Source: Microbacterium murale
Lineage (GTDB): Bacteria > Actinomycetota > Actinomycetes > Actinomycetales > Microbacteriaceae
DNA length: 64,000 nucleotides
Assembly (NCBI RefSeq): GCF_014635185.1
Contig: NZ_BMCM01000001.1
Location: forward strand, 744,001-808,000
Direction of reading: 5' to 3'
Below, piece by piece: positions 1 to 64,000 of this stretch. The notes below the pieces were generated by a model. The model was not told the origin of the DNA. It saw only the letters and a program-made list of their open reading frames with translations, and did not search any database. Position numbers and translations under genes: made by a program. Position 1 is the first letter of the stretch. Every line of letters starts with the position of its first letter.

Positions 1-1177
1 GCTGCCAGCGCAGCTGGCGGGTGCGGTCCTCGGCGTCGCGCAGCACCTCGGTCGTGTGCCCGGTGACCGTGCTGACGATCTTCTGCGCCTTCACTCGTGC
101 ACGCTCCAGCGTCTCGCGCGCACGCACCTGGGCGTCGGCCTCGATGGCCTGAGCCTGCGAGCGCATCAGGCGCTCGTAGTCGTCGGCCTTCGCCGAGATG
201 CGCTTGGAGTGCTCCAGGGATGACGCGACCTGCTCATTGGCGTCGGTCGTGATGCGCTCCGCGTGGGCGACGGCCTGATTGTGCAGCAGCAGGAACTCCT
301 GCTGCGCGTCATCCTGCCGGCGGGTGAGGGTCTCTTCGAACTCCAGCACGCGTGCATTCATCTCGCGCACCTCGCGCTCGGCATCCGACCGCTGCTGGCT
401 CGTCTCGCGGGTGACCATCGAGCGCAGCGCCGCCGAGCCCTTCTCGGCCTCGGTGCGGACGGTCGCCGCCTCCTGCTCGGCCTGGATGACCTTCTCGGAT
501 GCGTGCGCCGCCTCGCGCTGGAGGGTCGCCTCGTGCGCGGTGTACTCGGTGTCGATCCGAAGGCGCACCTGATCGGCGTCGTGCTGCGCCTGCGCGGTGA
601 TGCGGTCGACCTCTGCGGCGAGCTCGACCCGACGCGACTCGGCCTCCTCGCGGGCGGCTTCGAGAAGACGCTCGGCCTGCACGGCCGCGTTCTGGATCAG
701 GACCGATGCCTGCTCCTCGGCGACACGGAGCACCGCCTCGAACTGCAGGCGCGACCCCTCGGTCTCGGCTCCTGTCTTCGGCGCATCGACGAGCTCGCTC
801 GTGAGCGTCGCTACCTGCTGCTCGGCGTCGTCGGCCTGGGCGCGAGCGGCAGCGAGATCGGCTTCCAGCGCCGCGATGCGGTCATCGTTCTGCGCCTCGA
901 GCTCGGCGATGCGGGCTTCGCGCTCGACGAGCGTGGCCTCGAGATCCGAGCGCGCTGACTCGACATCGCGGCTCACGCCTGCACGGGCGTCCGCGAGGTC
1001 CGCATCCGCCCGCTGCACCTGCATCCGCAGGCCGGCGAGCGCAGCATCCACCTCTCCGCGGTCGTATCCGCGGAATCCGATCGTGAAGTTGCCCTGTTCC
1101 CTGGTCTGGCCCTGCGCGAGCTGGTCGAAGAAGTCGGCACCGTGCTCGTCGACGTTGTTCTCGGCGGAGTTGCTCAC
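1..1177 (-). CDS. DivIVA-like coiled-coil protein, C-terminus beyond window edge
   Basis: The gene reads leftward from a GTG at 1177 and leaves the window, so only about 392 N-terminal residues are visible. Residues 35-47 (FRGYDRGEVDAAL) are the signature of the DivIVA/Wag31 N-terminal domain, which binds curved membrane. From about residue 50 onward the protein is nearly unbroken Ala/Glu/Arg/Gln-rich coiled coil with no stop in frame. This architecture is known in actinobacterial scaffold proteins of polar growth and division (Wag31, Scy/FilP types), often annotated as cellulose-binding protein. An AGAAAGG about 8 nt upstream supports the GTG start. The exact role cannot be read from the sequence. 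Family is fairly sure, function is inference. Confidence 0.8.
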   Translation of the reverse strand, partial: MSNSAENNVDEHGADFFDQLAQGQTREQGNFTIGFRGYDRGEVDAALAGLRMQVQRADADLADARAGVSRDVESARSDLEATLVEREARIAELEAQNDDRIAALEADLAAARAQADDAEQQVATLTSELVDAPKTGAETEGSRLQFEAVLRVAEEQASVLIQNAAVQAERLLEAAREEAESRRVELAAEVDRITAQAQHDADQVRLRIDTEYTAHEATLQREAAHASEKVIQAEQEAATVRTEAEKGSAALRSMVTRETSQQRSDAEREVREMNARVLEFEETLTRRQDDAQQEFLLLHNQAVAHAERITTDANEQVASSLEHSKRISAKADDYERLMRSQAQAIEADAQVRARETLERARVKAQKIVSTVTGHTTEVLRDAEDRTRQLRWQ

Positions 1178-1362
1178 AGGAAGTGCCTTTCTGGAGGTGC
1201 TCACCGAGCGGCCCTCGCGACGCACAGCATCGGCGAGGGAAGGTGACGGTTTGCAGAAATTGGGGGGAGGATCGAGCTGCGGACTCGGTACTCAGCCTAA
1301 TGAGTTCGCCTCTCTTGCGGAACCGCGAGATGTCCCTGTCTGTGCCTGCGCGAGGTGCGCCG

Positions 1363-1391
1363 TTGCGACGACAGCGGATCGCACGGATAAA
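1363..1391 (+). promoter_or_regulatory. Probable vegetative promoter of the esterase gene
   Basis: TTGCGA at 1363-1368 and GATAAA at 1386-1391 are separated by 17 bp and lie 33 bp upstream of the start codon at 1424. The same -35 hexamer occurs at the uraD promoter in this window. No operator is obvious here. Confidence 0.4.
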
Positions 1392-1423
1392 CTGCCGCCG
1401 ACCCCCGAGAGAAGGATTCCGCA

Positions 1424-2395
1424 ATGCCGCGTTTCGATCTGCCACTGGAGGAGCTACGCTCCTATCGCCCCGACGTCGCGGAGCCCGCGGACTTCGACGA
1501 CTTCTGGGAGCAGACGCTTGAGGAATCACGTGCGGCAGCACAGCCCATCGAGCTGCGCCGCATCGACTCCCCGCTGCAGTCGGTCGAGGTCTACGACGTC
1601 ACATTCAGCGGATTCGGCGGCGACCCGGTGGGCGGATGGCTGCTGCTCCCCTCCGACACCGACGAGCCGCTCCCTGCGGTCGTGGAGTTCAACGGCTACG
1701 GCGGAGGCCGGGGCCTGCCGCACGAGCGCCTGGGATGGGCCTCGTCCGGCTACGCGCACTTCTTCATGGACACCCGTGGGCAGGGCAGCGCATGGGGCAC
1801 CGGCGGTGTCACGGCCGATCCGCACGGCTCAGGACCGGCGACGCCCGGCTTCATGACCCGGGGGATCGACGACCCCAGCACCTACTACTACCGCCGCGTC
1901 TACACCGACGCCGTGCTCGCGATCGACGCCATCCGCTCGCTCGACCGGGTCGATGCGGCACGAGTGGCCGTGTGCGGCGGAAGCCAGGGCGGCGGCATCG
2001 CGATCGCCGCCGCCGGACTCTCCACCGGACTCATCGCCGCGATGCCCGACGTGCCCTTCCTCTGTCAGTTCGAGCGCGCCGTCGGGCTGACCGGGCGCGA
2101 CCCGTACAACGAGATCGTCCGGTATCTGTCGATCCATCGCGGCACCGAGGATCGCGTGTTCGAGACGCTGTCGTACTTCGACGGTGTGAACCTCGCGCGC
2201 CGCGCCACCGCCCCCGCCCTCTTCTCGGTCGCCCTGATGGATCCGGTGTGCCCGCCGTCAACGGTCTTCGCCGCACGGAACAGCTGGGGCGGCGTCGCCG
2301 AGATCGCCGAGTACGCCTTCAACGAGCACGAGGGCGGGCAGGGAGTGCAGTGGCAGAAGCAGGCCGCCTTCCTCGCTGAGCAGCTCGCCGGCTGA
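1424..2395 (+). CDS. Acetylxylan esterase / cephalosporin-C deacetylase family hydrolase
   Basis: This 323-residue alpha/beta hydrolase of the AXE1 family (carbohydrate esterase 7) removes acetyl groups from short xylo-oligosaccharides and similar small esters. The nucleophile is Ser187 in GGSQGG. Asp273 (LMDPVCPP) and His302 (NEHEGG) complete the triad. The family signatures GYGGGRG (91-97) and DTRGQGS (116-122) are present, and length matches the family norm of about 320. There is no signal peptide, so it should act in the cytoplasm on imported substrates. It stands alone between a divergent coiled-coil gene and a convergent cupin gene whose stop lies only a few bases away. The natural substrate is not fixed by context. 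Confidence 0.9.
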   Translation: MPRFDLPLEELRSYRPDVAEPADFDDFWEQTLEESRAAAQPIELRRIDSPLQSVEVYDVTFSGFGGDPVGGWLLLPSDTDEPLPAVVEFNGYGGGRGLPHERLGWASSGYAHFFMDTRGQGSAWGTGGVTADPHGSGPATPGFMTRGIDDPSTYYYRRVYTDAVLAIDAIRSLDRVDAARVAVCGGSQGGGIAIAAAGLSTGLIAAMPDVPFLCQFERAVGLTGRDPYNEIVRYLSIHRGTEDRVFETLSYFDGVNLARRATAPALFSVALMDPVCPPSTVFAARNSWGGVAEIAEYAFNEHEGGQGVQWQKQAAFLAEQLAG

Positions 2396-2398
2396 GAA

Positions 2399-2800
2399 CT
2401 AGCGGCGCCGATACTCCTCGTCGGTGACGTGCTCGAGCCAGGTCGTCGTCTCGGCCGGATCGTCGGCTCCCTCGAGCAGCGCGAGGTGCTGCATGAAGCA
2501 GTCCCCTGTCGCGCCGTGCCAGTGCTCTTCACCCGGTGGGGTGTAGATGGTCTGACCCGGCGCGGCTTGCACGACGGTGCCGTCCCGGGTGCCGCAGAGC
2601 GCGACACCCTCGGTCACCCGAAGATACTGTCCGCGCGCATGCGAGTGCCACGCTGTCCGAGCACCGGGCGCGAAGCGCACCAGTCCGCCGGACATCCGCT
2701 GATCAGCATCGTGCGGAGCGATGATCGGGTCGAACCAGACGTCGCCGGTGAACTGCTCCGGTGGGTTCTTGACGGTCGGGATGCGGGGTTCGATGTTCAT
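2399..2800 (-). CDS. Single-domain cupin protein
   Basis: A 133-residue small cupin. The metal-binding motif 1 is seen as HSHARGQYLRVTEG, and motif 2 as PGEEHWHGA, giving the usual His/His/Glu/His ligand set. Proteins of this type are often carboxymuconolactone-decarboxylase companions or quercetinase-like, with no fixed reaction. It is the last gene of a leftward operon that also encodes an alcohol dehydrogenase, an NAD(P)-binding protein, an FMN-binding lipoprotein, an aldo-keto reductase and an MFS pump. It starts 24 bp after the dehydrogenase stop. A role in detoxifying a small reactive compound is inference from neighbours. Confidence 0.8.
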   Translation of the reverse strand: MNIEPRIPTVKNPPEQFTGDVWFDPIIAPHDADQRMSGGLVRFAPGARTAWHSHARGQYLRVTEGVALCGTRDGTVVQAAPGQTIYTPPGEEHWHGATGDCFMQHLALLEGADDPAETTTWLEHVTDEEYRRR

Positions 2801-2824
2801 GGGTCTCCTCTCGGCGTTCGTCGA

Positions 2825-3844
2825 TCAGACCGTCAGCAGCACCTTGGTGGCGCGACGCTCATCCATCGCCTTGTACCCCTCGGCTGCGTCTTCGAGCGGC
2901 AATGTGAGATCGAACACGTCACCGGGTGTGATCTTCCGCTCCCAGATGAGCTGGATGAGCTCGGGAAGGAAGCGACGCACCGGCGCGGGTCCGCCATGCA
3001 GGTGCACACCGGAGAAGAACAGCTCCTGGCCTGGTAGCGCCACGTCGTGCGAGACGCCGACATAGCCGACGTGTCCGCCGGCGCGAGTCGAGCGGATGGC
3101 CTGCATCATCGACTCCTGGGTGCCTACGGCTTCGATCACGGAGTGCGCTCCGAGCCCGTTCGTGAGGTCCTTGATCTTCGCCACGCCCTCATCGCCGCGC
3201 TCTTCGACGATGTCGGTCGCGCCGAACTTCCGCGCCAACTCCTGACGGTCGGCGTGCCGGCTCATGGCGATGATGCGCTCTGCACCGAGTTCCTTCGCGG
3301 CCAGGATGCCGAGGAGCCCGACGGCTCCGTCACCGACGACTGCGACGGTCTTGCCCGGTCCGACCTCCGCGGCGACGGCGGCGAACCAGCCGGTGCCGAG
3401 CACGTCGGATGCCGCGAGCAGCGCCGGGATCAGGTCGGCGTCCGGCTGTCCAGGGGTCGCGACGAGCGTGCCGTCAGCGTGCGGGACGAGGCTGTACTCC
3501 GCCTGCGTTCCGTACTGCCCCATCGGCACGACGTGCACGCAGCGGGACTGGTATCCGGCCTGGCAGATCTCACAGGTGTTGTCGGATGCCATGAAGGACC
3601 CGACGACGAAGTCGCCGACTTTGATCGTGTTGACGTCCGCGCCGATCTCTTCCACGACGCCGACGTACTCATGACCCATCGGGGCCTCGTGCACCGCATC
3701 GGTGCCGCGGTACGGCCAGAGGTCGGACCCGCAGATGCAGGTCGCTGCGATCTTGATGACGGCGTCCGTCGGCCGGGTGATGGTCGGCTTCTCGCGCTCT
3801 TCGACCCGGACATCGCCGGGTCCGTACATGACTACTCCACGCAT
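2825..3844 (-). CDS. Zinc-dependent alcohol dehydrogenase family protein
   Basis: A 339-residue medium-chain dehydrogenase that should oxidise an alcohol or reduce an aldehyde with NAD(P). The catalytic zinc ligands are visible as Cys38 (CICGSD) and His58-Glu59 (GHEY), and the Rossmann glycine motif is VVGDGAVGLLG. The structural-zinc lobe has only three of the usual four cysteines (Cys91, Cys94, Cys102); the first is replaced, so that zinc is probably absent or weakly bound. It lies in the redox/efflux operon between the cupin gene and an NAD(P)-binding protein. The substrate is unknown. Confidence 0.88.
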   Translation of the reverse strand: MRGVVMYGPGDVRVEEREKPTITRPTDAVIKIAATCICGSDLWPYRGTDAVHEAPMGHEYVGVVEEIGADVNTIKVGDFVVGSFMASDNTCEICQAGYQSRCVHVVPMGQYGTQAEYSLVPHADGTLVATPGQPDADLIPALLAASDVLGTGWFAAVAAEVGPGKTVAVVGDGAVGLLGILAAKELGAERIIAMSRHADRQELARKFGATDIVEERGDEGVAKIKDLTNGLGAHSVIEAVGTQESMMQAIRSTRAGGHVGYVGVSHDVALPGQELFFSGVHLHGGPAPVRRFLPELIQLIWERKITPGDVFDLTLPLEDAAEGYKAMDERRATKVLLTV

Positions 3845-3886
3845 GTGGTTCTCCTTCTTACTGTCAGTTCTTGGTCTTGGTCCTGC

Positions 3887-4645
3887 TCAGCCCCGCAGGG
3901 CGCGGATCCGCTCGAGGTCGGCGATGGCATCGGCCGGCTCCGAGTCGACTGGCATGTTGTCGGCATCCTTCGCCCCATCCAGCTCCACATCCGCGGCGAG
4001 CGCGGCGAACAGCGGGTCGAGGTCGGTCTGCGCCGGACCGCGCTCTGCCACGAGTTCCAAGGTCTTGCCGACGGCGGCATCCGACGTCAAAGCGGCCACC
4101 AGCACCTCGGCGATCTGTGATCGGGCGATCACGCCGTCCGCGGGGCTCTCCGCATGACGAGTGTCGCCCTGAAGGAAGTGCAGTTCGTGCTGGTCGTCGG
4201 CGTTGTAGTCGAACCATGCCGGGCGGACGATCGTGTACGGATGCCCGCTTGCGCGCACGAGCCGCTCGGCCCGCCGCTTCCAGTCGTGCGCTTTGTTCGA
4301 GCGATTGAATGCGCCGTCGCGGCCGGTCACGCCGATCGCGGTCATCTGCGCGATGCGCACCGGTCGGTCACCGATGGCCTCGAGGATGCCGCGCACACCG
4401 CCGTAGTCGACGTCGCGGTAGCCCGTCTCGTCGCCATGCGTGCCCTGAGTGAAGACGACGGCGTCGATGTCGCGGACGGCATCGACGAGCGTGGACGGGT
4501 CGGTGAGGTCGCCGACGACGGTGTTCTCGCCGCCGCCACGGCGACTGAGGATGCGGATGCTGTGGCCAGCCGCCTGTGCGACGCGGGCGACGTGCCGGCC
4601 GACGCTTCCGGTTCCGCCGACGAGGAGGATGTTCAGAGTGGTCAT
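3887..4645 (-). CDS. NAD(P)-binding atypical SDR (NmrA/NAD(P)H-binding family)
   Basis: The ATG at 4645 is chosen because the nucleotide-binding motif VGGTGSVGRHVA then starts at residue 8, as expected. The 252-residue protein has the Rossmann fold of atypical short-chain dehydrogenases but no Tyr-x3-Lys catalytic pair in the usual place. Members act as quinone reductases, epimerase-like enzymes or redox sensors. It lies 17 bp downstream of the FMN-binding lipoprotein gene in the same leftward operon. This placing among reductases and a pump suggests handling of an electrophile or quinone, which is inference. Confidence 0.85.
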   Translation of the reverse strand: MTTLNILLVGGTGSVGRHVARVAQAAGHSIRILSRRGGGENTVVGDLTDPSTLVDAVRDIDAVVFTQGTHGDETGYRDVDYGGVRGILEAIGDRPVRIAQMTAIGVTGRDGAFNRSNKAHDWKRRAERLVRASGHPYTIVRPAWFDYNADDQHELHFLQGDTRHAESPADGVIARSQIAEVLVAALTSDAAVGKTLELVAERGPAQTDLDPLFAALAADVELDGAKDADNMPVDSEPADAIADLERIRALRG

Positions 4646-4662
4646 GGTTCCCCTTGGTTGTC

Positions 4663-5193
4663 TCAGGTGCGGGCTGCGGTCTTGATCTCGGCGAGGGCGC
4701 TCATGAAGCCCTCCGAGCATCCGCTGGCCCCTGCGAGCCGGTCCATTGCGATGCTGTCGATATCGACGCCGAGGATCTCTGCATCGATCGCTTCGGCGAA
4801 GCGCTGCTGGTGTCCGAGCGACGTCGAATCCTCGGCCGGTGTGGTGAGACTGACATCCACGACCACATCAGCCTCGAGAGTGAGAGTGACGTCCTGATGC
4901 GACGGCAGCGACCCGTACCAACCGGTCGCCTCGTAGGTGCCGTCCGTGTAATCCATTGCCGGTGTCCCATCCGTCGCTGGGGCCTCAGTTGCCGTGGATG
5001 TCGGGGCCGGTGTCGCGGTTGCTGTCCCGTCGTCCGGAGCGGCAGAGCAGCCCGCGAGCCCTGCACCGAGGATCACGGCGCCGACGGTCGCCGACACTCT
5101 GGGGGCCAGGAACACAGATGTCGGCGCATTCGGGCGAATCCGTCCGACATCTGTGAATACGACCCCCGGAGTGTCGCCCGCCGTGCGGGTCAT
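4663..5193 (-). CDS. FMN-binding-domain lipoprotein
   Basis: A small exported protein with a lipobox (GAGLAGC), a Thr/Ala-rich linker, then an FMN_bind-type domain opening with YTDGTYEATG. The domain end reads DRLAGASGCSEGF where flavinylated members usually have SGAT, so covalent FMN attachment is uncertain. The start is a problem. The ATG at 5193 overlaps the aldo-keto reductase stop as ATGA, which suits translational coupling, but it puts the lipobox cysteine near residue 50, too far for a signal peptide. GTG codons at 5115 or 5097 would give a normal signal (cysteine at 23 or 17). A perfect inverted repeat at 5113-5155 lies between these options. The likely role is electron transfer at the membrane. 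Confidence 0.75.
   Translation of the reverse strand: MTRTAGDTPGVVFTDVGRIRPNAPTSVFLAPRVSATVGAVILGAGLAGCSAAPDDGTATATPAPTSTATEAPATDGTPAMDYTDGTYEATGWYGSLPSHQDVTLTLEADVVVDVSLTTPAEDSTSLGHQQRFAEAIDAEILGVDIDSIAMDRLAGASGCSEGFMSALAEIKTAART
5113..5155. repeat. Perfect 12-bp inverted repeat at the lipoprotein 5' end
   Basis: CACAGATGTCGG (5113-5124) is repeated exactly in inverse at 5144-5155. The 19-bp spacer holds a second small palindrome, ATTCGGGCGAAT. It lies just after the aldo-keto reductase stop (5190) and directly before the likely real start of the lipoprotein gene. No T-run follows in the direction of transcription, so it is not a standard terminator. It may be an operator or an mRNA hairpin that sets the relative expression of the two genes. 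Confidence 0.6.
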
Positions 5194-6068
5194 GCTTCCG
5201 GGATCTCCCGTCCGAAGCTCTCGAGCGTGATGTCTTCGGGCTCTGGTCCGCGACGCACATCGGTGTCGAGCGCATCGATGGAGGAGAGCTGCTCCGCCGT
5301 GAGCTCGAAGTCGAAGACGTCGAAGTTCTCGGCGATGCGCGCGGGGCGCACCGACTTCGGCAGCGCAGAGCGGCCCTGCTGCAGGTGCCAGCGCAGCATC
5401 ACCTGCGCGGGGGACTTTCCATACGACGCGGCGATCGCCTTCAGCGTCTCGTCGTCGAAGGCGGATGCCCCGTTCGGTCGGTACGCCGTGATGCCGCCGA
5501 TCGGCGACCACGCCTGCGTGATGGTTCCCGCCGCCGCATCCGCAGCCTGCACCGCGCGCTGCTGGAAGTAGGGGTGCACCTCGATCTGATTGATCGCCGG
5601 GACGATGCTCGTCTCTGCGGCAAGCCGCTGCAGGTGATCGACCATGAAGTTGCTGACCCCGATGGCGCGGACACGGCCGTCGGCGACCAGCGTCTCGAGC
5701 GCCTTGTAGGCACCGGCCGTCAGGTCGAAGCGCGACGGCAGCGCCTGGTGCAGGATCAGCAGGTCGAGCTGGTCGACGTCGAGCTTGCCGGTCGACTTCT
5801 CGAAGGCGTGCAGGGTCTCGTCGTAGCCGTAGTCGCTGATCCAGACCTTGGTCTCGATGAAGATCTCGTCGCGTGGGATGCCGGAGACGCGGATCGCCTC
5901 GCCGACCTCTCGCTCGTTGCCGTAGGCGGCTGCGGTGTCGATCAGGCGGTATCCGGTCTCGAGAGCCGAGCTCACGGCGGCGACGGTCTCCTCGGGTGCG
6001 GCCTGGAAGACGCCGAAGCCGAGGGCCGGCATGGCGACGCCGTTGTTCAGGGTGAGATTCATGGTCAT
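5190..6068 (-). CDS. Aldo/keto reductase (2,5-diketo-D-gluconate reductase-like)
   Basis: A 292-residue AKR with the family patterns GFGVFQ near the N-terminus, GYRLIDTAAAYGNEREVG (catalytic Asp and Tyr), a lysine in IETKVW and a histidine in LILHQAL, giving the full Asp-Tyr-Lys-His tetrad. It reduces aldehydes or ketones with NADPH. The start at 6068 overlaps the stop of the upstream MFS gene as ATGA, so the two are translated together; a second ATG at 6062 is possible. The location behind an efflux pump and an XRE regulator suggests carbonyl detoxification. The substrate is unknown. Confidence 0.9.
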   Translation of the reverse strand: MTMNLTLNNGVAMPALGFGVFQAAPEETVAAVSSALETGYRLIDTAAAYGNEREVGEAIRVSGIPRDEIFIETKVWISDYGYDETLHAFEKSTGKLDVDQLDLLILHQALPSRFDLTAGAYKALETLVADGRVRAIGVSNFMVDHLQRLAAETSIVPAINQIEVHPYFQQRAVQAADAAAGTITQAWSPIGGITAYRPNGASAFDDETLKAIAASYGKSPAQVMLRWHLQQGRSALPKSVRPARIAENFDVFDFELTAEQLSSIDALDTDVRRGPEPEDITLESFGREIPEA

Positions 6069-7540
6069 GCCTCCAGTGTGCGGGTGGGTCGGGTGGAAAG
6101 GGAGGTGCTGACAGTGCCTCCCACAACGGGAATACGGGGTCTTGACGGGACGATCAGGGCCAGGGCGAGGATCAACGCGACGCCGAGCAGGACGGCGGCG
6201 GCCGTGAGAGCCGCCGAAACCTCGCCGGTCAGTGCCGTCTCCGTGGCCTCGCCCTGGACGTCGGATGCCGCGGCCACCGCGACGAGTACGCCGAGGCCGA
6301 GCGACATCCCGACCTGATGGAACGTGTTGACGACGCCGGAGGCCGCACCGGCATCCGCCGTCGTCGCGCCGGATATGCCGAACGTGGTCATCGGGGCGAA
6401 CGCGAGACCCTGCCCGGCGCCGATGAGGAGCATGGGAAGCGCGACGCCGGTGACGTAGGCACTGTCGGGCGCGAGGCGACTGAGCCACAGCATCCCTGCC
6501 AGTGTCAGCGCGACGCCGACGACCAGCGGCCAGGTGTTGCCGACCCGCGCGACGAGCCGCGGGATCGCCATCGCGACGACGAAGTTCACCAGCGTCATCG
6601 GCAGGAATGCCAGCCCTGCCTGCATCGCGGTGAATCCCAGTACGCCCTGGAGGAACTGGGTCGTGAAGAAGAAGAACCCGATCATCGCGCCGAGGTAGGT
6701 GAGGCGCACGAGATAAGCGCCGGTGCGGATGCGGCTGCTGAAGAGGCGCAGCGGCATGATCGGCTGGGCGGCGCGCGATTCGGCGAGAACGAAGACGAGG
6801 AGGAGCGCTGTCGCCGCAGCGAAAGATGCGAGCGTGAGCAGGTCACCCCAGCCGTCCTCAGCCCCGTGCAGCAGAGCGAACACCAGTGCACCGATGCCGA
6901 GTGTGGAGGTGATGGCGCCAGTGGCATCGAAACGACCGGGAGATGTCGGTGTCTCGGGCAGGAACCGCGGGGCGAGCACGATCATCGCGATGCCGATGGG
7001 CACGTTGATCCAGAATCCAGCGCGCCAGCTCAGCAGTGTCGCGGCGGCACCGCCGACCAGCATCCCGAGGCTTGCGCCGATCCCGGCAGTGGCGGCGTAC
7101 CAGGCGACCGCCCTGTCACGTGCCGCCCCCTCGAAGCTCGCCGTGAGCAGCGACAGCGCCGAAGGAGCGACGATCGCAGCGCCCACGCCCTGCAGTGCGC
7201 GCGCGGCGATGAGGATCCATGCCGTCGGGGCGAGGGCGATCAGCAGGGATGCGATCGAGAACACGGCCAGACCGAAGACGAAGACCCGACGGCGACCGAG
7301 GATGTCGCCGGCCCTGGCGCCGAGCAGCAGAAGCCCGCCGAAGACGAGCGTGTAGGCGTCCTGCACCCAGGCGAGCTCCGCGGGTGCGAGACCGAGGTCG
7401 ACCGCCAGGGAGGGCAGCGCGGTGAAGATCACCGAGTTGTCGAGCAGGATCATGAAGTAGCTGACGAGGATGACCGTCAGGATCGCTGCAGTGTTCCTCG
7501 AGCCGGGGTTCTTCGTGCCGGGGTTCCGCGTTCTGGTCAT
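6065..7540 (-). CDS. MFS drug-resistance transporter, 14-helix DHA2 type
   Basis: A 491-residue membrane protein with about 14 hydrophobic helices. It has the DHA2 patterns: motif D around LLDNSVIFTALPSLA in helix 1 and motif A (GARAGDILGRRR) between helices 2 and 3. EmrB/QacA-type pumps export hydrophobic or cationic drugs using proton motive force. It is the first gene of the leftward six-gene redox operon and is transcribed away from an XRE/MmyB regulator 100 bp away, the usual arrangement for a pump under local control. The range of exported compounds cannot be deduced. Confidence 0.9.
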   Translation of the reverse strand: MTRTRNPGTKNPGSRNTAAILTVILVSYFMILLDNSVIFTALPSLAVDLGLAPAELAWVQDAYTLVFGGLLLLGARAGDILGRRRVFVFGLAVFSIASLLIALAPTAWILIAARALQGVGAAIVAPSALSLLTASFEGAARDRAVAWYAATAGIGASLGMLVGGAAATLLSWRAGFWINVPIGIAMIVLAPRFLPETPTSPGRFDATGAITSTLGIGALVFALLHGAEDGWGDLLTLASFAAATALLLVFVLAESRAAQPIMPLRLFSSRIRTGAYLVRLTYLGAMIGFFFFTTQFLQGVLGFTAMQAGLAFLPMTLVNFVVAMAIPRLVARVGNTWPLVVGVALTLAGMLWLSRLAPDSAYVTGVALPMLLIGAGQGLAFAPMTTFGISGATTADAGAASGVVNTFHQVGMSLGLGVLVAVAAASDVQGEATETALTGEVSAALTAAAVLLGVALILALALIVPSRPRIPVVGGTVSTSLSTRPTRTLEA

Positions 7541-7640
7541 GGATCCATTCCACTCGCGCCCGCACGTTCCAGGCAGTGGCGCGTGTTCCCGGTACTGCCA
7601 GTGCCTCCCTCATCGCGGCGAGGCGGCGTACCTTCGGAGC

Positions 7641-8516
7641 ATGGACACCCGCAGCGAAGTGCGCGAGTTCCTCTCCACGAGGCGCGCACGCATCACCCCC
7701 GACCAGGCAGGACTGCCCGCATACGGCGGCAACCGCCGCGTGCCTGGTCTCCGCCGTGAAGAGGTCGCGATGCTCGCGGGCGTCAGCGTCGACTACTACA
7801 CCCGGCTCGAGCGGGGCGATCTCTCCGGAGCATCCGACAGCGTGCTCGATGCGCTCGCCAGAGCACTGCAGCTCGACGATGCCGAGACGGCCCACCTGTT
7901 CGATCTCGCCCGCACGGCGAACGCGTCGCCGGTGGTGCGCAAGCCCCGCAAGAAGGCGGACGGTCTGCGCCCCAGCATCCAGCGTCTGCTCGACGCGATG
8001 ACCGGCGCGCCCGCGCTCGTGCGCAACAACTACTTCGACTATCTCGGCGCGAACGCGCTCGGCCGCGCACTGTACGCACCGCTGTTCGCCGAGCACGAGC
8101 CCAACAGCGCGCGCTTCGCCTTCCTGAATCCCGCGGCGCAGGACTTCTACCCCGACTGGGAGCGCAACACCCAAGACCTCGTGGCGACGATGCGCGGCGA
8201 AGCAGGCCGCAACCCCTACGACAAGAGGCTCACCGACCTGGTCGGCGAACTGTCGACACGAAGCGAGCGGTTCCGCGTTCTCTGGGCGGCACACAACGTG
8301 AAGTACCACCGCACCGGGGTGAAGCGGATCAACCACCCGACGTTCGGTGAGTTCGAGCTGACCTACGAAGCATTCGAACTGCCGGCAGACCCTGGACTGC
8401 AGCTGTCGACGTACACCGCAGAGCCGGGGACGCCGTCGGAAGAGAAGCTGAAGCTGCTCGCCAGCTGGGCGGCGACGGATGCCGCGGCAGAGGTGCCGGT
8501 GCACCCAGAGGCGTGA
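7641..8516 (+). CDS. XRE-family regulator with MmyB-like ligand-binding domain
   Basis: A 291-residue regulator. Residues 1-75 form a Cro/CI-type helix-turn-helix (VPGLRREEVAMLAGVSVDYYTRLERG). The rest is the MmyB-like PAS-related domain (EARNPYDKRL-type region, here NPYDKRLTDLVGELST), thought to bind a fatty acid or other hydrophobic ligand. The ATG at 7641 is used because it begins the conserved domain directly. The gene is divergent from the MFS/aldo-keto reductase operon, so it most likely controls that operon. Short GGCAGT/ACTGCC inverted half-sites lie in the 100-bp gap and could be part of the operator. Confidence 0.88.
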   Translation: MDTRSEVREFLSTRRARITPDQAGLPAYGGNRRVPGLRREEVAMLAGVSVDYYTRLERGDLSGASDSVLDALARALQLDDAETAHLFDLARTANASPVVRKPRKKADGLRPSIQRLLDAMTGAPALVRNNYFDYLGANALGRALYAPLFAEHEPNSARFAFLNPAAQDFYPDWERNTQDLVATMRGEAGRNPYDKRLTDLVGELSTRSERFRVLWAAHNVKYHRTGVKRINHPTFGEFELTYEAFELPADPGLQLSTYTAEPGTPSEEKLKLLASWAATDAAAEVPVHPEA

Positions 8517-8572
8517 AGCGCGAGCCCCGACCTCGAAACATTCCGGAATCATCGGCCTTCTACGCTTGAACA

Positions 8573-9043
8573 ATGGCGAAGCACGCATCCGGCTGGAACC
8601 CCTCTGACGACGGCATCAACTTCCACACCCGCAAGTGGGTGCGTCCGGAGGATCTGAACGCGAACGGGTCGCTGTTCGGCGGCAGCCTGCTGAAGTGGAT
8701 CGACGAGGAGGCCGCGATCTACGCGATCGTGCAGCTCGGCAACTACCGCGTGGTGACCAAGCTCATCTCGGAGATCAACTTCGAGGCATCCGCCCTGCAG
8801 GGAGATCTCATCGAGATGGGCCTGACCGCGACGCATTTCGGTCGCACCTCTCTCACGATGCGTGCAGTGGTGCGCAACATGATCACGCGCAAGCGCATTC
8901 TCACGATCGAGAAGATCGTCTTCGTCAGTCTCGGCGAGGACGGGCATCCCGTGCCTCATGGCTACTCGAACATCACCTACGATCGTGACCGGATGCCGCA
9001 CAAGCACCCGGGCACGGGCACGATCAGGCTCCCCTCCGCCTGA
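8573..9043 (+). CDS. Acyl-CoA thioesterase, hotdog fold (YciA/BACH type)
   Basis: A 156-residue single hotdog-domain protein. The family active-site region is seen as LNANGSLFGGSLLKWIDEEAA, with Asn and Asp in the places used by YciA-type thioesterases, followed by a conserved SEINFEASALQGD strand. It should hydrolyse acyl-CoA to free acid and CoA in the cytoplasm. The length is normal. It stands as a single gene between the XRE/MmyB regulator and the PopR-like regulator, with 56 and 71 bp gaps. The chain-length preference cannot be told from sequence. Confidence 0.85.
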   Translation: MAKHASGWNPSDDGINFHTRKWVRPEDLNANGSLFGGSLLKWIDEEAAIYAIVQLGNYRVVTKLISEINFEASALQGDLIEMGLTATHFGRTSLTMRAVVRNMITRKRILTIEKIVFVSLGEDGHPVPHGYSNITYDRDRMPHKHPGTGTIRLPSA

Positions 9044-9057
9044 GTGCGAGCTGTCGC

Positions 9058-9076
9058 GTTCTGCTCTGAGCAGAAC
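9058..9076. promoter_or_regulatory. PopR-type palindromic operator upstream of popR-like gene
   Basis: GTTCTGCTCTGAGCAGAAC is a perfect palindrome (9-bp arms around a central T) 39 bp before the regulator start. Its core TCTGCT-CTG-AGCAGA closely resembles the site in front of the clpP pair at 11325-11339. This suggests the regulator controls its own gene. Confidence 0.7.
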
Positions 9077-9114
9077 AGCGGTGACACCGACGAACGTCAG
9101 GGTTACCGTGAACC

Positions 9115-9477
9115 ATGGCCGAGATCGTCCCGTTCCCCCGCACACCCCACCCCTCTCGCAGCCCGCGCCCGCAGAACGGGCCGGAGCCGCTCTGGCGGCA
9201 TCTGCTCGGAGATCAGCTCCGGCGCCGGCGGCATGAGCGTGAAGAGACCCTCACCGAGACAGCCGACAAAGCCGGTGTCTCACCGCAGTACCTCTCCGAG
9301 ATCGAGCGCGGGCTGAAGGAGCCGTCCAGCGAGATGATCGCCGCGGTCGCCGGGGCCCTCGACACGACGCTCATCGAACTCGCCAGCAGCGTGGCAGATG
9401 AGCTGCGTATGGCCTCGGCGCCGGCATCCGCTGCCGTGTCAGTCGGCGCTCGCGGCGCGCTCGCTCTCGCCGCCTGA
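9115..9477 (+). CDS. popR: PopR/ClgR-like XRE regulator of clpP genes
   Basis: A 120-residue protein with one Cro/CI helix-turn-helix (ETADKAGVSPQYLSEIERG) followed by KEPSSEMIAAVAGALD, the pattern that marks the ClgR/PopR group. In Streptomyces lividans, PopR activates the clpP3-clpP4 operon at a TCTGCC-N3-GGCAGA palindrome. Exactly that sequence sits before the clpP pair here (11325-11339), and a near copy sits before this gene. The C-terminus is Ala-rich and ends in ALALAA, a kind of tail that Clp protease often recognises, which would fit turnover of the regulator by ClpP (inference). The symbol is based on homologous context, not experiment. Confidence 0.82.
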   Translation: MAEIVPFPRTPHPSRSPRPQNGPEPLWRHLLGDQLRRRRHEREETLTETADKAGVSPQYLSEIERGLKEPSSEMIAAVAGALDTTLIELASSVADELRMASAPASAAVSVGARGALALAA

Positions 9478-9559
9478 GTCGCGCATCTCACCCGCTCGGG
9501 TGAGGCGATTCGCCCTGCGGAGGGATGGCCGCGACCCGGGGCCGCTTCACGATTGAGGC

Positions 9560-10030
9560 ATGACACATCCGGACACGGCCGCATTCCCCGACTCCGCCTC
9601 AGATGATCGCTCCGCCGAGCCACGTCGTGACGGCGCATCCGTGCGTCCCGACCGGCTCACGGTCGCGGGCGCGATCTCCCTGCTGACGATCTCGGCGTTG
9701 CATGCCGTGGTGTTCGCCCTGCACCCGTGGTGGGGCCCCTGGATGGCCGGACCGTTCCGAACCACCCAGCTGCCGACGGATGCGGCGGTGCAGTTCTGGG
9801 GACTTCCGGGCGGCTTCGTCGTTCCCGGCGTACTGCTCGCGCTCCTCATCCTTCGGGCCGGCCGACGCGGCGACACCGTGCCGCTGTACATCGCGCTCAC
9901 GCTCGGCATCTGGGCGCTCGTCTGCATCTGGATCGTCGGCCCGAGCGGCTTCCTGCTGCTGTTGATTCCGACCACTCTGCTGCTCATCGCGAGTCTCAGG
10001 TCGCGGCGCGGTGTCCCGCGTCGTGGGTGA
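9560..10030 (+). CDS. Small integral membrane protein of unknown function
   Basis: A 156-residue protein with a polar, charged N-terminus of about 35 residues and then about four hydrophobic helices (around 38-58, 80-98, 110-128, 130-147 by eye). A WWGPWM motif follows helix 1. I do not recognise the family with certainty; it resembles small four-helix proteins of the DUF6463 kind. It lies between the popR-like gene and the convergent clpP pair, ending 7 bp before the downstream clpP stop. No function is proposed. Confidence 0.6.
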   Translation: MTHPDTAAFPDSASDDRSAEPRRDGASVRPDRLTVAGAISLLTISALHAVVFALHPWWGPWMAGPFRTTQLPTDAAVQFWGLPGGFVVPGVLLALLILRAGRRGDTVPLYIALTLGIWALVCIWIVGPSGFLLLLIPTTLLLIASLRSRRGVPRRG

Positions 10031-10037
10031 CGGCGCC

Positions 10038-10628
10038 CTACCCCCGCTCCCCCAGCACGGTGTCGATCAGCCCGTAGTCGAGCGCGGTGGATGCTGTGAA
10101 CACCCGGTCCCGATCGGTATCGACGCGCAGCGTCTCGACGGTGCGACCGGTGTGCCTGGCGAGCACGGCCTCCATGTCGGCACGCACCCTGACCACCTCG
10201 TCGGCGGCGAGGATGAGATCGGGGATCGCCCCGCGCGACTGGCCGGCCGGCTGATGCAGCACGATGCGCGCATGCTCGAGCGCCGCGCGCTGCTCCGGCG
10301 CTCCGGCGGCCGCGAGCAGGGCCGCTGGTCCGATCGCCTGCCCGACGACAGTCGTCGCGATGCTCGGACGGATGTGCTGCATCGTGTCGTAGATCGCCAG
10401 CGCCGCACCAGGGTCGCCGCCCTCGCTGTTGATGTAGAACTGGACGCCCGTGTCAGGGCTGTCTGCATCGAGATGCAGCAGCTGCGCGATCAGGGCGTTC
10501 GCGACGCCGGCGTCGATTCCGGTGCCCAGATAGATCACGCGCTCCGCGAGCAGGTGCGAGTAGACGTCCATGACACGCTCACCCCGCGGATGCTGCGCGA
10601 TGACGTTCGGGATCGTGTAGCTGCTCAT
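10038..10628 (-). CDS. ClpP-family subunit lacking the catalytic serine
   Basis: A 196-residue ClpP homologue, second gene of a clpP pair (ATGA overlap at 10625-10628). The site that normally reads GQAASMAA reads GQAIGPAA here, so Gly100 replaces the nucleophilic serine. The other triad members remain: His125 (VLHQP) and Asp174 (DRDRVFTA). By established ClpP chemistry this subunit should not cleave peptides alone. It probably assembles with the active partner encoded just upstream, as serine-less ClpR subunits do in cyanobacteria and plastids. A PopR-type site stands before the pair. The replacement was checked codon by codon: GGA at the Ser position with an intact frame. Confidence 0.88.
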   Translation of the reverse strand: MSSYTIPNVIAQHPRGERVMDVYSHLLAERVIYLGTGIDAGVANALIAQLLHLDADSPDTGVQFYINSEGGDPGAALAIYDTMQHIRPSIATTVVGQAIGPAALLAAAGAPEQRAALEHARIVLHQPAGQSRGAIPDLILAADEVVRVRADMEAVLARHTGRTVETLRVDTDRDRVFTASTALDYGLIDTVLGERG

Positions 10629-11269
10629 GACTTCGCTCCTTCCGTGGCGGATGCCGCGGCATCCGTCCCCAATCCGACCCGCGCGCGACGGCGCGGCATG
10701 ACCTCTGCGACCGAACTGACGATCGCGTCGATGAACCCGTACTCCTCGGCCTGTGCGGCCGTGTACCAGCGGTCGTGCAGCGAGTCCTCGAAGATGCGCT
10801 CGGCGGGCTGACCGGTGTCAGCGGAGATGAGCCCGAGCACGGTGTCGCGCATCTGGCGCAGATCGTCGGCCTGCACCTCGATCTCGACGGCGGAACCGCC
10901 GATGCCCGCCGACCCCTGATGCATGAGGATGCGCGCGTGCGGCAGCGCGCGGCGCTTGCCCTTCGTGCCGGCGGAGAGCAGGAACTGCCCCGCGCTGGCA
11001 GCGGTTCCGAGTGCGAGGGTGGCCACATCGTTCGGGATGAGGTGCATGATGTCGCGGATCGCAAGCATCGACGGCACCGAGCCGCCCGGTGAGTGGATCC
11101 ACAGGGCGATGTCGGCGACCGGATTCTCCGCAGACAGCGTCAACAGCTGCGTCATCAGCAGCGTGCCGTTGTCGTCGTCGAGGGCGCCGTCGAGCACCAG
11201 GATGCGGTCGTGGAAAAGTGCGCGTCTGGCCTCTGGACCGAAATGCGGGATGGGATTCTCTTCGCTCAT
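10625..11269 (-). CDS. ClpP-family serine protease subunit, catalytic triad intact
   Basis: A 214-residue ClpP protease subunit resembling Streptomyces ClpP3. The triad is complete: Ser92 in GTAASAGQF, His117 in ILMHQGS and Asp166 in HDRWYTAAQA. The oligomeric chamber would degrade proteins fed by a Clp ATPase. No propeptide is obvious. This is the first gene of the leftward pair and overlaps the serine-less clpP as ATGA, so the two products are made together. A PopR-type palindrome lies 56 bp upstream of the start. This looks like a stress-inducible second ClpP system rather than the housekeeping clpP1-clpP2-clpX locus, which is not here. Confidence 0.9.
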   Translation of the reverse strand: MSEENPIPHFGPEARRALFHDRILVLDGALDDDNGTLLMTQLLTLSAENPVADIALWIHSPGGSVPSMLAIRDIMHLIPNDVATLALGTAASAGQFLLSAGTKGKRRALPHARILMHQGSAGIGGSAVEIEVQADDLRQMRDTVLGLISADTGQPAERIFEDSLHDRWYTAAQAEEYGFIDAIVSSVAEVMPRRRARVGLGTDAAASATEGAKS

Positions 11270-11324
11270 GACTTCAGCCTGTGACGCGGGAGCGGGGCCG
11301 GCGCCGGAATCCGCTCACGGCGGT

Positions 11325-11339
11325 TCTGCCCTGGGCAGA
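11325..11339. promoter_or_regulatory. PopR operator before the clpP pair
   Basis: TCTGCC-CTG-GGCAGA matches the PopR recognition sequence known from Streptomyces lividans (TCTGCC-N3-GGCAGA). It lies 56-70 bp upstream of the first clpP start, a suitable place for an activator. Confidence 0.78.
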
Positions 11340-11425
11340 GAACCTCCAGTCCCGCCCACCGCCGCCCCGACAGCGAACCACCCCGGCGCGAGCGATGCGC
11401 CGGGGCGGTTCAGTCGTTCAGGGCC

Positions 11426-13234
11426 TCAGGCCGCCAGTGCGAGAGCCCGACGGTGCTGCACGCGGTGACCGATCCAGAAGCCGATCGCGATCAGGCCGAC
11501 CAGGACTGCGCCGAGCATCCACGGCAGCATCGAGGGTGCCGCTCCGGCCGTAGCTGTGGCCAGCGTGCCGGAGCCGTCGGCGATGAGACCGTTGCCCGCC
11601 GCGAGGTCGGCAGCACCGGCCGCGAGAGTCTCGCCGCCGTCTGCGATCTCGCCCGATCCGTCCGAGATCGTGGCCGCTCCCTCCGAGAGCGCGCCGACGC
11701 CGGTGTCGAGCGTCGAGGCGCCGGTGGCCAGCGTCGCCGCGCCTGCCGCGAGTGCCGCTGCGCCCTCGTCGAGGCTGGTCGCGCCGGAATCGATCCTGAT
11801 CGAACCGGCGTGCAGCGAAGTCGCACCCGCGGCGAGGGTGTCCATGCCCCCGGCGAGACTGTCCGCGCCGGCGGCCAGCTCAGCTGTGCCGTCCTTCAGC
11901 GGCTGCAGACCGGTGGAGAGCTGCTGCGCACCGGTGGCGACCTGAGCGGTTCCCGCCTTGAGGGGCTGCGCACCGTCTGCGAGCTGCGATGCACCAGCGG
12001 CGAGTTGCGTCGTGCCATCCGTCAAGGGGACGATCCCTTCGGCGAGGGCGGAAGCGCCGGTGGAGACCTGCGCGGTACCGGCCTTCAGCGCCTGCGTGCC
12101 GACGAGCAGAGCGGGTGCCCCTCTCTCCGCATCGACGAGAGCCACCGTCCCCGGCCACCCCTGCGCGACATTGCCGTTGACCAGCGCGTTGGCACCGGCC
12201 GCCACCTGTCCGGCCGCGGTTGCGGCGTTCAGCGTTCCTGCGGCGAGCGCGGGTGCGGCAGCAGCCGCGCCGGCGATGCCGTCGACCTGTGCGTCGACGC
12301 CCGCCGAGAGTGCCGCGAGCTGCTGGAACTGCGCGTTGTCGGGATTGGCTGCGGCGAGCTGCGCGAGTGCATCGGCCAGCTGCTGGGAGTTGCCCGGCGC
12401 GCTGCCGGCCGCGGCGGTGATGGCTGCAGCGGACCCCTCACTGGCGAGGAACTGCAGCTCGGGGGTGACGGCTGCCGCGAGGCCGGCGTTGAGCTGATCG
12501 GCGCCGGCGAGCACCTGCCCGGCGACCTGGTGGGCTCCGGCGACCCCGGCGGCAAGGCCGGTCACGCCGTCGAGTACTGCCGTGGCTCCGGCATCCGTCT
12601 GCTGTGCGCCGGCAGACAGGAGCTGTGCGCCTTCCAACGCCTTCTGCGCACCGGCATCCACCTGCTGGGTTCCGGTGGAAAGCCGGGTCGCGCCGTCGAG
12701 CACCGACTGCGCACCGGCGTCGATCTGCGCCGCACCGGTCGACAGGCTCTGCGCACCATTCAGCGCGGCTTGCGCACCCGAGTCAGCCGATGCCAGTCCG
12801 GCGGTGAGCTTCTGAGCGCCGAGCAGCGCATTCAGTGCGCCCTCGCTGAGCTTCCCGGCTCCCGCTGCCGCATCCGATGCTCCGGCAGCCAACGTGTCCG
12901 CGCCCGCGGCCAGCGAGGCTGCACCTGTCGATGCGCTCTGCGCGCCGGTGGCGAGTTTCTGCGAGCCGGCATGCGCACTCGCTGCGCCCTCGGCGAGCTT
13001 CTCGGTGCCGTCGGCCAGCGTGCCGGCTCCGGTGGAGAGATCGTCTGCGCCGGCGGCCAGCTGGGTCGAGCCGTCCTTTGCCGTCAGTGTGCCGTCGGAC
13101 AGCTCGGCTGCACCTGCGGAGATCTTGCCTGTCGTCAGGAAGAACAGAATCACCATCGCGGTCAGCAGCAGGCTGAGGACGATGACGGTGATGCGCATGC
13201 CTCGGCCGTGCGCGTGGGTCGTAGAACTCATCAT
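11426..13234 (-). CDS. YhgE/Pip-like membrane protein with long LxxGA repeat domain
   Basis: A 602-residue protein. Residues about 14-36 form one transmembrane helix, 566-585 a second, and the stretch between is nearly all short repeats of the type AxxLxxGAxxL in 7- or 11-residue steps, known as the xxxLxxG heptad repeats of YhgE/Pip-related proteins. One less repetitive island (about residues 205-330) contains QLNAGLAAAVTPELQFLAS. Full YhgE proteins also carry a C-terminal ABC-2-like membrane domain, which this one lacks. The extracytoplasmic repeat rod could be a phage or toxin contact or a secretion-system part as in Esx-linked YhgE, but this is inference. A GGAG 9 nt upstream fits the start at 13231 or 13234. 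Confidence 0.8.
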   Translation of the reverse strand: MMSSTTHAHGRGMRITVIVLSLLLTAMVILFFLTTGKISAGAAELSDGTLTAKDGSTQLAAGADDLSTGAGTLADGTEKLAEGAASAHAGSQKLATGAQSASTGAASLAAGADTLAAGASDAAAGAGKLSEGALNALLGAQKLTAGLASADSGAQAALNGAQSLSTGAAQIDAGAQSVLDGATRLSTGTQQVDAGAQKALEGAQLLSAGAQQTDAGATAVLDGVTGLAAGVAGAHQVAGQVLAGADQLNAGLAAAVTPELQFLASEGSAAAITAAAGSAPGNSQQLADALAQLAAANPDNAQFQQLAALSAGVDAQVDGIAGAAAAAPALAAGTLNAATAAGQVAAGANALVNGNVAQGWPGTVALVDAERGAPALLVGTQALKAGTAQVSTGASALAEGIVPLTDGTTQLAAGASQLADGAQPLKAGTAQVATGAQQLSTGLQPLKDGTAELAAGADSLAGGMDTLAAGATSLHAGSIRIDSGATSLDEGAAALAAGAATLATGASTLDTGVGALSEGAATISDGSGEIADGGETLAAGAADLAAGNGLIADGSGTLATATAGAAPSMLPWMLGAVLVGLIAIGFWIGHRVQHRRALALAA

Positions 13235-13313
13235 TGGGGCTCCAGGGTCAGTGGCGTCGTTGCCACCCGCAGTGTAAGTACGTCGTTCTTGCGCCTTCGC
13301 TTACTTTGATCAT

Positions 13314-13328
13314 TGAAACCAAGTTTCA
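13314..13328. promoter_or_regulatory. Palindrome upstream of the YhgE-like gene, possible TetR operator
   Basis: TGAAAC-CAA-GTTTCA is a perfect inverted repeat 80 bp before the YhgE-like start. A weaker GTAAG/CTTAC pair lies nearer the gene. YhgE-type genes are often beside TetR regulators, but none is encoded in this window. Confidence 0.4.
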
Positions 13329-13417
13329 GTGGTCGCGATACTCGGTCTTCTGTGGCGACTCGACAGAACCCATTGACTTGGAGTCAACAATCGTTCCGGC
13401 CGCCTATCGGTGCGCGC

Positions 13418-13446
13418 TTGTTTTCGGTGTGCCTAAAAGGTAGGTT
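13418..13446 (+). promoter_or_regulatory. Probable promoter of the manganese ABC operon (leaderless)
   Basis: TTGTTT (13418-13423) and TAGGTT (13441-13446) are spaced 17 bp and place transcription start at or next to the GTG at 13453. This explains why that start codon has no ribosome binding site. Confidence 0.45.
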
Positions 13447-13461
13447 TTCGGTGTGCCTAAA
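13421..13461. promoter_or_regulatory. Two direct-repeat DtxR/MntR-type metalloregulator boxes
   Basis: TTTTCGGTGTGCCTAAA occurs at 13421-13437 and again at 13445-13461. Each copy is a quasi-palindrome (TTTT-GG-N4-CC-AAAA), like DtxR/MntR sites with TTAGG...CCTAA arms. Copy 1 covers the -35/spacer region, copy 2 covers the -10 end and the GTG start codon. Binding of a metal-loaded repressor would block transcription. No DtxR gene is in the window. Confidence 0.65.
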
Positions 13462-14403
13462 TCTCGCAGCGTCAGTGCCGCTCCGTCTGCCGGGTCGGTC
13501 GCGCGCGCCGTGGCACTCGCCGCCGGTCTCACCCTCGCGCTGTCCGGCTGCGCGGGTCCGGATGCCGTGACCGACGATGACCGCCCGGTCGTGCTGACCA
13601 CTTTCACGGTGCTCGCCGACATCGCCGAGAACGTGGCGGGCGACCACCTGCGCGTGGAATCGATCACGAAGCCGGGCGCCGAGATCCACGGCTACGAGCC
13701 GACGCCGGGCGACGTGCGCAAGGCTGCGGACGCCGATCTGATCCTCGACAACGGGCTCAATCTCGAGGTGTGGTTCGCGCAGTTCGTCGAATCGGTCGAG
13801 GTGCCGCACGTGGTGGTCTCGGACGGCATCGACGTGATCGACATCACGGAAGACGCGTACGCCGGCAAGCCCAACCCGCACGCCTGGATGAGTCCGGCGA
13901 ACGCGCAGCTCTACGTCGACAACATGGTCTCGGCGTTCAGCGACCTCGACCCCGTGCACGCCGATGACTTCGCCGCGAACGCCGACGCATACAAGGCAGA
14001 GCTGCAGCAGGTGCAGGACGATCTGACCGACGAACTCGCGGCGTTGCCCGAGAACGAACGCGCCCTGGTCACCTGCGAGGGTGCGTTCTCCTACCTCGCC
14101 AGGGATGCCGGCCTCACCGAGGCGTACATCTGGGCCGTGAACGCCGAGCAGCAGGCGACGCCGCGTCAGATCGCCGACGCGATCGAGTTCGTGGACGACA
14201 ACGAGGTGCCGGCGGTGTTCTGCGAATCGACCGTGTCCGACAAGGCGATGCAGCAGGTGGTGCAGGCGACGGGTACGAGCTTCGGCGGCATGCTCTACGT
14301 CGACTCGCTGTCCGAGGCCGACGGCCCGGTGCCGACGTATCTGGATCTGATCCGCCACGACGCCGACCTGATCGTCGCAGGCCTGACGGGGAGCGGATCA
14401 TGA
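13453..14403 (+). CDS. Metal ABC transporter substrate-binding lipoprotein, manganese type
   Basis: A 316-residue cluster A-I (ZnuA/MntA/TroA) solute-binding lipoprotein. The signal peptide ends at the lipobox LSGC. The four metal ligands can be placed: His in KPGAEIHGYEPTP, His in NPHAWMSP, Glu in TCEGAFSYLARDAG and Asp near VDSLSEADGPVPTY. The His-His-Glu-Asp set, with Glu rather than His third and no His-rich loop, is that of manganese/iron binders such as PsaA and MntC. It overlaps the ATPase gene as ATGA. The GTG start lies inside a metalloregulator box and has no Shine-Dalgarno sequence, which suggests a leaderless transcript. Confidence 0.88.
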   Translation: MPKSRSVSAAPSAGSVARAVALAAGLTLALSGCAGPDAVTDDDRPVVLTTFTVLADIAENVAGDHLRVESITKPGAEIHGYEPTPGDVRKAADADLILDNGLNLEVWFAQFVESVEVPHVVVSDGIDVIDITEDAYAGKPNPHAWMSPANAQLYVDNMVSAFSDLDPVHADDFAANADAYKAELQQVQDDLTDELAALPENERALVTCEGAFSYLARDAGLTEAYIWAVNAEQQATPRQIADAIEFVDDNEVPAVFCESTVSDKAMQQVVQATGTSFGGMLYVDSLSEADGPVPTYLDLIRHDADLIVAGLTGSGS

Positions 14404-15152
14404 GCTCGATCGACGTCAGCGGCATCACCGTGCGGTACGGCGACGTGCTCGCTCTCGACGATGTCTCGCTCACGGTGGAGCCCGGACGCGTCACAGGGCT
14501 GATCGGCATGAACGGATCGGGGAAGTCGACACTGTTCAAGTCGATCATCGGCCTCGTGCGACCGGCCGCAGGACAGGTGCGACTGGAGGGAGCGGATCCG
14601 GCATCCGCTCGTCGGCGCGGGCTCATCGGCTACGTGCCGCAGAGCGAGGACGTCGACTGGACCTTCCCCGTGTCGGTGCGCGACGTCGTGATGATGGGCC
14701 GTTACGGACAGCAGGGTATGCTGCGGCGAGCGCGTGCTGCGGACAGGGATGCCGTCGACGAGGCGCTGGAGCGCGTCGAGCTGACTGACCTCGCCGACCG
14801 GCAGATCGGGCAGCTCTCCGGGGGGCAGCGCAAGCGCGCCTTCGTCGCACGCGGCATCGCCCAGGGTTTGGCAGAGCGCGCCGGCATCCTGCTTCTCGAC
14901 GAGCCGTTCGCCGGCGTCGACAAGCGCAGCGAGGCCACGATCGTGCGACTGCTGCGTGAGCTCGCAGCGGCCGGCAGCACGGTGCTCGTCTCGACCCACG
15001 ACCTGCATGCGCTCCCCTCTCTCGCAGACGAGGCCGTGCTGCTGCTGCGACGGGTGCTCTTCCACGGTTCTGTCTCAGAGGCGCTCGAACCCGGAAATCT
15101 CGCGCGCGCGTTCGGGCTGGAGAGCGATGCCGATCAGGAGGAGGCGCCATGA
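14400..15152 (+). CDS. Metal ABC transporter ATP-binding protein
   Basis: A 250-residue ATPase with Walker A (GMNGSGKST), signature LSGGQRKR and Walker B (ILLLDEPF) followed by the switch His in STHDLH. The stretch VPQSEDVDWTFPVSVRDVVMMG is characteristic of manganese/iron importers (MntB/SitB group). It energises import through the permease encoded next and overlaps both neighbours (ATGA with the binding protein, 4 bp with the permease). The operon has the standard binding protein, ATPase, permease order. Confidence 0.92.
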   Translation: MSSIDVSGITVRYGDVLALDDVSLTVEPGRVTGLIGMNGSGKSTLFKSIIGLVRPAAGQVRLEGADPASARRRGLIGYVPQSEDVDWTFPVSVRDVVMMGRYGQQGMLRRARAADRDAVDEALERVELTDLADRQIGQLSGGQRKRAFVARGIAQGLAERAGILLLDEPFAGVDKRSEATIVRLLRELAAAGSTVLVSTHDLHALPSLADEAVLLLRRVLFHGSVSEALEPGNLARAFGLESDADQEEAP

Positions 15153-16012
15153 TCTGGGAATGGATCCTCGAGCCCCTGCAGTACGACTTCATGGTGCGGG
15201 CGCTCGTCACCACCGCCGTCGCCGCTGTCGTGTGCGCGGTGCTGTCGTGCTGGCTGGTGCTGGTGGGCTGGTCGCTGATGGGCGACGCGGTCTCGCACGC
15301 GGTGCTGCCAGGAGTCGTGCTCGCGTACATCTTCGGAGCACCGTTCGCGTTGGGCGCCCTGGTCTTCGGGCTTCTCGCCGTCGGCCTGATCGGCCTCATC
15401 CGCGGCACGAGCAGGGTCAAGGAGGATGCCGCGATCGGCATCGTCTTCACGACGCTGTTCGCGCTCGGACTCGTGCTGATCTCGGTCACCCCCAGCCAGA
15501 CCGATCTCAACCACATCATCTTCGGGAACATCCTCGGGGTCTCCACCGGTGACCTCGTGCAGATCGCTATCCTCGCGGCAGTCGCATTCGGCGTGCTGAT
15601 CATCAAGCGCCGAGACCTCACCCTGTACGCATTCGATCCGACCCACGCGTTCGCGATCGGGCTCTCGCCCCGCCTGCTGGGCGCCCTGCTGCTCGGCGTG
15701 CTCGCGCTGACTTCGGTCGTCGCTCTGCAGGTCGTCGGCGTGGTACTGGTCGTGGCGATGCTGATCATCCCCGGCGCGACGGCGTATCTGCTGACGGACC
15801 GCTTCGGGCGGATGCTGGTGATCGCACCCGTCATGTCGGCGCTGTGCAGCGTGGTCGGGATCTACCTCAGCTATTGGATCGACGCGGCATCCGGAGGTCT
15901 CGTCGTCGTCGTGCAGGGGTGCGTGTTCGCGCTCGTCTACCTCTTCAGCCCGCGCCAGGGGGTCATCGGGAAGAGACTGCGGCGGCGTTCGCCGGTCGGT
16001 GCGGCCGCATAA
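15149..16012 (+). CDS. Metal ABC transporter permease (ABC-3 family)
   Basis: A 287-residue inner-membrane permease with about eight to nine helices of the ABC-3 family (ZnuB/MntC/TroC). The motif GWSLMGDAVSHAVLPGVVLAY near residue 40 and the contact loop DPTHAFAIGL are typical. Only one permease gene is present, so the transporter is expected to use a homodimer. The last 50 bp overlap the 3' end of the convergent PLP-enzyme gene, so both C-termini are coded by the same DNA on opposite strands. Confidence 0.92.
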   Translation: MIWEWILEPLQYDFMVRALVTTAVAAVVCAVLSCWLVLVGWSLMGDAVSHAVLPGVVLAYIFGAPFALGALVFGLLAVGLIGLIRGTSRVKEDAAIGIVFTTLFALGLVLISVTPSQTDLNHIIFGNILGVSTGDLVQIAILAAVAFGVLIIKRRDLTLYAFDPTHAFAIGLSPRLLGALLLGVLALTSVVALQVVGVVLVVAMLIIPGATAYLLTDRFGRMLVIAPVMSALCSVVGIYLSYWIDAASGGLVVVVQGCVFALVYLFSPRQGVIGKRLRRRSPVGAAA

Positions 16013-17189
16013 CGGTCGACGCCGCGAACGCCTGGGCGAGGTCGGCGATGAGGTCGCCCGCGTTCTCCAGTCCGATCGACAACCTCAGCACGTCGGCGTC
16101 GGGGCGCGCGTCGGCCGGCACCGGGCGGTGGGTGAGGGCGGCCGGATGCTGGATGAGCGAGTCCACTCCGCCCAGTGACACGGCGTGCGTGAACAGTGCC
16201 ACCGACGAGGCGACGGCTTTCGCCGCCGCGTAGCCACCGCTCATCCGCATCGCGATCATCGCTCCGGTGCCGCGCATCTGACGCTCGAGGATGCCGCGCG
16301 GATCACCGTCAAGCCCGGGATAGAACACCTCATCGACCTCGGGCTGATCGATCAGCCACTGCACGATCTGTTGGGCGTTCTGCTGCTGCTGGCGTATCCT
16401 GACCGGCAGCGTGGTGAGGCCGCGATGCAGTAGATACGCGCCGAGCGGATGCAGCAGCCCTCCGGTGACCGCACGCACGCGTCGCAGTGCCTCGGCGATC
16501 CGCTCACTGCACGCCACGACTCCGGCGATCACGTCGCCGTGGCCACCCAGGTACTTGGTCGCGCTGTGCAGCGACATCGCGGCGCCGTGGTCGAGCGGGT
16601 TCTGCAGCAGCGGCGTCGCGAACGTGTTGTCGACGACGACGGGCACGTCCCCGGCGGCCGCGACGATCTCGGCGATGTCGACGAGCTCGAGCGTCGGGTT
16701 GGCCGGGGTCTCCACGACGACGAGCCCGGTGTCCGCCCGCATCATCGACCGCACCTCCGACGGATGGCAGTAGGTGGTCTCGGTTGCGAGCAGGCCGGAG
16801 CCGAGCAGGTGATCCGTGCCGCCGTAGAGCGGCCGCACCGCCACGACGTGAGACTTGCGCGCCGCACTCGTGTGCGCGAGGATCACCGCGGTCATCGCCG
16901 CCATGCCCGACGAGAACGCCACCGACGCGTCAGCGTGCTCCATCTCGGCGAGAGCGTCTTCGAAGCGAGCGACCGTCGGGTTCCACAGTCGCGCGTAGAC
17001 CATGCTGCCGTCAGCGGGTGGTCGGCCTCCCGTCGCCATCGCCTCGTAGGAGTCGCCGCCGCGTTCGATGTCCGGCAGCGGATTCGTGGTCGACAGATCG
17101 ATCGGCAGGGCGTGGACACCGAGTTCGGCGAGGTCGGCCCTGCCGCTGTGCACGGCCATCGTGTCGGGATGCAGATGCTGGTCGGTCAT
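15963..17189 (-). CDS. Trans-sulfuration family PLP enzyme (cystathionine gamma-lyase/synthase-like)
   Basis: A 408-residue Cys/Met-metabolism PLP enzyme. The cofactor lysine is in SATKYLGGHGD, the phosphate-binding part is SSGMAAMTAV, and YARLWNPTVARFE is the family N-terminal signature. Members make or break cystathionine, or eliminate thiols from homocysteine or methionine; sequence alone does not separate these. The start ATG at 17189 gives the typical N-terminus MTDQHLHPDTMAVHSG. It is divergent from an Lrp/AsnC regulator 107 bp away, which suggests a catabolic, amino-acid-inducible enzyme. The 3' end overlaps the ABC permease gene by 50 bp. Confidence 0.85.
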   Translation of the reverse strand: MTDQHLHPDTMAVHSGRADLAELGVHALPIDLSTTNPLPDIERGGDSYEAMATGGRPPADGSMVYARLWNPTVARFEDALAEMEHADASVAFSSGMAAMTAVILAHTSAARKSHVVAVRPLYGGTDHLLGSGLLATETTYCHPSEVRSMMRADTGLVVVETPANPTLELVDIAEIVAAAGDVPVVVDNTFATPLLQNPLDHGAAMSLHSATKYLGGHGDVIAGVVACSERIAEALRRVRAVTGGLLHPLGAYLLHRGLTTLPVRIRQQQQNAQQIVQWLIDQPEVDEVFYPGLDGDPRGILERQMRGTGAMIAMRMSGGYAAAKAVASSVALFTHAVSLGGVDSLIQHPAALTHRPVPADARPDADVLRLSIGLENAGDLIADLAQAFAASTVMRPHRPANAAAVSSR

Positions 17190-17295
17190 GCTTCCAAGGT
17201 GCCCGAATCCCAATCAAGATGGGAGAATTCGACAGCATCCGCCATGAAGCTCGCACAATCCGCATTCTTCAGCAAATCGGTGGGGCGAGGAGGAG

Positions 17296-17766
17296 ATGAG
17301 ATTGGCCAAAGCACAACTCGATGAAGTCGACCTCGAGATCCTCGCCGCGCTCAGTGTTCGCGCAGACCTCACGAACAAGGCACTCGCGCAGCAGCTGGGG
17401 CTGGCCGAGTCCACCTGTGCGCACCGGGTTCGCAGCCTGCGCGATCGCGGCATCATCCGCGACACCCGCATCCGGCTCGACGCGGCCGCGCTCGGCTATC
17501 CGCTCGAGGCGATCATCAAGGTGCGGTTGGCGAACCACACCGGCGAGAAGGTCAACGCGCTGTTCGATGCGCTCGTGGCGACGCCGCAGGTGCTGCAGGT
17601 GTTCCACGTCGCCGGCGTAGACGACTTTCTCGTGCACGTCGCGGTGCGCGATGCCGTGGCCCTCCGCGACATCGTCCTGGAGCACATCACGGTGCATCCG
17701 GTCGTGCGCGGCACCGAGACCCAGCTGGTCTTCGAGCTGCGCGACGGCCGCGGGGTGCTCGGGTAG
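17296..17766 (+). CDS. Lrp/AsnC-family transcriptional regulator
   Basis: A 156-residue regulator with an N-terminal winged helix-turn-helix (NKALAQQLGLAESTCAHRVRSLRDRGII) and a C-terminal RAM ligand domain (HPVVRGTETQLVFEL). Such proteins sense amino acids and often control the gene next to them. It is divergent from the trans-sulfuration enzyme, its most likely target. The gap of 107 bp is less GC-rich than the surroundings and contains AATCCCAATCAAGATGGGAGAATTC, with imperfect symmetric CCCA/TGGG arms that could belong to the operator. Confidence 0.88.
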   Translation: MRLAKAQLDEVDLEILAALSVRADLTNKALAQQLGLAESTCAHRVRSLRDRGIIRDTRIRLDAAALGYPLEAIIKVRLANHTGEKVNALFDALVATPQVLQVFHVAGVDDFLVHVAVRDAVALRDIVLEHITVHPVVRGTETQLVFELRDGRGVLG

Positions 17767-17774
17767 CGAAACGC

Positions 17775-19247
17775 TCAGCGGCGTAGCAGCTTCTTCCACC
17801 GCCGCTGCACGATGATCGGCACTGGCTGGGTGACGACGGCATCCACATTCAGCGAGCTGTTGTCGGGCCCGACGAGCGCGATCGGGGTGGTGAGAGTCGG
17901 CTCGAGCGGATCGACGGGCATTCTCGCGAGGGCGCGATGCGCACGCATGTACGCGGGGACGAGGATCACGACCGCGCCGACCCACGCCAGCGGGTTGCTC
18001 GCCGCAACGCCGCCGAATCCGAGAATCGCACCGAGCACGACGGCAGCGCCGACGCGCATGAACAGTTCGACCACGCCGGTGATCGTCGGGATCATCGCCT
18101 GTCCGAGCCCCTGCAGTGCGCCGCGCAGTACGAACAGCACGCCCAGCAGCGCGTAAGTCGATCCGTTGATGATGAGCATGAGGTGGGCGCTCTCGACCAC
18201 TTCGTCCGACCCATCGCCGACGAACAGCCGCACGAGATGGGTTCCGAACGCGATGAGCACCACGCCGAGGATGACGGAGGCGATGACGGCCATCCAGAGC
18301 GCCTGCTTCACGCCGGCGCGGATGCGGTCGGGCCGGCGTCCGCCGAAGTTCTGCGCCACGTACATCGACACGGCGAGGCCCAGCGAGGCGAGCAGCGCGG
18401 TCGCGAGGCTGTCGACGCGGCTCGCGGTCGTGTACGCCGCGACGGCTTCCGCCCCGAGCATGTTCAGCGCCACCTGCACGACCAGCGTGCCGATCGCGAT
18501 GATCGAGGCCTGGAATCCCATCGGCAGGCCGAGTCGCAGGTGATCGGCGATGTCATCGCGCGTGACCTTCCAGTCCGCGCGCCGCACGTGCAGCATCGGC
18601 ATCCGACGCCTGACGAACTCGAGGCAGAGCAGCACCGAGACCGCCTGCGAGACCACGGTCGCGAGCGCAGCGCCGGCGACACCCCAGCCGACCGGTCCGA
18701 CCAGCACGACGACGAGCACGACGTTCAGCGCGCACGCGATGGTGAGGAAGATCAGCGGGGTCTTGGAGTCGCCGATCGCGCGGATGATCGCGGAGAGGTA
18801 GTTGAAGAACATCGTCGCGCCGCCGCCGAGGAAGCTCACCTGCGTGAACAGCGTGGCCTCGGCGAGCAGCTCGGGCGGCGTCTGCATGAGCACGAGCACG
18901 GGTTCGGCGAGCAGCGGCCCGCCGATCGTGATCAGGATGCTGGCCGCCGCCGACAGCAGCGTGCCGGTGGCGACCGAACGCCTGACGGCTGCATGGTCCT
19001 TCGCGCCGAACGCCTGCGCCGTGGGGATCGCGAAACCGCTCGTCATGCCCCACGCGAAGCCGAGCAGCAGGAACAGCAGGCTGCCGGTCGCCCCGACGGC
19101 GGCGAGCGAGTTCACGCCGAGCTCGCGGCCGACGACGATCGTGTCGACGACCTGGTAGAGCTGCTGCACGACATTGCCGATGAGCAGCGGGACGGAGAAC
19201 GACAGGATGACACGCCAGGGGCGGCCCGTGGTGAGGGAGATGGCCAT
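17775..19247 (-). CDS. MATE-family efflux transporter
   Basis: A 490-residue membrane protein with 12 predicted helices in two homologous halves. The start MAISLTTGRPWRVILSFSVPLLIG followed by NVVQQLYQVVDTIVVGRELG is the standard MATE N-terminus, and GFQASIIAIGTLVVQ marks the second half. Such pumps export drugs or metabolites using sodium or proton gradients. The ATG at 19247 is chosen since homology starts there; no clear ribosome binding site precedes it, only GGAAG about 13 nt upstream. It is convergent with the Lrp gene and divergent from the acyl-CoA synthetase gene. The substrate is unknown. Confidence 0.88.
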   Translation of the reverse strand: MAISLTTGRPWRVILSFSVPLLIGNVVQQLYQVVDTIVVGRELGVNSLAAVGATGSLLFLLLGFAWGMTSGFAIPTAQAFGAKDHAAVRRSVATGTLLSAAASILITIGGPLLAEPVLVLMQTPPELLAEATLFTQVSFLGGGATMFFNYLSAIIRAIGDSKTPLIFLTIACALNVVLVVVLVGPVGWGVAGAALATVVSQAVSVLLCLEFVRRRMPMLHVRRADWKVTRDDIADHLRLGLPMGFQASIIAIGTLVVQVALNMLGAEAVAAYTTASRVDSLATALLASLGLAVSMYVAQNFGGRRPDRIRAGVKQALWMAVIASVILGVVLIAFGTHLVRLFVGDGSDEVVESAHLMLIINGSTYALLGVLFVLRGALQGLGQAMIPTITGVVELFMRVGAAVVLGAILGFGGVAASNPLAWVGAVVILVPAYMRAHRALARMPVDPLEPTLTTPIALVGPDNSSLNVDAVVTQPVPIIVQRRWKKLLRR

Positions 19248-19380
19248 GCGGAGGAGAACTTCCGGAACGCGGGGGGATGGGGGATCGGATGCCGGGAACG
19301 ACGAAGCGACCAGTTTATCGAATCGATTCGGCAAGGGAAGACCTACGGCGAAGATCATGCCGAAGGTGCAGGATGGACGG

Positions 19381-21084
19381 ATGAGTCGCACTGCCACCGC
19401 CGCCACCCTCGCGATCCGCGAGATGCGCCGGCATCTCTTCGCGCACGCCACGGATTACGACACCGCAGTCGAGGGATTCCGCTGGCCCGAGCTCGACGAG
19501 TTCAACTTCGCTCTGGAGTGGTTCGACGTCGTCGCCGGCGAGAATCCGGATCGCCCTGCCGTGCAGATCGTGTCCGCCGATCTCAGCCTTCAGAGCTGGA
19601 GCTACGGCGAGCTCTCCGTCCGTTCCGATCAGGTCGCGAACTGGCTGCGCGGCCTGGGAATCGGCCGTGGTGATCATCTGATCGTGATGCTGAATAACAC
19701 GATCGAGCTGTGGGAGGTGATGCTCGCCATCACCAAGATCGGTGCGGTCGCCGTTCCGACCTCGACTCTGCTCTCGGCATCCGACCTCGTATTCCGCGTC
19801 GAGCACAGCCACGCCACGGCCGTCGTGACGCTCGGCTCGTTGAGCGATCGCCTGAGCGCGATCGACGATGCAGTGCAGCGGATCGGCGTCGGCGACGTCC
19901 CCGCCGGATGGCACGACTTCGCCGACTCGGCGAGCGCACCGCGCGACTTCGAGCCCGACGGGCCGACACCGGCGGGAGACACCAGCCTGCTGTACTTCAC
20001 ATCCGGCACGACGAGCCGGCCGAAACTCGTGCAGCACACGCACGTCTCCTACCCGGTCGGGCACCTGTCGACCATGTGGTGGCTGGGCGTGCAGCCAGGG
20101 GATGTGCACCTGAACATCTCCTCCCCCGGGTGGGCGAAGCACGCCTGGTCGAGCTTCTACTCGCCGTTCCTCGCCGAGGCGACCGTGTTCGTCTACAACT
20201 ACGACCGCTTCGACGCGAACACGCTGATGCAGGTCATGGACACGCATCACGTCTCCACGTTCTGCGCCCCGCCGACCGTGTGGCGGATGCTGATCCAGGC
20301 CGACTTGTCACGTCTCGCGCACCCGCCGCGCGAACTCGTCGGCGCCGGCGAGCCGCTCAATCCCGAGGTGATCACCCGGGTGCGGGATGCCTGGGGAGGA
20401 ACGATCCGCGACGGATTCGGCCAGACCGAGATGACCGCGTGCGTCGGCAACTCCCCCGGCCAGATCGTGAAGGACGGCTCGATGGGCAGACCACTGCCCG
20501 GCTATCCGGTCGTGCTGCTCGACCCGGTCACGGGCGAGGTCACCGATCACGAGGGCGAGATCGCGCTGGATCTCGCGGAGTCGCCGCTCGGCCTGATGGC
20601 CGGGTACTACGACGACCCGGAGAAGACCGCCGAATCACGTCTCGGCGGATTCCACCACACCGGCGACATCGCCTCACGCGACGAGGACGGCTACCTCACG
20701 TACGTCGGGCGGGCCGATGACGTCTTCAAGGCCTCCGACTACAAGATCTCGCCGTTCGAGCTCGAGTCGGTGCTGCTGGAGCACGACTTCGTGGTCGAGG
20801 CCGCGGTGATCCCGAGTCCGGACCCGACGCGCCTGTCGGTGCCGAAGGCGTACGTGTGTCTGCGGGCGGATGCTCCGGCCGAAGCCGACGCTGCACGGGC
20901 GATCTACGACTTCGCCAGGGATCGCCTGTCGGCGCACCTGTGGGTGCGGATCATCGAGTTCGTGCCCGAGCTGCCCAAGACGATCTCCGGCAAGATCCGC
21001 CGGGTCGAGCTTCGGGCACGCGAAGCGGAGCGCGTCACGGCCGGCGACGCCGCAGGGCAGCACCTGGACCGCGACTACCGCTGA
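19381..21084 (+). CDS. Acyl-CoA synthetase (AMP-binding, medium-chain/AcsM-like)
   Basis: A 567-residue adenylate-forming enzyme. The ATP loop is LLYFTSGTTSRPKLVQHTH, the A5 region DGFGQTEMTA, the hinge Asp region YVGRADDVFKASDYKISPFELES and the catalytic lysine in LPKTISGKIRRVELR. It converts a carboxylic acid, ATP and CoA to acyl-CoA, AMP and pyrophosphate. Overall it resembles the AcsM (medium-chain and aromatic acid) branch rather than acetyl-CoA synthetase. The ATG at 19381 follows an AGGATGG. The gene stands alone; a hairpin after the stop separates it from the convergent membrane-protein gene. Confidence 0.9.
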   Translation: MSRTATAATLAIREMRRHLFAHATDYDTAVEGFRWPELDEFNFALEWFDVVAGENPDRPAVQIVSADLSLQSWSYGELSVRSDQVANWLRGLGIGRGDHLIVMLNNTIELWEVMLAITKIGAVAVPTSTLLSASDLVFRVEHSHATAVVTLGSLSDRLSAIDDAVQRIGVGDVPAGWHDFADSASAPRDFEPDGPTPAGDTSLLYFTSGTTSRPKLVQHTHVSYPVGHLSTMWWLGVQPGDVHLNISSPGWAKHAWSSFYSPFLAEATVFVYNYDRFDANTLMQVMDTHHVSTFCAPPTVWRMLIQADLSRLAHPPRELVGAGEPLNPEVITRVRDAWGGTIRDGFGQTEMTACVGNSPGQIVKDGSMGRPLPGYPVVLLDPVTGEVTDHEGEIALDLAESPLGLMAGYYDDPEKTAESRLGGFHHTGDIASRDEDGYLTYVGRADDVFKASDYKISPFELESVLLEHDFVVEAAVIPSPDPTRLSVPKAYVCLRADAPAEADAARAIYDFARDRLSAHLWVRIIEFVPELPKTISGKIRRVELRAREAERVTAGDAAGQHLDRDYR

Positions 21085-21095
21085 GCCGCCGATTC

Positions 21096-21116
21096 TTCAG
21101 CGCTGCTAGCGCTGAA
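21096..21116. terminator. Hairpin between convergent genes, probable bidirectional terminator
   Basis: TTCAGCGCT-GCT-AGCGCTGAA is a perfect 9-bp stem with a 3-nt loop, just downstream of the acyl-CoA synthetase stop and overlapping the stop codon of the facing gene. There is no T-run on either side, which is common in high-GC actinobacteria, so its role in termination is inferred. Confidence 0.5.
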
Positions 21117-21501
21117 CCAGAACCGTACCGAGGCTCGCGCCGCCGAGCCCTTCGGCGCGGCGCGGGCGGGTGGGAGCGGGACCGGCGCCCACCGGCTCCG
21201 GCCGCTCAGGTCGGCTCGGGCGCCTGTTGAGCACAACCCGCACGAGTGCTCCGATCACGAGCGCCGCAACCAATGCCCCGCCTGCGGCCGCGGTCGGGAT
21301 CCACTGCCCGGAGAAGCCGGCAGCGATGCTGAGCATCATGCCGACGATCCAGACGGCAGTCGCTCCGCCACTCAATCCCACCGCTCCGCGCGCGAGCGCG
21401 ACTCCGGCGATGATCGCGCAGAGAACGGCGATGCCCGCTCCGACGAACCCGACCGGCAGGAAGAACGCTGCCAGCTCTCTTAACGCACTCATTGACGACA
21501 T
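21106..21501 (-). CDS. Small membrane protein of unknown function
   Basis: A 131-residue protein with about four hydrophobic helices in residues 8-95 (FFLPVGFVGAGIAVLCAIIAG and following), then a basic, Pro/Arg-rich cytoplasmic tail (RRPSRPERPEPVG). It resembles small DUF4190-type or related actinobacterial membrane proteins, but I cannot place it firmly. ATG at 21501 or 21492 are both possible. It lies between the acyl-CoA synthetase terminator and the ferrochelatase gene, on the same strand as the carotenoid chain but 130 bp away from it. No function is proposed. Confidence 0.6.
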   Translation of the reverse strand: MSSMSALRELAAFFLPVGFVGAGIAVLCAIIAGVALARGAVGLSGGATAVWIVGMMLSIAAGFSGQWIPTAAAGGALVAALVIGALVRVVLNRRPSRPERPEPVGAGPAPTRPRRAEGLGGASLGTVLVQR

Positions 21502-21631
21502 ATCGTCCAAACCCCCCGGTTCAGCCTCCGTGTACTCAAAGATACGGAGCTTCCGCGGCGTCCGCATCCATCTCGAGGATGATGTTACGCAATCGGTCCC
21601 GGCGCCCCTCCCTGTCACAGCTCGTGACTCG

Positions 21632-22858
21632 TCAGGGCTGCAGCCCCGCGATCGCCGGGGCGAATCCGAGGCGCTTGTTCGCGCAGCATCCGGGTCGGCA
21701 GACGTCGAACCATGCACTCAGCGCCGTCGCGTTCGCTCGCTGCTCCACGGGGCGCCCCGAGACCCGTTCCTGCACCAGGTCCACAAGCGCGTCGACGAAG
21801 GCCGGATGCGTGCCAGGCGTCGGCGTCCGCAGACTCCACAGGCCGAGCCGCGCCGCCGTCTCGATCGCCTCGGTGTCGAGATCCCAGATGACCTCCATAT
21901 GGTCGCTCACGAACCCGATCGGAACGATCAGCACCGCGCTTCGATGTTCGAGCGCCTCGAGTGCGTCGTTGATGTCGGGCTCGAGCCAGGGCTGCGAAGG
22001 AGGACCGGACCGCGACTGGTAGACGAGCTGCCATGACACTCCAGGCGCCGCTGCGGCCATGACCTCCTCCGCGACGGCGCGGTGTTGTGCCGCGTAGCCT
22101 CCGCCGTCGACGTCGGCGAACAGGCCCGCTCCGGAGAGCTCTGCATCCTGCGTCGGGATGCTGTGCGTCGAGAACAGCACCTCGATGCTCGACGCGTCGT
22201 GCCCTGCCTGCGCCGCAGCGGCGATCCCCTCTCGCACACCCTCGATGAAGGGCTGGATGAAGCCGGGGTGCGAGAAGAACTGCCTGACCTTGTCGATCTG
22301 GATGATCCCCTGCGTACCGCTCGCCTCGAGCGCGTCGGCCCAGTCCTCCCGGTACTGCCGGCACGAGGAGTAGGAGGAGTACGCGCTGGTCGGGATCGCG
22401 AGCATCCGGCGGATGCCGTCGTTCGCCGCACTCGCGAGCGCCTCATCGAGGTAGGGCGACCAGTTGCGGTTGCCCCAGTAGACCGGTAGATCAAGACCGG
22501 CCTCCGCGAGGGCCGATTTCAGCGCCTGGCGAAGAAGTCGATTCTGGTCGTTGATCGGACTCACTCCGTCGAATCGGCGGTAATGGTGGGCGACCTCTTC
22601 CAGGCGCTCGTCGGGGATGCCGCGGCCCCGCGTCACATTGCGGAGGAAGGGCAGCACGTCGCCCTGGCCCTCCGGGCCGCCGAAGCCCGACAGCAGAATC
22701 GCGTCGTAGGCGACGGGTTCGGTGACGTGCTCCGGGCCGGACTGCGCCGCCGGCGTCGCGGACGGCACTTTCGCGCCATGCTCGAGGTGGATGCTGGTCG
22801 CCCTCGGAGGCTTCGTCTCGCGACGCCCATCCTGCCGCTGTTCTGACGTACTGCTCAT
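21632..22858 (-). CDS. hemH: Ferrochelatase (coproporphyrin III type)
   Basis: A 408-residue ferrochelatase that inserts iron into the porphyrin in the last part of heme synthesis. Actinobacterial enzymes act on coproporphyrin III (CpfC). Visible are YDAILLSGFGGPEGQGDV, YWGNRNWSPYLDEAL and the catalytic His in FSTHSIPTQDA. The C-terminus WFDVCRPGCC supplies cysteines of the [2Fe-2S] cluster found in actinobacterial members. About 50 polar residues precede the conserved domain. It is the last gene of the ten-gene carotenoid chain and overlaps the previous gene as ATGA. No other heme gene is in the window. Confidence 0.92.
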   Translation of the reverse strand: MSSTSEQRQDGRRETKPPRATSIHLEHGAKVPSATPAAQSGPEHVTEPVAYDAILLSGFGGPEGQGDVLPFLRNVTRGRGIPDERLEEVAHHYRRFDGVSPINDQNRLLRQALKSALAEAGLDLPVYWGNRNWSPYLDEALASAANDGIRRMLAIPTSAYSSYSSCRQYREDWADALEASGTQGIIQIDKVRQFFSHPGFIQPFIEGVREGIAAAAQAGHDASSIEVLFSTHSIPTQDAELSGAGLFADVDGGGYAAQHRAVAEEVMAAAAPGVSWQLVYQSRSGPPSQPWLEPDINDALEALEHRSAVLIVPIGFVSDHMEVIWDLDTEAIETAARLGLWSLRTPTPGTHPAFVDALVDLVQERVSGRPVEQRANATALSAWFDVCRPGCCANKRLGFAPAIAGLQP

Positions 22859-23343
22859 GTTGATGCCTCCTGCTGACCGATGATCGTGCGACCACTGTGC
22901 GCGGCGCCGTCCGCCGCGACCTTCTCCCACTCGGCGATCGGACCGCTGACGACCGTGAAGCCCGGATGCGGATCGGGAACCGGCAGGTCGCGCCATCGCT
23001 CCCACACCGTCGGGCTGCGGTGCTCGAGCTTCGCCAGAAGGTGCTTCCACTCGTAGGCGAGCTGGCCGTCGTTCACGATCAGCGTGCGCGCGTACCCGGT
23101 CGTACGGATCTTGTCCCGCGCGAAGCTGTATCCCCGCGCATCCGCTTCGTCGACGATCGGGGTCAGGTAATCGCCGATCGCCGCGCACGGGTCGTCGGTC
23201 TCCTGGAACCGTCGCAGCTGCGGATGCCGGGAGTAGCCTCTGCCCGGCTCTGCGATCACGGCCTGGGCGAGAAGTCCTTCGCGCCAGCATGCCGTGAGCG
23301 CCTGGCGATCGAAATGCTTAGGGTGCACCGACCAGAGCCTCAT
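22855..23343 (-). CDS. Pyrimidine dimer DNA glycosylase family protein (T4 DenV-like)
   Basis: A 162-residue protein of the family (PF03013) that includes T4 endonuclease V, which excises UV-induced thymine dimers. The N-terminus MRLWSVHPKHFDRQALTACWREGLL aligns with DenV so that Arg21-Glu22 match its Arg22-Glu23, and Glu23 is essential there. But DenV uses the amino group of Thr2 as nucleophile, and no such residue follows Met1 here. HHPQLRRF-type text (RHPQLRRFQETDD) is typical of the bacterial branch. It overlaps both neighbours as ATGA. Repair activity is plausible but unproven; confidence is for the family. Confidence 0.75.
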   Translation of the reverse strand: MRLWSVHPKHFDRQALTACWREGLLAQAVIAEPGRGYSRHPQLRRFQETDDPCAAIGDYLTPIVDEADARGYSFARDKIRTTGYARTLIVNDGQLAYEWKHLLAKLEHRSPTVWERWRDLPVPDPHPGFTVVSGPIAEWEKVAADGAAHSGRTIIGQQEAST

Positions 23344-24812
23344 GCCGCCTCCCCCGGTGTGCGCTCGGCTGCACGCAGGATGCTGGTGGCCATGCCGTTG
23401 AAGATCACGCCGTGGAACGGCAGCAGCATCGCCCAGTACAGCCGGCCGGTCAGGCCCTTCGGGAAGTACACGGCGCGTTGGCGGTAGCGGCTTCCGCCAA
23501 CGGCCGGCTCGACGCCGAGTTCGAGCCACCCCCGCCCCGGCATCCGCATCTCTGCTCGCAGGCGCAGTGTGCGCCCGTGCTCGACCGCCTCCACGCGCCA
23601 GACATCGATCACATCGCCGGTGTGCAACCGTGTCGGATGCCGGCGGCCCCGCCGCATTCCGACACCGCCGACGAGCCGATCGATCCAGCCCCGCGCGGCC
23701 CACGCGAGCGGGAAGGAGTACCAGCCCTTCTCGCCGCCGATCGACTCGATGACATCCCACACGGCAGCTGCGGAGGCGGAGGTGCGCCGCTCGCGCAGAT
23801 CGGTGAAGACAGTGTGCCCTGCCCAGTCGGGATCGCTCGGGAGAGGATCACTCGGCGCACCGGGCACCGTGGCGCTCTGCCAGCTCGTCTCGATCTCGCC
23901 CTCCTCCTCGCGCTTGAGAGCGAGCCTCACGGCCGTCCGATACGGGAGCAGGCCGCCATCAGGAGGTTCGATGTGATCGTCGATGTCATGTTCGGTCATG
24001 ACGCAGTCGTTCTGCAACGACGCGATGATGGGGACCGCGATCTGCCGCGGAACTGGGCTGACCAGGCTCACCCATTGCGAAGCGAGCCATGGTGTGAGCA
24101 CGGGGAGGGCGGCGATCCCGCGCTGCGGGAGACCAGCCTCGACCGCGTATCCGTTCATCATCTGGCCGTAGCGGAGGATGTCTGGCCCACCGATGTCGAA
24201 CGTGCGGTTGAGCCCGTCCGGAAGGTCGACGGCTCGCACCAGGTAGCGCAGCACGTCACGGATCGCGATCGGCTGCACATGGTTGCGCACCCATCGGGGC
24301 GCCGGCATGTACGGCAGCACCTCGGTGAGGTGCCGGATCATCTCGAACGACGCCGACCCGGAGCCGATCACGATACCGGCCTGGAAGACGACGGCAGGCA
24401 CGTCGCCATCGAGGAAGGTCTGACCGACCGCAGCCCTGGATGAGAGGTGCTTCGACAGCTCGGCGCCGTCGGGGTGCAGGCCGCCGAGATAGACGATCCT
24501 GCTCACGTTCGCGGCGGCGGCGACCTCGGCGAACTGCTCGGCGTCGCGCTTCTCGGCATCCACGAAATCACGACCGGCGCTCATCGAGTGCACCAGGTAG
24601 AACGCCACATCCACCCCGTTCATCGCACGGCGCGTGGCGACGGCATCCGAGAAGTCGCCCTTGAAGACCGTGACCTGCTGCCTCCACGGCACGTCGCGCA
24701 GCTTCCACGGCGAGCGCACGTACACGCTCACCTCGTGACCGGCGGCGAGGAGCTGGGGAACGAGTCGGCCGCCGATGTAGCCGGTGGCGCCGGTGACGAG
24801 CACTCGAGTCAT
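23340..24812 (-). CDS. NAD(P)H-binding / DUF2867 two-domain protein
   Basis: A 490-residue protein. Residues 1-300 form an atypical SDR domain opening with VLVTGATGYIGGRLVPQLLAAGHEV. Residues about 330-490 are DUF2867, a domain with a START-like fold (WDVIESIGGEKGWYSFPLAWAARGWID; ending LPFHGVIFNGMATSIL). Such fusions are frequent in actinobacteria and are often linked to carotenoid or lipid genes. Function is unknown; a lipid-modifying reductase is possible. It starts at 24812, overlapping the crtEb stop as ATGA, and overlaps the following glycosylase gene the same way. Confidence 0.82.
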   Translation of the reverse strand: MTRVLVTGATGYIGGRLVPQLLAAGHEVSVYVRSPWKLRDVPWRQQVTVFKGDFSDAVATRRAMNGVDVAFYLVHSMSAGRDFVDAEKRDAEQFAEVAAAANVSRIVYLGGLHPDGAELSKHLSSRAAVGQTFLDGDVPAVVFQAGIVIGSGSASFEMIRHLTEVLPYMPAPRWVRNHVQPIAIRDVLRYLVRAVDLPDGLNRTFDIGGPDILRYGQMMNGYAVEAGLPQRGIAALPVLTPWLASQWVSLVSPVPRQIAVPIIASLQNDCVMTEHDIDDHIEPPDGGLLPYRTAVRLALKREEEGEIETSWQSATVPGAPSDPLPSDPDWAGHTVFTDLRERRTSASAAAVWDVIESIGGEKGWYSFPLAWAARGWIDRLVGGVGMRRGRRHPTRLHTGDVIDVWRVEAVEHGRTLRLRAEMRMPGRGWLELGVEPAVGGSRYRQRAVYFPKGLTGRLYWAMLLPFHGVIFNGMATSILRAAERTPGEAA

Positions 24813-25699
24813 GCGAACAGTCCTCTCGTCGTGCAGAGAATGAGCAGCAGGGTGATCGCGAAACCCACGGCGTAGTTGATGAAGAGGAAGCGGCGCCAGG
24901 CGCGGTTGACGTCGCCGGAATGCACGTCGTCCACGCGCAGATACGGTGCCGCGCTGATCAGGTACGGCAGTGCGGCGAGTGTGGCGAGGTTCGCCGGCCA
25001 CGGCGTGAGGAGCATGAGGAATCCGGCGACGGCCCACAGCACGAACGCGAACCAGACGGTCTTGGATGCGCCGAGCACGGTCGCGATCGATCCGATGCCG
25101 GCTTCGCGATCGGGCACGATGTCCTGCACCGCGCCGAACGCGTGGCTCGCCATGCCCCAGCAGAAGAACGAGGCCATCGTCACGGCGATCGGCGCGGTCA
25201 CCGTCGTGCCCGCGAGTGCCATCGCGTAGAGCGCGGGCGTGACGAAGTGGGTACTGGATGTGATCGAGTCGAGGAACGGGATCTCCTTGAACCGCAGGCC
25301 GCGCACGGAGTAGGCGACGACGGCGAACAGGCTCACCGCGAGCACCACCCATGAGATCGGCCGCTGCGCACCCATGATCAACAGCGCGATCACGAAGGGC
25401 GCGGCGAGCAGGCCCGAGGCGAGCAGTGTGACGCGGTGCAGCCGCGGCGGCAGCTTCGCCCCCTCGGCTCCGCCCTTGCGCGGATTGGCGAGGTCGGACT
25501 CGTAGTCGAAGACGTCGTTGATGCCGTACATCGCGAGGTTGTACGGCACCAGGAAGAACAGGGTGCCGACCACCAGCGCGATGTCCACGCGGCCGGTCGT
25601 GAGCAGATAGACCGCGGCGAACGGATAGGCCGTGTTGATCCAGCTCAGCGGGCGCGAGGCGGTGAGCAGCGTGCGGCTCGTCGAGATGATCTCAGGCAT
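24809..25699 (-). CDS. crtEb: Lycopene elongase, UbiA-family prenyltransferase
   Basis: A 296-residue membrane prenyltransferase with eight to nine helices. The UbiA motif YGINDVFDYESD binds the prenyl diphosphate through magnesium, and a second acidic motif is QDIVPDREAGIGS. In C50 carotenoid pathways CrtEb adds two C5 units to lycopene, giving flavuxanthin. The place next to crtYe/crtYf, which make the cyclic ends of decaprenoxanthin, supports the same role. The start overlaps crtYf by 8 bp. It is part of the carotenoid chain. Confidence 0.9.
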   Translation of the reverse strand: MPEIISTSRTLLTASRPLSWINTAYPFAAVYLLTTGRVDIALVVGTLFFLVPYNLAMYGINDVFDYESDLANPRKGGAEGAKLPPRLHRVTLLASGLLAAPFVIALLIMGAQRPISWVVLAVSLFAVVAYSVRGLRFKEIPFLDSITSSTHFVTPALYAMALAGTTVTAPIAVTMASFFCWGMASHAFGAVQDIVPDREAGIGSIATVLGASKTVWFAFVLWAVAGFLMLLTPWPANLATLAALPYLISAAPYLRVDDVHSGDVNRAWRRFLFINYAVGFAITLLLILCTTRGLFA

Positions 25700-26069
25700 C
25701 GCGACTCTCCTCTTGAGGGCGGGAGCGCCCGCGGGCGGCGGTGTCTCCGGCGCCGCTCTCGCCGGCGCCGCCGAGCATCTGCCAGACGCCGCTGAGCAGC
25801 AGGGCTCCGGCGACCGGGTAGAGCAGATCCTCGATCGGTATGAGTCCGAGGCGCACGCCCGAGATGTGCTCGACCCCGTAGTCGAAGAAGCCTGCCGTCA
25901 TCATCACGTTGTCGAAGATGACGGTGAGGATGACGAGGGATGCCGTGGCCACCGCCCAGGAGGACAGATACGTCGCAAGCGACCCGTGTCGTCGTGCGTG
26001 GGCAGCGCCGAGGACGAACACCAGGAGCGCGACTCCGATGAAGGGGAGCGACATGAGCAGATATGTCAT
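25692..26069 (-). CDS. crtYf: C50 carotenoid epsilon-cyclase subunit
   Basis: A 125-residue protein of three hydrophobic helices of the lycopene cyclase domain family (TIGR03462 type), half the size of fused cyclases. VRLGLIPIEDLLYP is the signature; the acidic residues there are needed for catalysis in homologues. It works as a heterodimer with CrtYe to cyclise flavuxanthin to decaprenoxanthin. The C-terminus is polar. Gene order crtYe-crtYf matches that of Corynebacterium glutamicum. The two genes overlap as ATGA. I assign Ye and Yf by order, and this could be reversed. Confidence 0.85.
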   Translation of the reverse strand: MTYLLMSLPFIGVALLVFVLGAAHARRHGSLATYLSSWAVATASLVILTVIFDNVMMTAGFFDYGVEHISGVRLGLIPIEDLLYPVAGALLLSGVWQMLGGAGESGAGDTAARGRSRPQEESRDA

Positions 26070-26407
26070 CGGCTGCTCCGCTTCGCCGGCCCGTGGCGTC
26101 GGTGTCGCAGATGCCGCCACCCGTTGAGAAGGATCAGCGTGAGGTAACCGAGGAAGACGAGGAAGATCAGTTCTTCGAGCGGGAACTCCGGAGCGAGGAC
26201 GATGCCGGTGGCCCAGCGCGAGTCGACGTGACGGAACACACCGAGGCTGATGCCCACCGCATCCCAGACGATGAAGAACCCGACGCCGATGAGCAGCACG
26301 GCCGCAGAGATCAGAGGCCTGCGCGCGAAGACCAGCCGGAAGCGCACATCGAGCAGGATGAGACACGCGAGGCTCACCAGCAGTGCTGCGGCGTAGACGA
26401 GATTCAC
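26066..26407 (-). CDS. crtYe: C50 carotenoid epsilon-cyclase subunit
   Basis: A 113-residue membrane protein with three helices. APEFPLEELIFLVFLGYL is the conserved catalytic segment of the lycopene cyclase domain (compare PIEDLLYP in the partner). The start is GTG at 26407, supported by CTGGAGGAACC directly before it; the stop of crtI overlaps as ATGA-like 4-bp junction. It pairs with CrtYf. Together with CrtEb it points to decaprenoxanthin or a close C50 carotenoid as end product. Confidence 0.85.
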   Translation of the reverse strand: MNLVYAAALLVSLACLILLDVRFRLVFARRPLISAAVLLIGVGFFIVWDAVGISLGVFRHVDSRWATGIVLAPEFPLEELIFLVFLGYLTLILLNGWRHLRHRRHGPAKRSSR

Positions 26408-27963
26408 GGTTCCTCCAGTGGCCCTGGAGAGTGGTCGCCCCTGACGTGCTTGAGCACGAGTTCGGCGCTGATGAGACACATGGGCAGTCCGACTCCCGGC
26501 ACCGACGTCGCGCCGGTGTAGTAGAGGCCGTCGACGCGTCGTGACCGCGTCACCCCGCGGAAGAAGGCGCTCTGGGCGAGTGTGTGCGCCGGCCCCAGGG
26601 CACTGCCGCGGAAGGTGTTGAACTCCGTGGCGAAATCCGCCGGCCCGAACGTGCGCCGCACGACGATGCGCGACTTCAGGTCGGGGATACCCGCCCACGT
26701 GCAGATCTGATCGATCGCGCGGTCTGCGACCAGGCGCACGAGCTCATCCCCGCATCCGTCGACGCCGCCGTGACCGATCTCGGTGTCGGCGGGGAGCGGT
26801 ACGAGGACGAACAGGTTCTCGTGTCCCTCCGGTGCCACGTCGCCGTCGGTGGCGCTCGGCTTGCACACGTACAGCGACGGCGCCTCTGGGATGCGGGTGG
26901 GCGATCCGAATATCGCGTCGAAGTTGTCGTGCCAGTCGTTCGAGAAGAACAGCGTGTGGTGGCGAAGCTGCGGCAGTTCTCCTTGCACGCCGAGCATGAC
27001 GAGCACAGCGCTGGGTCCGGACACCTGCGCGCCCCAGCGCTTCTCCGGATACGACCGGTCGGCGGGCTCGAGCAGCACCGTCTCGGTGTGATGCTCGTCG
27101 ATCGCCGAGACGACGATGTCGGCATAGAGCCGGTGCGCCTCGCCGTTGCGGGTGAACTCGACCGACCGCACCGCACCGTTCGCGCTCGAGATCGCCTGCA
27201 CATCGCTGCCGGCGAGGAGTTCGACCCCGCTCTCACGCGCGATGTCGACGAGTGAGGCGACGAACGCGCGGAAACCGCCCAAGGGATACTTCACACCATC
27301 GACGAGATCCATGTGGCTCATCAGGTGGTAGAGCGCCGGAGCGGCGAACGGCGACGTGCCGAGGAAGACAGCCGGATACGCGAGGATCTGCCGCAGACGC
27401 AGGTCTTGGAATCGGCGTGCGGCGAACGACCACAGCGATCGGGTCAGCAGCGGGAGCACGGCGGGCGCAGCCGCCAACACGTCTCCCGAGGTGAAATCGC
27501 GCCACGAAGAGAACGGGTTGTAGAGGAAGGAGCGCACCGCCGCGCGATACGTCTTCGTCGCGGACGCGAGGTACGTGCGGATCCGGCCTCCGGCCCCGCT
27601 CTCCCGGCTCTCGAAGAGATCGGCGACGGCGCGCTCCCCCGCCGGTACGTCGATGGCCTCTTCCGGCTGGTGGCCTGCCGGCTCGCCGTAGATGCGGTAG
27701 CCCGGCTGGAGCGGCACGAGGTCCAGTTGCTCCGCGGTGGTGGTCCCGACCATCCGGTAGAAATGCTCGAACACCTCCGGCATCAGGTACCACGACGGCC
27801 CGGTGTCGAACGTGAAGCCGTCCTTCTCCCACACGCCCGCGCGGCCGCCGAACTCGCCGTTCTTCTCGAGGAGGGTCACATCGTGCCCGTCACGCGCGAG
27901 CAGGCACGCGGCGGCCAGGCCGCTCACGCCTCCGCCGACGACGACGACCCTCTTGCCCCTCAC
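26404..27963 (-). CDS. crtI: Phytoene desaturase
   Basis: A 519-residue flavoenzyme that introduces four double bases' worth of desaturation into phytoene to give lycopene. The FAD-binding N-terminus is VVVVGGGVSGLAAACLLARDG followed by LEKNGEFGGRAG. The carotenoid signature near the C-terminus is YYTGATSVPGVGLPMCLIS. Length and both motifs match bacterial CrtI. The enzyme acts at the membrane. It overlaps crtB upstream and crtYe downstream, so it is co-translated with the rest of the chain. Confidence 0.95.
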   Translation of the reverse strand: MRGKRVVVVGGGVSGLAAACLLARDGHDVTLLEKNGEFGGRAGVWEKDGFTFDTGPSWYLMPEVFEHFYRMVGTTTAEQLDLVPLQPGYRIYGEPAGHQPEEAIDVPAGERAVADLFESRESGAGGRIRTYLASATKTYRAAVRSFLYNPFSSWRDFTSGDVLAAAPAVLPLLTRSLWSFAARRFQDLRLRQILAYPAVFLGTSPFAAPALYHLMSHMDLVDGVKYPLGGFRAFVASLVDIARESGVELLAGSDVQAISSANGAVRSVEFTRNGEAHRLYADIVVSAIDEHHTETVLLEPADRSYPEKRWGAQVSGPSAVLVMLGVQGELPQLRHHTLFFSNDWHDNFDAIFGSPTRIPEAPSLYVCKPSATDGDVAPEGHENLFVLVPLPADTEIGHGGVDGCGDELVRLVADRAIDQICTWAGIPDLKSRIVVRRTFGPADFATEFNTFRGSALGPAHTLAQSAFFRGVTRSRRVDGLYYTGATSVPGVGLPMCLISAELVLKHVRGDHSPGPLEEP

Positions 27964-28841
27964 CGGCGAGCTTTCATCGCTAGGGCGCGCACAAGGATCC
28001 GCGCCTTGACGGGATCGGGCACGCGCACCCTGGTCGTCATCAGCACCGAGGCAGGTGCCGCATCGATGCGGTCGGCGAGCTCACCGAACATGGCCCTCGC
28101 GGCCCAGACCGCGGGTCGGCACGAGGGGTGGAGGAGCGGGATGGACGCATCGGCCACGCGGAGATCCTCCCGGATGGATGCGACGGCCTCAGACTTCGAC
28201 GCCTCGCTGAGCGTCGGCGCGGGACCGGCCGGAGCCGCGGCCGGAAGGTAGGTGCGTCCGAGCTCATCGTGATCGCCCGCGAAGTCGCGCAGGAAATTGA
28301 CCTTCTGGAAGGCCGCCCCCAGGCGGCGAGCGCCCTCCTGGAGTCGTTCGCGCTCACTCTCGTCGCGAACCACCCCGGCCTCGAACACGGCCAGGCACAT
28401 GAGGCCGACGACCTCGGCTGATCCGTGGATGTACTCGTCGAGCTGGGCCTCATCGAACACGCCCGCCTCGATATCTCTGCGCATCGAGGCGAAGAACGGC
28501 CCGCACAGGTCCATGCCGATCCCGTGCGCACGGGCAGTCACCGCGAAGGCATGCACGACGAGGTTCGTGCTGAAGCCCAGCCTCAGTCCGCGTTCCGTCT
28601 CGGCCTCGAGATCGTCCAGCATCGCCGCTCGCGCCTCGCGGTCGACTCCTGCGGCCTCGGCGGGCCCATCGACCAGTTCGTCGGCGATGCGCACGAGCGC
28701 GTAGATGCGTGCGATGTGATCGCGCACCGAGCCAGGGAGGAGACGACTCGCCCAGCCGAACGACGTCGAGTAGCGACGGATGACGACGCGCGCGCTGACG
28801 TTCGCAGTCGCGGTGTAGAGGGCGAGGTCGGTCGAATTCAT
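27960..28841 (-). CDS. crtB: Phytoene synthase
   Basis: A 293-residue trans-isoprenyl diphosphate synthase (squalene/phytoene type) that joins two geranylgeranyl diphosphates to phytoene. The first aspartate motif is RIADELVD and the second is RDFAGDHDELGRTYLP. The pattern YSTSFGWASRLLP precedes them, as usual. ATG at 28841 overlaps the crtE stop as ATGA, and the protein then begins MNSTDLALYTATA as expected. This is the committed step of the carotenoid branch. Confidence 0.94.
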   Translation of the reverse strand: MNSTDLALYTATANVSARVVIRRYSTSFGWASRLLPGSVRDHIARIYALVRIADELVDGPAEAAGVDREARAAMLDDLEAETERGLRLGFSTNLVVHAFAVTARAHGIGMDLCGPFFASMRRDIEAGVFDEAQLDEYIHGSAEVVGLMCLAVFEAGVVRDESERERLQEGARRLGAAFQKVNFLRDFAGDHDELGRTYLPAAAPAGPAPTLSEASKSEAVASIREDLRVADASIPLLHPSCRPAVWAARAMFGELADRIDAAPASVLMTTRVRVPDPVKARILVRALAMKARR

Positions 28842-29902
28842 GAGGTCCGCGCATCGCATGTCGAAACCAGGTCGACCAGCTGGTGGATCATCGCGGTCGG
28901 CAGATGCGACTCGCGGATCAACCGGTGCACCTCGTCGCACCGTTCGGAGATGAGTGACTCGACGAACAGCAGGGCGCCGGATTCCTCGATGACGCGGCGA
29001 AGGCTCTCCGCCTCGGAGGCGCCCATCTCGTCGTCGCCGAAGTACGGCGCGACCGTGGCCCAGGCGGCGTCCGAACGCGCATACGAGATCAGAAGAGTCT
29101 CCTTCCCCTCGCGCAGATCGCCGAAGGTGGACTTTCCGGTCTCACGCTCGTCGCCGAACACTCCGAGGACGTCGTCGCGCAGCTGGTAGATCACACCGAT
29201 GCGACGAGCGATCACCGTCAACTCGTCGACGACGCGCGACGGCGCTCCGGCGAGAACTGCAGCGAGGGTGAGCGGCGCCTGGAACGAATAGGCTGCGGTC
29301 TTCTGATCGACCATGGCCAGCACGTCTTCCGAAGTCGCGGACTCCAGCTGCAGGCTGAGCCAGACATCGTGGTGCTCACCTGCCGCGCTCTCGAAGACGG
29401 TCTCGTCGAAGATGTCGAGCACGGTCCGCCTTCGACTCTCGTCCACGTCGATCCCGGCGAGCACGGAATGCGCGAGGGTGAGCATGAGATCGCCTGCAAG
29501 CAGCGATGACGCTTCTCCCCAGGCGTGCGCCTCACGCCTGCTCGCTCCGCGCAGCAGCGCCTCGGATGCGAATCTGCCGGTGATGTTCATCTCGCCGCGT
29601 CGGACCAGATCCCGGTCGATGACGTCGTCGTGGATCACGAGCGCGACATGAAGCAGCTCGATGGCGCAGGCAGCGTCGACAGCCGCGCGCTCGTCGGTAC
29701 CGCCGAGCGCGCGATACGCGTCCAGCAGCAGTCGCGGACGCACCTTCTTGCCGCCGAGCGCCATGCGCTCCAGTGCATTCCAGAGCTGCGCATAGGGCGT
29801 CGAGAACGCACGCGAGTGCTCTTTCCTCCTGGCGACGAGTTCGGTGAGCCTCGTGTCGAAAGCGGCAGTGACATCATCGACGCCGACGGCGCTGTCACGC
29901 AT
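28838..29902 (-). CDS. crtE: Geranylgeranyl diphosphate synthase (polyprenyl synthetase)
   Basis: A 354-residue all-trans prenyltransferase of the IdsA/CrtE type. It elongates dimethylallyl diphosphate with isopentenyl units to C20. The first Asp-rich motif is IHDDVIDRD, the second is YQLRDDVLGVFGDE, and GGKKVRPRLLL binds the substrate diphosphate. The ATG at 29902 is chosen as the nearest to the conserved domain and overlaps idi by 8 bp. The gene supplies crtB downstream; the product may also feed menaquinone. Confidence 0.93.
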   Translation of the reverse strand: MRDSAVGVDDVTAAFDTRLTELVARRKEHSRAFSTPYAQLWNALERMALGGKKVRPRLLLDAYRALGGTDERAAVDAACAIELLHVALVIHDDVIDRDLVRRGEMNITGRFASEALLRGASRREAHAWGEASSLLAGDLMLTLAHSVLAGIDVDESRRRTVLDIFDETVFESAAGEHHDVWLSLQLESATSEDVLAMVDQKTAAYSFQAPLTLAAVLAGAPSRVVDELTVIARRIGVIYQLRDDVLGVFGDERETGKSTFGDLREGKETLLISYARSDAAWATVAPYFGDDEMGASEAESLRRVIEESGALLFVESLISERCDEVHRLIRESHLPTAMIHQLVDLVSTCDARTS

Positions 29903-30476
29903 GCTCGCGCTCCCCAGCGCCACGGCCGACGCCGTTGTCGTGCCCGCCACCGGGAAGATGCGGCAGAACCTGTGGAAGGTGCTCCACGAGCCAAGGGCTG
30001 AAGGCCCATGGGGCCTTGGCGGCTGCGAGCGCGAGTTCGGATGCCGTCGTCCACTGCGCCTGTGCGACCTCATCCGGATTCAACGAGAGGTCGGACGCCG
30101 CCCTGGCGATGAAGACCGGGCAGTGCTCGTTCTCCTGGATGCCGGAGGCATCGCGCGCGACGTAGCCGAACTCCGGTGCCACGCACTCGATCATATCGAC
30201 TGAGAGGCCGAGTTCGAATGCTGCCCGACGGCGGACGGCATCCTCCATGCTCTCGTCAGGAGCCGGATGACCGCAGAACGAGTTCGTCCACACCCCCGGC
30301 CAGGTCTGCTTCGTCAGCGCTCGCCTGGTCACGAGAAGGCGGCCTTCGGTGTCGACAACATGACAGGAGAAGGCGAGATGCCGAGGTGTCGATGTGCCAT
30401 GAGTGCTCGCCTTGCTCTGCGTACCCACCCGGGTGCCTGCATCGTCCACCAGAACGACCATCTCCACTGCACTCAC
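29895..30476 (-). CDS. idi: Isopentenyl-diphosphate delta-isomerase, type I
   Basis: A Nudix-fold isomerase of about 193 residues that interconverts isopentenyl and dimethylallyl diphosphate. Catalytic Cys is in TNSFCGHP and catalytic Glu in IQENEHCPVF; metal ligands include HLAFSCHVV and the CGHPAPDES region. The first gene of the leftward chain, it sits 43 bp from a divergent MarR gene. Start codons GTG 30476, GTG 30467 and ATG 30461 are all possible; a promoter-like TTATGA-17-TAGCTA places transcription start a few bases before the first, which favours 30476. Confidence 0.9.
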   Translation of the reverse strand: MSAVEMVVLVDDAGTRVGTQSKASTHGTSTPRHLAFSCHVVDTEGRLLVTRRALTKQTWPGVWTNSFCGHPAPDESMEDAVRRRAAFELGLSVDMIECVAPEFGYVARDASGIQENEHCPVFIARAASDLSLNPDEVAQAQWTTASELALAAAKAPWAFSPWLVEHLPQVLPHLPGGGHDNGVGRGAGEREHA

Positions 30477-30486
30477 CCCATTTTCG

Positions 30487-30517
30487 TTAGCTAAGCGAGA
30501 GTTCAACTTATCATAAG
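30487..30517. promoter_or_regulatory. Palindromes between idi and crtR, candidate CrtR operators
   Basis: Two perfect palindromes lie in the 43-bp divergent gap: TTAGCTAA (30487-30494) and CTTATCATAAG (30507-30517). They coincide with the likely -10 and -35 of the carotenoid promoter (TAGCTA and TTATGA on the minus strand, 17 bp apart). TATCAT at 30509-30514 would be a -10 for the MarR gene, placing its transcript start on its ATG. One bound repressor dimer per site could shut off both directions. Confidence 0.55.
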
Positions 30518-30519
30518 AA

Positions 30520-31083
30520 ATGTATGCTGAAACAGTGCCAGATCCGAAGCGCGACGTCCCCGAAGACGCCGGCATGCGCTATTTCTCCCGTGATTCAGAC
30601 CTGGCGGATCGCTCACATCTGACCGAAGCCGATGTCGACCAGTGCGTCAGGGTCATGGAGGCGCTGCGCGGATGGCAGGAGGCCGCCCGAACGCTCTCGG
30701 AGGCGTCGAAGCGGTACATGAAGCTCAACGAAAGCGACATGCGCGCGATTCGGATGATCATCCGCGCGCAGCAGCAGGGACAGGTCGTCACTCCGAAGGA
30801 CATCGCCCGCGAGGTGGGCATCTCGAGCGCGTCGACGACGAAGCTGGTCGATCGACTGGTCGCAGGGGGCCACCTGGTTCGCACGCAGCATCCGAGCGAC
30901 CGTCGCACCGTCTGCATCGAAGTCACCGAATCCACCCGGATCTCCGCCCACGAGACGATCGGGCGCCAGCACGCACGCCGCTTCGCCGCCGCCGCCGCGA
31001 TGTCGCCCGAAGACCGGGATGCGGTGATCCGCTTCCTCACAGCGCTCAGCGAGGCAGACGAGCCTCAGGGCGAGCTCGCCTGA
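30520..31083 (+). CDS. crtR: MarR-family regulator, CrtR-like
   Basis: A 187-residue MarR protein. Helix-turn-helix and wing: TPKDIAREVGISSASTTKLVDRLVAGGHLVRTQHPSDRRTVCIEVT. About 45 residues precede the core. In Corynebacterium glutamicum, a divergently encoded MarR protein (CrtR) represses the crt operon and is released by geranylgeranyl diphosphate; gene position here is the same. The ATG has no ribosome binding site, and TATCAT ends 6 bp upstream, so a leaderless mRNA is likely. Calling it CrtR rests on position and family, not on a sequence comparison. Confidence 0.82.
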   Translation: MYAETVPDPKRDVPEDAGMRYFSRDSDLADRSHLTEADVDQCVRVMEALRGWQEAARTLSEASKRYMKLNESDMRAIRMIIRAQQQGQVVTPKDIAREVGISSASTTKLVDRLVAGGHLVRTQHPSDRRTVCIEVTESTRISAHETIGRQHARRFAAAAAMSPEDRDAVIRFLTALSEADEPQGELA

Positions 31084-31117
31084 GCGTCAGCGGAATTTCC
31101 GGTGCAATGATGGAAAC

Positions 31118-31924
31118 GTGGCCGCCCCTCTCGCTGAACTGACCCGCATGCCGAATCCGCAGCTCGTGTATGCCGCTGACGGCACGCGGCTCGCGACCTA
31201 CACCTGGGGCGACATCGATGCCCCAGTCGTCGTGATCGTGCACGGCTTCGCGTCCAACGCACGCGACAACTGGGTCCTCACCGGATGGGTGCGCGACCTC
31301 ACGCAGGCGGGTTATCGGGTGCTCGCGCTCGATCAGCGCGGTCACGGAGCCAGCGACAAGCCGCACGAAGCCTCGGCGTACGCCATCCGCACGCTCGCGA
31401 CCGATGTGGAGACGGTCATGGACGTCTACCTCGTCGAAGAGGCGGTCTACGTCGGATACTCGCTCGGAGCCAGGGTCGGCTGGGAGGTCGTGCGCGATCT
31501 TCCGCAGCGCATCTCCCGCGCGGTGCTCGGCGGTGTTCCGGACGGCATCCCGCTCGAGCGCCTCGACGTCGACCAGGTGCGCGCGTACGTCGATCACGGC
31601 GAGCCGGTGCAAGATCAGACGACGAAGAACTACATCGCCCTGACCGAGCGCGTCGCCGGCAATGATCTGAACTCACTTCTCGCGCTGGCCGAGGGGATGC
31701 GCCAGACGCGCACCGTCGACCCCGACCCGTCGAACGCACCGACCCGCCCGATCCTGTTCGCGACGGGATCGAAGGATGCCATCATCGAGGGCTCCCGGGC
31801 CCTGGCGGATGCCGCGCCGCACGGCCGGTTCTTCGAGATCCCCGAGCGGAATCACTTCAACGCGCCGGGCTCCCGCGCGTTCAAGGACGCCGCACTGGCG
31901 TTCCTCGGCGAAGCCGACGACTGA
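31118..31924 (+). CDS. Alpha/beta hydrolase
   Basis: A 268-residue serine hydrolase. Nucleophile Ser115 is in VGYSLGARVG, the oxyanion region is VHGFASN, Asp is in ATGSKDAII and His in ERNHFNAPGS. It begins with GTG at 31118, 34 bp after the MarR stop. This is a general fold used for esterases, lipases and C-C hydrolases. The order crtR then hydrolase hints at co-transcription with the regulator, but a link to carotenoids is only inference. There is no signal peptide. Confidence 0.85.
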   Translation: MAAPLAELTRMPNPQLVYAADGTRLATYTWGDIDAPVVVIVHGFASNARDNWVLTGWVRDLTQAGYRVLALDQRGHGASDKPHEASAYAIRTLATDVETVMDVYLVEEAVYVGYSLGARVGWEVVRDLPQRISRAVLGGVPDGIPLERLDVDQVRAYVDHGEPVQDQTTKNYIALTERVAGNDLNSLLALAEGMRQTRTVDPDPSNAPTRPILFATGSKDAIIEGSRALADAAPHGRFFEIPERNHFNAPGSRAFKDAALAFLGEADD

Positions 31925-31975
31925 CCTCGACCTCGGCCGGCGCATCGCCATCGGCATCCGGTCTACGCTCGGATC

Positions 31976-33025
31976 ATGACCACTGTGATCCCCGCCATCG
32001 TCGCGCCCTCCGCCACCGAGCCGCTCTTCGTCGGCACGATCGAACGCCGCGACGTCGGCGCGAAGGACGTGCGCATCGACATCCGCTGGGCTGGCATCTG
32101 CCACTCCGACATCCACACCGTGCAGGGCGATTGGGGCGCGCAGCAGTACCCGCTGACGGTCGGACACGAGATCGCCGGCACCGTGGTCGAGATCGGCTCC
32201 GAGGTGACGAAGTTCGCAGTCGGCGACCGCGTGGGTGTCGGATGCCTCGTGAACTCGTGCGGCGAGTGCGAGAACTGCGCAGCCGGCAGCGAGCAGCACT
32301 GCCTGAAGGGCGCGATCGGCACCTACGGCGCCACCGACGTCGACGGCACGATCACGCAGGGCGGATACTCCACCGGCGTCGTCGTCACCGAGGACTTCGT
32401 GCTCCGGTTGCCGGAGGCGATCCCCTACGAGAAGGCCGCTCCCCTGCTGTGCGCGGGCATCACGACATACTCGCCGCTGCGGCACTGGAACGCCGGTCCC
32501 GGCACGCGGGTCGCCGTGGTCGGTCTCGGCGGACTCGGTCACATGGCCGTCAAGATCGCACACGCCATGGGCGCCGAGGTCACAGTGCTGTCGCGCTCGC
32601 TGAGCAAGAAGGACGACGCGCTCGCGCTCGGCGCTGACCACTACTTCGCCACCGAAGACCCGGAGACATTCCGGTCGCTGCGATCGAGCTTCGACCTGAT
32701 CATCAACTCCGTCTCCGCCGCGATCGACATCAACGCATACCTGAAGCTGCTGGCGATGGACGGCACGCTGGTGAATGTGGGCGCACCTGCCGAACCCATG
32801 TCGGTGAGCGTCGGAACACTGATCGGCGGTCGTCGCTCGTTCGCCGGATCGAACATCGGCGGCATCGCCGAGACGCAGGAGATGCTCGACTTCTGCGCCG
32901 AGCACGGCATCGCACCAGAGATCGAGATCACCTCGGCCGATCAGGTCAATGAGGCGTGGGCCAGGGTGCTGGCATCGGATGTGCGCTACCGGTTCGTGAT
33001 CGACATCGAGACGCTGACGGCCTGA
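31976..33025 (+). CDS. NAD(P)-dependent zinc alcohol dehydrogenase (YahK/cinnamyl type)
   Basis: A 349-residue medium-chain dehydrogenase. Catalytic zinc: Cys42 (ICHSD), His64-Glu65 (GHEIAG). Structural zinc is complete with Cys95, Cys98, Cys101 and Cys109, unlike the first dehydrogenase in this window. Rossmann motif: [13 protein letters not shown]. The YahK/CAD branch reduces aldehydes such as those from aromatic or branched chains with NADPH. The gene stands alone between the hydrolase and the LacI operon. Substrate not known. Confidence 0.9.
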
Positions 33026-33032
33026 CGCGCCA

Positions 33033-33062
33033 TTGACACCGATCATCAAACCGGTTTACACT
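33033..33062 (+). promoter_or_regulatory. Probable promoter of the LacI-controlled sugar operon
   Basis: TTGACA (33033-33038) and TACACT (33057-33062), spaced 18 bp, precede the LacI gene. The first operator lies in the spacer and touches the -10, the second lies at the expected transcription start. Confidence 0.6.
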
Positions 33063-33078
33063 TTCGTCAAACCGGTTC
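33048..33078. promoter_or_regulatory. Two LacI-family operators (AAACCGGTTT type)
   Basis: TCAAACCGGTTTACAC and TCAAACCGGTTCACAC repeat with 21-bp spacing, their palindromic cores at 33048-33057 and 33069-33078. CG-centred palindromes of this type are typical LacI/GalR-family sites, and two helical turns put both on the same face of the DNA. The likely ligand of the operators is the LacI protein encoded 49 bp downstream. Confidence 0.75.
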
Positions 33079-33126
33079 ACACGCGCCTCGATGCGAGTGC
33101 TCCGGTCACAGCTACGAGGAGGTGGC

Positions 33127-34179
33127 ATGACCCGCACGACGATCGCCGATGTCGCTCGCGAAGCCGGCGTCACGAAAGCGACGGTCTCGCATGCCCTCAG
33201 CGGCAACCGGCCGATCTCGGACGAGACCCGCAGCAAGGTGCTCGCGGCAGCGGAGCGCCTCAACTGGGTGCCGAGTCAGAGCGCGAGAGCGCTGGCGACC
33301 AGTCGAGCCAACGCGATCGCGGTGGTTCTCGCCCGTGACCCTGAGGTCATCGCCAACGACTCGTTCTTCCCCGCATTCATCGCCGGAGTCGAGTCCGTAC
33401 TGGCGCCGACTGAGACGGCGCTCATCCTTCAGGTCGTCCCCGACCGCGCGGCAGAGGAACGCGCCTATCGGGCGCTCAGTCGCGGTCGGGCGGACGGAGC
33501 GCTCCTGCTCGATCTCCGCACGGACGACTGGCGGGTCCCGCTTCTGGGCGAACTGAACCTGCCGACGGTGCTGGTCGGCGCCTACGACCAGCCGAGTGGA
33601 TTCTCGTGCGTCCGCACCGACGATGCCGCCCCCGTGCGTGAGATCGTCGCAAGGCTCCGCGCGGACGGACACGAGCGCATCGCCCACGTCTCAGGACCGC
33701 TCGACTACGTGCACTCGAAGGCGCGCGCGGACGCATACGTCGATGCCATGGGCGGCGATTCGCTGCTCCGCGAAGGGGACTTCACCGCCTCAAGCGGCCG
33801 CGCTCTGACCGCCGAGTTGCTGGCCCTGCCTGACCGCCCGTCCGCCATCCTGTACTCGAACGACACCATGGCGATCGCCGGTCTGTCCTACGCCCGCTCC
33901 CAGGGTCTCTCCGTGCCGCGCGATCTCGCCATCTCCGGATTCGACGATGATCATCTGTCCGCGCATCTCTCCCCGGCGCTGACGAGCGTCTCGTCCGATC
34001 CCGCCGCGAGAGGCCGCGCGGCGGCCCGCCTCCTGCGGGAAGGCATCCTCGGCGCGGAGCCGCGCACCGAGCTCGTCGACTGCAACGTCGTTCATTTCCG
34101 CGAGAGCACCGAATCCGCAGCATCCACACCACCAGCATCCACACCTGCACCACCCGAAGTGTCAAGGAGGACACCATGA
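33127..34179 (+). CDS. LacI-family transcriptional repressor
   Basis: A 350-residue repressor. The headpiece is TTIADVAREAGVTKATVSHALSGN, the hinge helix follows at residues 48-60, then a periplasmic-binding-like effector domain (LNLPTVLVGAYDQPSG; ISGFDDDHLSAHLSPALTSV). GAGGAGGTGGC before ATG 33127 is a strong ribosome binding site. It is first in the operon, 4 bp overlapping the binding-protein gene. Two matching operators in front imply autorepression together with the transporter and GH130 gene, released by the imported sugar or its breakdown product. Confidence 0.9.
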   Translation: MTRTTIADVAREAGVTKATVSHALSGNRPISDETRSKVLAAAERLNWVPSQSARALATSRANAIAVVLARDPEVIANDSFFPAFIAGVESVLAPTETALILQVVPDRAAEERAYRALSRGRADGALLLDLRTDDWRVPLLGELNLPTVLVGAYDQPSGFSCVRTDDAAPVREIVARLRADGHERIAHVSGPLDYVHSKARADAYVDAMGGDSLLREGDFTASSGRALTAELLALPDRPSAILYSNDTMAIAGLSYARSQGLSVPRDLAISGFDDDHLSAHLSPALTSVSSDPAARGRAAARLLREGILGAEPRTELVDCNVVHFRESTESAASTPPASTPAPPEVSRRTP

Positions 34180-35444
34180 AGAAGACACGCGCAACAGCGG
34201 TCATCGCCGCCGTCGCACTCGTCGCCACCGGATGTTCGTCCGGAGGCGGAGGAGGCGGCGAGGGCGGAGCCGAAGGCACCGGACCCATCGACGTCTGGCT
34301 GTCCAACAACGAGCAGGAGGTCGCATGGGGCACCGCCGTCGTCGAGGCCTGGAACGCCGAGCATCCGGACGAGAAGGTGACGGCGCAGGAGATCCCGGCC
34401 GGGTCCTCCTCTGAGGAAGCCATCACGGCCGCGATCACCGCAGGCACCGCCCCGTGCCTCGTCTACAACGTCGCGCCGGCGGCCGTCTCAGGCTGGGTCA
34501 AGCAGGGCGGACTCGTCGACCTCAGTTCGATCGAGGGCGGTAGCGACTACATCAGCGAGCGGGGTGGGGACGTCGAGTCCTACGCGAGCGACGGCAGCTT
34601 CTACCAGCTGCCGTGGAAGTCGAACCCGGTCATGGTCATGTACAACAAGGCGCTGTTCGAAGCCGCGGGCATCGATCCCGAGGATCCGCAGATGAACACG
34701 TACGATGCCTTCCTCGAGGGCTCGCGCGCGATCGTGGATTCCGGTGTGCAGAGCGCCATCTGGCCGGCGCCGACGAGCGAGTTCTTCCAGCCGTGGTTCG
34801 ACTTCTACCCGCTGTACCTCGCCGAGACCGATGGCACGATGCTCGTCGAAGACGGCAAGTCCACCTTCGATTCGGATGAAGGACGCGCCGTCGCCGAGTT
34901 CTGGAAGACGTTCTACGACGAGAAGCTCTCGCCGAACGAGGCATCCACCGACGACGCGATGTCGGCCGGGACCACGGCGATGCAGCTCGCGGGCCCATGG
35001 GCGATCCCGTCGTATGCCGAGACCGTCGACGTGGGCTTCATGCCGGTTCCGACGAGCGACGGCCGTGAGAGCCCGACGACGTTCGCCGACTCCAAGAGCG
35101 TGTCGATGTTCACCGCCTGCGAGAACCAGGCCACGGCGTGGGAGTTCCTCAAGTTCTCCACGAGCGTCGACAGCGACGGACAGCTCCTCGAGCTCACCGG
35201 GCAGATGCCGATGCGCACCGACCTCACTGGCACATACGGCGACTACTTCGAGGCGAACCCGAACTACGTCGCATTCGCTGAGCAGGCCGAGGCGACGGCC
35301 GACGTGCCCAGCATCCCGAACTCTGTGGAGGCATGGCAGGCCTTCCGCAACGAGTACTCCGCAGCGGTGATCTTCGGCAAGGAGTCGATCGACGACTTCC
35401 TCAGCACCGCGACCTCGAAGATCGACGAACTCGTCGCCGAGTGA
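34176..35444 (+). CDS. Sugar ABC transporter substrate-binding lipoprotein (family 1)
   Basis: A 422-residue extracellular solute-binding protein. The signal peptide MKKTRATAVIAAVALVATGC ends in a lipobox, followed by a Gly-rich linker. Hallmarks of family 1 binders are GSFYQLPWKSNPVMVMYNKALFEAAGI and TTAMQLAGPWAI. The transport partners are the two permeases next to it. No ATPase gene is in the operon, so a shared MsmK/MsiK-type ATPase encoded elsewhere is expected, as is usual in actinobacteria. The GH130 gene at the end suggests mannose-containing oligosaccharides. Confidence 0.9.
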   Translation: MKKTRATAVIAAVALVATGCSSGGGGGGEGGAEGTGPIDVWLSNNEQEVAWGTAVVEAWNAEHPDEKVTAQEIPAGSSSEEAITAAITAGTAPCLVYNVAPAAVSGWVKQGGLVDLSSIEGGSDYISERGGDVESYASDGSFYQLPWKSNPVMVMYNKALFEAAGIDPEDPQMNTYDAFLEGSRAIVDSGVQSAIWPAPTSEFFQPWFDFYPLYLAETDGTMLVEDGKSTFDSDEGRAVAEFWKTFYDEKLSPNEASTDDAMSAGTTAMQLAGPWAIPSYAETVDVGFMPVPTSDGRESPTTFADSKSVSMFTACENQATAWEFLKFSTSVDSDGQLLELTGQMPMRTDLTGTYGDYFEANPNYVAFAEQAEATADVPSIPNSVEAWQAFRNEYSAAVIFGKESIDDFLSTATSKIDELVAE

Positions 35445-35448
35445 CCTG

Positions 35449-36345
35449 ATGACCGACAAGCGGCGGCTGCGCACCCGATTGCTGGGTGCGCAGCCGATCG
35501 GTGGCCTCTTCTCGCTGCCGTACTTCGTCTTCGTGATCGCGATCTTCGCGTATCCACTCGCGTTCGCGGTCTACATCGCGTTCCACGACTACTTCTTCAC
35601 CGCACCCAACGTCGAAGTCGATCGGCCGTTCGTCGGGTTCGACAACTTCGTCACCGTGCTCACCGATCCGCGGGTGCTCGGGTCCTTCCGCAACACCCTG
35701 GTCTTCCTGGTCATAAACGTGCCGCTGACCGCCGTGCTCTCACTCGTGCTCGCGGCGGCGCTGAACACCGGCATCCGCTGGGTGGCCGCCTACCGGGTCG
35801 CGTTCTACGTGCCGTATCTGACGGCGAGCGTCTCGCTCGTCGGCGTCTGGATGCTGCTGTTCTCGGGCAACGGCCTGATCAACACGATCCTCGGTCCGCT
35901 CGCACCCGAACCGTCCTGGCTCGTGAACAGCGGCCTGGCGATGCCGATGATTGCGCTCTATGTAACGTGGAAGCAGCTGGGCTTCTACATCCTGCTGTAC
36001 CTCGCCGCGCTTCAGAACGTGCCGAAGGAGCTCTACGAATCGGCCGAGACCGACGGAGCCGGCGCCTTCAAGCGATTCCTGCACGTGACAGTGCCCGGCG
36101 TGCGCAGCGCCACCACGCTCGTGCTGATCCTGTCGATCATCACCGGCGCCAACCTGTTCACAGAGCCGTACCTGCTGACAAACGGCGGCGGTCCGGACGG
36201 GGCCTCGTCCACGCCCGTGCTGCTCATCTACCAGCTGGGTATCCAGCAGCAGAACCCTGACACGGCGGCTGCGATCGGCATGATCCTGGTGATCCTGGTC
36301 GGGATGCTGTCACTGGCCGCCAACCGCGCGACGAGGGAGAGATGA
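35449..36345 (+). CDS. Sugar ABC transporter permease, MalF-type
   Basis: A 298-residue inner-membrane permease with six helices. The ATPase contact loop (EAA motif) is ELYESAETDGAGAFKRFLHVTVP. It pairs with the next gene's product to form the channel. It starts 4 bp after the binding-protein stop, and its stop overlaps the following start. Substrate specificity comes from the binding protein. Confidence 0.92.
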   Translation: MTDKRRLRTRLLGAQPIGGLFSLPYFVFVIAIFAYPLAFAVYIAFHDYFFTAPNVEVDRPFVGFDNFVTVLTDPRVLGSFRNTLVFLVINVPLTAVLSLVLAAALNTGIRWVAAYRVAFYVPYLTASVSLVGVWMLLFSGNGLINTILGPLAPEPSWLVNSGLAMPMIALYVTWKQLGFYILLYLAALQNVPKELYESAETDGAGAFKRFLHVTVPGVRSATTLVLILSIITGANLFTEPYLLTNGGGPDGASSTPVLLIYQLGIQQQNPDTAAAIGMILVILVGMLSLAANRATRER

Positions 36346-37187
36346 TGATGAGACGCAGAAGCAAGATCCCTCGCATCCTGAGCATCATCCTGCTCACGAT
36401 CGCAGCGATCGGGTTCGCCTTCCCGTTCTACTTCATGATCGTCGGCGCATTCCAGGAAAGCCCCACGAACGCCCCTGACGAGCTCTTCCCGACCAGCGGC
36501 TGGACCGTCGACAACTTCGTCGCGATCGATTCGCGGATCGACCTGGCCGGTTCGTTGCTGAACTCGCTGATCTTCACGGCGGGCGTGCTGCTGGGCACAG
36601 TGGTGTTCGGCCTCCTGGCCGGGTACGCGATCGCACGCCTCGACTTCCGCGGCCGCGGTGTTATCTGGGTGCTGATGCTGCTCGTGCAGATGGTGCCGTT
36701 CCAGCTGCTCATGATCCCGCTCTACGTGCAGATCACCCGCAACTACGGCCTCGGCGACTCCTACATGGGCATGATCCTGCCCTTCCTCATCAACACGACG
36801 GCGGTGTTCATCTTCGTGCAGTTCTTCAAGGCGCTGCCGGTGGAGATCTTCGAAGCGGCGCGGATCGACGGCGCAGGTGAGATCCGCCTGTTGACGTCGG
36901 TGGCGATCCCGCTCATCCGTCCCGTGCTGGTGACCGTCGTCCTCGTCACGTTCATCGGCCCGTGGAACGAGTTCCTCTGGCCGTTCCTCATCACGAAGGA
37001 CGCCTCGCTCCAGCCGCTCGCGGTGTCGCTGGCGAACTACATCAGCAACGTCGCGCAGTCCACTGCCAACCCGAACGGGGCGATCCTCGCCGGCGCCACG
37101 GCGCTCGCGTTCCCCGTCGTGATCCTGTTCATCGTCTTCCAGCGGTTCTTCAGAGCCACCGACCTCGGCGCAGCCGTCAAGGGCTGA
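36342..37187 (+). CDS. Sugar ABC transporter permease, MalG-type
   Basis: A 281-residue permease with six helices. The EAA loop is EIFEAARIDGAGEIRLLTSVAIPLIRP. Three ATG codons in a row at 36342, 36345 and 36348 leave the exact start open. It overlaps the MalF-type gene, and the GH130 gene follows after 30 bp. It forms the other half of the channel. Confidence 0.92.
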   Translation: MMMRRRSKIPRILSIILLTIAAIGFAFPFYFMIVGAFQESPTNAPDELFPTSGWTVDNFVAIDSRIDLAGSLLNSLIFTAGVLLGTVVFGLLAGYAIARLDFRGRGVIWVLMLLVQMVPFQLLMIPLYVQITRNYGLGDSYMGMILPFLINTTAVFIFVQFFKALPVEIFEAARIDGAGEIRLLTSVAIPLIRPVLVTVVLVTFIGPWNEFLWPFLITKDASLQPLAVSLANYISNVAQSTANPNGAILAGATALAFPVVILFIVFQRFFRATDLGAAVKG

Positions 37188-37217
37188 TCAAGCACTGTCT
37201 AGCCAGAAAGGGCATCC

Positions 37218-38192
37218 ATGTTCACCGGAGCCACCTTCCCCCTCGGCCCGTTCACCCCGTTCGAGGGAAACCCCATCCTGCGCCCGCGCGGCGACAGTTG
37301 GGAATCGTCCAACCTCTACAACCCGGCCGCGCTCGTCGACGCCGGCGAGGTCGTGCTGCTCTACCGCGCGCATGCGGACGACATCGTGTCGCACATCGGG
37401 ATGGCCAGATCCAGCGACGGCGTGAACTTCACTCGTGAGGATGCGCCGATCCTCTCCCCCTCCGAGGACTACGAGCGCTTCGGGTGCGAGGACCCTCGGA
37501 TCGCGCTGATCGACGGCACCTACTACCTCACCTACACAGGCTGGGATCGTCACAGCGCACAGCTGTGCCTCGCGACCTCGTCGGACCTTCGCACCTGGAC
37601 CAAGCACGGGCCGCTGTTCGAGGACTTCGACACGTTCAAGACGATGGACCCGCGCGGATTCAACTGGTCGAAGGCCGGAGTGATCGTGCCGGTGAAGATG
37701 CACGGCAAGTGGTGGATGTACTTCGGCGAGGGCGCGATCTACTGGGCGACCAGCGACGATCTGATCCACTGGACGCCCGGCACAGCCGACACCGATCCGA
37801 TGTACTCCCCGACGCCAGGCACCTGGGACGAGGCCCTGGTCGAGATCGGCACCTCGCCCGTGCTGGCCGACAACGGACTGCTCGTCTTCCTCACCAACGG
37901 TGCGACGCGCACGGTCAACGAAGACGGCTCGGTCGACGTCGACTACCGGTGCGGCCAGATCGCCATCGACCCCGATGAGCCGACGAAGGTGATCGCCCGG
38001 CTTCAGGAACCATGGCTGCGTCCGCAGACGTTCGAGGACACCAACGGTCTCGTCTCGAACGTGACGTTCGTGGAGGGGCTGGTGAAGTTCAAGGATCGAT
38101 GGTTCGCGTACTACGGCCAGTCCGACACGACTCTGGCCGTCGCGATCCACGACCCGGCTCAGCCCTGGGGGCGGGCCCTGCGCGCGGGGTGA
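37218..38192 (+). CDS. Glycoside hydrolase family 130 (mannoside phosphorylase/mannosidase)
   Basis: A 324-residue five-bladed beta-propeller of GH130. Diagnostic pieces: NPAALVDAGEVVLLYRA, RSSDGVNFTRED, GCEDPRIALIDGTYYLTYTG and EIGTSPVLADNGLLVFLTNGA. GH130 enzymes split beta-1,4- or beta-1,2-mannosides, mostly by phosphorolysis to mannose 1-phosphate. Without a signal peptide it should act inside on the sugar brought in by the transporter. Which linkage is used cannot be told. The stop falls at the end of the first unit of a 19-bp tandem repeat, so the last residues (ALRAG) are repeat-coded. Confidence 0.87.
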   Translation: MFTGATFPLGPFTPFEGNPILRPRGDSWESSNLYNPAALVDAGEVVLLYRAHADDIVSHIGMARSSDGVNFTREDAPILSPSEDYERFGCEDPRIALIDGTYYLTYTGWDRHSAQLCLATSSDLRTWTKHGPLFEDFDTFKTMDPRGFNWSKAGVIVPVKMHGKWWMYFGEGAIYWATSDDLIHWTPGTADTDPMYSPTPGTWDEALVEIGTSPVLADNGLLVFLTNGATRTVNEDGSVDVDYRCGQIAIDPDEPTKVIARLQEPWLRPQTFEDTNGLVSNVTFVEGLVKFKDRWFAYYGQSDTTLAVAIHDPAQPWGRALRAG

Positions 38193-38231
38193 GGCCCTGC
38201 GCGCGGGGTGAGGCCGGTCGCGCGGGGTGAG
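38175..38231. repeat. 19-bp tandem repeat, three copies, at end of GH130 gene
   Basis: GCCCTGCGCGCGGGGTGAG is present at 38175-38193 and 38194-38212, then GCCGGTCGCGCGGGGTGAG at 38213-38231. Each copy contains TGA in the GH130 frame register of copy 1. It fills almost all of the space between the GH130 stop and the convergent msrA stop. Confidence 0.9.
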
Positions 38232-38236
38232 GCCGG

Positions 38237-38782
38237 TCAGGCGCTCGCGGCCTGTTCGCGCTTCGGCAGCACCCATCCCGCGCGCGGGAAATGGCAGGTG
38301 TACCCGTTCGGGTATGTGATCAGATAGTCCTGGTGCTCGGGTTCGGCCTCCCAGAACGGACCTTCCGGCTCGATCGTCGTGACCGCCTTGGCCGGCCACA
38401 GCCCGGATGCATCGACGTCGGCGATCGTCTCACGGGCGATCTGCTCCTGCTCGGGGCTCAACGGGAAGATCGCCGAACGGTAGCTCGTGCCGATGTCGTT
38501 GCCCTGACGGTTCAGCGTCGAGGGGTCGTGGATCTGGAAGAAGAACGCGAGGACGTCGCGGTACGTCGTCTTCGTGGGATCGAACACGACCTCCAGGGCT
38601 TCGGCGTGACCGGGGTGATTGCGGTAGGTCGCGTAGGCGTTCTCGCCGCCGGTGTAGCCGACTCTGGTGTCGAGCACGCCGGGCTGGCGACGGACGAGGT
38701 CTTCCATGCCCCAGAAGCATCCGCCGGCGAGGACCGCCGTCTCGGTGCCTGGTGTGCGGGTGATGGTTCCGGTATCGGTCAT
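38237..38782 (-). CDS. msrA: Peptide-methionine (S)-S-oxide reductase
   Basis: A 181-residue repair enzyme that reduces S-methionine sulfoxide in proteins, with thioredoxin as donor. The catalytic Cys22 is in the motif [14 protein letters not shown] and [15 protein letters not shown] are typical. The tail [10 protein letters not shown] carries another cysteine that may act in recycling. It stands alone and converges on the GH130 gene. Cytoplasmic, since no signal peptide is present. Confidence 0.94.
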
Positions 38783-38927
38783 GATGGACCCTCCTCGGGT
38801 GATGATCTGTCACCCCTTGAGAACAGTCTCACCGCTTCGGGCATTCCGCACCACATCGAGGTTCCGGGCGACAGCGGCCAGGGCATCGGGCCAGTAGTCT
38901 TGCTTTCCTGAACATCTAGGGGGACGC

Positions 38928-39845
38928 ATGTCGGTTGGTCTGCTCGCCGTCGTCGACGACATCCTGAGTGCCGCGATGAAGGCATCCGCGAAGGCCGCAG
39001 GCGTCGTGATCGACGACGCCGCCGTCACGCCGCAGTACGTGCAGGGCATCTCGCCGGCACGCGAGCTGCCGGTGGTCGCGAAGATCACGCTCGGCTCGCT
39101 CGCGAACAAGTTCGTGATCATCATCCCGATCGCGTTGCTGCTGACGGCATTCGCGCCGTGGGTGCTGCCGTTCCTGCTCATCCTCGGCGGCACGTACCTC
39201 TGCTTCGAAGGCGCCGAGAAGGTGCTGGAGTGGTTCGGGTTCCATCACGGTCACGCCGATGAAGGCGCGCGCAATGAGAACAAGCTCGTGTGGGGCGCTA
39301 TCCGCACCGACCTCATCCTGTCGACCGAGATCATGCTCATCTCGCTGTCGAACCTCGACGCAGGGCTCAGTATCTGGATGACGCTCGCGATCCTCGCCGT
39401 CATCGCACTGCTGATGACCGTCATCGTCTACGGAGCGGTCGCACTGCTCGTGAAGATCGACGACGTCGGGCTGAAGATGGCGAAGAATCCGTCGCGTCGC
39501 GTGCGCCATACCGGCACGCGGATCGTGCGCTCGATGCCCGCGGTGTTCCGCGTCATCAGCGTCGTCGGAACCGTCGCGATGCTGTGGGTCGGTGGCCATC
39601 TGCTGCTCGCGAACCTCGGCGAGGTCGGGCTCGTGTTCTTCAGCGACATGCTCCACGGCATCCACGACTTCCTCGCGCCCGCCGGTGCTGTCATCGCCTG
39701 GATCGGCGAGACATTCGTCTCGGCCGTGGCCGGGCTCGCGGTCGGGCTCGTGGTCGTCGGGGTGGTGCTTCTGATCGGACGGATGCTGGGCAAGGAGCCG
39801 AGCTTCCATGAAGGCGAGGAATCGCCGGTGACGGTGGCCGCGTAG
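38928..39845 (+). CDS. DUF808 (YedI-like) inner-membrane protein
   Basis: A 305-residue membrane protein. It begins with the signature of DUF808: LLAVVDDILSAAMKASAKAAGVVIDDAAVTPQYV, followed by several helices and GGTYLCFEGAEKVLEW. About six to seven hydrophobic segments are visible. AGGGGGACGC gives a strong ribosome binding site before the ATG. The family is widespread and uncharacterised. It stands alone between msrA (divergent) and the pterin-dehydratase fusion. Confidence 0.88.
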   Translation: MSVGLLAVVDDILSAAMKASAKAAGVVIDDAAVTPQYVQGISPARELPVVAKITLGSLANKFVIIIPIALLLTAFAPWVLPFLLILGGTYLCFEGAEKVLEWFGFHHGHADEGARNENKLVWGAIRTDLILSTEIMLISLSNLDAGLSIWMTLAILAVIALLMTVIVYGAVALLVKIDDVGLKMAKNPSRRVRHTGTRIVRSMPAVFRVISVVGTVAMLWVGGHLLLANLGEVGLVFFSDMLHGIHDFLAPAGAVIAWIGETFVSAVAGLAVGLVVVGVVLLIGRMLGKEPSFHEGEESPVTVAA

Positions 39846-39908
39846 CTCGCTGTCTCGGGGTCGGCGGAGGGCTTTTCCGCGGATGGGTACAAGCGTAGCC
39901 TCGTCGGC

Positions 39909-40568
39909 ATGGACGTCTTGGAGCAGGTGCTTCCGAAAGAGTTCCACGCCACCGGCGGCGTCGAAGACTGGCGCGTGCTCTTCTGGGGAGCGCATGCGTT
40001 CTATCGCACCTCGTCATTCGCACAGGCGGCAGAGTTCGTTGGCGCGATCTCCGTCGCAGCGACGACCGTCGGCCATGAACCGGATGTGGATGTGCGTCCT
40101 GAGGGCGTGGTGATCAGGACGACCTCACGTGCGGACGGCGCGCTGAGTCGCAAAGACGTCGACCTCGCGATCGCGGTCAGCGCGGCTGCCCGCTCCATGG
40201 GGCTGGTCGCAGACCCCAGCATGCTGATGGTGGTCGGCATCGCAGTGGCGCAGGACGCCGGAGTCGACACCCGCCCGTTCTGGGAAGCCGCATTCGGCTA
40301 CCGCCGATTGGGGGATGAGGATCTGATCGATCCTCTGCGGCGCGGACCGCACCTCTGGTTTCACGAACTCAATCCTGCGCGCCCAGGTCGTGGACGGACA
40401 CACATCGATGTGTCGGTGCCGGCGGATCAGGCCGAGGGACGTGTTCGAGCGGCGATCGCTGCCGGCGGGCGCATCGCTGGCGAGGAGATCGCACCCGAGT
40501 CGTGGACGATTGCATCGCCTGACAATCACGGCGTCGATATCGCGGGGTGGGCCGACATCGAGGCGTGA
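39909..40568 (+). CDS. Pterin carbinolamine dehydratase-like / VOC fusion protein
   Basis: A 219-residue two-domain protein. Residues 1-100 resemble 4a-hydroxytetrahydrobiopterin dehydratase: FAQAAEFVGAISVAATTVGHEPDVDVRPEGVVIRTTS with His56, then LSRKDVDLAIAVSAAA. The usual second active-site His of HHP is Glu in this case (GHEPD), so activity may be reduced. Residues 105-219 are a glyoxalase/VOC domain (PFWEAAFGYRR; LWFHELNPARPGRGRTHIDVSVP; ASPDNHGVDIAGW). The combination recurs in actinobacteria with no known reaction. The gene is alone. Confidence 0.75.
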   Translation: MDVLEQVLPKEFHATGGVEDWRVLFWGAHAFYRTSSFAQAAEFVGAISVAATTVGHEPDVDVRPEGVVIRTTSRADGALSRKDVDLAIAVSAAARSMGLVADPSMLMVVGIAVAQDAGVDTRPFWEAAFGYRRLGDEDLIDPLRRGPHLWFHELNPARPGRGRTHIDVSVPADQAEGRVRAAIAAGGRIAGEEIAPESWTIASPDNHGVDIAGWADIEA

Positions 40569-40576
40569 TGTAGAAC

Positions 40577-41173
40577 TCAGTCGCTTTCCTCAAGAGGAAC
40601 GAAGCTGTAGCGGCCGGCATCCGCTCGCCTGTGCGGGATGCCTTTGCGGATGTCGACGACGGTCATCACACCCGCGACCGGAACGACCAGGCGCCCGCCT
40701 TCGGCGAGTTGCGCTTCCAGTCGCACCGGAATCGTCGTCGCTTGTGCGGAGACGAGGATGCGGTCGAACGGCGCCTCATCGGGGAGGCCCAGTGTGTCGG
40801 GGACGGCTGCCCGGATCTCGGCGTGCGCCCCTGTCTCCACGAGACGTTCGCGTCCGTAGCTCACCAGTTGGGGAACCAGTTCGACGCCGATGACGGTGCC
40901 CTCCGCGTCGGCCAAAGCGGACAATATGGCGGTCGTCCATCCCGAGCCGCTTCCGACGTCGAGCACGCGGTCGCCGGGTCGCACATCGAGCAGCGCCAGC
41001 ATCCTCGCCACCGTCGACGGCTGCGAGTTCGTCGCGTTCCAGCCGATCATCACGGGGCGGTCGCCTTCGGCCAGATGGCGCACTTCTGGCGGCAGAAAAT
41101 CTGCCCGGGAAATTGAGGACATCGCGGACCGCACACGGGCTTCCGCTGCGGGATCCACCGTGATTCCAGACAT
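40577..41173 (-). CDS. pcm: Protein-L-isoaspartate O-methyltransferase-like protein
   Basis: A 198-residue SAM methyltransferase. The SAM motif is VLDVGSGSGWTTAILSALA and the preceding NATNSQPSTVARMLALLDV is the family signature of PIMT (usual form is GQTISQP). Here the first part is altered to GWNATNSQP, so the substrate site may differ. It would repair isoaspartyl residues in aged proteins, or methylate another acid. It is convergent with the pterin-dehydratase fusion and divergent from the HNH gene. Confidence 0.82.
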   Translation of the reverse strand: MSGITVDPAAEARVRSAMSSISRADFLPPEVRHLAEGDRPVMIGWNATNSQPSTVARMLALLDVRPGDRVLDVGSGSGWTTAILSALADAEGTVIGVELVPQLVSYGRERLVETGAHAEIRAAVPDTLGLPDEAPFDRILVSAQATTIPVRLEAQLAEGGRLVVPVAGVMTVVDIRKGIPHRRADAGRYSFVPLEESD

Positions 41174-41344
41174 GATCCGAACGTACGCCGGAGGGTGTCG
41201 GGGTGCCAGTGGGGTGTTTCGTCGGTGACGATCCCCCAGTCGACTCTTTCTGCACAGGTGTGTGATTCAGAGGGGTTGTCCACAGTTCGTGAATGTGGTC
41301 TGATCTGGGGTTTGAATGTCGGTGGCCCTCGTTTGAATGGGGGT

Positions 41345-43129
41345 ATGGGATCACTGGCGGAGGAGTTGGCGGGCGTCGATCGGTTGTTGGCCGATGCGAT
41401 GGGTTCCTCTGGCGCGGATGGTGCGGGGGCGGATGCTGCGGATGGTGACTTGCGGTTCGCTGGTGATGATGAGCTTCTCGCTGTGGTCCAGGTGTTGGGG
41501 CGTGTGCAGCGGCGGTTGGATGGTGCGATCGTGGCGGTGACGGATCAGGTCGTGGGGCGGGATGAGTGCGAGCGTGAGGGGCGGTTGTCGACGCGGGCGG
41601 GATGCCGGGATGCGGCCGAGCTGCTGCGCCGCACCCTGCTCGTGGACGGGCCGGCCGCACGCCGGTGTGTGGCCGCGGCGGGGGCGGTGCGCCGTGAGGT
41701 GGACATCACCTCCGGTGGGATGTTGCCGGGGAAGTTCCCCGAGCTGGCGGACGCGTTGGCGGACGGGGTGCTGTCGGTGGGCGGGTTCCTGGCCTGCACG
41801 ACCCCGTTGGTGAAGGCGGTCCGGGTCGGTGTGGCGGACCGGTTGGCGGCGGATGCGGTGCTGGCGAGGTTCGCGGCCGGGCTGCCGTTGGACGGCACGG
41901 ATCCTGGCGATTCGGGGGTGGCGCCGGCGCCGACGGTGGATGAGCTTGCCGCGCTGGCGGCGCATATCGTGGCCCGCCTGGATCCAGATGGGGCGGAGCC
42001 GTCGGATCGGGCCGGGCGGCGGCGGAGGTATTTCACGATCGGGAAGCTCCGCGACGGATCCGTCCCCGTGCGGGGTGAGTTGTTGCCGGAGGTCGCGGCG
42101 CAGTTGCAGAAGCTCGTCGATTCCCTGTTGAACCCGAAAGCCGAAGACACCGGCAGCAGCAGCACCGTGCGGTTCCGGCCCTCGGACGACGACGGTGACG
42201 GCGAACGCAGCGACGACAGCAGTCACGGCGACGACGAGACCAGCGATGACGGGACCGGTGGCGGCGACAGCGACGACGGCGGGACCAGCGGCGCCCGCAA
42301 TGACACCCACTTCGGCAGGGGCGATCGCGGCAACGGTGGCGCCGGCGCTGATGACGGCGATGACGATGATTGGTTCGATGCGAAGTACTCCAGCAGCACC
42401 GAGTACGAGGCCGGCGAAGAGGTCTCGGATCGTGCCGACGGGCTCCCCGAACACAAGGCGAAATCTCCGCCGGTGGAGTTGGCGGACCTGCGCACCCACG
42501 CGCAGAAACGTCACGACGCGTTCGCGACCGCCCTGATGGTCGCCGCCGCCTCCGGGGGCATGCCCACCCTGGGTGGTGCGGCACCGACCCTGGTCGTCTC
42601 GGTCACCGCGGAGGACTACGCGCACCGCACCGGCCGGGCCAGGATCGACAGCACCGGATACGACGTCCCCCTCGGCGCGGCCGATCATGCCGGGTGCGCG
42701 GGAGGTGTGCAGCGGGTGCTGTTCGACGAGAACGGTGCGATCGTCGCGATCAGCACCAGTGCGCGCCTGTTCAACGCGACCCAACGCCGCGCGATCGTGC
42801 TCAGAGACCGCGAATGCCTCATCCCCGGCTGCGACGTGCCCGCCGACTGGTGCGAACTCCACCACGTCGAAGAACACGCCCGCGGCGGACCCACCCACAC
42901 CAGCAACGGCGTGCCCCTGTGCTGGCACCACCACCACACCCTCGACGAAGGCATCTGGAAGATCCGCATGCGCAACGGCATGCCAGAGATCCGCGGCCCC
43001 AACTGGTGGGACCCCTATGCCAAATGGCGATCACCCCACCACAACTACACCGCCGTCCACGACGCCCTCAACCACGCCCTCGACCACGAACGCCACACCG
43101 AGCCCGAATCCGCATCGAACACCCGGTGA
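41345..43129 (+). CDS. DUF222/HNH endonuclease domain protein (13E12-like)
   Basis: A 594-residue protein of a family present in many copies in actinobacteria. DUF222 covers roughly residues 15-300. A 70-residue stretch of Asp/Gly/Ser (around 280-350) interrupts it with low-complexity acidic sequence. The HNH motif is at about 489-535: ECLIPGCDVPADWCELHHVEEHARGG ... LCWHHHH, with zinc Cys pairs and the HH catalytic site. Such proteins are probably DNA nucleases, with biological role unknown. ATG 41345 is chosen because the region before it (from 41195) is not typical of the family; the start is uncertain. Codon use in the first third (GTG/GGG-rich) differs from the last third. Confidence 0.85.
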   Translation: MGSLAEELAGVDRLLADAMGSSGADGAGADAADGDLRFAGDDELLAVVQVLGRVQRRLDGAIVAVTDQVVGRDECEREGRLSTRAGCRDAAELLRRTLLVDGPAARRCVAAAGAVRREVDITSGGMLPGKFPELADALADGVLSVGGFLACTTPLVKAVRVGVADRLAADAVLARFAAGLPLDGTDPGDSGVAPAPTVDELAALAAHIVARLDPDGAEPSDRAGRRRRYFTIGKLRDGSVPVRGELLPEVAAQLQKLVDSLLNPKAEDTGSSSTVRFRPSDDDGDGERSDDSSHGDDETSDDGTGGGDSDDGGTSGARNDTHFGRGDRGNGGAGADDGDDDDWFDAKYSSSTEYEAGEEVSDRADGLPEHKAKSPPVELADLRTHAQKRHDAFATALMVAAASGGMPTLGGAAPTLVVSVTAEDYAHRTGRARIDSTGYDVPLGAADHAGCAGGVQRVLFDENGAIVAISTSARLFNATQRRAIVLRDRECLIPGCDVPADWCELHHVEEHARGGPTHTSNGVPLCWHHHHTLDEGIWKIRMRNGMPEIRGPNWWDPYAKWRSPHHNYTAVHDALNHALDHERHTEPESASNTR

Positions 43130-43196
43130 CATCGACCACGACCACGACTGTTTACCCACCCGGAACACCCGATGACTCCGCGCGGTTGACCCTCAC

Positions 43197-43979
43197 ATGA
43201 GGCAGCTGACTGACATCGACGTCGTCGTGTTCGACGTGCTGGGAACTCTTGTCGATGAAGCGACAGGATTACGGACGGCGGTTCGCGAGGCGATTCCCGA
43301 CGCCGACGTTCGGCAGGTGCAGTCCCTGGCCCAGGATTGGCAGCGTTTCGTCGCCGATCAGCAGACCGAGATCGCAGAAGGGCGTCGCGCCTACGTCGAC
43401 TCGGAAGTGCTCGATGCAGAAGCCGCTCTCCATGTTCTCGCCGCCGCAGCGGCCCTGGGCATCGCTGTGGCACCCGGTGTCACGACGACGCCCGATGTCG
43501 CAACGGCACCCGGCGCCTCGGTAGAACTGGCGGCGACGAATGAGGTGGGCGCAGCATCCGATACCGTCGCCCGCCTCGCAACCGCAAGCAGGCGCCTTCT
43601 GCCATGGCCGGATTCCGTCGCGGGACTCGAGCGGATTGCCGCACGCGTGCCGATTCTCGCGCTGTCCAACGCAGCGCCGACGACGCTCCTCCACCTTGCC
43701 GCGCTCACCGGCCTGCGTTGGCATCACGCTGTGACCGCCCACGAAGTCGCCGCCTACAAGCCGGCGCCGGCGCTCTACCGACGCGCGGTGCAGGTCGCCG
43801 ACCGCGCACCAGAGCGGATCCTCATGGTCGCCGCGCACGCGTGGGACCTCCGCGCCGCACAAGACGCCGGCATGCGCACGTGCTACGTCGATCGGCCGGT
43901 CGGCGATCCGCCCACGGCATCCGATCGCTTCGACGCGTCCGTCGCCGGGCTGGACGAGCTCATGACATCCCTCGGGTAA
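43197..43979 (+). CDS. HAD-family hydrolase, haloacid dehalogenase type II-like
   Basis: A 260-residue HAD enzyme. Motif I is VVFDVLGTLVDE (Asp nucleophile), motif II ALSNAAPTTLL, motif III lysine AAYKPAPALYRR and motif IV VAAHAWDLRAAQDAG. These match haloacid dehalogenases, which hydrolyse 2-haloalkanoic acids, though many act as phosphatases. Residues about 85-120 are an Ala/Thr/Val-rich insertion (VAPGVTTTPDVATAPGASVE) that looks like a recent low-complexity expansion. The gene lies directly before the FMN riboswitch and ends 20 bp upstream of it. Confidence 0.82.
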   Translation: MRQLTDIDVVVFDVLGTLVDEATGLRTAVREAIPDADVRQVQSLAQDWQRFVADQQTEIAEGRRAYVDSEVLDAEAALHVLAAAAALGIAVAPGVTTTPDVATAPGASVELAATNEVGAASDTVARLATASRRLLPWPDSVAGLERIAARVPILALSNAAPTTLLHLAALTGLRWHHAVTAHEVAAYKPAPALYRRAVQVADRAPERILMVAAHAWDLRAAQDAGMRTCYVDRPVGDPPTASDRFDASVAGLDELMTSLG

Positions 43980-43999
43980 TCTTCAGAACGAACACACAT

Positions 44000-44122
44000 G
44001 TGCTCCGGGGTCGGTGAAATTCCGAACCGGCGGTCATAGTCCGCGACCCGCTGCTCTTCGGAGCGGCGGTTGAACCGGTGGAACTCCGGTACCGACAGTC
44101 AAAGTCTGGATGGGAGAAGCAC
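44000..44122 (+). promoter_or_regulatory. FMN riboswitch (RFN element)
   Basis: The conserved RFN blocks occur in order: GGGGTCGGTGAAATTCCGA (44007-44025), ACCGGCGGT, AGTCCGCGACCCG, GGTTGAACCGGTGGAACTC, CCGACAGTCAAAGTC and GGATGGGAGAAGCAC. The P1 helix is closed by GTGCT (44000-44004) with AGCAC (44118-44122). It senses flavin mononucleotide and controls the downstream transporter gene. The match is textbook-clear. Confidence 0.97.
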
Positions 44123-44166
44123 AGCGTGAGCTATGCGCGGCGACGCGCATGTCAGAGCGCAGCATC

Positions 44167-44195
44167 CTCCTCGGCAGCATCGATGCCGAATGGAG
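44167..44195 (+). promoter_or_regulatory. Shine-Dalgarno-sequestering hairpin of the FMN riboswitch
   Basis: CTCC-TCGGCA (44167-44176) pairs with TGCCGA-AT-GGAG (44184-44195), with loop GCATCGA. The GGAG is the ribosome binding site of the ATG at 44200. An additional hairpin ATGCGC/GCGCAT lies between it and the aptamer. This arrangement indicates control at translation initiation. Confidence 0.7.
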
Positions 44196-44199
44196 AACG

Positions 44200-44916
44200 A
44201 TGGACATCCTGCGCTGGCTGGTCGAAGCCTTCAACTCGCAGTGGGTACTGCCCGGTGGGCAGAGCCTGCTCATCCGCGAGGTCGTCGGCAACGTCTTCGG
44301 CCTCGCCAGCGCACTGGGCGGCATGCGCCGCAAGGTCTGGGCATGGCCGGTCGGCATCGTCGGCAATCTGCTGCTGCTGACGGTGTTCCTCGGATCCATC
44401 CTCAACCCCGCCCATTCACTGCCGAACTTGCTCGGTCAGGCAGGGCGCCAGATCATGTTCATCGCCGTCGCGATCTACGGCTGGATCCGCTGGCGACAGC
44501 TGAAAGCCGGCGGCGGGCAGGTGACTCCACGCTGGGCACCGAACAGCGCACGCGTCGGACTCGTACTCGTCATGATCATCGGAACGATCGCTCTGACGCC
44601 CCTGTTCCGTCTGCTCGGCTCGTGGGAACCGGTCTGGGCGGATGCCTGGACCTTCGTCGGATCGCTGCTCGCGACCTACGGCATGGCGAAGGGCTGGACC
44701 GAGTTCTGGCTGATCTGGATCGCCGTCGACGTCGTCGGCGTGCCACTGCTCTTCAGCTCCGGGTACTACGCCACCGGCTTCATGTACGTGTTCTACGGCG
44801 TCTTCACCGCCGTCGGATTCGTCGTCTGGTGGCGCGCGCACGCGAACGCCAAGCCGAAGATCGACACGATCATGCCCGACCCGCGCATAGCGAGGACCGA
44901 CCAGAATGGAGAGTGA
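44200..44916 (+). CDS. pnuX: PnuC-family transporter, riboflavin transporter PnuX type
   Basis: A 238-residue membrane protein of the PnuC/PnuX family with seven predicted helices; WxxW-type segments (AWPVGIVGNLLLL, YGWIRWRQLK, WTEFWLIWIAVDVVGVPL) are characteristic. PnuC members import vitamins by facilitated diffusion. Because an FMN riboswitch controls it, as for PnuX of Corynebacterium glutamicum, riboflavin is the probable substrate rather than nicotinamide riboside. GGAGAACG before ATG 44200 sets the start. The stop overlaps the next ATG as TGATG. Confidence 0.88.
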   Translation: MDILRWLVEAFNSQWVLPGGQSLLIREVVGNVFGLASALGGMRRKVWAWPVGIVGNLLLLTVFLGSILNPAHSLPNLLGQAGRQIMFIAVAIYGWIRWRQLKAGGGQVTPRWAPNSARVGLVLVMIIGTIALTPLFRLLGSWEPVWADAWTFVGSLLATYGMAKGWTEFWLIWIAVDVVGVPLLFSSGYYATGFMYVFYGVFTAVGFVVWWRAHANAKPKIDTIMPDPRIARTDQNGE

Positions 44917-45833
44917 TGTTCGACAGCCCGCTCTCCGCCTCGGCCTACGAGGTGCTCGGCGTCGACCCCACCGCCACCGCTGACGAGATCAAGCGCGCGT
45001 TCCGCCTGCGCTTGCGCCAGACGCATCCGGATGCCGGCGGCGATGCTGCCGCGTTCAACCAGGTGCAGCGGGCGTGGGAACTGGTCGGCACGGTCGAAGC
45101 CCGCGCCGCCTACGATCCCGGCCACGGCTTCTCGGCCGACGAGGTGACCTGGAGCGGTTGGCAGGCGCCTCCTGCCCGCACCGACACCCGTCCGAAGGCA
45201 CGCTCCTATGGACACCCGGGCGGTTGGCGTCGCGAGCGCTACCTGTCATTGATCCGCGAATGGGCGGGCCACGGCGTCGAAGTTCCCGACCCTTACGACC
45301 CGGCGCTCGTACGCTCAGCACCGCATGAACTGCGCCGAATGCTCGCCGACGCCCTCGCCGAAGAGGAGACCGCGCGCACCGTTTCCGACCTCGGCATGGG
45401 CTTCACCGTGTGGCACGACGTCGCGACCGGCCCGGAGCCCGACGCGAAGCTCGACCACGTCATCCTCAGCCCGTCCGGCCTGTACGGCGTGCTGTCCGAG
45501 GACTTCGGCGAGGTCGTCCGCTTCCGACGCGGCGAGATCATCGGCCCGGCCGTCGACGGCGCCGCACCCATCGCCGCTCTCCTCGCCCGCATGCGCGTCG
45601 TCGCACGTTCAGCTCGCGTTCGCTTCGGCGGAGCGATCGTCGTGCTGCCCGACGACGACCTCGACCAGGCAATCACGCCCCTCGGGAAGGTGCGCGGCGT
45701 CCCTGTGGTCGTCGTGCGCCGCAGCGCGCTGCACACCGTGCTGCGCCAGGGCGTGCCGGGCGCGCGCGACATCGGCGGCAACGAGCTGTTCGATGTGCGC
45801 ACGCGCCTGCAGCACGCCGTGCGATTCGTCTGA
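44916..45833 (+). CDS. J-domain protein with NERD-like C-terminal region
   Basis: A 305-residue protein. Residues 1-65 form a DnaJ J-domain (SAYEVLGVDPTATADEIKRAFRLRLRQTHPDAGG) with the HPD tripeptide that triggers Hsp70 ATPase. There is no G/F region or zinc-finger. From about 175 to 290 the text LDHVILSPSGLYGVLSEDFGEVVRF ... AIVVLPDDDLDQ recalls the NERD nuclease-related domain, but the acidic/lysine catalytic pattern (E-x-K) is not preserved. It overlaps the pnuX stop, so is translated with the transporter under FMN control. The family assignment of the second domain is tentative. Confidence 0.7.
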   Translation: MFDSPLSASAYEVLGVDPTATADEIKRAFRLRLRQTHPDAGGDAAAFNQVQRAWELVGTVEARAAYDPGHGFSADEVTWSGWQAPPARTDTRPKARSYGHPGGWRRERYLSLIREWAGHGVEVPDPYDPALVRSAPHELRRMLADALAEEETARTVSDLGMGFTVWHDVATGPEPDAKLDHVILSPSGLYGVLSEDFGEVVRFRRGEIIGPAVDGAAPIAALLARMRVVARSARVRFGGAIVVLPDDDLDQAITPLGKVRGVPVVVVRRSALHTVLRQGVPGARDIGGNELFDVRTRLQHAVRFV

Positions 45834-45860
45834 GCGACGGGCTCAGATCGAGCCGAGCGC

Positions 45861-46817
45861 TCAGCAGAACGAGCTGACCGCCTCCCACGCCGACGCCACC
45901 TCGGCCTGACCCTCACGGGTCACGGCCGCTTCGATCAGGCCGTACGAGCGATCGGAGGCGAAGAACACCTCATTGGGGTTGTCGAGACCGTAGGGCTCGA
46001 GATCGACGACGAAGTGATGCTTGTTGGGCATCGAGAAGCGGATCTCCGCGATCTCAGGATGTGCTGCGAGAACCGCGCGCCCCATGTCGAACAGCGTCGC
46101 CTGCAGCGCCGCCGAGTATTGCCGCGTGAACTCCTCCAGCAGGATGCGCTTCACATCCGCGTAGATCTCATTGAAGTCCAGATCGCGAGCATCGGCATCC
46201 TGGGCATACCGCCAGCGCGCCGAGACGTCGGTGGCGAGGATGCGGTCGGTAGTCTCCTTCAGCGACGTGTATCTGTCCTTCGGGAACCCGACGAATCCGG
46301 ACTGCGTGGTCTTGAGCACCGTCAGTCCCTTCAGCCCGGCGATGATGTGCCGCTCCGCCCCCTCGGCGACGACGACGGCCGTGCGCGTCTCTTGCCCCGA
46401 TCGGACGAAGGAATGGTCGTGCCCTTCGCCGTCGACCTGGATCCGATCCCACGCGTAGCTCTCAGCGAGCCAGCGTCCGCCCTCGACCCAGTCGAACGAG
46501 CTCGTGAAGTGGTCGGAGAGTCTCAACAGGAATGCCTCGGGCGAGCCGATCCCGTCGCGCGCGAACGAGAACACGGTGTTCTTCTGGGTGTCGGTCGCGA
46601 CGACGTGGCCGTTGTCGCCGTCGAGATGCGCGGCCTCGAAGTCGCCACGCAGCTGCGAGGTGACGTTGAGGTCTTCGATCGAATGCCGGTCGCCGTCTCT
46701 GGTGACCTTGACGACGCGGACCTCGGCCTTGCCGTACTGGTTCGGTCCGAGGATGATGCCGTCGTCAGGCGTCTCGGCGGCGGTCTCGGTCTGGCGGCGG
46801 GTCATGATGTCGGTCAT
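45861..46817 (-). CDS. uaZ: Urate oxidase (factor-independent urate hydroxylase)
   Basis: A 318-residue cofactorless uricase that turns urate and oxygen to 5-hydroxyisourate and hydrogen peroxide. Visible: YGKAEVRVVKV (catalytic Lys), VATDTQKNTVFSFA (catalytic Thr), SGFVGFPKDRYTSL, SMPNKHHFVVDL (catalytic His) and LDNPNEVFF. The two tunnel-fold repeats give the usual length. GAGGAAGTTAG before the ATG overlaps the uraH stop. It is third in the uraD-uraH-uaZ operon. A hairpin GGCTC...GAGCC at 45840-45854 follows the stop and faces the J-domain gene end. Confidence 0.95.
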   Translation of the reverse strand: MTDIMTRRQTETAAETPDDGIILGPNQYGKAEVRVVKVTRDGDRHSIEDLNVTSQLRGDFEAAHLDGDNGHVVATDTQKNTVFSFARDGIGSPEAFLLRLSDHFTSSFDWVEGGRWLAESYAWDRIQVDGEGHDHSFVRSGQETRTAVVVAEGAERHIIAGLKGLTVLKTTQSGFVGFPKDRYTSLKETTDRILATDVSARWRYAQDADARDLDFNEIYADVKRILLEEFTRQYSAALQATLFDMGRAVLAAHPEIAEIRFSMPNKHHFVVDLEPYGLDNPNEVFFASDRSYGLIEAAVTREGQAEVASAWEAVSSFC

Positions 46818-46821
46818 CGTT

Positions 46822-47166
46822 CTAACTTCCTCGGTAGGTCGAATATGCGAAGGGACTCAGCAGCAGCGGCACGTGATAGTGGCGCTGCTCGTCATCGACG
46901 ACGAAGGTGAGCACGACTTCGGGATAGAAGGTGGGGGTGTCGGTGCGGGCGAAGTACCCGCCGGTGTCGAAATGGAGCCGGTACGTGCCGGCGGGCACGG
47001 CCTCGGGGCCGAGCTGCTTCGCCCGGCCGTCGGCATCCGTGACGCCCTCGGCGATCAGCATCCATTCGCCATCCCGGAGCGCGGAGAGCACGACCGACAC
47101 GCCAGGAGCCGGCAGCCCCTGCACAGCATCGAGGACGTGGGTCGTGATGTGCGACACAGCAGTCAT
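46822..47166 (-). CDS. uraH: 5-hydroxyisourate hydrolase
   Basis: A 114-residue transthyretin-like protein, with THVLDAVQGLPA at the N-terminus and the terminal YRGS signature. It hydrolyses 5-hydroxyisourate to OHCU in the urate pathway. It overlaps uraD as ATGA (47163-47166) and is followed by uricase after 4 bp. All catalytic residues of the family (His in THVLD, Arg, His in YHVPL, and the YRGS tail) are visible. Confidence 0.94.
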   Translation of the reverse strand: MTAVSHITTHVLDAVQGLPAPGVSVVLSALRDGEWMLIAEGVTDADGRAKQLGPEAVPAGTYRLHFDTGGYFARTDTPTFYPEVVLTFVVDDEQRHYHVPLLLSPFAYSTYRGS

Positions 47167-47660
47167 GCGATGATCGTTCCTCTCAGTCGGAGCAATGCGA
47201 TCTCTCGCAGCTGCCCGGCGATGATCCGCTCTTCCGAGTCGGGGTCGTGCTGCAGGCGTTCCCGCAGACTCGATAGGATCTCTGCCGCGGTACGTCCGGC
47301 CGCACGGATCAGGAAGACCCGGCCGAAGCGCTCCTCGTACGTGAGATTGCCCTCACGAAGCGCCTGCTGCACGTCGGCGTCGGACGGGTCGACCCCGGCC
47401 TGCTCCGAGCGCGAGAGCGTCGCCTCTCTACTGTCCCCTCCCGCACGCTCGCCGATCCGAGGATGGTGAGCGAGGGCCGAATCGATCTCCTCGGTCGTGA
47501 ACGGATCGGCGGCCTGCGCCGCCGCCACCACGAGAGAGTCGACCGACTCGTAGGGACGGCGATCGACGATGTCTTCACACCATCGCGTCACGTCGATACA
47601 CGGCCGGAGCGCGGTGACGGCATCGCCCCGCTCCGCCAGATTGAATTGCTCAAGCAACAT
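47163..47660 (-). CDS. uraD: OHCU decarboxylase
   Basis: A 165-residue protein that decarboxylates 2-oxo-4-hydroxy-4-carboxy-5-ureidoimidazoline to S-allantoin. The catalytic His is in LAHHPRIGE; GNLTYEERFGRVFLIRAAGRTA is family-typical. It is the first gene of the uraD-uraH-uaZ operon. A clear TTGCGA-17-TATAAT promoter lies at 47785-47757 on the minus strand, with an IclR-like half-site in the leader. Confidence 0.93.
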   Translation of the reverse strand: MLLEQFNLAERGDAVTALRPCIDVTRWCEDIVDRRPYESVDSLVVAAAQAADPFTTEEIDSALAHHPRIGERAGGDSREATLSRSEQAGVDPSDADVQQALREGNLTYEERFGRVFLIRAAGRTAAEILSSLRERLQHDPDSEERIIAGQLREIALLRLRGTIIA

Positions 47661-47720
47661 TGCTTGATCTCTTTCTCTTGCGTGCTGGCATCCACGGTGT
47701 AAGGAATACGGGAGAAGTTC

Positions 47721-47735
47721 TCTCGTATCGTGGAA
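47721..47735. promoter_or_regulatory. Weak IclR-type site in uraD leader
   Basis: TCTCGTATCGTGGAA matches the hyi operator TTCCATATTGTGGAA at 11 of 15 positions. It lies about 15-30 nt after the expected transcription start of uraD. One half-site is good and the other poor, so the call is tentative. Confidence 0.4.
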
Positions 47736-47756
47736 CTGTTATTTCAGCATACGACA

Positions 47757-47785
47757 ATTATATGACTGGATGCTGGTGCTCGCAA
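47757..47785 (-). promoter_or_regulatory. Promoter of the uraD-uraH-uricase operon
   Basis: Read on the minus strand: TTGCGA (47785-47780), 17-bp spacer, TATAAT (47762-47757). Transcription would begin near 47750, leaving a leader of about 90 nt. Confidence 0.65.
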
Positions 47786-47807
47786 GCCCTGCGCCCCAGT
47801 TCAGCGG

Positions 47808-48284
47808 TCATTTCAGCAGGGCATCCCGGAGACGGGCGACGTGCCCTTCAGGGTTGACGTTGTACTCCACGGACGAGATGACGCCGTCGGCATCGACCAC
47901 CGCTGTGGTGCGGATCAGACCATCGAACGTGCGGCCGTTCACCGTCTTCTGCCCCCAGGCACCCCATTCCTTGGCGACGGCGGAATCCTCGTCGGAGAGC
48001 AGCGGGAAGCTCAGCTGCTCGGCCTCCGCGAACTCCGCGAGCCTCGACACCGGATCGGGTGAGATCCCGAGCACCGTGTATCCGGCGCCCTGGAACGACC
48101 CGAGATTGTCGCGGAAGTCGCACGCCTCTGTGGTGCAGCCTGGCGTGAACGCCGCCGGGTAGAAGTAGACGATCACGGGTGTGCCGCGCAGCTCGGAGAG
48201 CGTGCGCTGGTTTCCGGATGCATCGGTGAGCGTGAAGTCCGGAGCCTTCTGGCCGACCTCGAGCTCTTCGGTTGAGTTGATCAT
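47808..48284 (-). CDS. bcp: Thioredoxin-dependent peroxiredoxin, BCP type
   Basis: A 158-residue peroxidase. Peroxidatic Cys50 and resolving Cys55 are in TPGCTTEAC, the atypical 2-Cys BCP arrangement; [10 protein letters not shown] is the active-site strand. It reduces hydrogen peroxide and organic peroxides with thioredoxin. Its ATG overlaps the stop of the kinase-allantoinase fusion gene as ATGA, so it is the last gene of the leftward glyoxylate operon. This place suggests it removes peroxide made by the nearby uricase (inference). Confidence 0.92.
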
Positions 48285-50827
48285 GCGGTTTCTCCATTCT
48301 CGATAGGTTCGGCGGTTCTCCGACTGGCCGGGTCTTCCCGACGCAGCAGCCGGCCGCGAGGCGCGTCGCTGTCGACCGGCACTCCGGCGAGGTAGGTCGT
48401 TCGCACGATACCCGTGAGCTGCTGCCCGTCATAGGGGGTGATCGGATGCCGGTGCGCGAGCCGCTTCGCGTCGACGGTGAATTTCTCCTCCGGGGCGAAG
48501 ACGGCGAAGTCGGCAGCTCCCCCCTCGACGATGCGGCCCTTGTCGACCAGACCGACCCGTGCGGCCGGCTTCTCGGCCATGAGCGACACGACTTGCTCGA
48601 GCAAAAACCCGCGCTCACGCGCATGCGTCCACACGAGCGGGAGCCCGAGCTGCAGCGAGGCGATGCCGCCCCACGCCAGCGAGAAGTCGCCGTCGCCGGC
48701 GAACTTCATCTCCGGCGTCGATGGCGAATGATCGGAGACGATGTAGTCGATGATCCCCTCCGACAGTCCGCGCCAGAGTTCTTCGCGATTGTCGCCCTCG
48801 CGAATCGGCGGACAGCACTTGAACGCGGTGCTCCCGTCGAGGATGTCTTCGGCGGTGAGGGTCAGGTAGTGCGGGCACGTCTCGACCGTGAGATCGACGC
48901 CGTCGGCACGCGCCGCGGCGATACGACTCAACGAATCGCCGTTCGACAGATGCAGGATGTGCGCGCGGACGCCGGTGTCCACGGCGCCCTGGATCACCTC
49001 GGCGATCGCCGCATCCTCCGCGGAGCGCGGTCGCGAGGCGAGGAATGGCGCGTATTCGCGGCTGCCCGGCTGCACGGACTCCTCGATGATGTGCGCGTCT
49101 TCGGCGTGCACGATCAGCAGCGAGTCGAGCTCGGCAAGCACCGCCATCGCCTCGCGCATCTCCGCCACCGATACCTCGGGGAACTCATCCACACCGGAAG
49201 GGAGCAGGAAGCACTTGAAGCCGTACACGCCCTCATCGTGCAGCGGGGCGAGTTCGGCGATGTTGCCGGGGATCACGCCGCCCCAGAAACCGACGTCGAC
49301 GAAGACGCGCCCCTCGGCCACGGCGCGCTTCTCGTCGAGAGCAGCGACAGAGACGGTGGGAGGGATGCTGTTGAGCGGCATGTCCACGATCGTCGTGACC
49401 CCACCCGCCGCCGCAGCCCTCGTGGCGGACTCGAAACCCTCCCACTCGGTGCGACCCGGCTCGTTGACGTGCACATGAGTGTCGACGAGCCCGGGCAGCA
49501 GCACCTCGTCGGCCGCGAGCTCGACGATCCGGTCGGCGTCGAGTCCGGTGCCGACTGCGCCGATGCGAGCGATACGACCACCCTGCACTCCGACCTCGGC
49601 CGCCACGAAGGTGCCGTCGATCAGGGCTCGTCCTCGGAGGACGAGATCGTAGCGCTGTGCGGGAGCGGACGATGCGGGCTCAGGCGTCGCGGGACCGACC
49701 GCCTCGAGGATGTCGCGCACCAGGCTCTCGGCGAGCTCTTCGAGCAGCGCCCCGGCCTCGGTCATGCTGCGCTGCGCATCGGGCTCCAGCTCCGACAGCG
49801 CACGCACCCCGGCGAAACCCGCATCCGAGATCGATTCGGCAGACAGCGTCGTCCGCCCGCACACGGCGTACACCGGCAGCCCGGCGACGGCGGCGGCCCT
49901 GGCGACGCCGACCGGGGTCTTCCCCATCAGGCTCTGCTCGTCGAGGCTTCCCTCGCCGGTGATGACGGCATCCGCTCCGTTGAGTTTCGCGGCGAGGCCG
50001 GTCTCTTCGAGCACGACGTCGACGCCCGCGCGTCGGGTCGCGCCGAGCGCGATGGCCGCGAACCCCACGCCACCGGCAGCGCCGGCGCCCTGTCGAACGG
50101 ATGCCTCGGCGGCCGGGACGGCGAGTCCGCCAGCGGCATCCAGCACTTCGACCAACCTCGAGAGACCGGCCTCAAGCGTGGCGACGTCTTCGGCAGTGGC
50201 GCCCTTCTGGGGACCGAACACCTCAGCGGCGCCCGTCGGCCCGGTCAACGGATTGTCCACGTCGCTCGCCAGGACGATCTCGGCGTCGGTCAGTCGCGCA
50301 TCCAGTGCGCTGAGATCCACAGATGCGAGACGCCCCAAAGCGGCACCTCCCGGCGGCAGCTCTTCGCCCTCCGCGTCGAGGAACCGCGCGCCGAGCCCCT
50401 GCAGCAGACCGGCCCCGCCGTCGGTCGATGCGCTGCCACCGATTCCGAGCACGATGCGCCGGCATCCGACATCCAGCGCCGCTCGGATGAGTTGACCGGT
50501 GCCGAGACTCGTCGCCCTGAGCGGGTCCTTCCGTCCTTCCAGCAGGTCGAGGCCGGACGCACGGGCCATCTCGACGACCGCCTCGTCACCGCGCACCGCG
50601 AACTCCGCCGAGATCTGCCCTCCGGTGGGTCCGGCGACGAGCGCGGTTCGCGATTCGAAGCCGGCGGCGAGCACAGCATCCAGAGTTCCCTCGCCTCCGT
50701 CGGCGACGGGAACGGTCACGACCTCGATCGCTGGATCCACGCGCCGCGCTCCCGAGGCGACCCTTTCGGCCACCTCGGGAGCCGTCAGCGACCCTTTGAA
50801 CTTGTCGGGGGCGATGACCAGACGCAT
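48281..50827 (-). CDS. Fused glycerate kinase and allantoinase
   Basis: One 848-residue frame with two full enzymes. Residues 1-377 are glycerate 2-kinase (GlxK/GarK type): [51 protein letters not shown]. Residues 378-391 are a Pro/Ala linker. Residues 392-848 are allantoinase of the dihydroorotase superfamily: metal His451 and His453 in [10 protein letters not shown], bridging Lys near 538 in GFKCF, His in VHAEDA and HLSNGD, Asp in VSDHSPS. Both lengths are complete. The kinase phosphorylates glycerate from the glyoxylate branch while allantoinase opens allantoin. ATG 50827 lies 1 bp after the gcl stop. The DNA across the linker shows no stop or frameshift. Confidence 0.92.
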
Positions 50828-50828
50828 C

Positions 50829-52625
<1,797 letters not shown>

Positions 52626-52654
52626 TTCGTGCTCCTAGGTCTGGTTTTCGGGGT

Positions 52655-53533
52655 TCACTCGCGACCAGCGAATGCCGCGGTCAGCTTGAACAGCCCGGAG
52701 TGGTCGAGGCCGGCATCGCCCTGCTGCACGGCGGAGCCGACGAGCTGGGCCACGTGGGCGCCGAGCGGAATGGTGATGCCGGCCTGTCGTGCGGCGGCGG
52801 TGATGATGCCCATGTCCTTGTTGTGGAGGGCGAGTCGGAAGCCGGGGGCGAAGTCGCGATCGAGCATCTTCTGCCCCTTCTGGTCCAAGACCTTTGAGCC
52901 GGCGAGACCGCCGCCGAGCACCTTGAGCGCGGCATCCGTGTCGACGCCGAAGGCCTCGAGGAAGATGATCGCCTCGGCGAGCGCCTGGATGTTCACGGCG
53001 ACTATGAGCTGGTTCGCGGCCTTCACCGTCTGGCCCGCGCCCGCAGGTCCGACGTGGACGATCGTCTTTCCGACCGACTGGAGGATCTCGAGAGCTGCGG
53101 CGAAGTCGTCGTCGGTTCCGCCGACCATGATCGACAGCACGGCGTCGATCGCCCCCTGCTCTCCACCCGAGACGGGAGCGTCGACGGCGCGGAGGCCGGC
53201 GGCGATCGCCTCGTCGGCGAGTTCCTTGGCGACATCGGGGCGGATGCTGGACGCATCGATCCACAGCGCCCCATTCTTGGCGTGCGCGAAGATGCCTTCT
53301 TCGCCGCGGACGGCGGCTGCGACATCCGGGGAGTCCGGCACCATCGTGATGATGACGTCGGCGTCCTTCACGGCTTCAGCGATTCCGCTCGCGCCCTGGC
53401 CGCCCGCGGCGACGAGTTCGTCGATCCGGTCCTTGCTCAGGTTGTATCCGGTGACGGAGTGTCCGGCGGCGATGAGGTTCTTGGCCATGGGAAGGCCCAT
53501 GATGCCGAGGCCGATGACTGCGATGTTGCTCAT
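52655..53533 (-). CDS. glxR: Tartronate semialdehyde reductase
   Basis: A 292-residue beta-hydroxyacid dehydrogenase (2-hydroxy-3-oxopropionate reductase) that reduces tartronate semialdehyde to glycerate. NAD motif: AVIGLGIMGLPMAKNL; substrate motif DAPVSGGEQGA; catalytic Lys in VKAANQLIVAVNIQA. ATG at 53533 begins the NAD-binding fold directly. It lies between hyi and gcl, the standard order of this pathway. Confidence 0.94.
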   Translation of the reverse strand: MSNIAVIGLGIMGLPMAKNLIAAGHSVTGYNLSKDRIDELVAAGGQGASGIAEAVKDADVIITMVPDSPDVAAAVRGEEGIFAHAKNGALWIDASSIRPDVAKELADEAIAAGLRAVDAPVSGGEQGAIDAVLSIMVGGTDDDFAAALEILQSVGKTIVHVGPAGAGQTVKAANQLIVAVNIQALAEAIIFLEAFGVDTDAALKVLGGGLAGSKVLDQKGQKMLDRDFAPGFRLALHNKDMGIITAAARQAGITIPLGAHVAQLVGSAVQQGDAGLDHSGLFKLTAAFAGRE

Positions 53534-53585
53534 GATTGTTCCTTCGGTACGGGTGCGGCGTCGATGCCGCAGAAGTGGGGCGTGT

Positions 53586-54389
53586 TCAGCGCGTTTCGCC
53601 GACGGCCTGTGCCGCCCACGCGAATGCGGTCTCGATCGGCGCCTTGTATTCGAGGCCGATGTAGCCGGAGTAGCCGAGCTCCTGGCTCCGCGTGATCCAG
53701 GCATCGATGGGCAGTGAGCCCGTTCCTGGTGCGCCGCGCCCGGGGGCATCCGCGATCTGGATATGGCCGAACGAAGCGGCGTGCTCTTCGATGACCTGCG
53801 GCACATCGTCGCCGTTGACCGCGAGGTGATAGAAGTCGGCGAGCAGCGCGAGGTTGCGCGCGCCCGTCGAGGTACGCACGTGCGCGATCACGTCCAGCGC
53901 ATGCGCCGCGGTGCGCAGCGGGTAGCGCTCGGCGCCGCTGACCGGCTCGACCAGCACGGTGCCCCCAATGGCAGCGACGGCCTCGGCCGCGGCGGCGAGG
54001 TTCTCGATCGCCACGGCGTCCTGGGCGGCCGGATCGATGCTGGGGATGCGGTTGCCGTAGAGCGCGTTGAAGCCCTTGGTGCCGAGCGCACCGCCGATGC
54101 CGACGACGACGGCCAGATTGTCGCGGAACTCCTTGCCGCGCGACGGCCAGGAGACGAGGCCGCGGTCGCCGTTCGGCATGTCGCCGGCGTTGAAATTCAG
54201 ACCGGTCAACTGCACACCGGCGTCGCGGATGGCGGCGATGAACGCGTCGACCTCGTGGTCGAGCGGCACGGAGGTGGAGAACGGCCACCAGAACTCGACC
54301 GCGTCGAATCCGGCGGCCTTCGCCGCGGCCGGGCGCTCGAGCAGCGGGAGCTCGGTGAGAAGGATCGAGCAGTTCACCGTGTACGTCAT
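53586..54389 (-). CDS. hyi: Hydroxypyruvate isomerase
   Basis: A 267-residue TIM-barrel isomerase of the AP endonuclease 2-like fold that interconverts hydroxypyruvate and tartronate semialdehyde. Typical text: NCSILLTELPLLERPAAAKAAGFDAVEFWWPF, GTVLVEPVSG, LADFYHLAVNG, HIQIADAPGRGAPGTG with metal-binding Glu, Asp and His. ATG 54389 is chosen at the start of the barrel. It is first of five genes (hyi, glxR, gcl, kinase-allantoinase, bcp). Promoter and IclR-type operator stand just before it. Confidence 0.92.
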   Translation of the reverse strand: MTYTVNCSILLTELPLLERPAAAKAAGFDAVEFWWPFSTSVPLDHEVDAFIAAIRDAGVQLTGLNFNAGDMPNGDRGLVSWPSRGKEFRDNLAVVVGIGGALGTKGFNALYGNRIPSIDPAAQDAVAIENLAAAAEAVAAIGGTVLVEPVSGAERYPLRTAAHALDVIAHVRTSTGARNLALLADFYHLAVNGDDVPQVIEEHAASFGHIQIADAPGRGAPGTGSLPIDAWITRSQELGYSGYIGLEYKAPIETAFAWAAQAVGETR

Positions 54390-54416
54390 TTCGACTCCTT
54401 CGTCGCGTGAGATGGT

Positions 54417-54431
54417 TTCCATATTGTGGAA
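54417..54431. promoter_or_regulatory. IclR operator at the hyi operon promoter
   Basis: TTCCATATTGTGGAA is a palindrome with perfect TTCCA/TGGAA arms and a 5-bp centre. It lies 28-42 bp before the hyi start and about 14-28 nt after the expected transcription start, so binding would block elongation or initiation. It matches sites at aceB, iclR and xdhA. Confidence 0.75.
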
Positions 54432-54451
54432 GAGAACTTCTGCTAGATGAA

Positions 54452-54480
54452 AGTCTAAGACGAGAGTGGTGGGCTGTCAA
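54452..54480 (-). promoter_or_regulatory. Promoter of the hyi-glxR-gcl operon
   Basis: On the minus strand TTGACA (54480-54475), 17-bp spacer, TAGACT (54457-54452). It places the transcript start near 54445, with the IclR-type operator immediately downstream. Confidence 0.65.
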
Positions 54481-54527
54481 TGGTCGGCGTCGGCGTCACG
54501 GTCATGAGGGCGGGGTTCCCGCGCTGG

Positions 54528-54579
54528 GAAGAAGAGTTTGCGGGGTTTCCGGGCTGGGGGAGCCCCAAAAGTCTTCTTC
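54528..54579. repeat. Palindromic element copy 1 (upstream of DUF559 gene)
   Basis: GAAGAAGAGTTTGCGGGG (54528-54545) is imperfectly inverted by CCCCAAAAGTCTTCTTC (54563-54579), with an inner GGGCT/AGCCC stem. The left arm and centre resemble copy 2 at 55709-55758 in the same orientation (about 22 of 26 bases). Confidence 0.6.
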
Positions 54580-54729
54580 GCTCCGCGGTGGATGGCGACG
54601 GGGCCGGGCTGGGCGCGAGGGCTGGTGGGTGCGGGCGACTTGGCCTGCACGAAGTGGGATCGGAAGGGGTTCTGCACCGGTCGCGCCGATCGCAGAATGC
54701 CGGCTCCTTCTCGTACGCGAACATCAGGG

Positions 54730-55653
54730 ATGCGACAGAAGGTCCGACTGCACCGACGCCTGGGCGATGCGTTCTCCGTCGCGAGCGCCGCGGCCGCCGG
54801 TATCGGCTCTGACCGGCTTCGCGCTCGCGAACTGCACCGCCCGTTCCGCGGCGTTCGCTCGATCGAGGCGCCGGAGACGTTCCAGGAGTACCTGGGCTGC
54901 TACGCCCCTCGCCTGAAGTCGGGCCAACGGTTCGGAGGCATCACAGCGGCGCGGGACTGGGGCCTCCCGCTCCCCTCGGAATGGACTCCGAAAGAGCCGC
55001 TCGAGGTCGTCGTCACGTCATCCGCAGCTCCGCCGAAGATTCGAGGAGTACGTGGACGCCGTCTTCGCGAGAACCGCGCCACGACGTTCACTCTCAGAGG
55101 GCATCCCGTCGTCGACCCCGTCGCCGCATTGTTCATGTGCGTCGGGGAACTCACTGTCACGCAGTCGGTCGTGATGCTCGATGCGCTGTTGACGACGGCA
55201 TCCAACTATCCCGATCTCGGTCCCGGAAGGCCGCTGAGCACGCGAGATGAGATCTCCCGACGACTCGAAGAATGGGGGAAGTTTCCCGGATGCGGAACGA
55301 TCCGCGCCGCACTGTGGCGCGCCCGCGAGAGGGTGGAATCGCCGAAGGAGACCGAGACCCGTCTGCTGCTCGTCGACAGCGGGCTGCCCGAGCCCAGCGT
55401 GCAGCATGAGGTGTGGGCCGATGGGCGGCTCCTCGGCCGAACCGACCTCGCCTACCCTGAGCAGCGGATCGCGTTCGAGTACGAGGGCGACGGCCACCGC
55501 ACGGACAAGGACCAGTGGCGCAAGGACATCCAGCGGCAGCGGCATCTCGAGGGTCAGGGGTGGATCGTGATCCGCCTCACCCAGGCCGACCTCGACGAGC
55601 CGGAGCTGCTGGTCGCCAGCATCCGGCGCGCGATGGCCGCCCGCCGCAGGTGA
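54730..55653 (+). CDS. DUF559-domain protein (Vsr-like endonuclease fold)
   Basis: A 307-residue protein from ATG 54730. The C-terminal 100 residues are DUF559: ESPKETETRLLLVDSG, HEVWADGRLLGRTDLAYPEQRIAFEYEGDGHR, RQRHLEGQGWIVIRLTQADL, with the Asp, Glu and Glu/Asp positions of the Vsr/PD-(D/E)xK nuclease fold. The N-terminal part (RAREL, GITAARDWGLPLP) is the AbiEi-like domain often fused to it. Many actinobacteria carry such genes, with function unknown. The start is uncertain, and the gene interrupts the purine cluster on the opposite strand, bracketed by two similar hairpins. Confidence 0.72.
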   Translation: MRQKVRLHRRLGDAFSVASAAAAGIGSDRLRARELHRPFRGVRSIEAPETFQEYLGCYAPRLKSGQRFGGITAARDWGLPLPSEWTPKEPLEVVVTSSAAPPKIRGVRGRRLRENRATTFTLRGHPVVDPVAALFMCVGELTVTQSVVMLDALLTTASNYPDLGPGRPLSTRDEISRRLEEWGKFPGCGTIRAALWRARERVESPKETETRLLLVDSGLPEPSVQHEVWADGRLLGRTDLAYPEQRIAFEYEGDGHRTDKDQWRKDIQRQRHLEGQGWIVIRLTQADLDEPELLVASIRRAMAARRR

Positions 55654-55708
55654 CCGGGTCGCCCGTGACTCCGACGTCCCCGGATGCCGGATGCCAGATG
55701 CCGGAAGC

Positions 55709-55758
55709 AAGAAGAGTTTCCGGGGTTTTCGGGCGGGATGATCCCGGAAACTGTTCTT
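55709..55758. repeat. Palindromic element copy 2 (downstream of DUF559 gene)
   Basis: AAGAAGAGTTTCCGGG (55709-55724) is matched in inverse by CCCGGAAACTGTTCTT (55743-55758); the 9-bp arm GTTTCCGGG/CCCGGAAAC is perfect. It lies between the convergent DUF559 and allE genes and may act as a two-way terminator as well. Confidence 0.65.
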
Positions 55759-55811
55759 TGGTCGCGGCGCGATGGGCGCCACCAACGTGTCGACGCGTCC
55801 GGCGCGGCCCG

Positions 55812-56651
55812 TCAGCCCCAGGGTCGCGGATCCGCACCACGGGTCAGCATGACCTGGCGGTTGACGTCCTTGTAGAGCAGGTACCGGAACGGTCCGGGTC
55901 CCCCCGCATAACAGGCCTGCGGGCAGAAGGCGCGCAGCCACATGAAGTCGCCCGCCTCCACCTCGACCCAGTCGTCGTTGAGCCGGTACACGGCCTTGCC
56001 CTCGAGCACGAAGAGGCCGTGCTCCATGACGTGCGTCTCGGCGAACGGGATCGATCCGCCGGGCTGGAACGTCACGATGTTGACGTGCATGTCGTGCGAC
56101 AGGTCATCCGGATCGACGAAGCGCGTCGTCGCCCATGCCCCGTCGGTGTCCGGCATCTCGCGCGGAGTGACGTCCTGGTCGCGCGTGACGAACGACTTCG
56201 GCGGCTCGATGCCCTCCGCGCGTTCGTACGCCTTGCGGATCCAGTGGAACGACGTCGTCCCCGCGCCGTCGTTCGACAACGACCACGCCTCCCCCGGCGC
56301 GATGAACGCATAACCGCCTTCGGCGAGAACGTGCGACTCTCCGGCGAGAGTCAGCGTCAGCTCTCCCGCCGTGACGAACACGACGCCCTCGACGCCGGCC
56401 TCCGGCTCGGGGCGGGAAGCTCCGCCGCCCGGCTGGATCTCGACGATGAGCTGCGAGAACGTGGTGGCGAATCCTGCGATCGGACGGGCGATGATCCACG
56501 AGCGCGTCTTCGAGAAGCCGGGCAGGTTGCTCGTGACGATGTCGCGGAAGACGCCTTTGGGGATGACCGTGTACGCCTCTTTGACGATGGCGCGATCCGT
56601 GAGCAGCGTGCTCTGATCCGGCAGACCGCCGGCTGGCGTGTAGTAGCCCAT
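55812..56651 (-). CDS. allE: (S)-ureidoglycine aminohydrolase
   Basis: A 279-residue bicupin that releases ammonia from S-ureidoglycine to give S-ureidoglycolate, after allantoate hydrolysis. YYTPAGGLPDQSTLLTDRAIV at the start and KGVFRDIVTSNLPGF are family-typical. Manganese is held by the C-terminal cupin: ETHVMEHGLFVLEGKAVYRL and the later AFCPQACYAGG. It is last of the aceB-DUF6986-allE operon, 33 bp after DUF6986. The enzyme that supplies ureidoglycine, allantoate amidohydrolase, is not in this window. Confidence 0.92.
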   Translation of the reverse strand: MGYYTPAGGLPDQSTLLTDRAIVKEAYTVIPKGVFRDIVTSNLPGFSKTRSWIIARPIAGFATTFSQLIVEIQPGGGASRPEPEAGVEGVVFVTAGELTLTLAGESHVLAEGGYAFIAPGEAWSLSNDGAGTTSFHWIRKAYERAEGIEPPKSFVTRDQDVTPREMPDTDGAWATTRFVDPDDLSHDMHVNIVTFQPGGSIPFAETHVMEHGLFVLEGKAVYRLNDDWVEVEAGDFMWLRAFCPQACYAGGPGPFRYLLYKDVNRQVMLTRGADPRPWG

Positions 56652-56684
56652 GATTCTCCTCCTCGAGTGGTTGGTGAGCTCGCG

Positions 56685-57953
56685 TCAGGCGCGGGCGAGA
56701 GCGTGGTCGGCGAGCCGAGGGTGAGCGAGTGCGGTGAGCGCGTCGACCCGGATGCCGATGTCGGCAGTCACCTCGTCCGCGTCGATCGCCCCGCACTGCA
56801 CTCCGCGGAGCACGAACCACGCCAGCGCCCGCGCCGTGGCCGGCTCGTCCATGACAGCGCCCTCTTCTTGCGCGAGGTAGGTGCGCAACCGCGACGCAGC
56901 GTCGGTATACCCGTCGCGATAGAACGCGTAGGTGGCGAGATAGCGCGTGGCCAACTGGTGCGGATGCAGGTCCCAGCCCTGATAGAAGCCGCGTTCGAGC
57001 GAGCGCCGCACGAGTCGCGCGTGCAGCGACCATGCCTCGGCCGCGCGCTCGCCCACCGGCAGGATGTTGGTCGAGCCGTCAGAGAGTCGGATGCCGGTGC
57101 CTGCGACCGCGAGCTGCATGACCTGCTTCGCGAGATCGGCGGCCGGATGCTCCATCGACTGATACTCCGCGGCGATGCCGAGCGAGGCACTGTAGTCGTA
57201 GGTGCCGTAGTGCAGACCAGAGATGCGGCCCGGGGCGACGACGGGCAACTGCGCCAGCGGCGAGCGCCCGTCGGCCCCGAGCACGAGCTGGGGCGTCTCG
57301 ACCTGCACTTCGAAGCGCAGACGTCCGGCATCCAGTCCGTGTGCACGCTCGAGAGCCGCCACGGCGATGACCATCGCCTCCACCTGCGCGGTCGTCGTCA
57401 CCTTCGGCAGGGTGAGCACCAGACCGTCGGGCAGACCGCCGGCCTCGAGCAGACCGCCGATGAACCGATCGAGAGTGCGAAGGCCGCGGGCACGCGTCGG
57501 CTTCTCGAAGCATTTGAAGCGGATGCCGATGAAGGGCGGAGCCGACCCGGATGCCACGGCATCCGACACCTTCGACGCGGCCATCGCGACATCCGTGTCT
57601 TCCGCGTCGCCGCGATCGCCGTAGCCGTCCTCGAAATCGAGTCGCAGGTCTTCGATCGGCTCCGTGGCGAGCTTGCGCGCCACCCTACCGGCCACATCGC
57701 CGATGAGACCGGGCTCGATGCCGACCTGAGCGGCGAGGTTCTCCATCCCACCGGCCGCCTCGACCGCGGCGAGCGCCTGCGCACCCCACTGCGAGGCGAG
57801 ATCCGGCGTGAACCGATCCGCGGGAACGTAGACGGTGTGAACAGGCTGACGCGCACCGCTGTCACCCGGATAGACCGTGTCGAGGAGGTCGTCCGTCGCG
57901 GCGAGGTGCTGATCGATCTTCGCCATGTCGGCGTCGCTGAGTCCGTTGCTCAT
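56685..57953 (-). CDS. DUF6986 protein, HpcH/HpaI aldolase-like
   Basis: A 422-residue TIM-barrel protein distantly related to citrate lyase beta and malyl-CoA lyase. RLDFEDGYGDRGDAEDTD includes the metal-binding acidic cluster; RFEVQVETPQLVLG is the second Glu site; GLHYGTYDYSASLGIA recalls the CitE substrate loop. It overlaps the malate synthase stop as ATGA and precedes allE. The coupling with malate synthase suggests an aldol or lyase reaction on glyoxylate- or malate-like acids, which is inference. No function is established. Confidence 0.8.
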   Translation of the reverse strand: MSNGLSDADMAKIDQHLAATDDLLDTVYPGDSGARQPVHTVYVPADRFTPDLASQWGAQALAAVEAAGGMENLAAQVGIEPGLIGDVAGRVARKLATEPIEDLRLDFEDGYGDRGDAEDTDVAMAASKVSDAVASGSAPPFIGIRFKCFEKPTRARGLRTLDRFIGGLLEAGGLPDGLVLTLPKVTTTAQVEAMVIAVAALERAHGLDAGRLRFEVQVETPQLVLGADGRSPLAQLPVVAPGRISGLHYGTYDYSASLGIAAEYQSMEHPAADLAKQVMQLAVAGTGIRLSDGSTNILPVGERAAEAWSLHARLVRRSLERGFYQGWDLHPHQLATRYLATYAFYRDGYTDAASRLRTYLAQEEGAVMDEPATARALAWFVLRGVQCGAIDADEVTADIGIRVDALTALAHPRLADHALARA

Positions 57954-59572
57954 GCGGGCACCGTTGCGGCGGCATCCGTGAGCAACTCGTATGCCGGCAG
58001 GGTCAGGAAGTCGACGTACTCGTCGTCGAGGCAGATCTGCGAGATCAGGCGGGCCGCGGGCTGGTAGTGGTTCTCGAATTCCTCGTCACTGACGTCACCA
58101 GCGATCTTCGAAACCTCTTCGGCCAGCAGACGCTGCACGAGGTCAGGGGTCACTTGCTCGCCGGTATCGGCGAGTGGGGTGCCGTTACGCAGCTGCTGCC
58201 AGATCTGCGAGCGCGAGATCTCGGCGGTCGCAGCATCCTCCATGAGGTTGTTGATCGCGACCGCACCGTTGCCGGAGAGCCACACCGCGGTGTACGTGAT
58301 GGCGACGGCGAGATTGGTGCGCAGGCCGGCCTCCGTCGCGCTTCCGGATGCCGACGTCACGTCGAGCAGCTCATCGGCAGTGACGGACACCTCGGGGCGC
58401 TGGCGATCGAGCTGATTGGGACGCTCGCCGAGCACGGCGTCGAAGACCTCGCGGCAGATCGGGACGAGGTCGGGATGTGCGACCCACGATCCGTCGAAGC
58501 CGTCGCCGGCCTCACGCGTCTTGTCGGCGTGGACCTTGGCGAAGGCAGCCTCGGTCGCCTCCACATCTTTGCGGTTCGGCACGAAAGCGGCCATGCCGCC
58601 CATTGCGACGGCGCCGCGCCGGTGACAGGTCTTGACGAGCAGCTCGGTGTAGGCGCGCATGAACGGTGCGGTCATCGCGACGTCGGCGCGGTCTGGGAGG
58701 CTGAATGCCTCACCCTGGTCGCGGAAGACCTTGATCAGGCTGAACAGGTAGTCCCAACGTCCGGCGTTGAGACCCGAGGCGTGGTCGCGGAGTTCGTAGA
58801 GGATCTCGTCCATCTCGAAGGCCGCAGGGATGGTCTCGATCAGCACCGTGGCGCGGATCGTCCCCTGAGGGATGCCGAGAGCATCCTGAGCATGCACGAA
58901 CACATCGTTCCACAGTCGCGCTTCACGGTGGCTCTCGAGTTTCGGCAGGTAATAATACGGACCGTGTCCGTTGGCGATGAGCTGGCGGGCGGTGTGGAAG
59001 AAGTGCAGCCCGAAGTCGACGAGCGACGCACTGGCGCGTTCGCCGTCGATCAGCACGTGACTCTCGGAGAGATGCCAGCCCCTGGGCCGCGCGACCACGG
59101 TGGGACGGTGCACATCCGTGCGCAGGGCATACGGCTTTCCTGCGGGCGACGTGTAGGCAAGCGTGCCGCGGGCGGCATCGCGGAGGTTCCGCACGCCTTC
59201 GATGACGTTCTCCCAGGTGGGGCTCGAGGCGTCTTCGAGGTCGGCGAGCCAGACGCGTGCCTCTGAGTTCAGCGCGTTGATCGCCATCTTCGCGGGAGCG
59301 GCGGGGCCGGTGATCTCGACTCGACGGTCTTCCAGCGCGGCCGGCGCTGCCGCGACCTGCCAGTCCGCCTCGCGGATATGGGCGGTCTCTGCCAGGAAAT
59401 CGAGGCGCCCCGTGCGGGCGACCTGCTCGCGGCGCAGCTGGCGTGCGAGGAGCAGTTCGCGCCGTCTGGTGTCGAATTCACGGTGCAGGTCTTCCACGAA
59501 ACGGAGTGCGTCTGCGGTGAGGATGTCGTCCGCCGCGTCGATGCGGGGCTGACGTGTGATCTGGATGGTCAT
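57950..59572 (-). CDS. aceB: Malate synthase A
   Basis: A 540-residue enzyme that condenses glyoxylate and acetyl-CoA to malate. AINALNSEARVWLADLEDASSPTWENVI, ATVLIETIPAAFEMDEILYELRDHASGLNAGRWDYLFS, and GSWVAHPDLVPICREVF are family-typical, with catalytic Arg, Glu, Asp in place. ATG 59572 follows AGAAGGGGTCGC. It is first in aceB-DUF6986-allE and divergent from the IclR regulator. It offers the second exit for glyoxylate besides carboligase; no isocitrate lyase is nearby, so it serves purine-derived glyoxylate here. Confidence 0.95.
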   Translation of the reverse strand: MTIQITRQPRIDAADDILTADALRFVEDLHREFDTRRRELLLARQLRREQVARTGRLDFLAETAHIREADWQVAAAPAALEDRRVEITGPAAPAKMAINALNSEARVWLADLEDASSPTWENVIEGVRNLRDAARGTLAYTSPAGKPYALRTDVHRPTVVARPRGWHLSESHVLIDGERASASLVDFGLHFFHTARQLIANGHGPYYYLPKLESHREARLWNDVFVHAQDALGIPQGTIRATVLIETIPAAFEMDEILYELRDHASGLNAGRWDYLFSLIKVFRDQGEAFSLPDRADVAMTAPFMRAYTELLVKTCHRRGAVAMGGMAAFVPNRKDVEATEAAFAKVHADKTREAGDGFDGSWVAHPDLVPICREVFDAVLGERPNQLDRQRPEVSVTADELLDVTSASGSATEAGLRTNLAVAITYTAVWLSGNGAVAINNLMEDAATAEISRSQIWQQLRNGTPLADTGEQVTPDLVQRLLAEEVSKIAGDVSDEEFENHYQPAARLISQICLDDEYVDFLTLPAYELLTDAAATVPA

Positions 59573-59593
59573 GCGACCCCTTCTGTCATGTGG

Positions 59594-59623
59594 ATAATAA
59601 CCTCCACAATACGGAAGTTTCAA
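59594..59623 (-). promoter_or_regulatory. Promoter and IclR-type operator of the aceB operon
   Basis: On the minus strand TTGAAA (59623-59618), 18-bp spacer, TATTAT (59599-59594). The operator TTCCGTATTGTGGAG (59616-59602) fills the spacer and differs from the hyi operator at only two of 15 positions. Confidence 0.65.
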
Positions 59624-59668
59624 GAGCACGCCCGATTCGCTGATGGGATAGCCTGATCGGGAAGTCCT

Positions 59669-59683
59669 TTCCACCATGTGGAT
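59669..59683. promoter_or_regulatory. IclR-type operator before the iclR gene
   Basis: TTCCACCATGTGGAT has the TTCCA-N5-TGGAA pattern with one mismatch, 27 bp before the ATG at 59710. It suggests autoregulation. Confidence 0.55.
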
Positions 59684-59709
59684 AAGTGTCGAAGTCGAGA
59701 GGTTTCTCA

Positions 59710-60465
59710 ATGCCCGCTGCAGCATCCGACGGCGTGAAGTCCGTCACCCGGGTCTTCGACCTGCTCGAACTCATCGCCGACGCCGGCGGGGACGTCACCC
59801 TCAGTGAACTGTCCGCGTCAGCCGAACTGCCGCTGCCCACGATCCACCGGCTGCTACGGACGCTCGTCTCTCTCGGCTACGCCCGCCAGCTCGCGAACAG
59901 GCGCTACGCCCTCGGCCCTCGACTGGTGCGACTCGGCGAGGCCGCGAACCGCAAGTTCGGCCGGATCGCCATGCCGCAGCTCAAGGACCTCGTCGAGCGA
60001 CTCGGCGAGACGTCGAACCTCGCCACGATCGACGGTGACCGCGTGATCTACGTGTCGCAGGCGCCGTCTCCGCACGCGATGCGCATGTTCACCGAGGTGG
60101 GCCGGCGCTCGTACCTGCACTCCACCGGTGTCGGCAAGGCGATCCTCGCGCAGATGAGCGATGACGCCGTCCGCGACATCGTCTCCCGCACAGGGATGCC
60201 GCGTGACACCGAGCATTCGCTCGCCACCATCGACGCGCTGCTGGCCGACCTCGCTGTGACGCGCGAGCGCGGCTACGCGATCGACGACGGCGAGCAGGAG
60301 ATCGGTGTGCGCTGCTACGCCATGGCGGTGCCCGACATGCCCACGCTCACGGCGGTCTCGGTCTCCGGCCCTGTCGCCCGCGTCGACGAGGGCTTCGCCG
60401 AGCGGGCCATTCCCGTGCTGCGCGAGGTCGTCGCCGAGATCTCCGCGCTCTCCAGCGCGACCTGA
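59710..60465 (+). CDS. IclR-family regulator of the purine/glyoxylate genes (AllR-like)
   Basis: A 251-residue IclR protein. The N-terminal winged helix (LSELSASAELPLPTIHRLLRTLVSLGYARQ) binds DNA and the C-terminal domain (STGVGKAILAQMSDD; GEQEIGVRCYAMAVPDM) binds a small acid. In Escherichia coli, AllR of this family senses glyoxylate and allantoin. The ATG is set by GAGAGG 8 nt before it; a GTG at 59686 is less likely. It is divergent from aceB and convergent in function with xdh. TTCC(A/G)-N5-TGGAA palindromes at the hyi, aceB, iclR and xdhA promoters are the likely targets. Confidence 0.88.
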   Translation: MPAAASDGVKSVTRVFDLLELIADAGGDVTLSELSASAELPLPTIHRLLRTLVSLGYARQLANRRYALGPRLVRLGEAANRKFGRIAMPQLKDLVERLGETSNLATIDGDRVIYVSQAPSPHAMRMFTEVGRRSYLHSTGVGKAILAQMSDDAVRDIVSRTGMPRDTEHSLATIDALLADLAVTRERGYAIDDGEQEIGVRCYAMAVPDMPTLTAVSVSGPVARVDEGFAERAIPVLREVVAEISALSSAT

Positions 60466-60654
60466 GCACAGCCCCCTTGTGGGCCACTGAACAGATCCTG
60501 CACACGCTGTCGGGAGGATTTCTCCCCCGACGGAGGAGACTTCGTTCGGGATACTCCTCCGATCAGCGAGATCTCCTCCCATCCGGGCGAGCGCGCGGGG
60601 AGGAGCTTGCGCAGGCCTGGGAACGCGTCACGCGCGACCTCACGCGCGACGCAC

Positions 60655-60683
60655 TTGACCGAGCCCGACGTTCGGCCTATCCT
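60655..60683 (+). promoter_or_regulatory. Promoter of the xanthine dehydrogenase operon
   Basis: TTGACC (60655-60660), 17-bp spacer, TATCCT (60678-60683). Expected transcript start near 60690. Confidence 0.65.
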
Positions 60684-60719
60684 TTCCATGGAACAGAATA
60701 GTGTTTCCGAATGCTGGAA
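60684..60719. promoter_or_regulatory. Two IclR-type operators at the xdh promoter
   Basis: TTCCATGGAA (60684-60693) overlaps the expected transcript start. TTCCGAATGCTGGAA (60705-60719) has the TTCC(A/G)-N5-TGGAA form and sits just downstream; its outer arms extend to GTTTCC/GGAAAC. Repression by blocking the polymerase is the simplest reading. Confidence 0.7.
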
Positions 60720-60826
60720 ACAGGACAATCTGTTTGACCCCCACCCGGCAGCGTCAGGCGCCTAGACTCGCATCACTGGATCCGAATCTGCGCCCTTAGC
60801 ACTGCCGGATCTGAGGAGATCCACCT

Positions 60827-62293
60827 ATGAATGACATCGCCGTCAACGTAAACGGAAAGAGCCGCCCGCTCACGGGCGCTCCTGCACACACCACCGCCCT
60901 CGACTGGCTCCGCGGTGCCGGACTCTCGGGCGCCAAAGAAGGCTGCGCCGAGGGGGAATGCGGCGCCTGCGCGGTGCTTCTGGCCACGCCGACCCCCGAA
61001 GGCGGCACCGCGTGGACCTCGGTGAACTCCTGCCTCGTGCCCGTCTACGCACTCAACGGCCAGGAGGTCATCACCTCTGAAGGATTGGGCAGCCCTGACG
61101 CACTGCACCCAGTGCAGGACAAGCTCGCCGAAGCCGGCGGCTCGCAGTGCGGCTACTGCACTCCCGGGTTCGTCTGCAGCATGGCGGGCGAGTACTACCG
61201 CGACGGTCGCGAAGCAGTGGTCGAGAGCGCCGACGAGGAATGCCCTGTCCACGACGGCGAGCACGGACCGAACGGATTCGACCTGCACGCGCTCAGCGGC
61301 AATCTCTGCCGGTGCACCGGTTACCGCCCGATCCGCGACGCCGCCTACGCACTCGGTTCGCCCGAGAGCGATGATCCCCTGCTGCAGCGCCTCGCCGACC
61401 CGGCGCCCCTCCCGGTCGCCACGGCGGCCACCGTCGATGGCTCCCGCTTCATCCGCCCGGCGTCCTTCGACGAGACCCTGCGCCTGCTGCGGGACGAACC
61501 GGATGCTCTGCTCGTCGCAGGCTCCACGGATTGGGGCGTCGAGGTCAACATCCGCGGCTCCCGGGCGCCCCTCGTCGTCGCGATCGAACACCATGAAGAG
61601 CTGCGCAGGCTCGTCGTCACCGACGACGAGATCGAGATCGGCGCCGCACTGCCGCTGTCCGAGATCGAGTCGCGCCTCGGCGGCACAGTTCCGCTGCTCG
61701 CACAGCTGTTCCCGCAGTTCGCCTCCCGACTGATCCGCAACCGCGGAACCATCGGCGGCAACCTCGGCACCGGATCGCCGATCGGCGACACTCCCCCGGC
61801 ACTGCTGGCTCTCGGCGCCCACGTGGTGCTGACGTCCGCTGACGGCGAGCGCGAAGTCGACCTCGCCGAGTACTTCACGGGCTACCGCCAGTCCGTCAGA
61901 CGCGCAGACGAGCTGATCCGCGCCGTGCGCATCCCTCGACCGCTCGCGAAGGTGACCTCGTTCCAGAAGATCGCCAAGCGCCGCTTCGATGACATCTCCA
62001 GCGTCGCGGTCGCGTTCGCCCTCGACATCGAGGACGGCGTCGTCACGGCGGCGAAGATCGGACTCGGCGGTGTCGCAGCCACCCCGTTGCGCGCTCGCGC
62101 GACGGAAGACGCCCTGGTCGGGCAGCCATGGAATGTCGGCACCGTCCGCGCAGCATCCGAGATCCTCGGCGGTGAGGGCACCCCGATGTCCGACCACCGC
62201 GCGAGTTCGGAATACCGCGCGCTCATGCTCAACACCGCGCTGCTCAAGCTTTACAGCACGACCGTCCTCGACAACAAGGAGGTGTCGGCATGA
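60827..62293 (+). CDS. xdhA: Xanthine dehydrogenase small subunit (FeS and FAD)
   Basis: A 488-residue subunit. The plant-type [2Fe-2S] cluster is bound by Cys40, 45, 48 and 69 (KEGCAEGECGAC; NSCLV), the second by Cys107, 110, 160 and 162 (SQCGYCTPG; GNLCRCTGYRP). A 25-residue insert lies between the two pairs of the second cluster. Residues 205-488 bind FAD (LVAGSTDWGVEV; RNRGTIGGNLGTGSPIGDTPP). It passes electrons from the molybdenum site to NAD. The stop overlaps the large-subunit start as ATGA. IclR-type operators control the operon. Confidence 0.94.
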   Translation: MNDIAVNVNGKSRPLTGAPAHTTALDWLRGAGLSGAKEGCAEGECGACAVLLATPTPEGGTAWTSVNSCLVPVYALNGQEVITSEGLGSPDALHPVQDKLAEAGGSQCGYCTPGFVCSMAGEYYRDGREAVVESADEECPVHDGEHGPNGFDLHALSGNLCRCTGYRPIRDAAYALGSPESDDPLLQRLADPAPLPVATAATVDGSRFIRPASFDETLRLLRDEPDALLVAGSTDWGVEVNIRGSRAPLVVAIEHHEELRRLVVTDDEIEIGAALPLSEIESRLGGTVPLLAQLFPQFASRLIRNRGTIGGNLGTGSPIGDTPPALLALGAHVVLTSADGEREVDLAEYFTGYRQSVRRADELIRAVRIPRPLAKVTSFQKIAKRRFDDISSVAVAFALDIEDGVVTAAKIGLGGVAATPLRARATEDALVGQPWNVGTVRAASEILGGEGTPMSDHRASSEYRALMLNTALLKLYSTTVLDNKEVSA

Positions 62294-64000
62294 GTGCTCT
62301 CGCCGACCGTCCAGCCAACCCCGTCGTCGGAATCCGCGCCCCGCACGAGAGCGCCGCCCTGCATGTGACGGGCGCCGCGATGTACACCGACGACCTCGCC
62401 GCCCACACCGCCGGCGTGCTCACCGCCTGGCCGGTGCAGTCCACCAACGCCCACGCCAAGGTCACGATCGACGTCTCGGGCGCCTACGAGGTGCCGGGCG
62501 TCGTCCGCGTGCTCACCGCCGACGACGTGCCCGGCGTCAACGACGCGGGCATCAAGCACGACGAACCGCTGTTCCCCGACGAGGCGATGTTCTACGGCCA
62601 CGCCCTCGTCTGGGTGCTCGGCGAGACGCAGGAGGCAGCGCGCCTCGGCGCCGCGGCCGTCAAGGTCGAATACGAGCCACTTCCGTCACTGATCACGATT
62701 CAGGATGCCGTCGACGCCGACTCCTTCCAGGGCATCGCGCGCACGGTCGAACGTGGGGATGCGGCATCCGCTCTGGCATCCGCGGCGCACGTCTTCGAGG
62801 GTGTGAGCGAGTTCGGCGGCCAGGAGCACTTCTATCTCGAGACGCAGGCGTCGTTCGCGAAGATCGACTCCGAGGGTCAGTACTTCGTGGAGTGCTCGAC
62901 GCAGCATCCGTCCGAGACGCAGGAGATCGTCGCGCACGTGCTCGACCTCTCCTCGAACCAGGTCACCGTGCAGTCGCTGCGCATGGGCGGCGGGTTCGGC
63001 GGCAAGGAGATGCAGTCGCACGGTTTCGCGGCGATCGCCGCACTCGGCGCGAAGCTCACCGGTCGGCCGGTGCGGCTGCGCCTGAACCGCACGCAGGACA
63101 TCACGATGACCGGCAAACGGCACCCCTTCCACATCTCGTGGAAGGTCGGCTTCGACGCCGATGGTCTGCTGCAGGGCCTGGATGCCGTGCTCACCTGCGA
63201 CGGTGGATGGAGCCTCGACCTGTCCGAGCCGGTGCTCGGCCGCGCGCTCTGCCACCTCGACAACGCGTATTGGATTCCCAACGTGCACGCGCTCGGGCGG
63301 ATCGTGAAGACCAACAAGGCGTCGAACACGGCGTTCCGCGGATTCGGCGGCCCGCAGGGCGTGTTCCTCATCGAGGACATCCTGGGCAGGGTCGCTCCCG
63401 CGCTCGGCATCGACGCGCTCGCGCTGCGCGAGAAGAACTTCTACCAGCCTGGTCAGAGCACGCCGTACGGCCAGCTCGTGAAGGATGCTGATCGCCTCGG
63501 CACCATCTGGAATCAGCTGCACGACGAGGCAGACATCGACGAGCGTCGGGCGGAGATCGCTCGGTTCAACGCCGGCAGCCCGCACTCCAAGCGCGCACTC
63601 ACGATGACGCCGATCAAGTTCGGCATCTCGTTCAACTTCGCCGCCTTCAACCAGGCCGGCGCGCTCGTGCACGTCTACAAGGACGGCTCGGTGCTGATCA
63701 ACCACGGCGGCACCGAGATGGGCCAGGGCCTGCACACCAAGATGCTGCAGGTCGCCGCGACCGCACTGGGCCTCGAGATGCATCAGGTGCGCCTCGCTCC
63801 AACCCGCACCGACAAGGTGCCCAACACCTCGGCCACTGCGGCATCCTCGGGCGCCGACCTCAACGGCGGTGCGGTCAAGAACGCGTGCGAGCAGATCAGG
63901 GAGCGGATGGCTGCGGTCGCAGGGCGCCTGCTGAATGTCGACGAGCGCGATGTGCGCTTCTCGGGTGGTCTGATCACGGGTCTCGGCAACACGTCGCAGA
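62290..64000 (+). CDS. xdhB: Xanthine dehydrogenase molybdopterin subunit, 3' end beyond window
   Basis: The first 570 residues of the large subunit are visible; the normal length is about 750-800. The aldehyde-oxidase fold begins TGAAMYTDDLAAHTAGVL. Molybdopterin-binding segments are QEHFYLETQASFA, GGGFGGKEMQSH, NTAFRGFGGPQGVFLIE and GGTEMGQGLHTKMLQVAA. It oxidises hypoxanthine and xanthine to urate at the molybdenum cofactor. The reading frame is open to the end of the window. Accessory genes such as xdhC are expected further on. Confidence 0.94.
   Translation, partial: MSALADRPANPVVGIRAPHESAALHVTGAAMYTDDLAAHTAGVLTAWPVQSTNAHAKVTIDVSGAYEVPGVVRVLTADDVPGVNDAGIKHDEPLFPDEAMFYGHALVWVLGETQEAARLGAAAVKVEYEPLPSLITIQDAVDADSFQGIARTVERGDAASALASAAHVFEGVSEFGGQEHFYLETQASFAKIDSEGQYFVECSTQHPSETQEIVAHVLDLSSNQVTVQSLRMGGGFGGKEMQSHGFAAIAALGAKLTGRPVRLRLNRTQDITMTGKRHPFHISWKVGFDADGLLQGLDAVLTCDGGWSLDLSEPVLGRALCHLDNAYWIPNVHALGRIVKTNKASNTAFRGFGGPQGVFLIEDILGRVAPALGIDALALREKNFYQPGQSTPYGQLVKDADRLGTIWNQLHDEADIDERRAEIARFNAGSPHSKRALTMTPIKFGISFNFAAFNQAGALVHVYKDGSVLINHGGTEMGQGLHTKMLQVAATALGLEMHQVRLAPTRTDKVPNTSATAASSGADLNGGAVKNACEQIRERMAAVAGRLLNVDERDVRFSGGLITGLGNTSQ

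Follow-up and report, generated by a model that had tools for sequence, protein, structure and literature searches.

A single gene on the minus strand of a 64,000-nucleotide stretch of the Microbacterium murale genome (hereafter the window) very probably encodes one genuine bifunctional enzyme, in which a glycerate kinase (GlxK) runs on into an allantoinase (AllB), and which would serve an operon leading from urate and allantoin to 2-phosphoglycerate. A sequence-only reading of this DNA had placed such a fusion at 48281..50827. We found its coordinates, strand and content to be right: one frame carries GlxK and AllB profile matches, both above their cut-offs. The gene and its parts are as follows.

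48281..50827, minus strand: glxK-allB fusion gene, 848 aa, 87.4 kDa
49709..50818, minus strand: glycerate kinase domain (PF02595/TIGR00045), residues 4-373
49655..49696, minus strand: linker of 14 residues, residues 378-391
48344..49648, minus strand: allantoinase AllB domain (TIGR03178), residues 394-828

The open reading frame listing gives a minus-strand frame at 48281-50866 that stays open for 861 codons (861 aa). Translation probably starts at the ATG of 50825-50827, which is residue 14 of that frame and has an AAGG stretch upstream, as judged by eye; the resulting 848-residue chain has a computed mass of 87,413 Da. The kinase half matches Pfam Gly_kinase at 416.8 bits (cut-off 23.3) over profile positions 2-371 of 372, and TIGR00045 at 368.7 bits (cut-off 168.45), while the allantoinase half matches TIGR03178 at 547.8 bits (cut-off 357.85). 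These profiles, and a reading of the 14-residue linker that found no stop codon in it, agree with the earlier description of two complete enzymes from non-consecutive steps, which a Pro/Ala linker connects without a stop.

The residues expected of working enzymes are also in place. The kinase half holds all of the motifs APDxFKxS, ADGGEGT, GGSAxxDGG, FGPQKGA and GEGxxDxQSxxGK, names which we chose from our own alignment; several of these patterns match 41 to 59 of its 61 rows, depending on the motif, and the rows that miss are unfused or Kocuria sequences. One motif reads GEGSLD here, as in all 15 of the fused proteins aligned, versus GEGRID in Salmonella GlxK (3cwc). Allantoinases bind two metals through a His-x-His pair, a carboxylated Lys, two further His and an Asp. 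The equivalents in the allantoinase half are H451, H453, K538, H574, H626 and D699, and its HVH, GFK, VHA, HILH and SDH segments align to 3e74, 8hfd and 3hm7 with the metal ligands intact; the carboxylated ligand of E. coli AllB is Lys146, according to PMC10163214. Judged by codon substitution, both halves are under purifying selection (NG86 dN/dS of 0.083-0.193 across both halves; 8 pairs, 16 values). In an AF2 model of the 848-residue protein, both domains are mostly above 90 pLDDT.

When compared with solved structures, most of whose matches fall on the amidohydrolase half, the fusion resembles two known families. It is homologous over its full kinase length to the class II glycerate 2-kinases GlxK and GarK (3cwc, 1to6), keeping their motifs at 40% identity to 3cwc, but its C-terminus runs on into allantoinase. 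Conversely, unlike the AllB proteins (3hm7, 3e74, 8hfd), its AllB domain is joined at the N-terminus to a kinase and has no free start codon.

The putative operon around the fusion is given below, together with the divergent genes next to it.

45861..46817, minus strand: uox, uricase
46822..47166, minus strand: probable uraH, 114 aa, from reading of the frame, ending in YRGS, which we take to be a uraH motif
47163..47660, minus strand: uraD, OHCU decarboxylase, by profile match
47808..48284, minus strand: bcp peroxiredoxin, its ATG overlapping the fusion stop (ATGA)
50829..52625, minus strand: gcl, glyoxylate carboligase, ending 1 nt ahead of the ATG of the fusion
52655..53530, minus strand: glxR, tartronate semialdehyde reductase, in a frame extending to 53806, with the start assumed at MSNIAVIG
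53586..54422, minus strand: hyi-like hydroxypyruvate isomerase (TIGR03234, 237.0 bits, below its cut-off)
55812..56651, minus strand: AllE-like cupin (NF040771, 479.3 bits, cut-off 350)
56685..57953, minus strand: DUF6986, HpcH/HpaI aldolase-like, by profile match
57950..59725, minus strand: aceB, malate synthase A, probably starting further inside this frame
59686..60465, plus strand: IclR-type regulator, divergent
60827..63999, plus strand: xanthine dehydrogenase xdhA/xdhB, the second gene extending past the window edge

Judged by content, this gene set appears to be a purine (urate)-to-glycerate operon that places the fusion beside most of its partners in the pathway, and the fused species share the order hyi-glxR-gcl-[GlxK-AllB]-bcp-uraD-uox. 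Within such a pathway, the AllB half would open allantoin to allantoate, and the GlxK half would phosphorylate the glycerate that the same substrate yields several reactions further on, with the AllC, AllE, AllA, Gcl and GlxR steps falling in between (pathway knowledge, and the introduction of PMC10163214). Because the two steps are non-consecutive, direct channelling is not expected between them, and we rejected substrate channelling on pathway order. Dihydroorotase and aspartate transcarbamoylase catalyse consecutive steps. GlxK and AllB differ in this from that pair (Aquifex complex 3d6n; CAD), and by pathway knowledge the fused domains lack the consecutive reactions that characterise CAD.

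The sequence-only reading had also held that the fusion fixes the two activities at a 1:1 ratio. The chain is single by sequence, and the tether would force co-production of GlxK and AllB, with four kinases per allantoinase tetramer if AllB is tetrameric as in E. coli. The claim loses some of its force because the genome also carries a separate second gene for glycerate kinase (48% identity; G000:C1:305789-306853). The fusion is present in this genome in one copy, and other AllB-like matches reach at most 32% identity.

Among the titles and abstract openings listed for the open-access PMC literature, none names a GlxK-AllB fusion, which fits the unfamiliarity expressed in the sequence-only reading. 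The words fusion and fused are absent from the main text of PMC10163214 and from PMC11166783, and in the matching passages of PMC12535856 "fusion" refers to lacZ reporters. It is unusual for two non-consecutive enzymes to be fused, and here the fusion unites the same pair that has been reported to interact in E. coli.

The taxonomic spread of GlxK-AllB chains, a check that the sequence-only reading had proposed, covers three genera and a further candidate lineage. A single-frame fusion is present in at least 11 of 367 Microbacterium genomes, the M. murale genome included, at 71-100% identity; 30 loci were fetched for the first reading of this genus. None of 35 further Microbacterium places with long AllB frames was fused (8 adjacent unfused pairs, 27 with AllB only), these places having been chosen by eye because their frame stayed open for roughly 700 aa or longer or their match extended into GlxK, along with a few shorter frames, and one of them (G174) being a locus already read as L031. 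The second AllB of G026 is not fused. The sister genus Agromyces has the fusion in 11 of 60 genomes: the 34 genomes that matched at E 1e-170 were all read, giving 11 fused, 23 with AllB only, sitting behind allE, and no adjacent unfused pair. Within the Kocuria genus set (g119), 7 of 35 genomes gave a match and one (G1532) is fused, its junction matching the one in Kocuria massiliensis (L041) exactly.

Beyond these genera, full-span stop-free matches were found in 3 of 398 genomes of the family, 3 of 396 of the order and 2 of 394 of the class, all within fusions already counted. In addition to the 3 of 398, the family sample holds a further candidate fusion in the lineage of G435 (L122), where GlxK and AllB share one frame, the linker resembles intergenic DNA and GlxK carries a low-complexity insert. 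Rows of the genome search undercount fusions, as both G1532 and G435 gave an AllB match only and were recognised on reading the loci; the scan of named relatives covered the best 80 of 402, and fusions elsewhere may be missed. A match in a plasmid collection, from Nonomuraea, was rejected as a fusion, the genes being adjacent and separate.

Unfused glxK and allB keep the same gene order in other Micrococcales and beyond. They lie adjacent but separate in Glutamicibacter, Paeniglutamicibacter, Arthrobacter, Actinotalea, Georgenia, Lentzea, Umezawaea and others, and 5 of the 19 unfused junctions read show a 4-nt start-stop overlap. At one locus (L157, in G272) the GlxK stop overlaps the point where a decayed remnant of AllB begins, which could be either a state before fusion or the decay of one. 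In two Agromyces (L037 5995-9156, plus strand; L180 frame 1-4623, plus strand) the frame runs on from AllB into Bcp as a three-enzyme chain, with a Bcp-like ATG start still inside. Three Agromyces with a solo AllB (L186, L190, L241) have it in a single open frame with UraD. These cases show how neighbouring genes of a compact operon become multidomain chains, of two domains as in M. murale and of three in two Agromyces.

Frame-joining of neighbouring glxK and allB is the probable origin of the fusion, because relatives have the two genes side by side and 5 of 19 of their junctions overlap by 4 bases. The short junction between the co-transcribed genes would have come into frame, or its stop would have disappeared, and the same would have happened again in Kocuria. 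In a GlxK tree of 47 rows, the 22 Microbacterium and Agromyces fusions fall into one clade (97/95) together with a single solo row, while the Kocuria fusion groups with unfused Kocuria-like genes. A single clade of all 23 fusions was rejected on this tree (p-AU 1.2e-83), which rules out a single origin of all fusions; by these sequences, the Kocuria fusion is independent of that in Microbacterium and Agromyces. The AllB tree (58 rows) places the 22 fusions in a clade of 35 rows (100/98) together with 13 solo AllBs at three places. These nested solo AllBs lie directly behind allE, with no preceding hyi-glxR-gcl-glxK block. Within Microbacterium and Agromyces, the sequences fit either one gain and three losses of the kinase block or several gains, and the GlxK tree favours one gain. 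Same-genome duplicates were removed before the first trees, and L185 and 14 loci read late were left out.

One account of what, if anything, the fusion brings to the cell is neutral operon compaction, in which a short junction was lost by chance in a high-GC, tightly packed operon with no functional gain. This account shares the bifunctional enzyme with our preferred reading and differs from it on benefit; under it, the fusion would persist because both halves fold independently. A neutral origin fits the data at least as well as a regulatory benefit does, and we rate it just short of an even chance. Several observations are consistent with it. Linker length and sequence are unconserved across the fused clade, the distance from GEG to AllB spanning 85 to 122 residues within Microbacterium and Agromyces. 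The AF2 models also suggest a flexible tether in the M. murale protein, where linker residues 381-388 fall below 50 pLDDT and the domain orientation is poorly defined: pTM is 0.62 in this monomer with its floppy linker, versus 0.77 in a short-linker orthologue (L011) that has no residue below 50. Because solo AllBs are nested in the fused clade, AllB there needs no fused kinase.

Neighbouring junctions bear on the neutral account from both sides. Across 171 loci, adjacent pairs were in one frame for GlxK-AllB in 24 of 75, AllB-Bcp in 2 of 32 and AllB-UraD in 2 of 12, as against 0 of 65 for gcl-GlxK, 0 of 42 for hyi-glxR, 0 of 41 for glxR-gcl and 0 of 33 for DUF6986-allE; these counts describe and do not test, because the pairs share ancestry and the fusion itself was the query that retrieved the loci (24 known duplicate loci were left out, and some genomes across the two collections may still coincide). 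The joining of AllB in frame to Bcp or UraD in Agromyces (L241 being additional to the two UraD cases counted) suggests that stops are lost without functional logic. Natural fusion is the pattern that the "Rosetta stone" argument predicts for true partners. That argument is weakened because the same operon joins AllB in frame to unrelated neighbours. On the other side, and descriptively, GlxK-AllB is the commonest joint, it has a separate origin in Kocuria and perhaps also in G435, and its two members are reported to interact in E. coli (PMC10163214).

The most plausible benefit, if there is one, may be regulatory, the fusion being an E. coli-like pair made permanent. By this account the GlxK half would keep AllB in a high-affinity state and make ring opening responsive to glyoxylate, amounting to the E. 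coli complex in covalent form; we regard it as a tentative reading, and the less likely course. Its starting point is PMC10163214, in which E. coli GlxK is reported to co-precipitate with AllB and the Km of the zinc form (AllB_Zn) for allantoin drops from over 15 to 2.8 mM with GlxK and 1 mM glyoxylate. The same two enzymes are physically associated in the E. coli complex and in the fusion. They differ in that the E. coli association is non-covalent and glyoxylate-dependent, whereas the Microbacterium pair is covalent by sequence; and in that E. coli allB and glxK are separated by ybbY in annotated copies, whereas the Microbacterium pair is one frame. The recurrence of the GlxK-AllB fusion, and the confidence with which the short linker of L011 is modelled, speak for a regulatory tether. 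Against it stand the wide variation of the linkers, the solo AllBs of close kin, and the nature of the precedent: the interaction rests on one 2023 study in a distant phylum, the effect on the manganese form (AllB_Mn) with glyoxylate is modest (Km 5.8 +/- 1.2 mM without GlxK and 3.8 +/- 0.9 mM with it), and the interface, docked at the inter-subunit cleft of AllB, was judged poorly conserved in that study itself (PMC10163214, with the Km values in its Table 2).

A stronger version, in which the kinase half is a built-in glyoxylate sensor that switches AllB to high affinity, and in which the GlxK-AllB contact is ancient, selected and repeatedly made covalent, strikes us as speculative and rather doubtful. 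Close relatives that carry the pair fused or adjacent, or AllB alone, amount to a natural experiment on the regulation of allantoinase by GlxK beyond E. coli.

It is improbable that the gene yields two proteins in practice, through cleavage of the chain or additional translation of AllB from an internal start. High-GC frames are more easily open by chance, and the junctions of some fused orthologues (e.g. L006, L007, L008) hold start-like codons. In the M. murale gene, however, the last GlxK helix contains an in-frame GTG, and the next in-frame ATG, GTG or TTG is a GTG that lies 16 codons inside the AllB domain, which leaves none in the linker and makes a separately initiated AllB unlikely. 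The frame has also been kept through much change in linker length: among 22 fused proteins of Microbacterium and Agromyces, rows that were picked for being fused, the distance from the GlxK motif to AllB takes 15 different values, which implies at least 14 length changes, every one of them in frame. No intact, adjacent, out-of-frame glxK/allB pair was found inside the Microbacterium/Agromyces fused clade among the loci read. A sequencing or assembly artefact can be dismissed, since the same single frame recurs in 21 other assemblies from two genera.

Returning to the pathway between the two fused activities, we found no match to AllA (ureidoglycolate lyase, PF04115) in the genome, while the E. 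coli control matched, and no clear AllC, the three TIGR01879 matches all falling below cut-off. A search for allantoicase (PF03561) was uninformative, as it returned no matches, controls included; the NF040771 profile passed by the AllE-like cupin is named "bifunctional allantoicase/(S)-ureidoglycine aminohydrolase". The DUF6986 gene (56685-57953, minus strand) and allE form 33 adjacent pairs across the loci read. Its product could be the ureidoglycolate-cleaving enzyme that the genome otherwise lacks; the name DUF6986 was not found in the open-access PMC literature. Between hyi and allE, an endonuclease-like open reading frame lies on the opposite strand (54538-55653, plus strand) with a weak MTES_1575 match below cut-off, and a gap similar in size to this region is present at three other loci (L164, L171 and L172).
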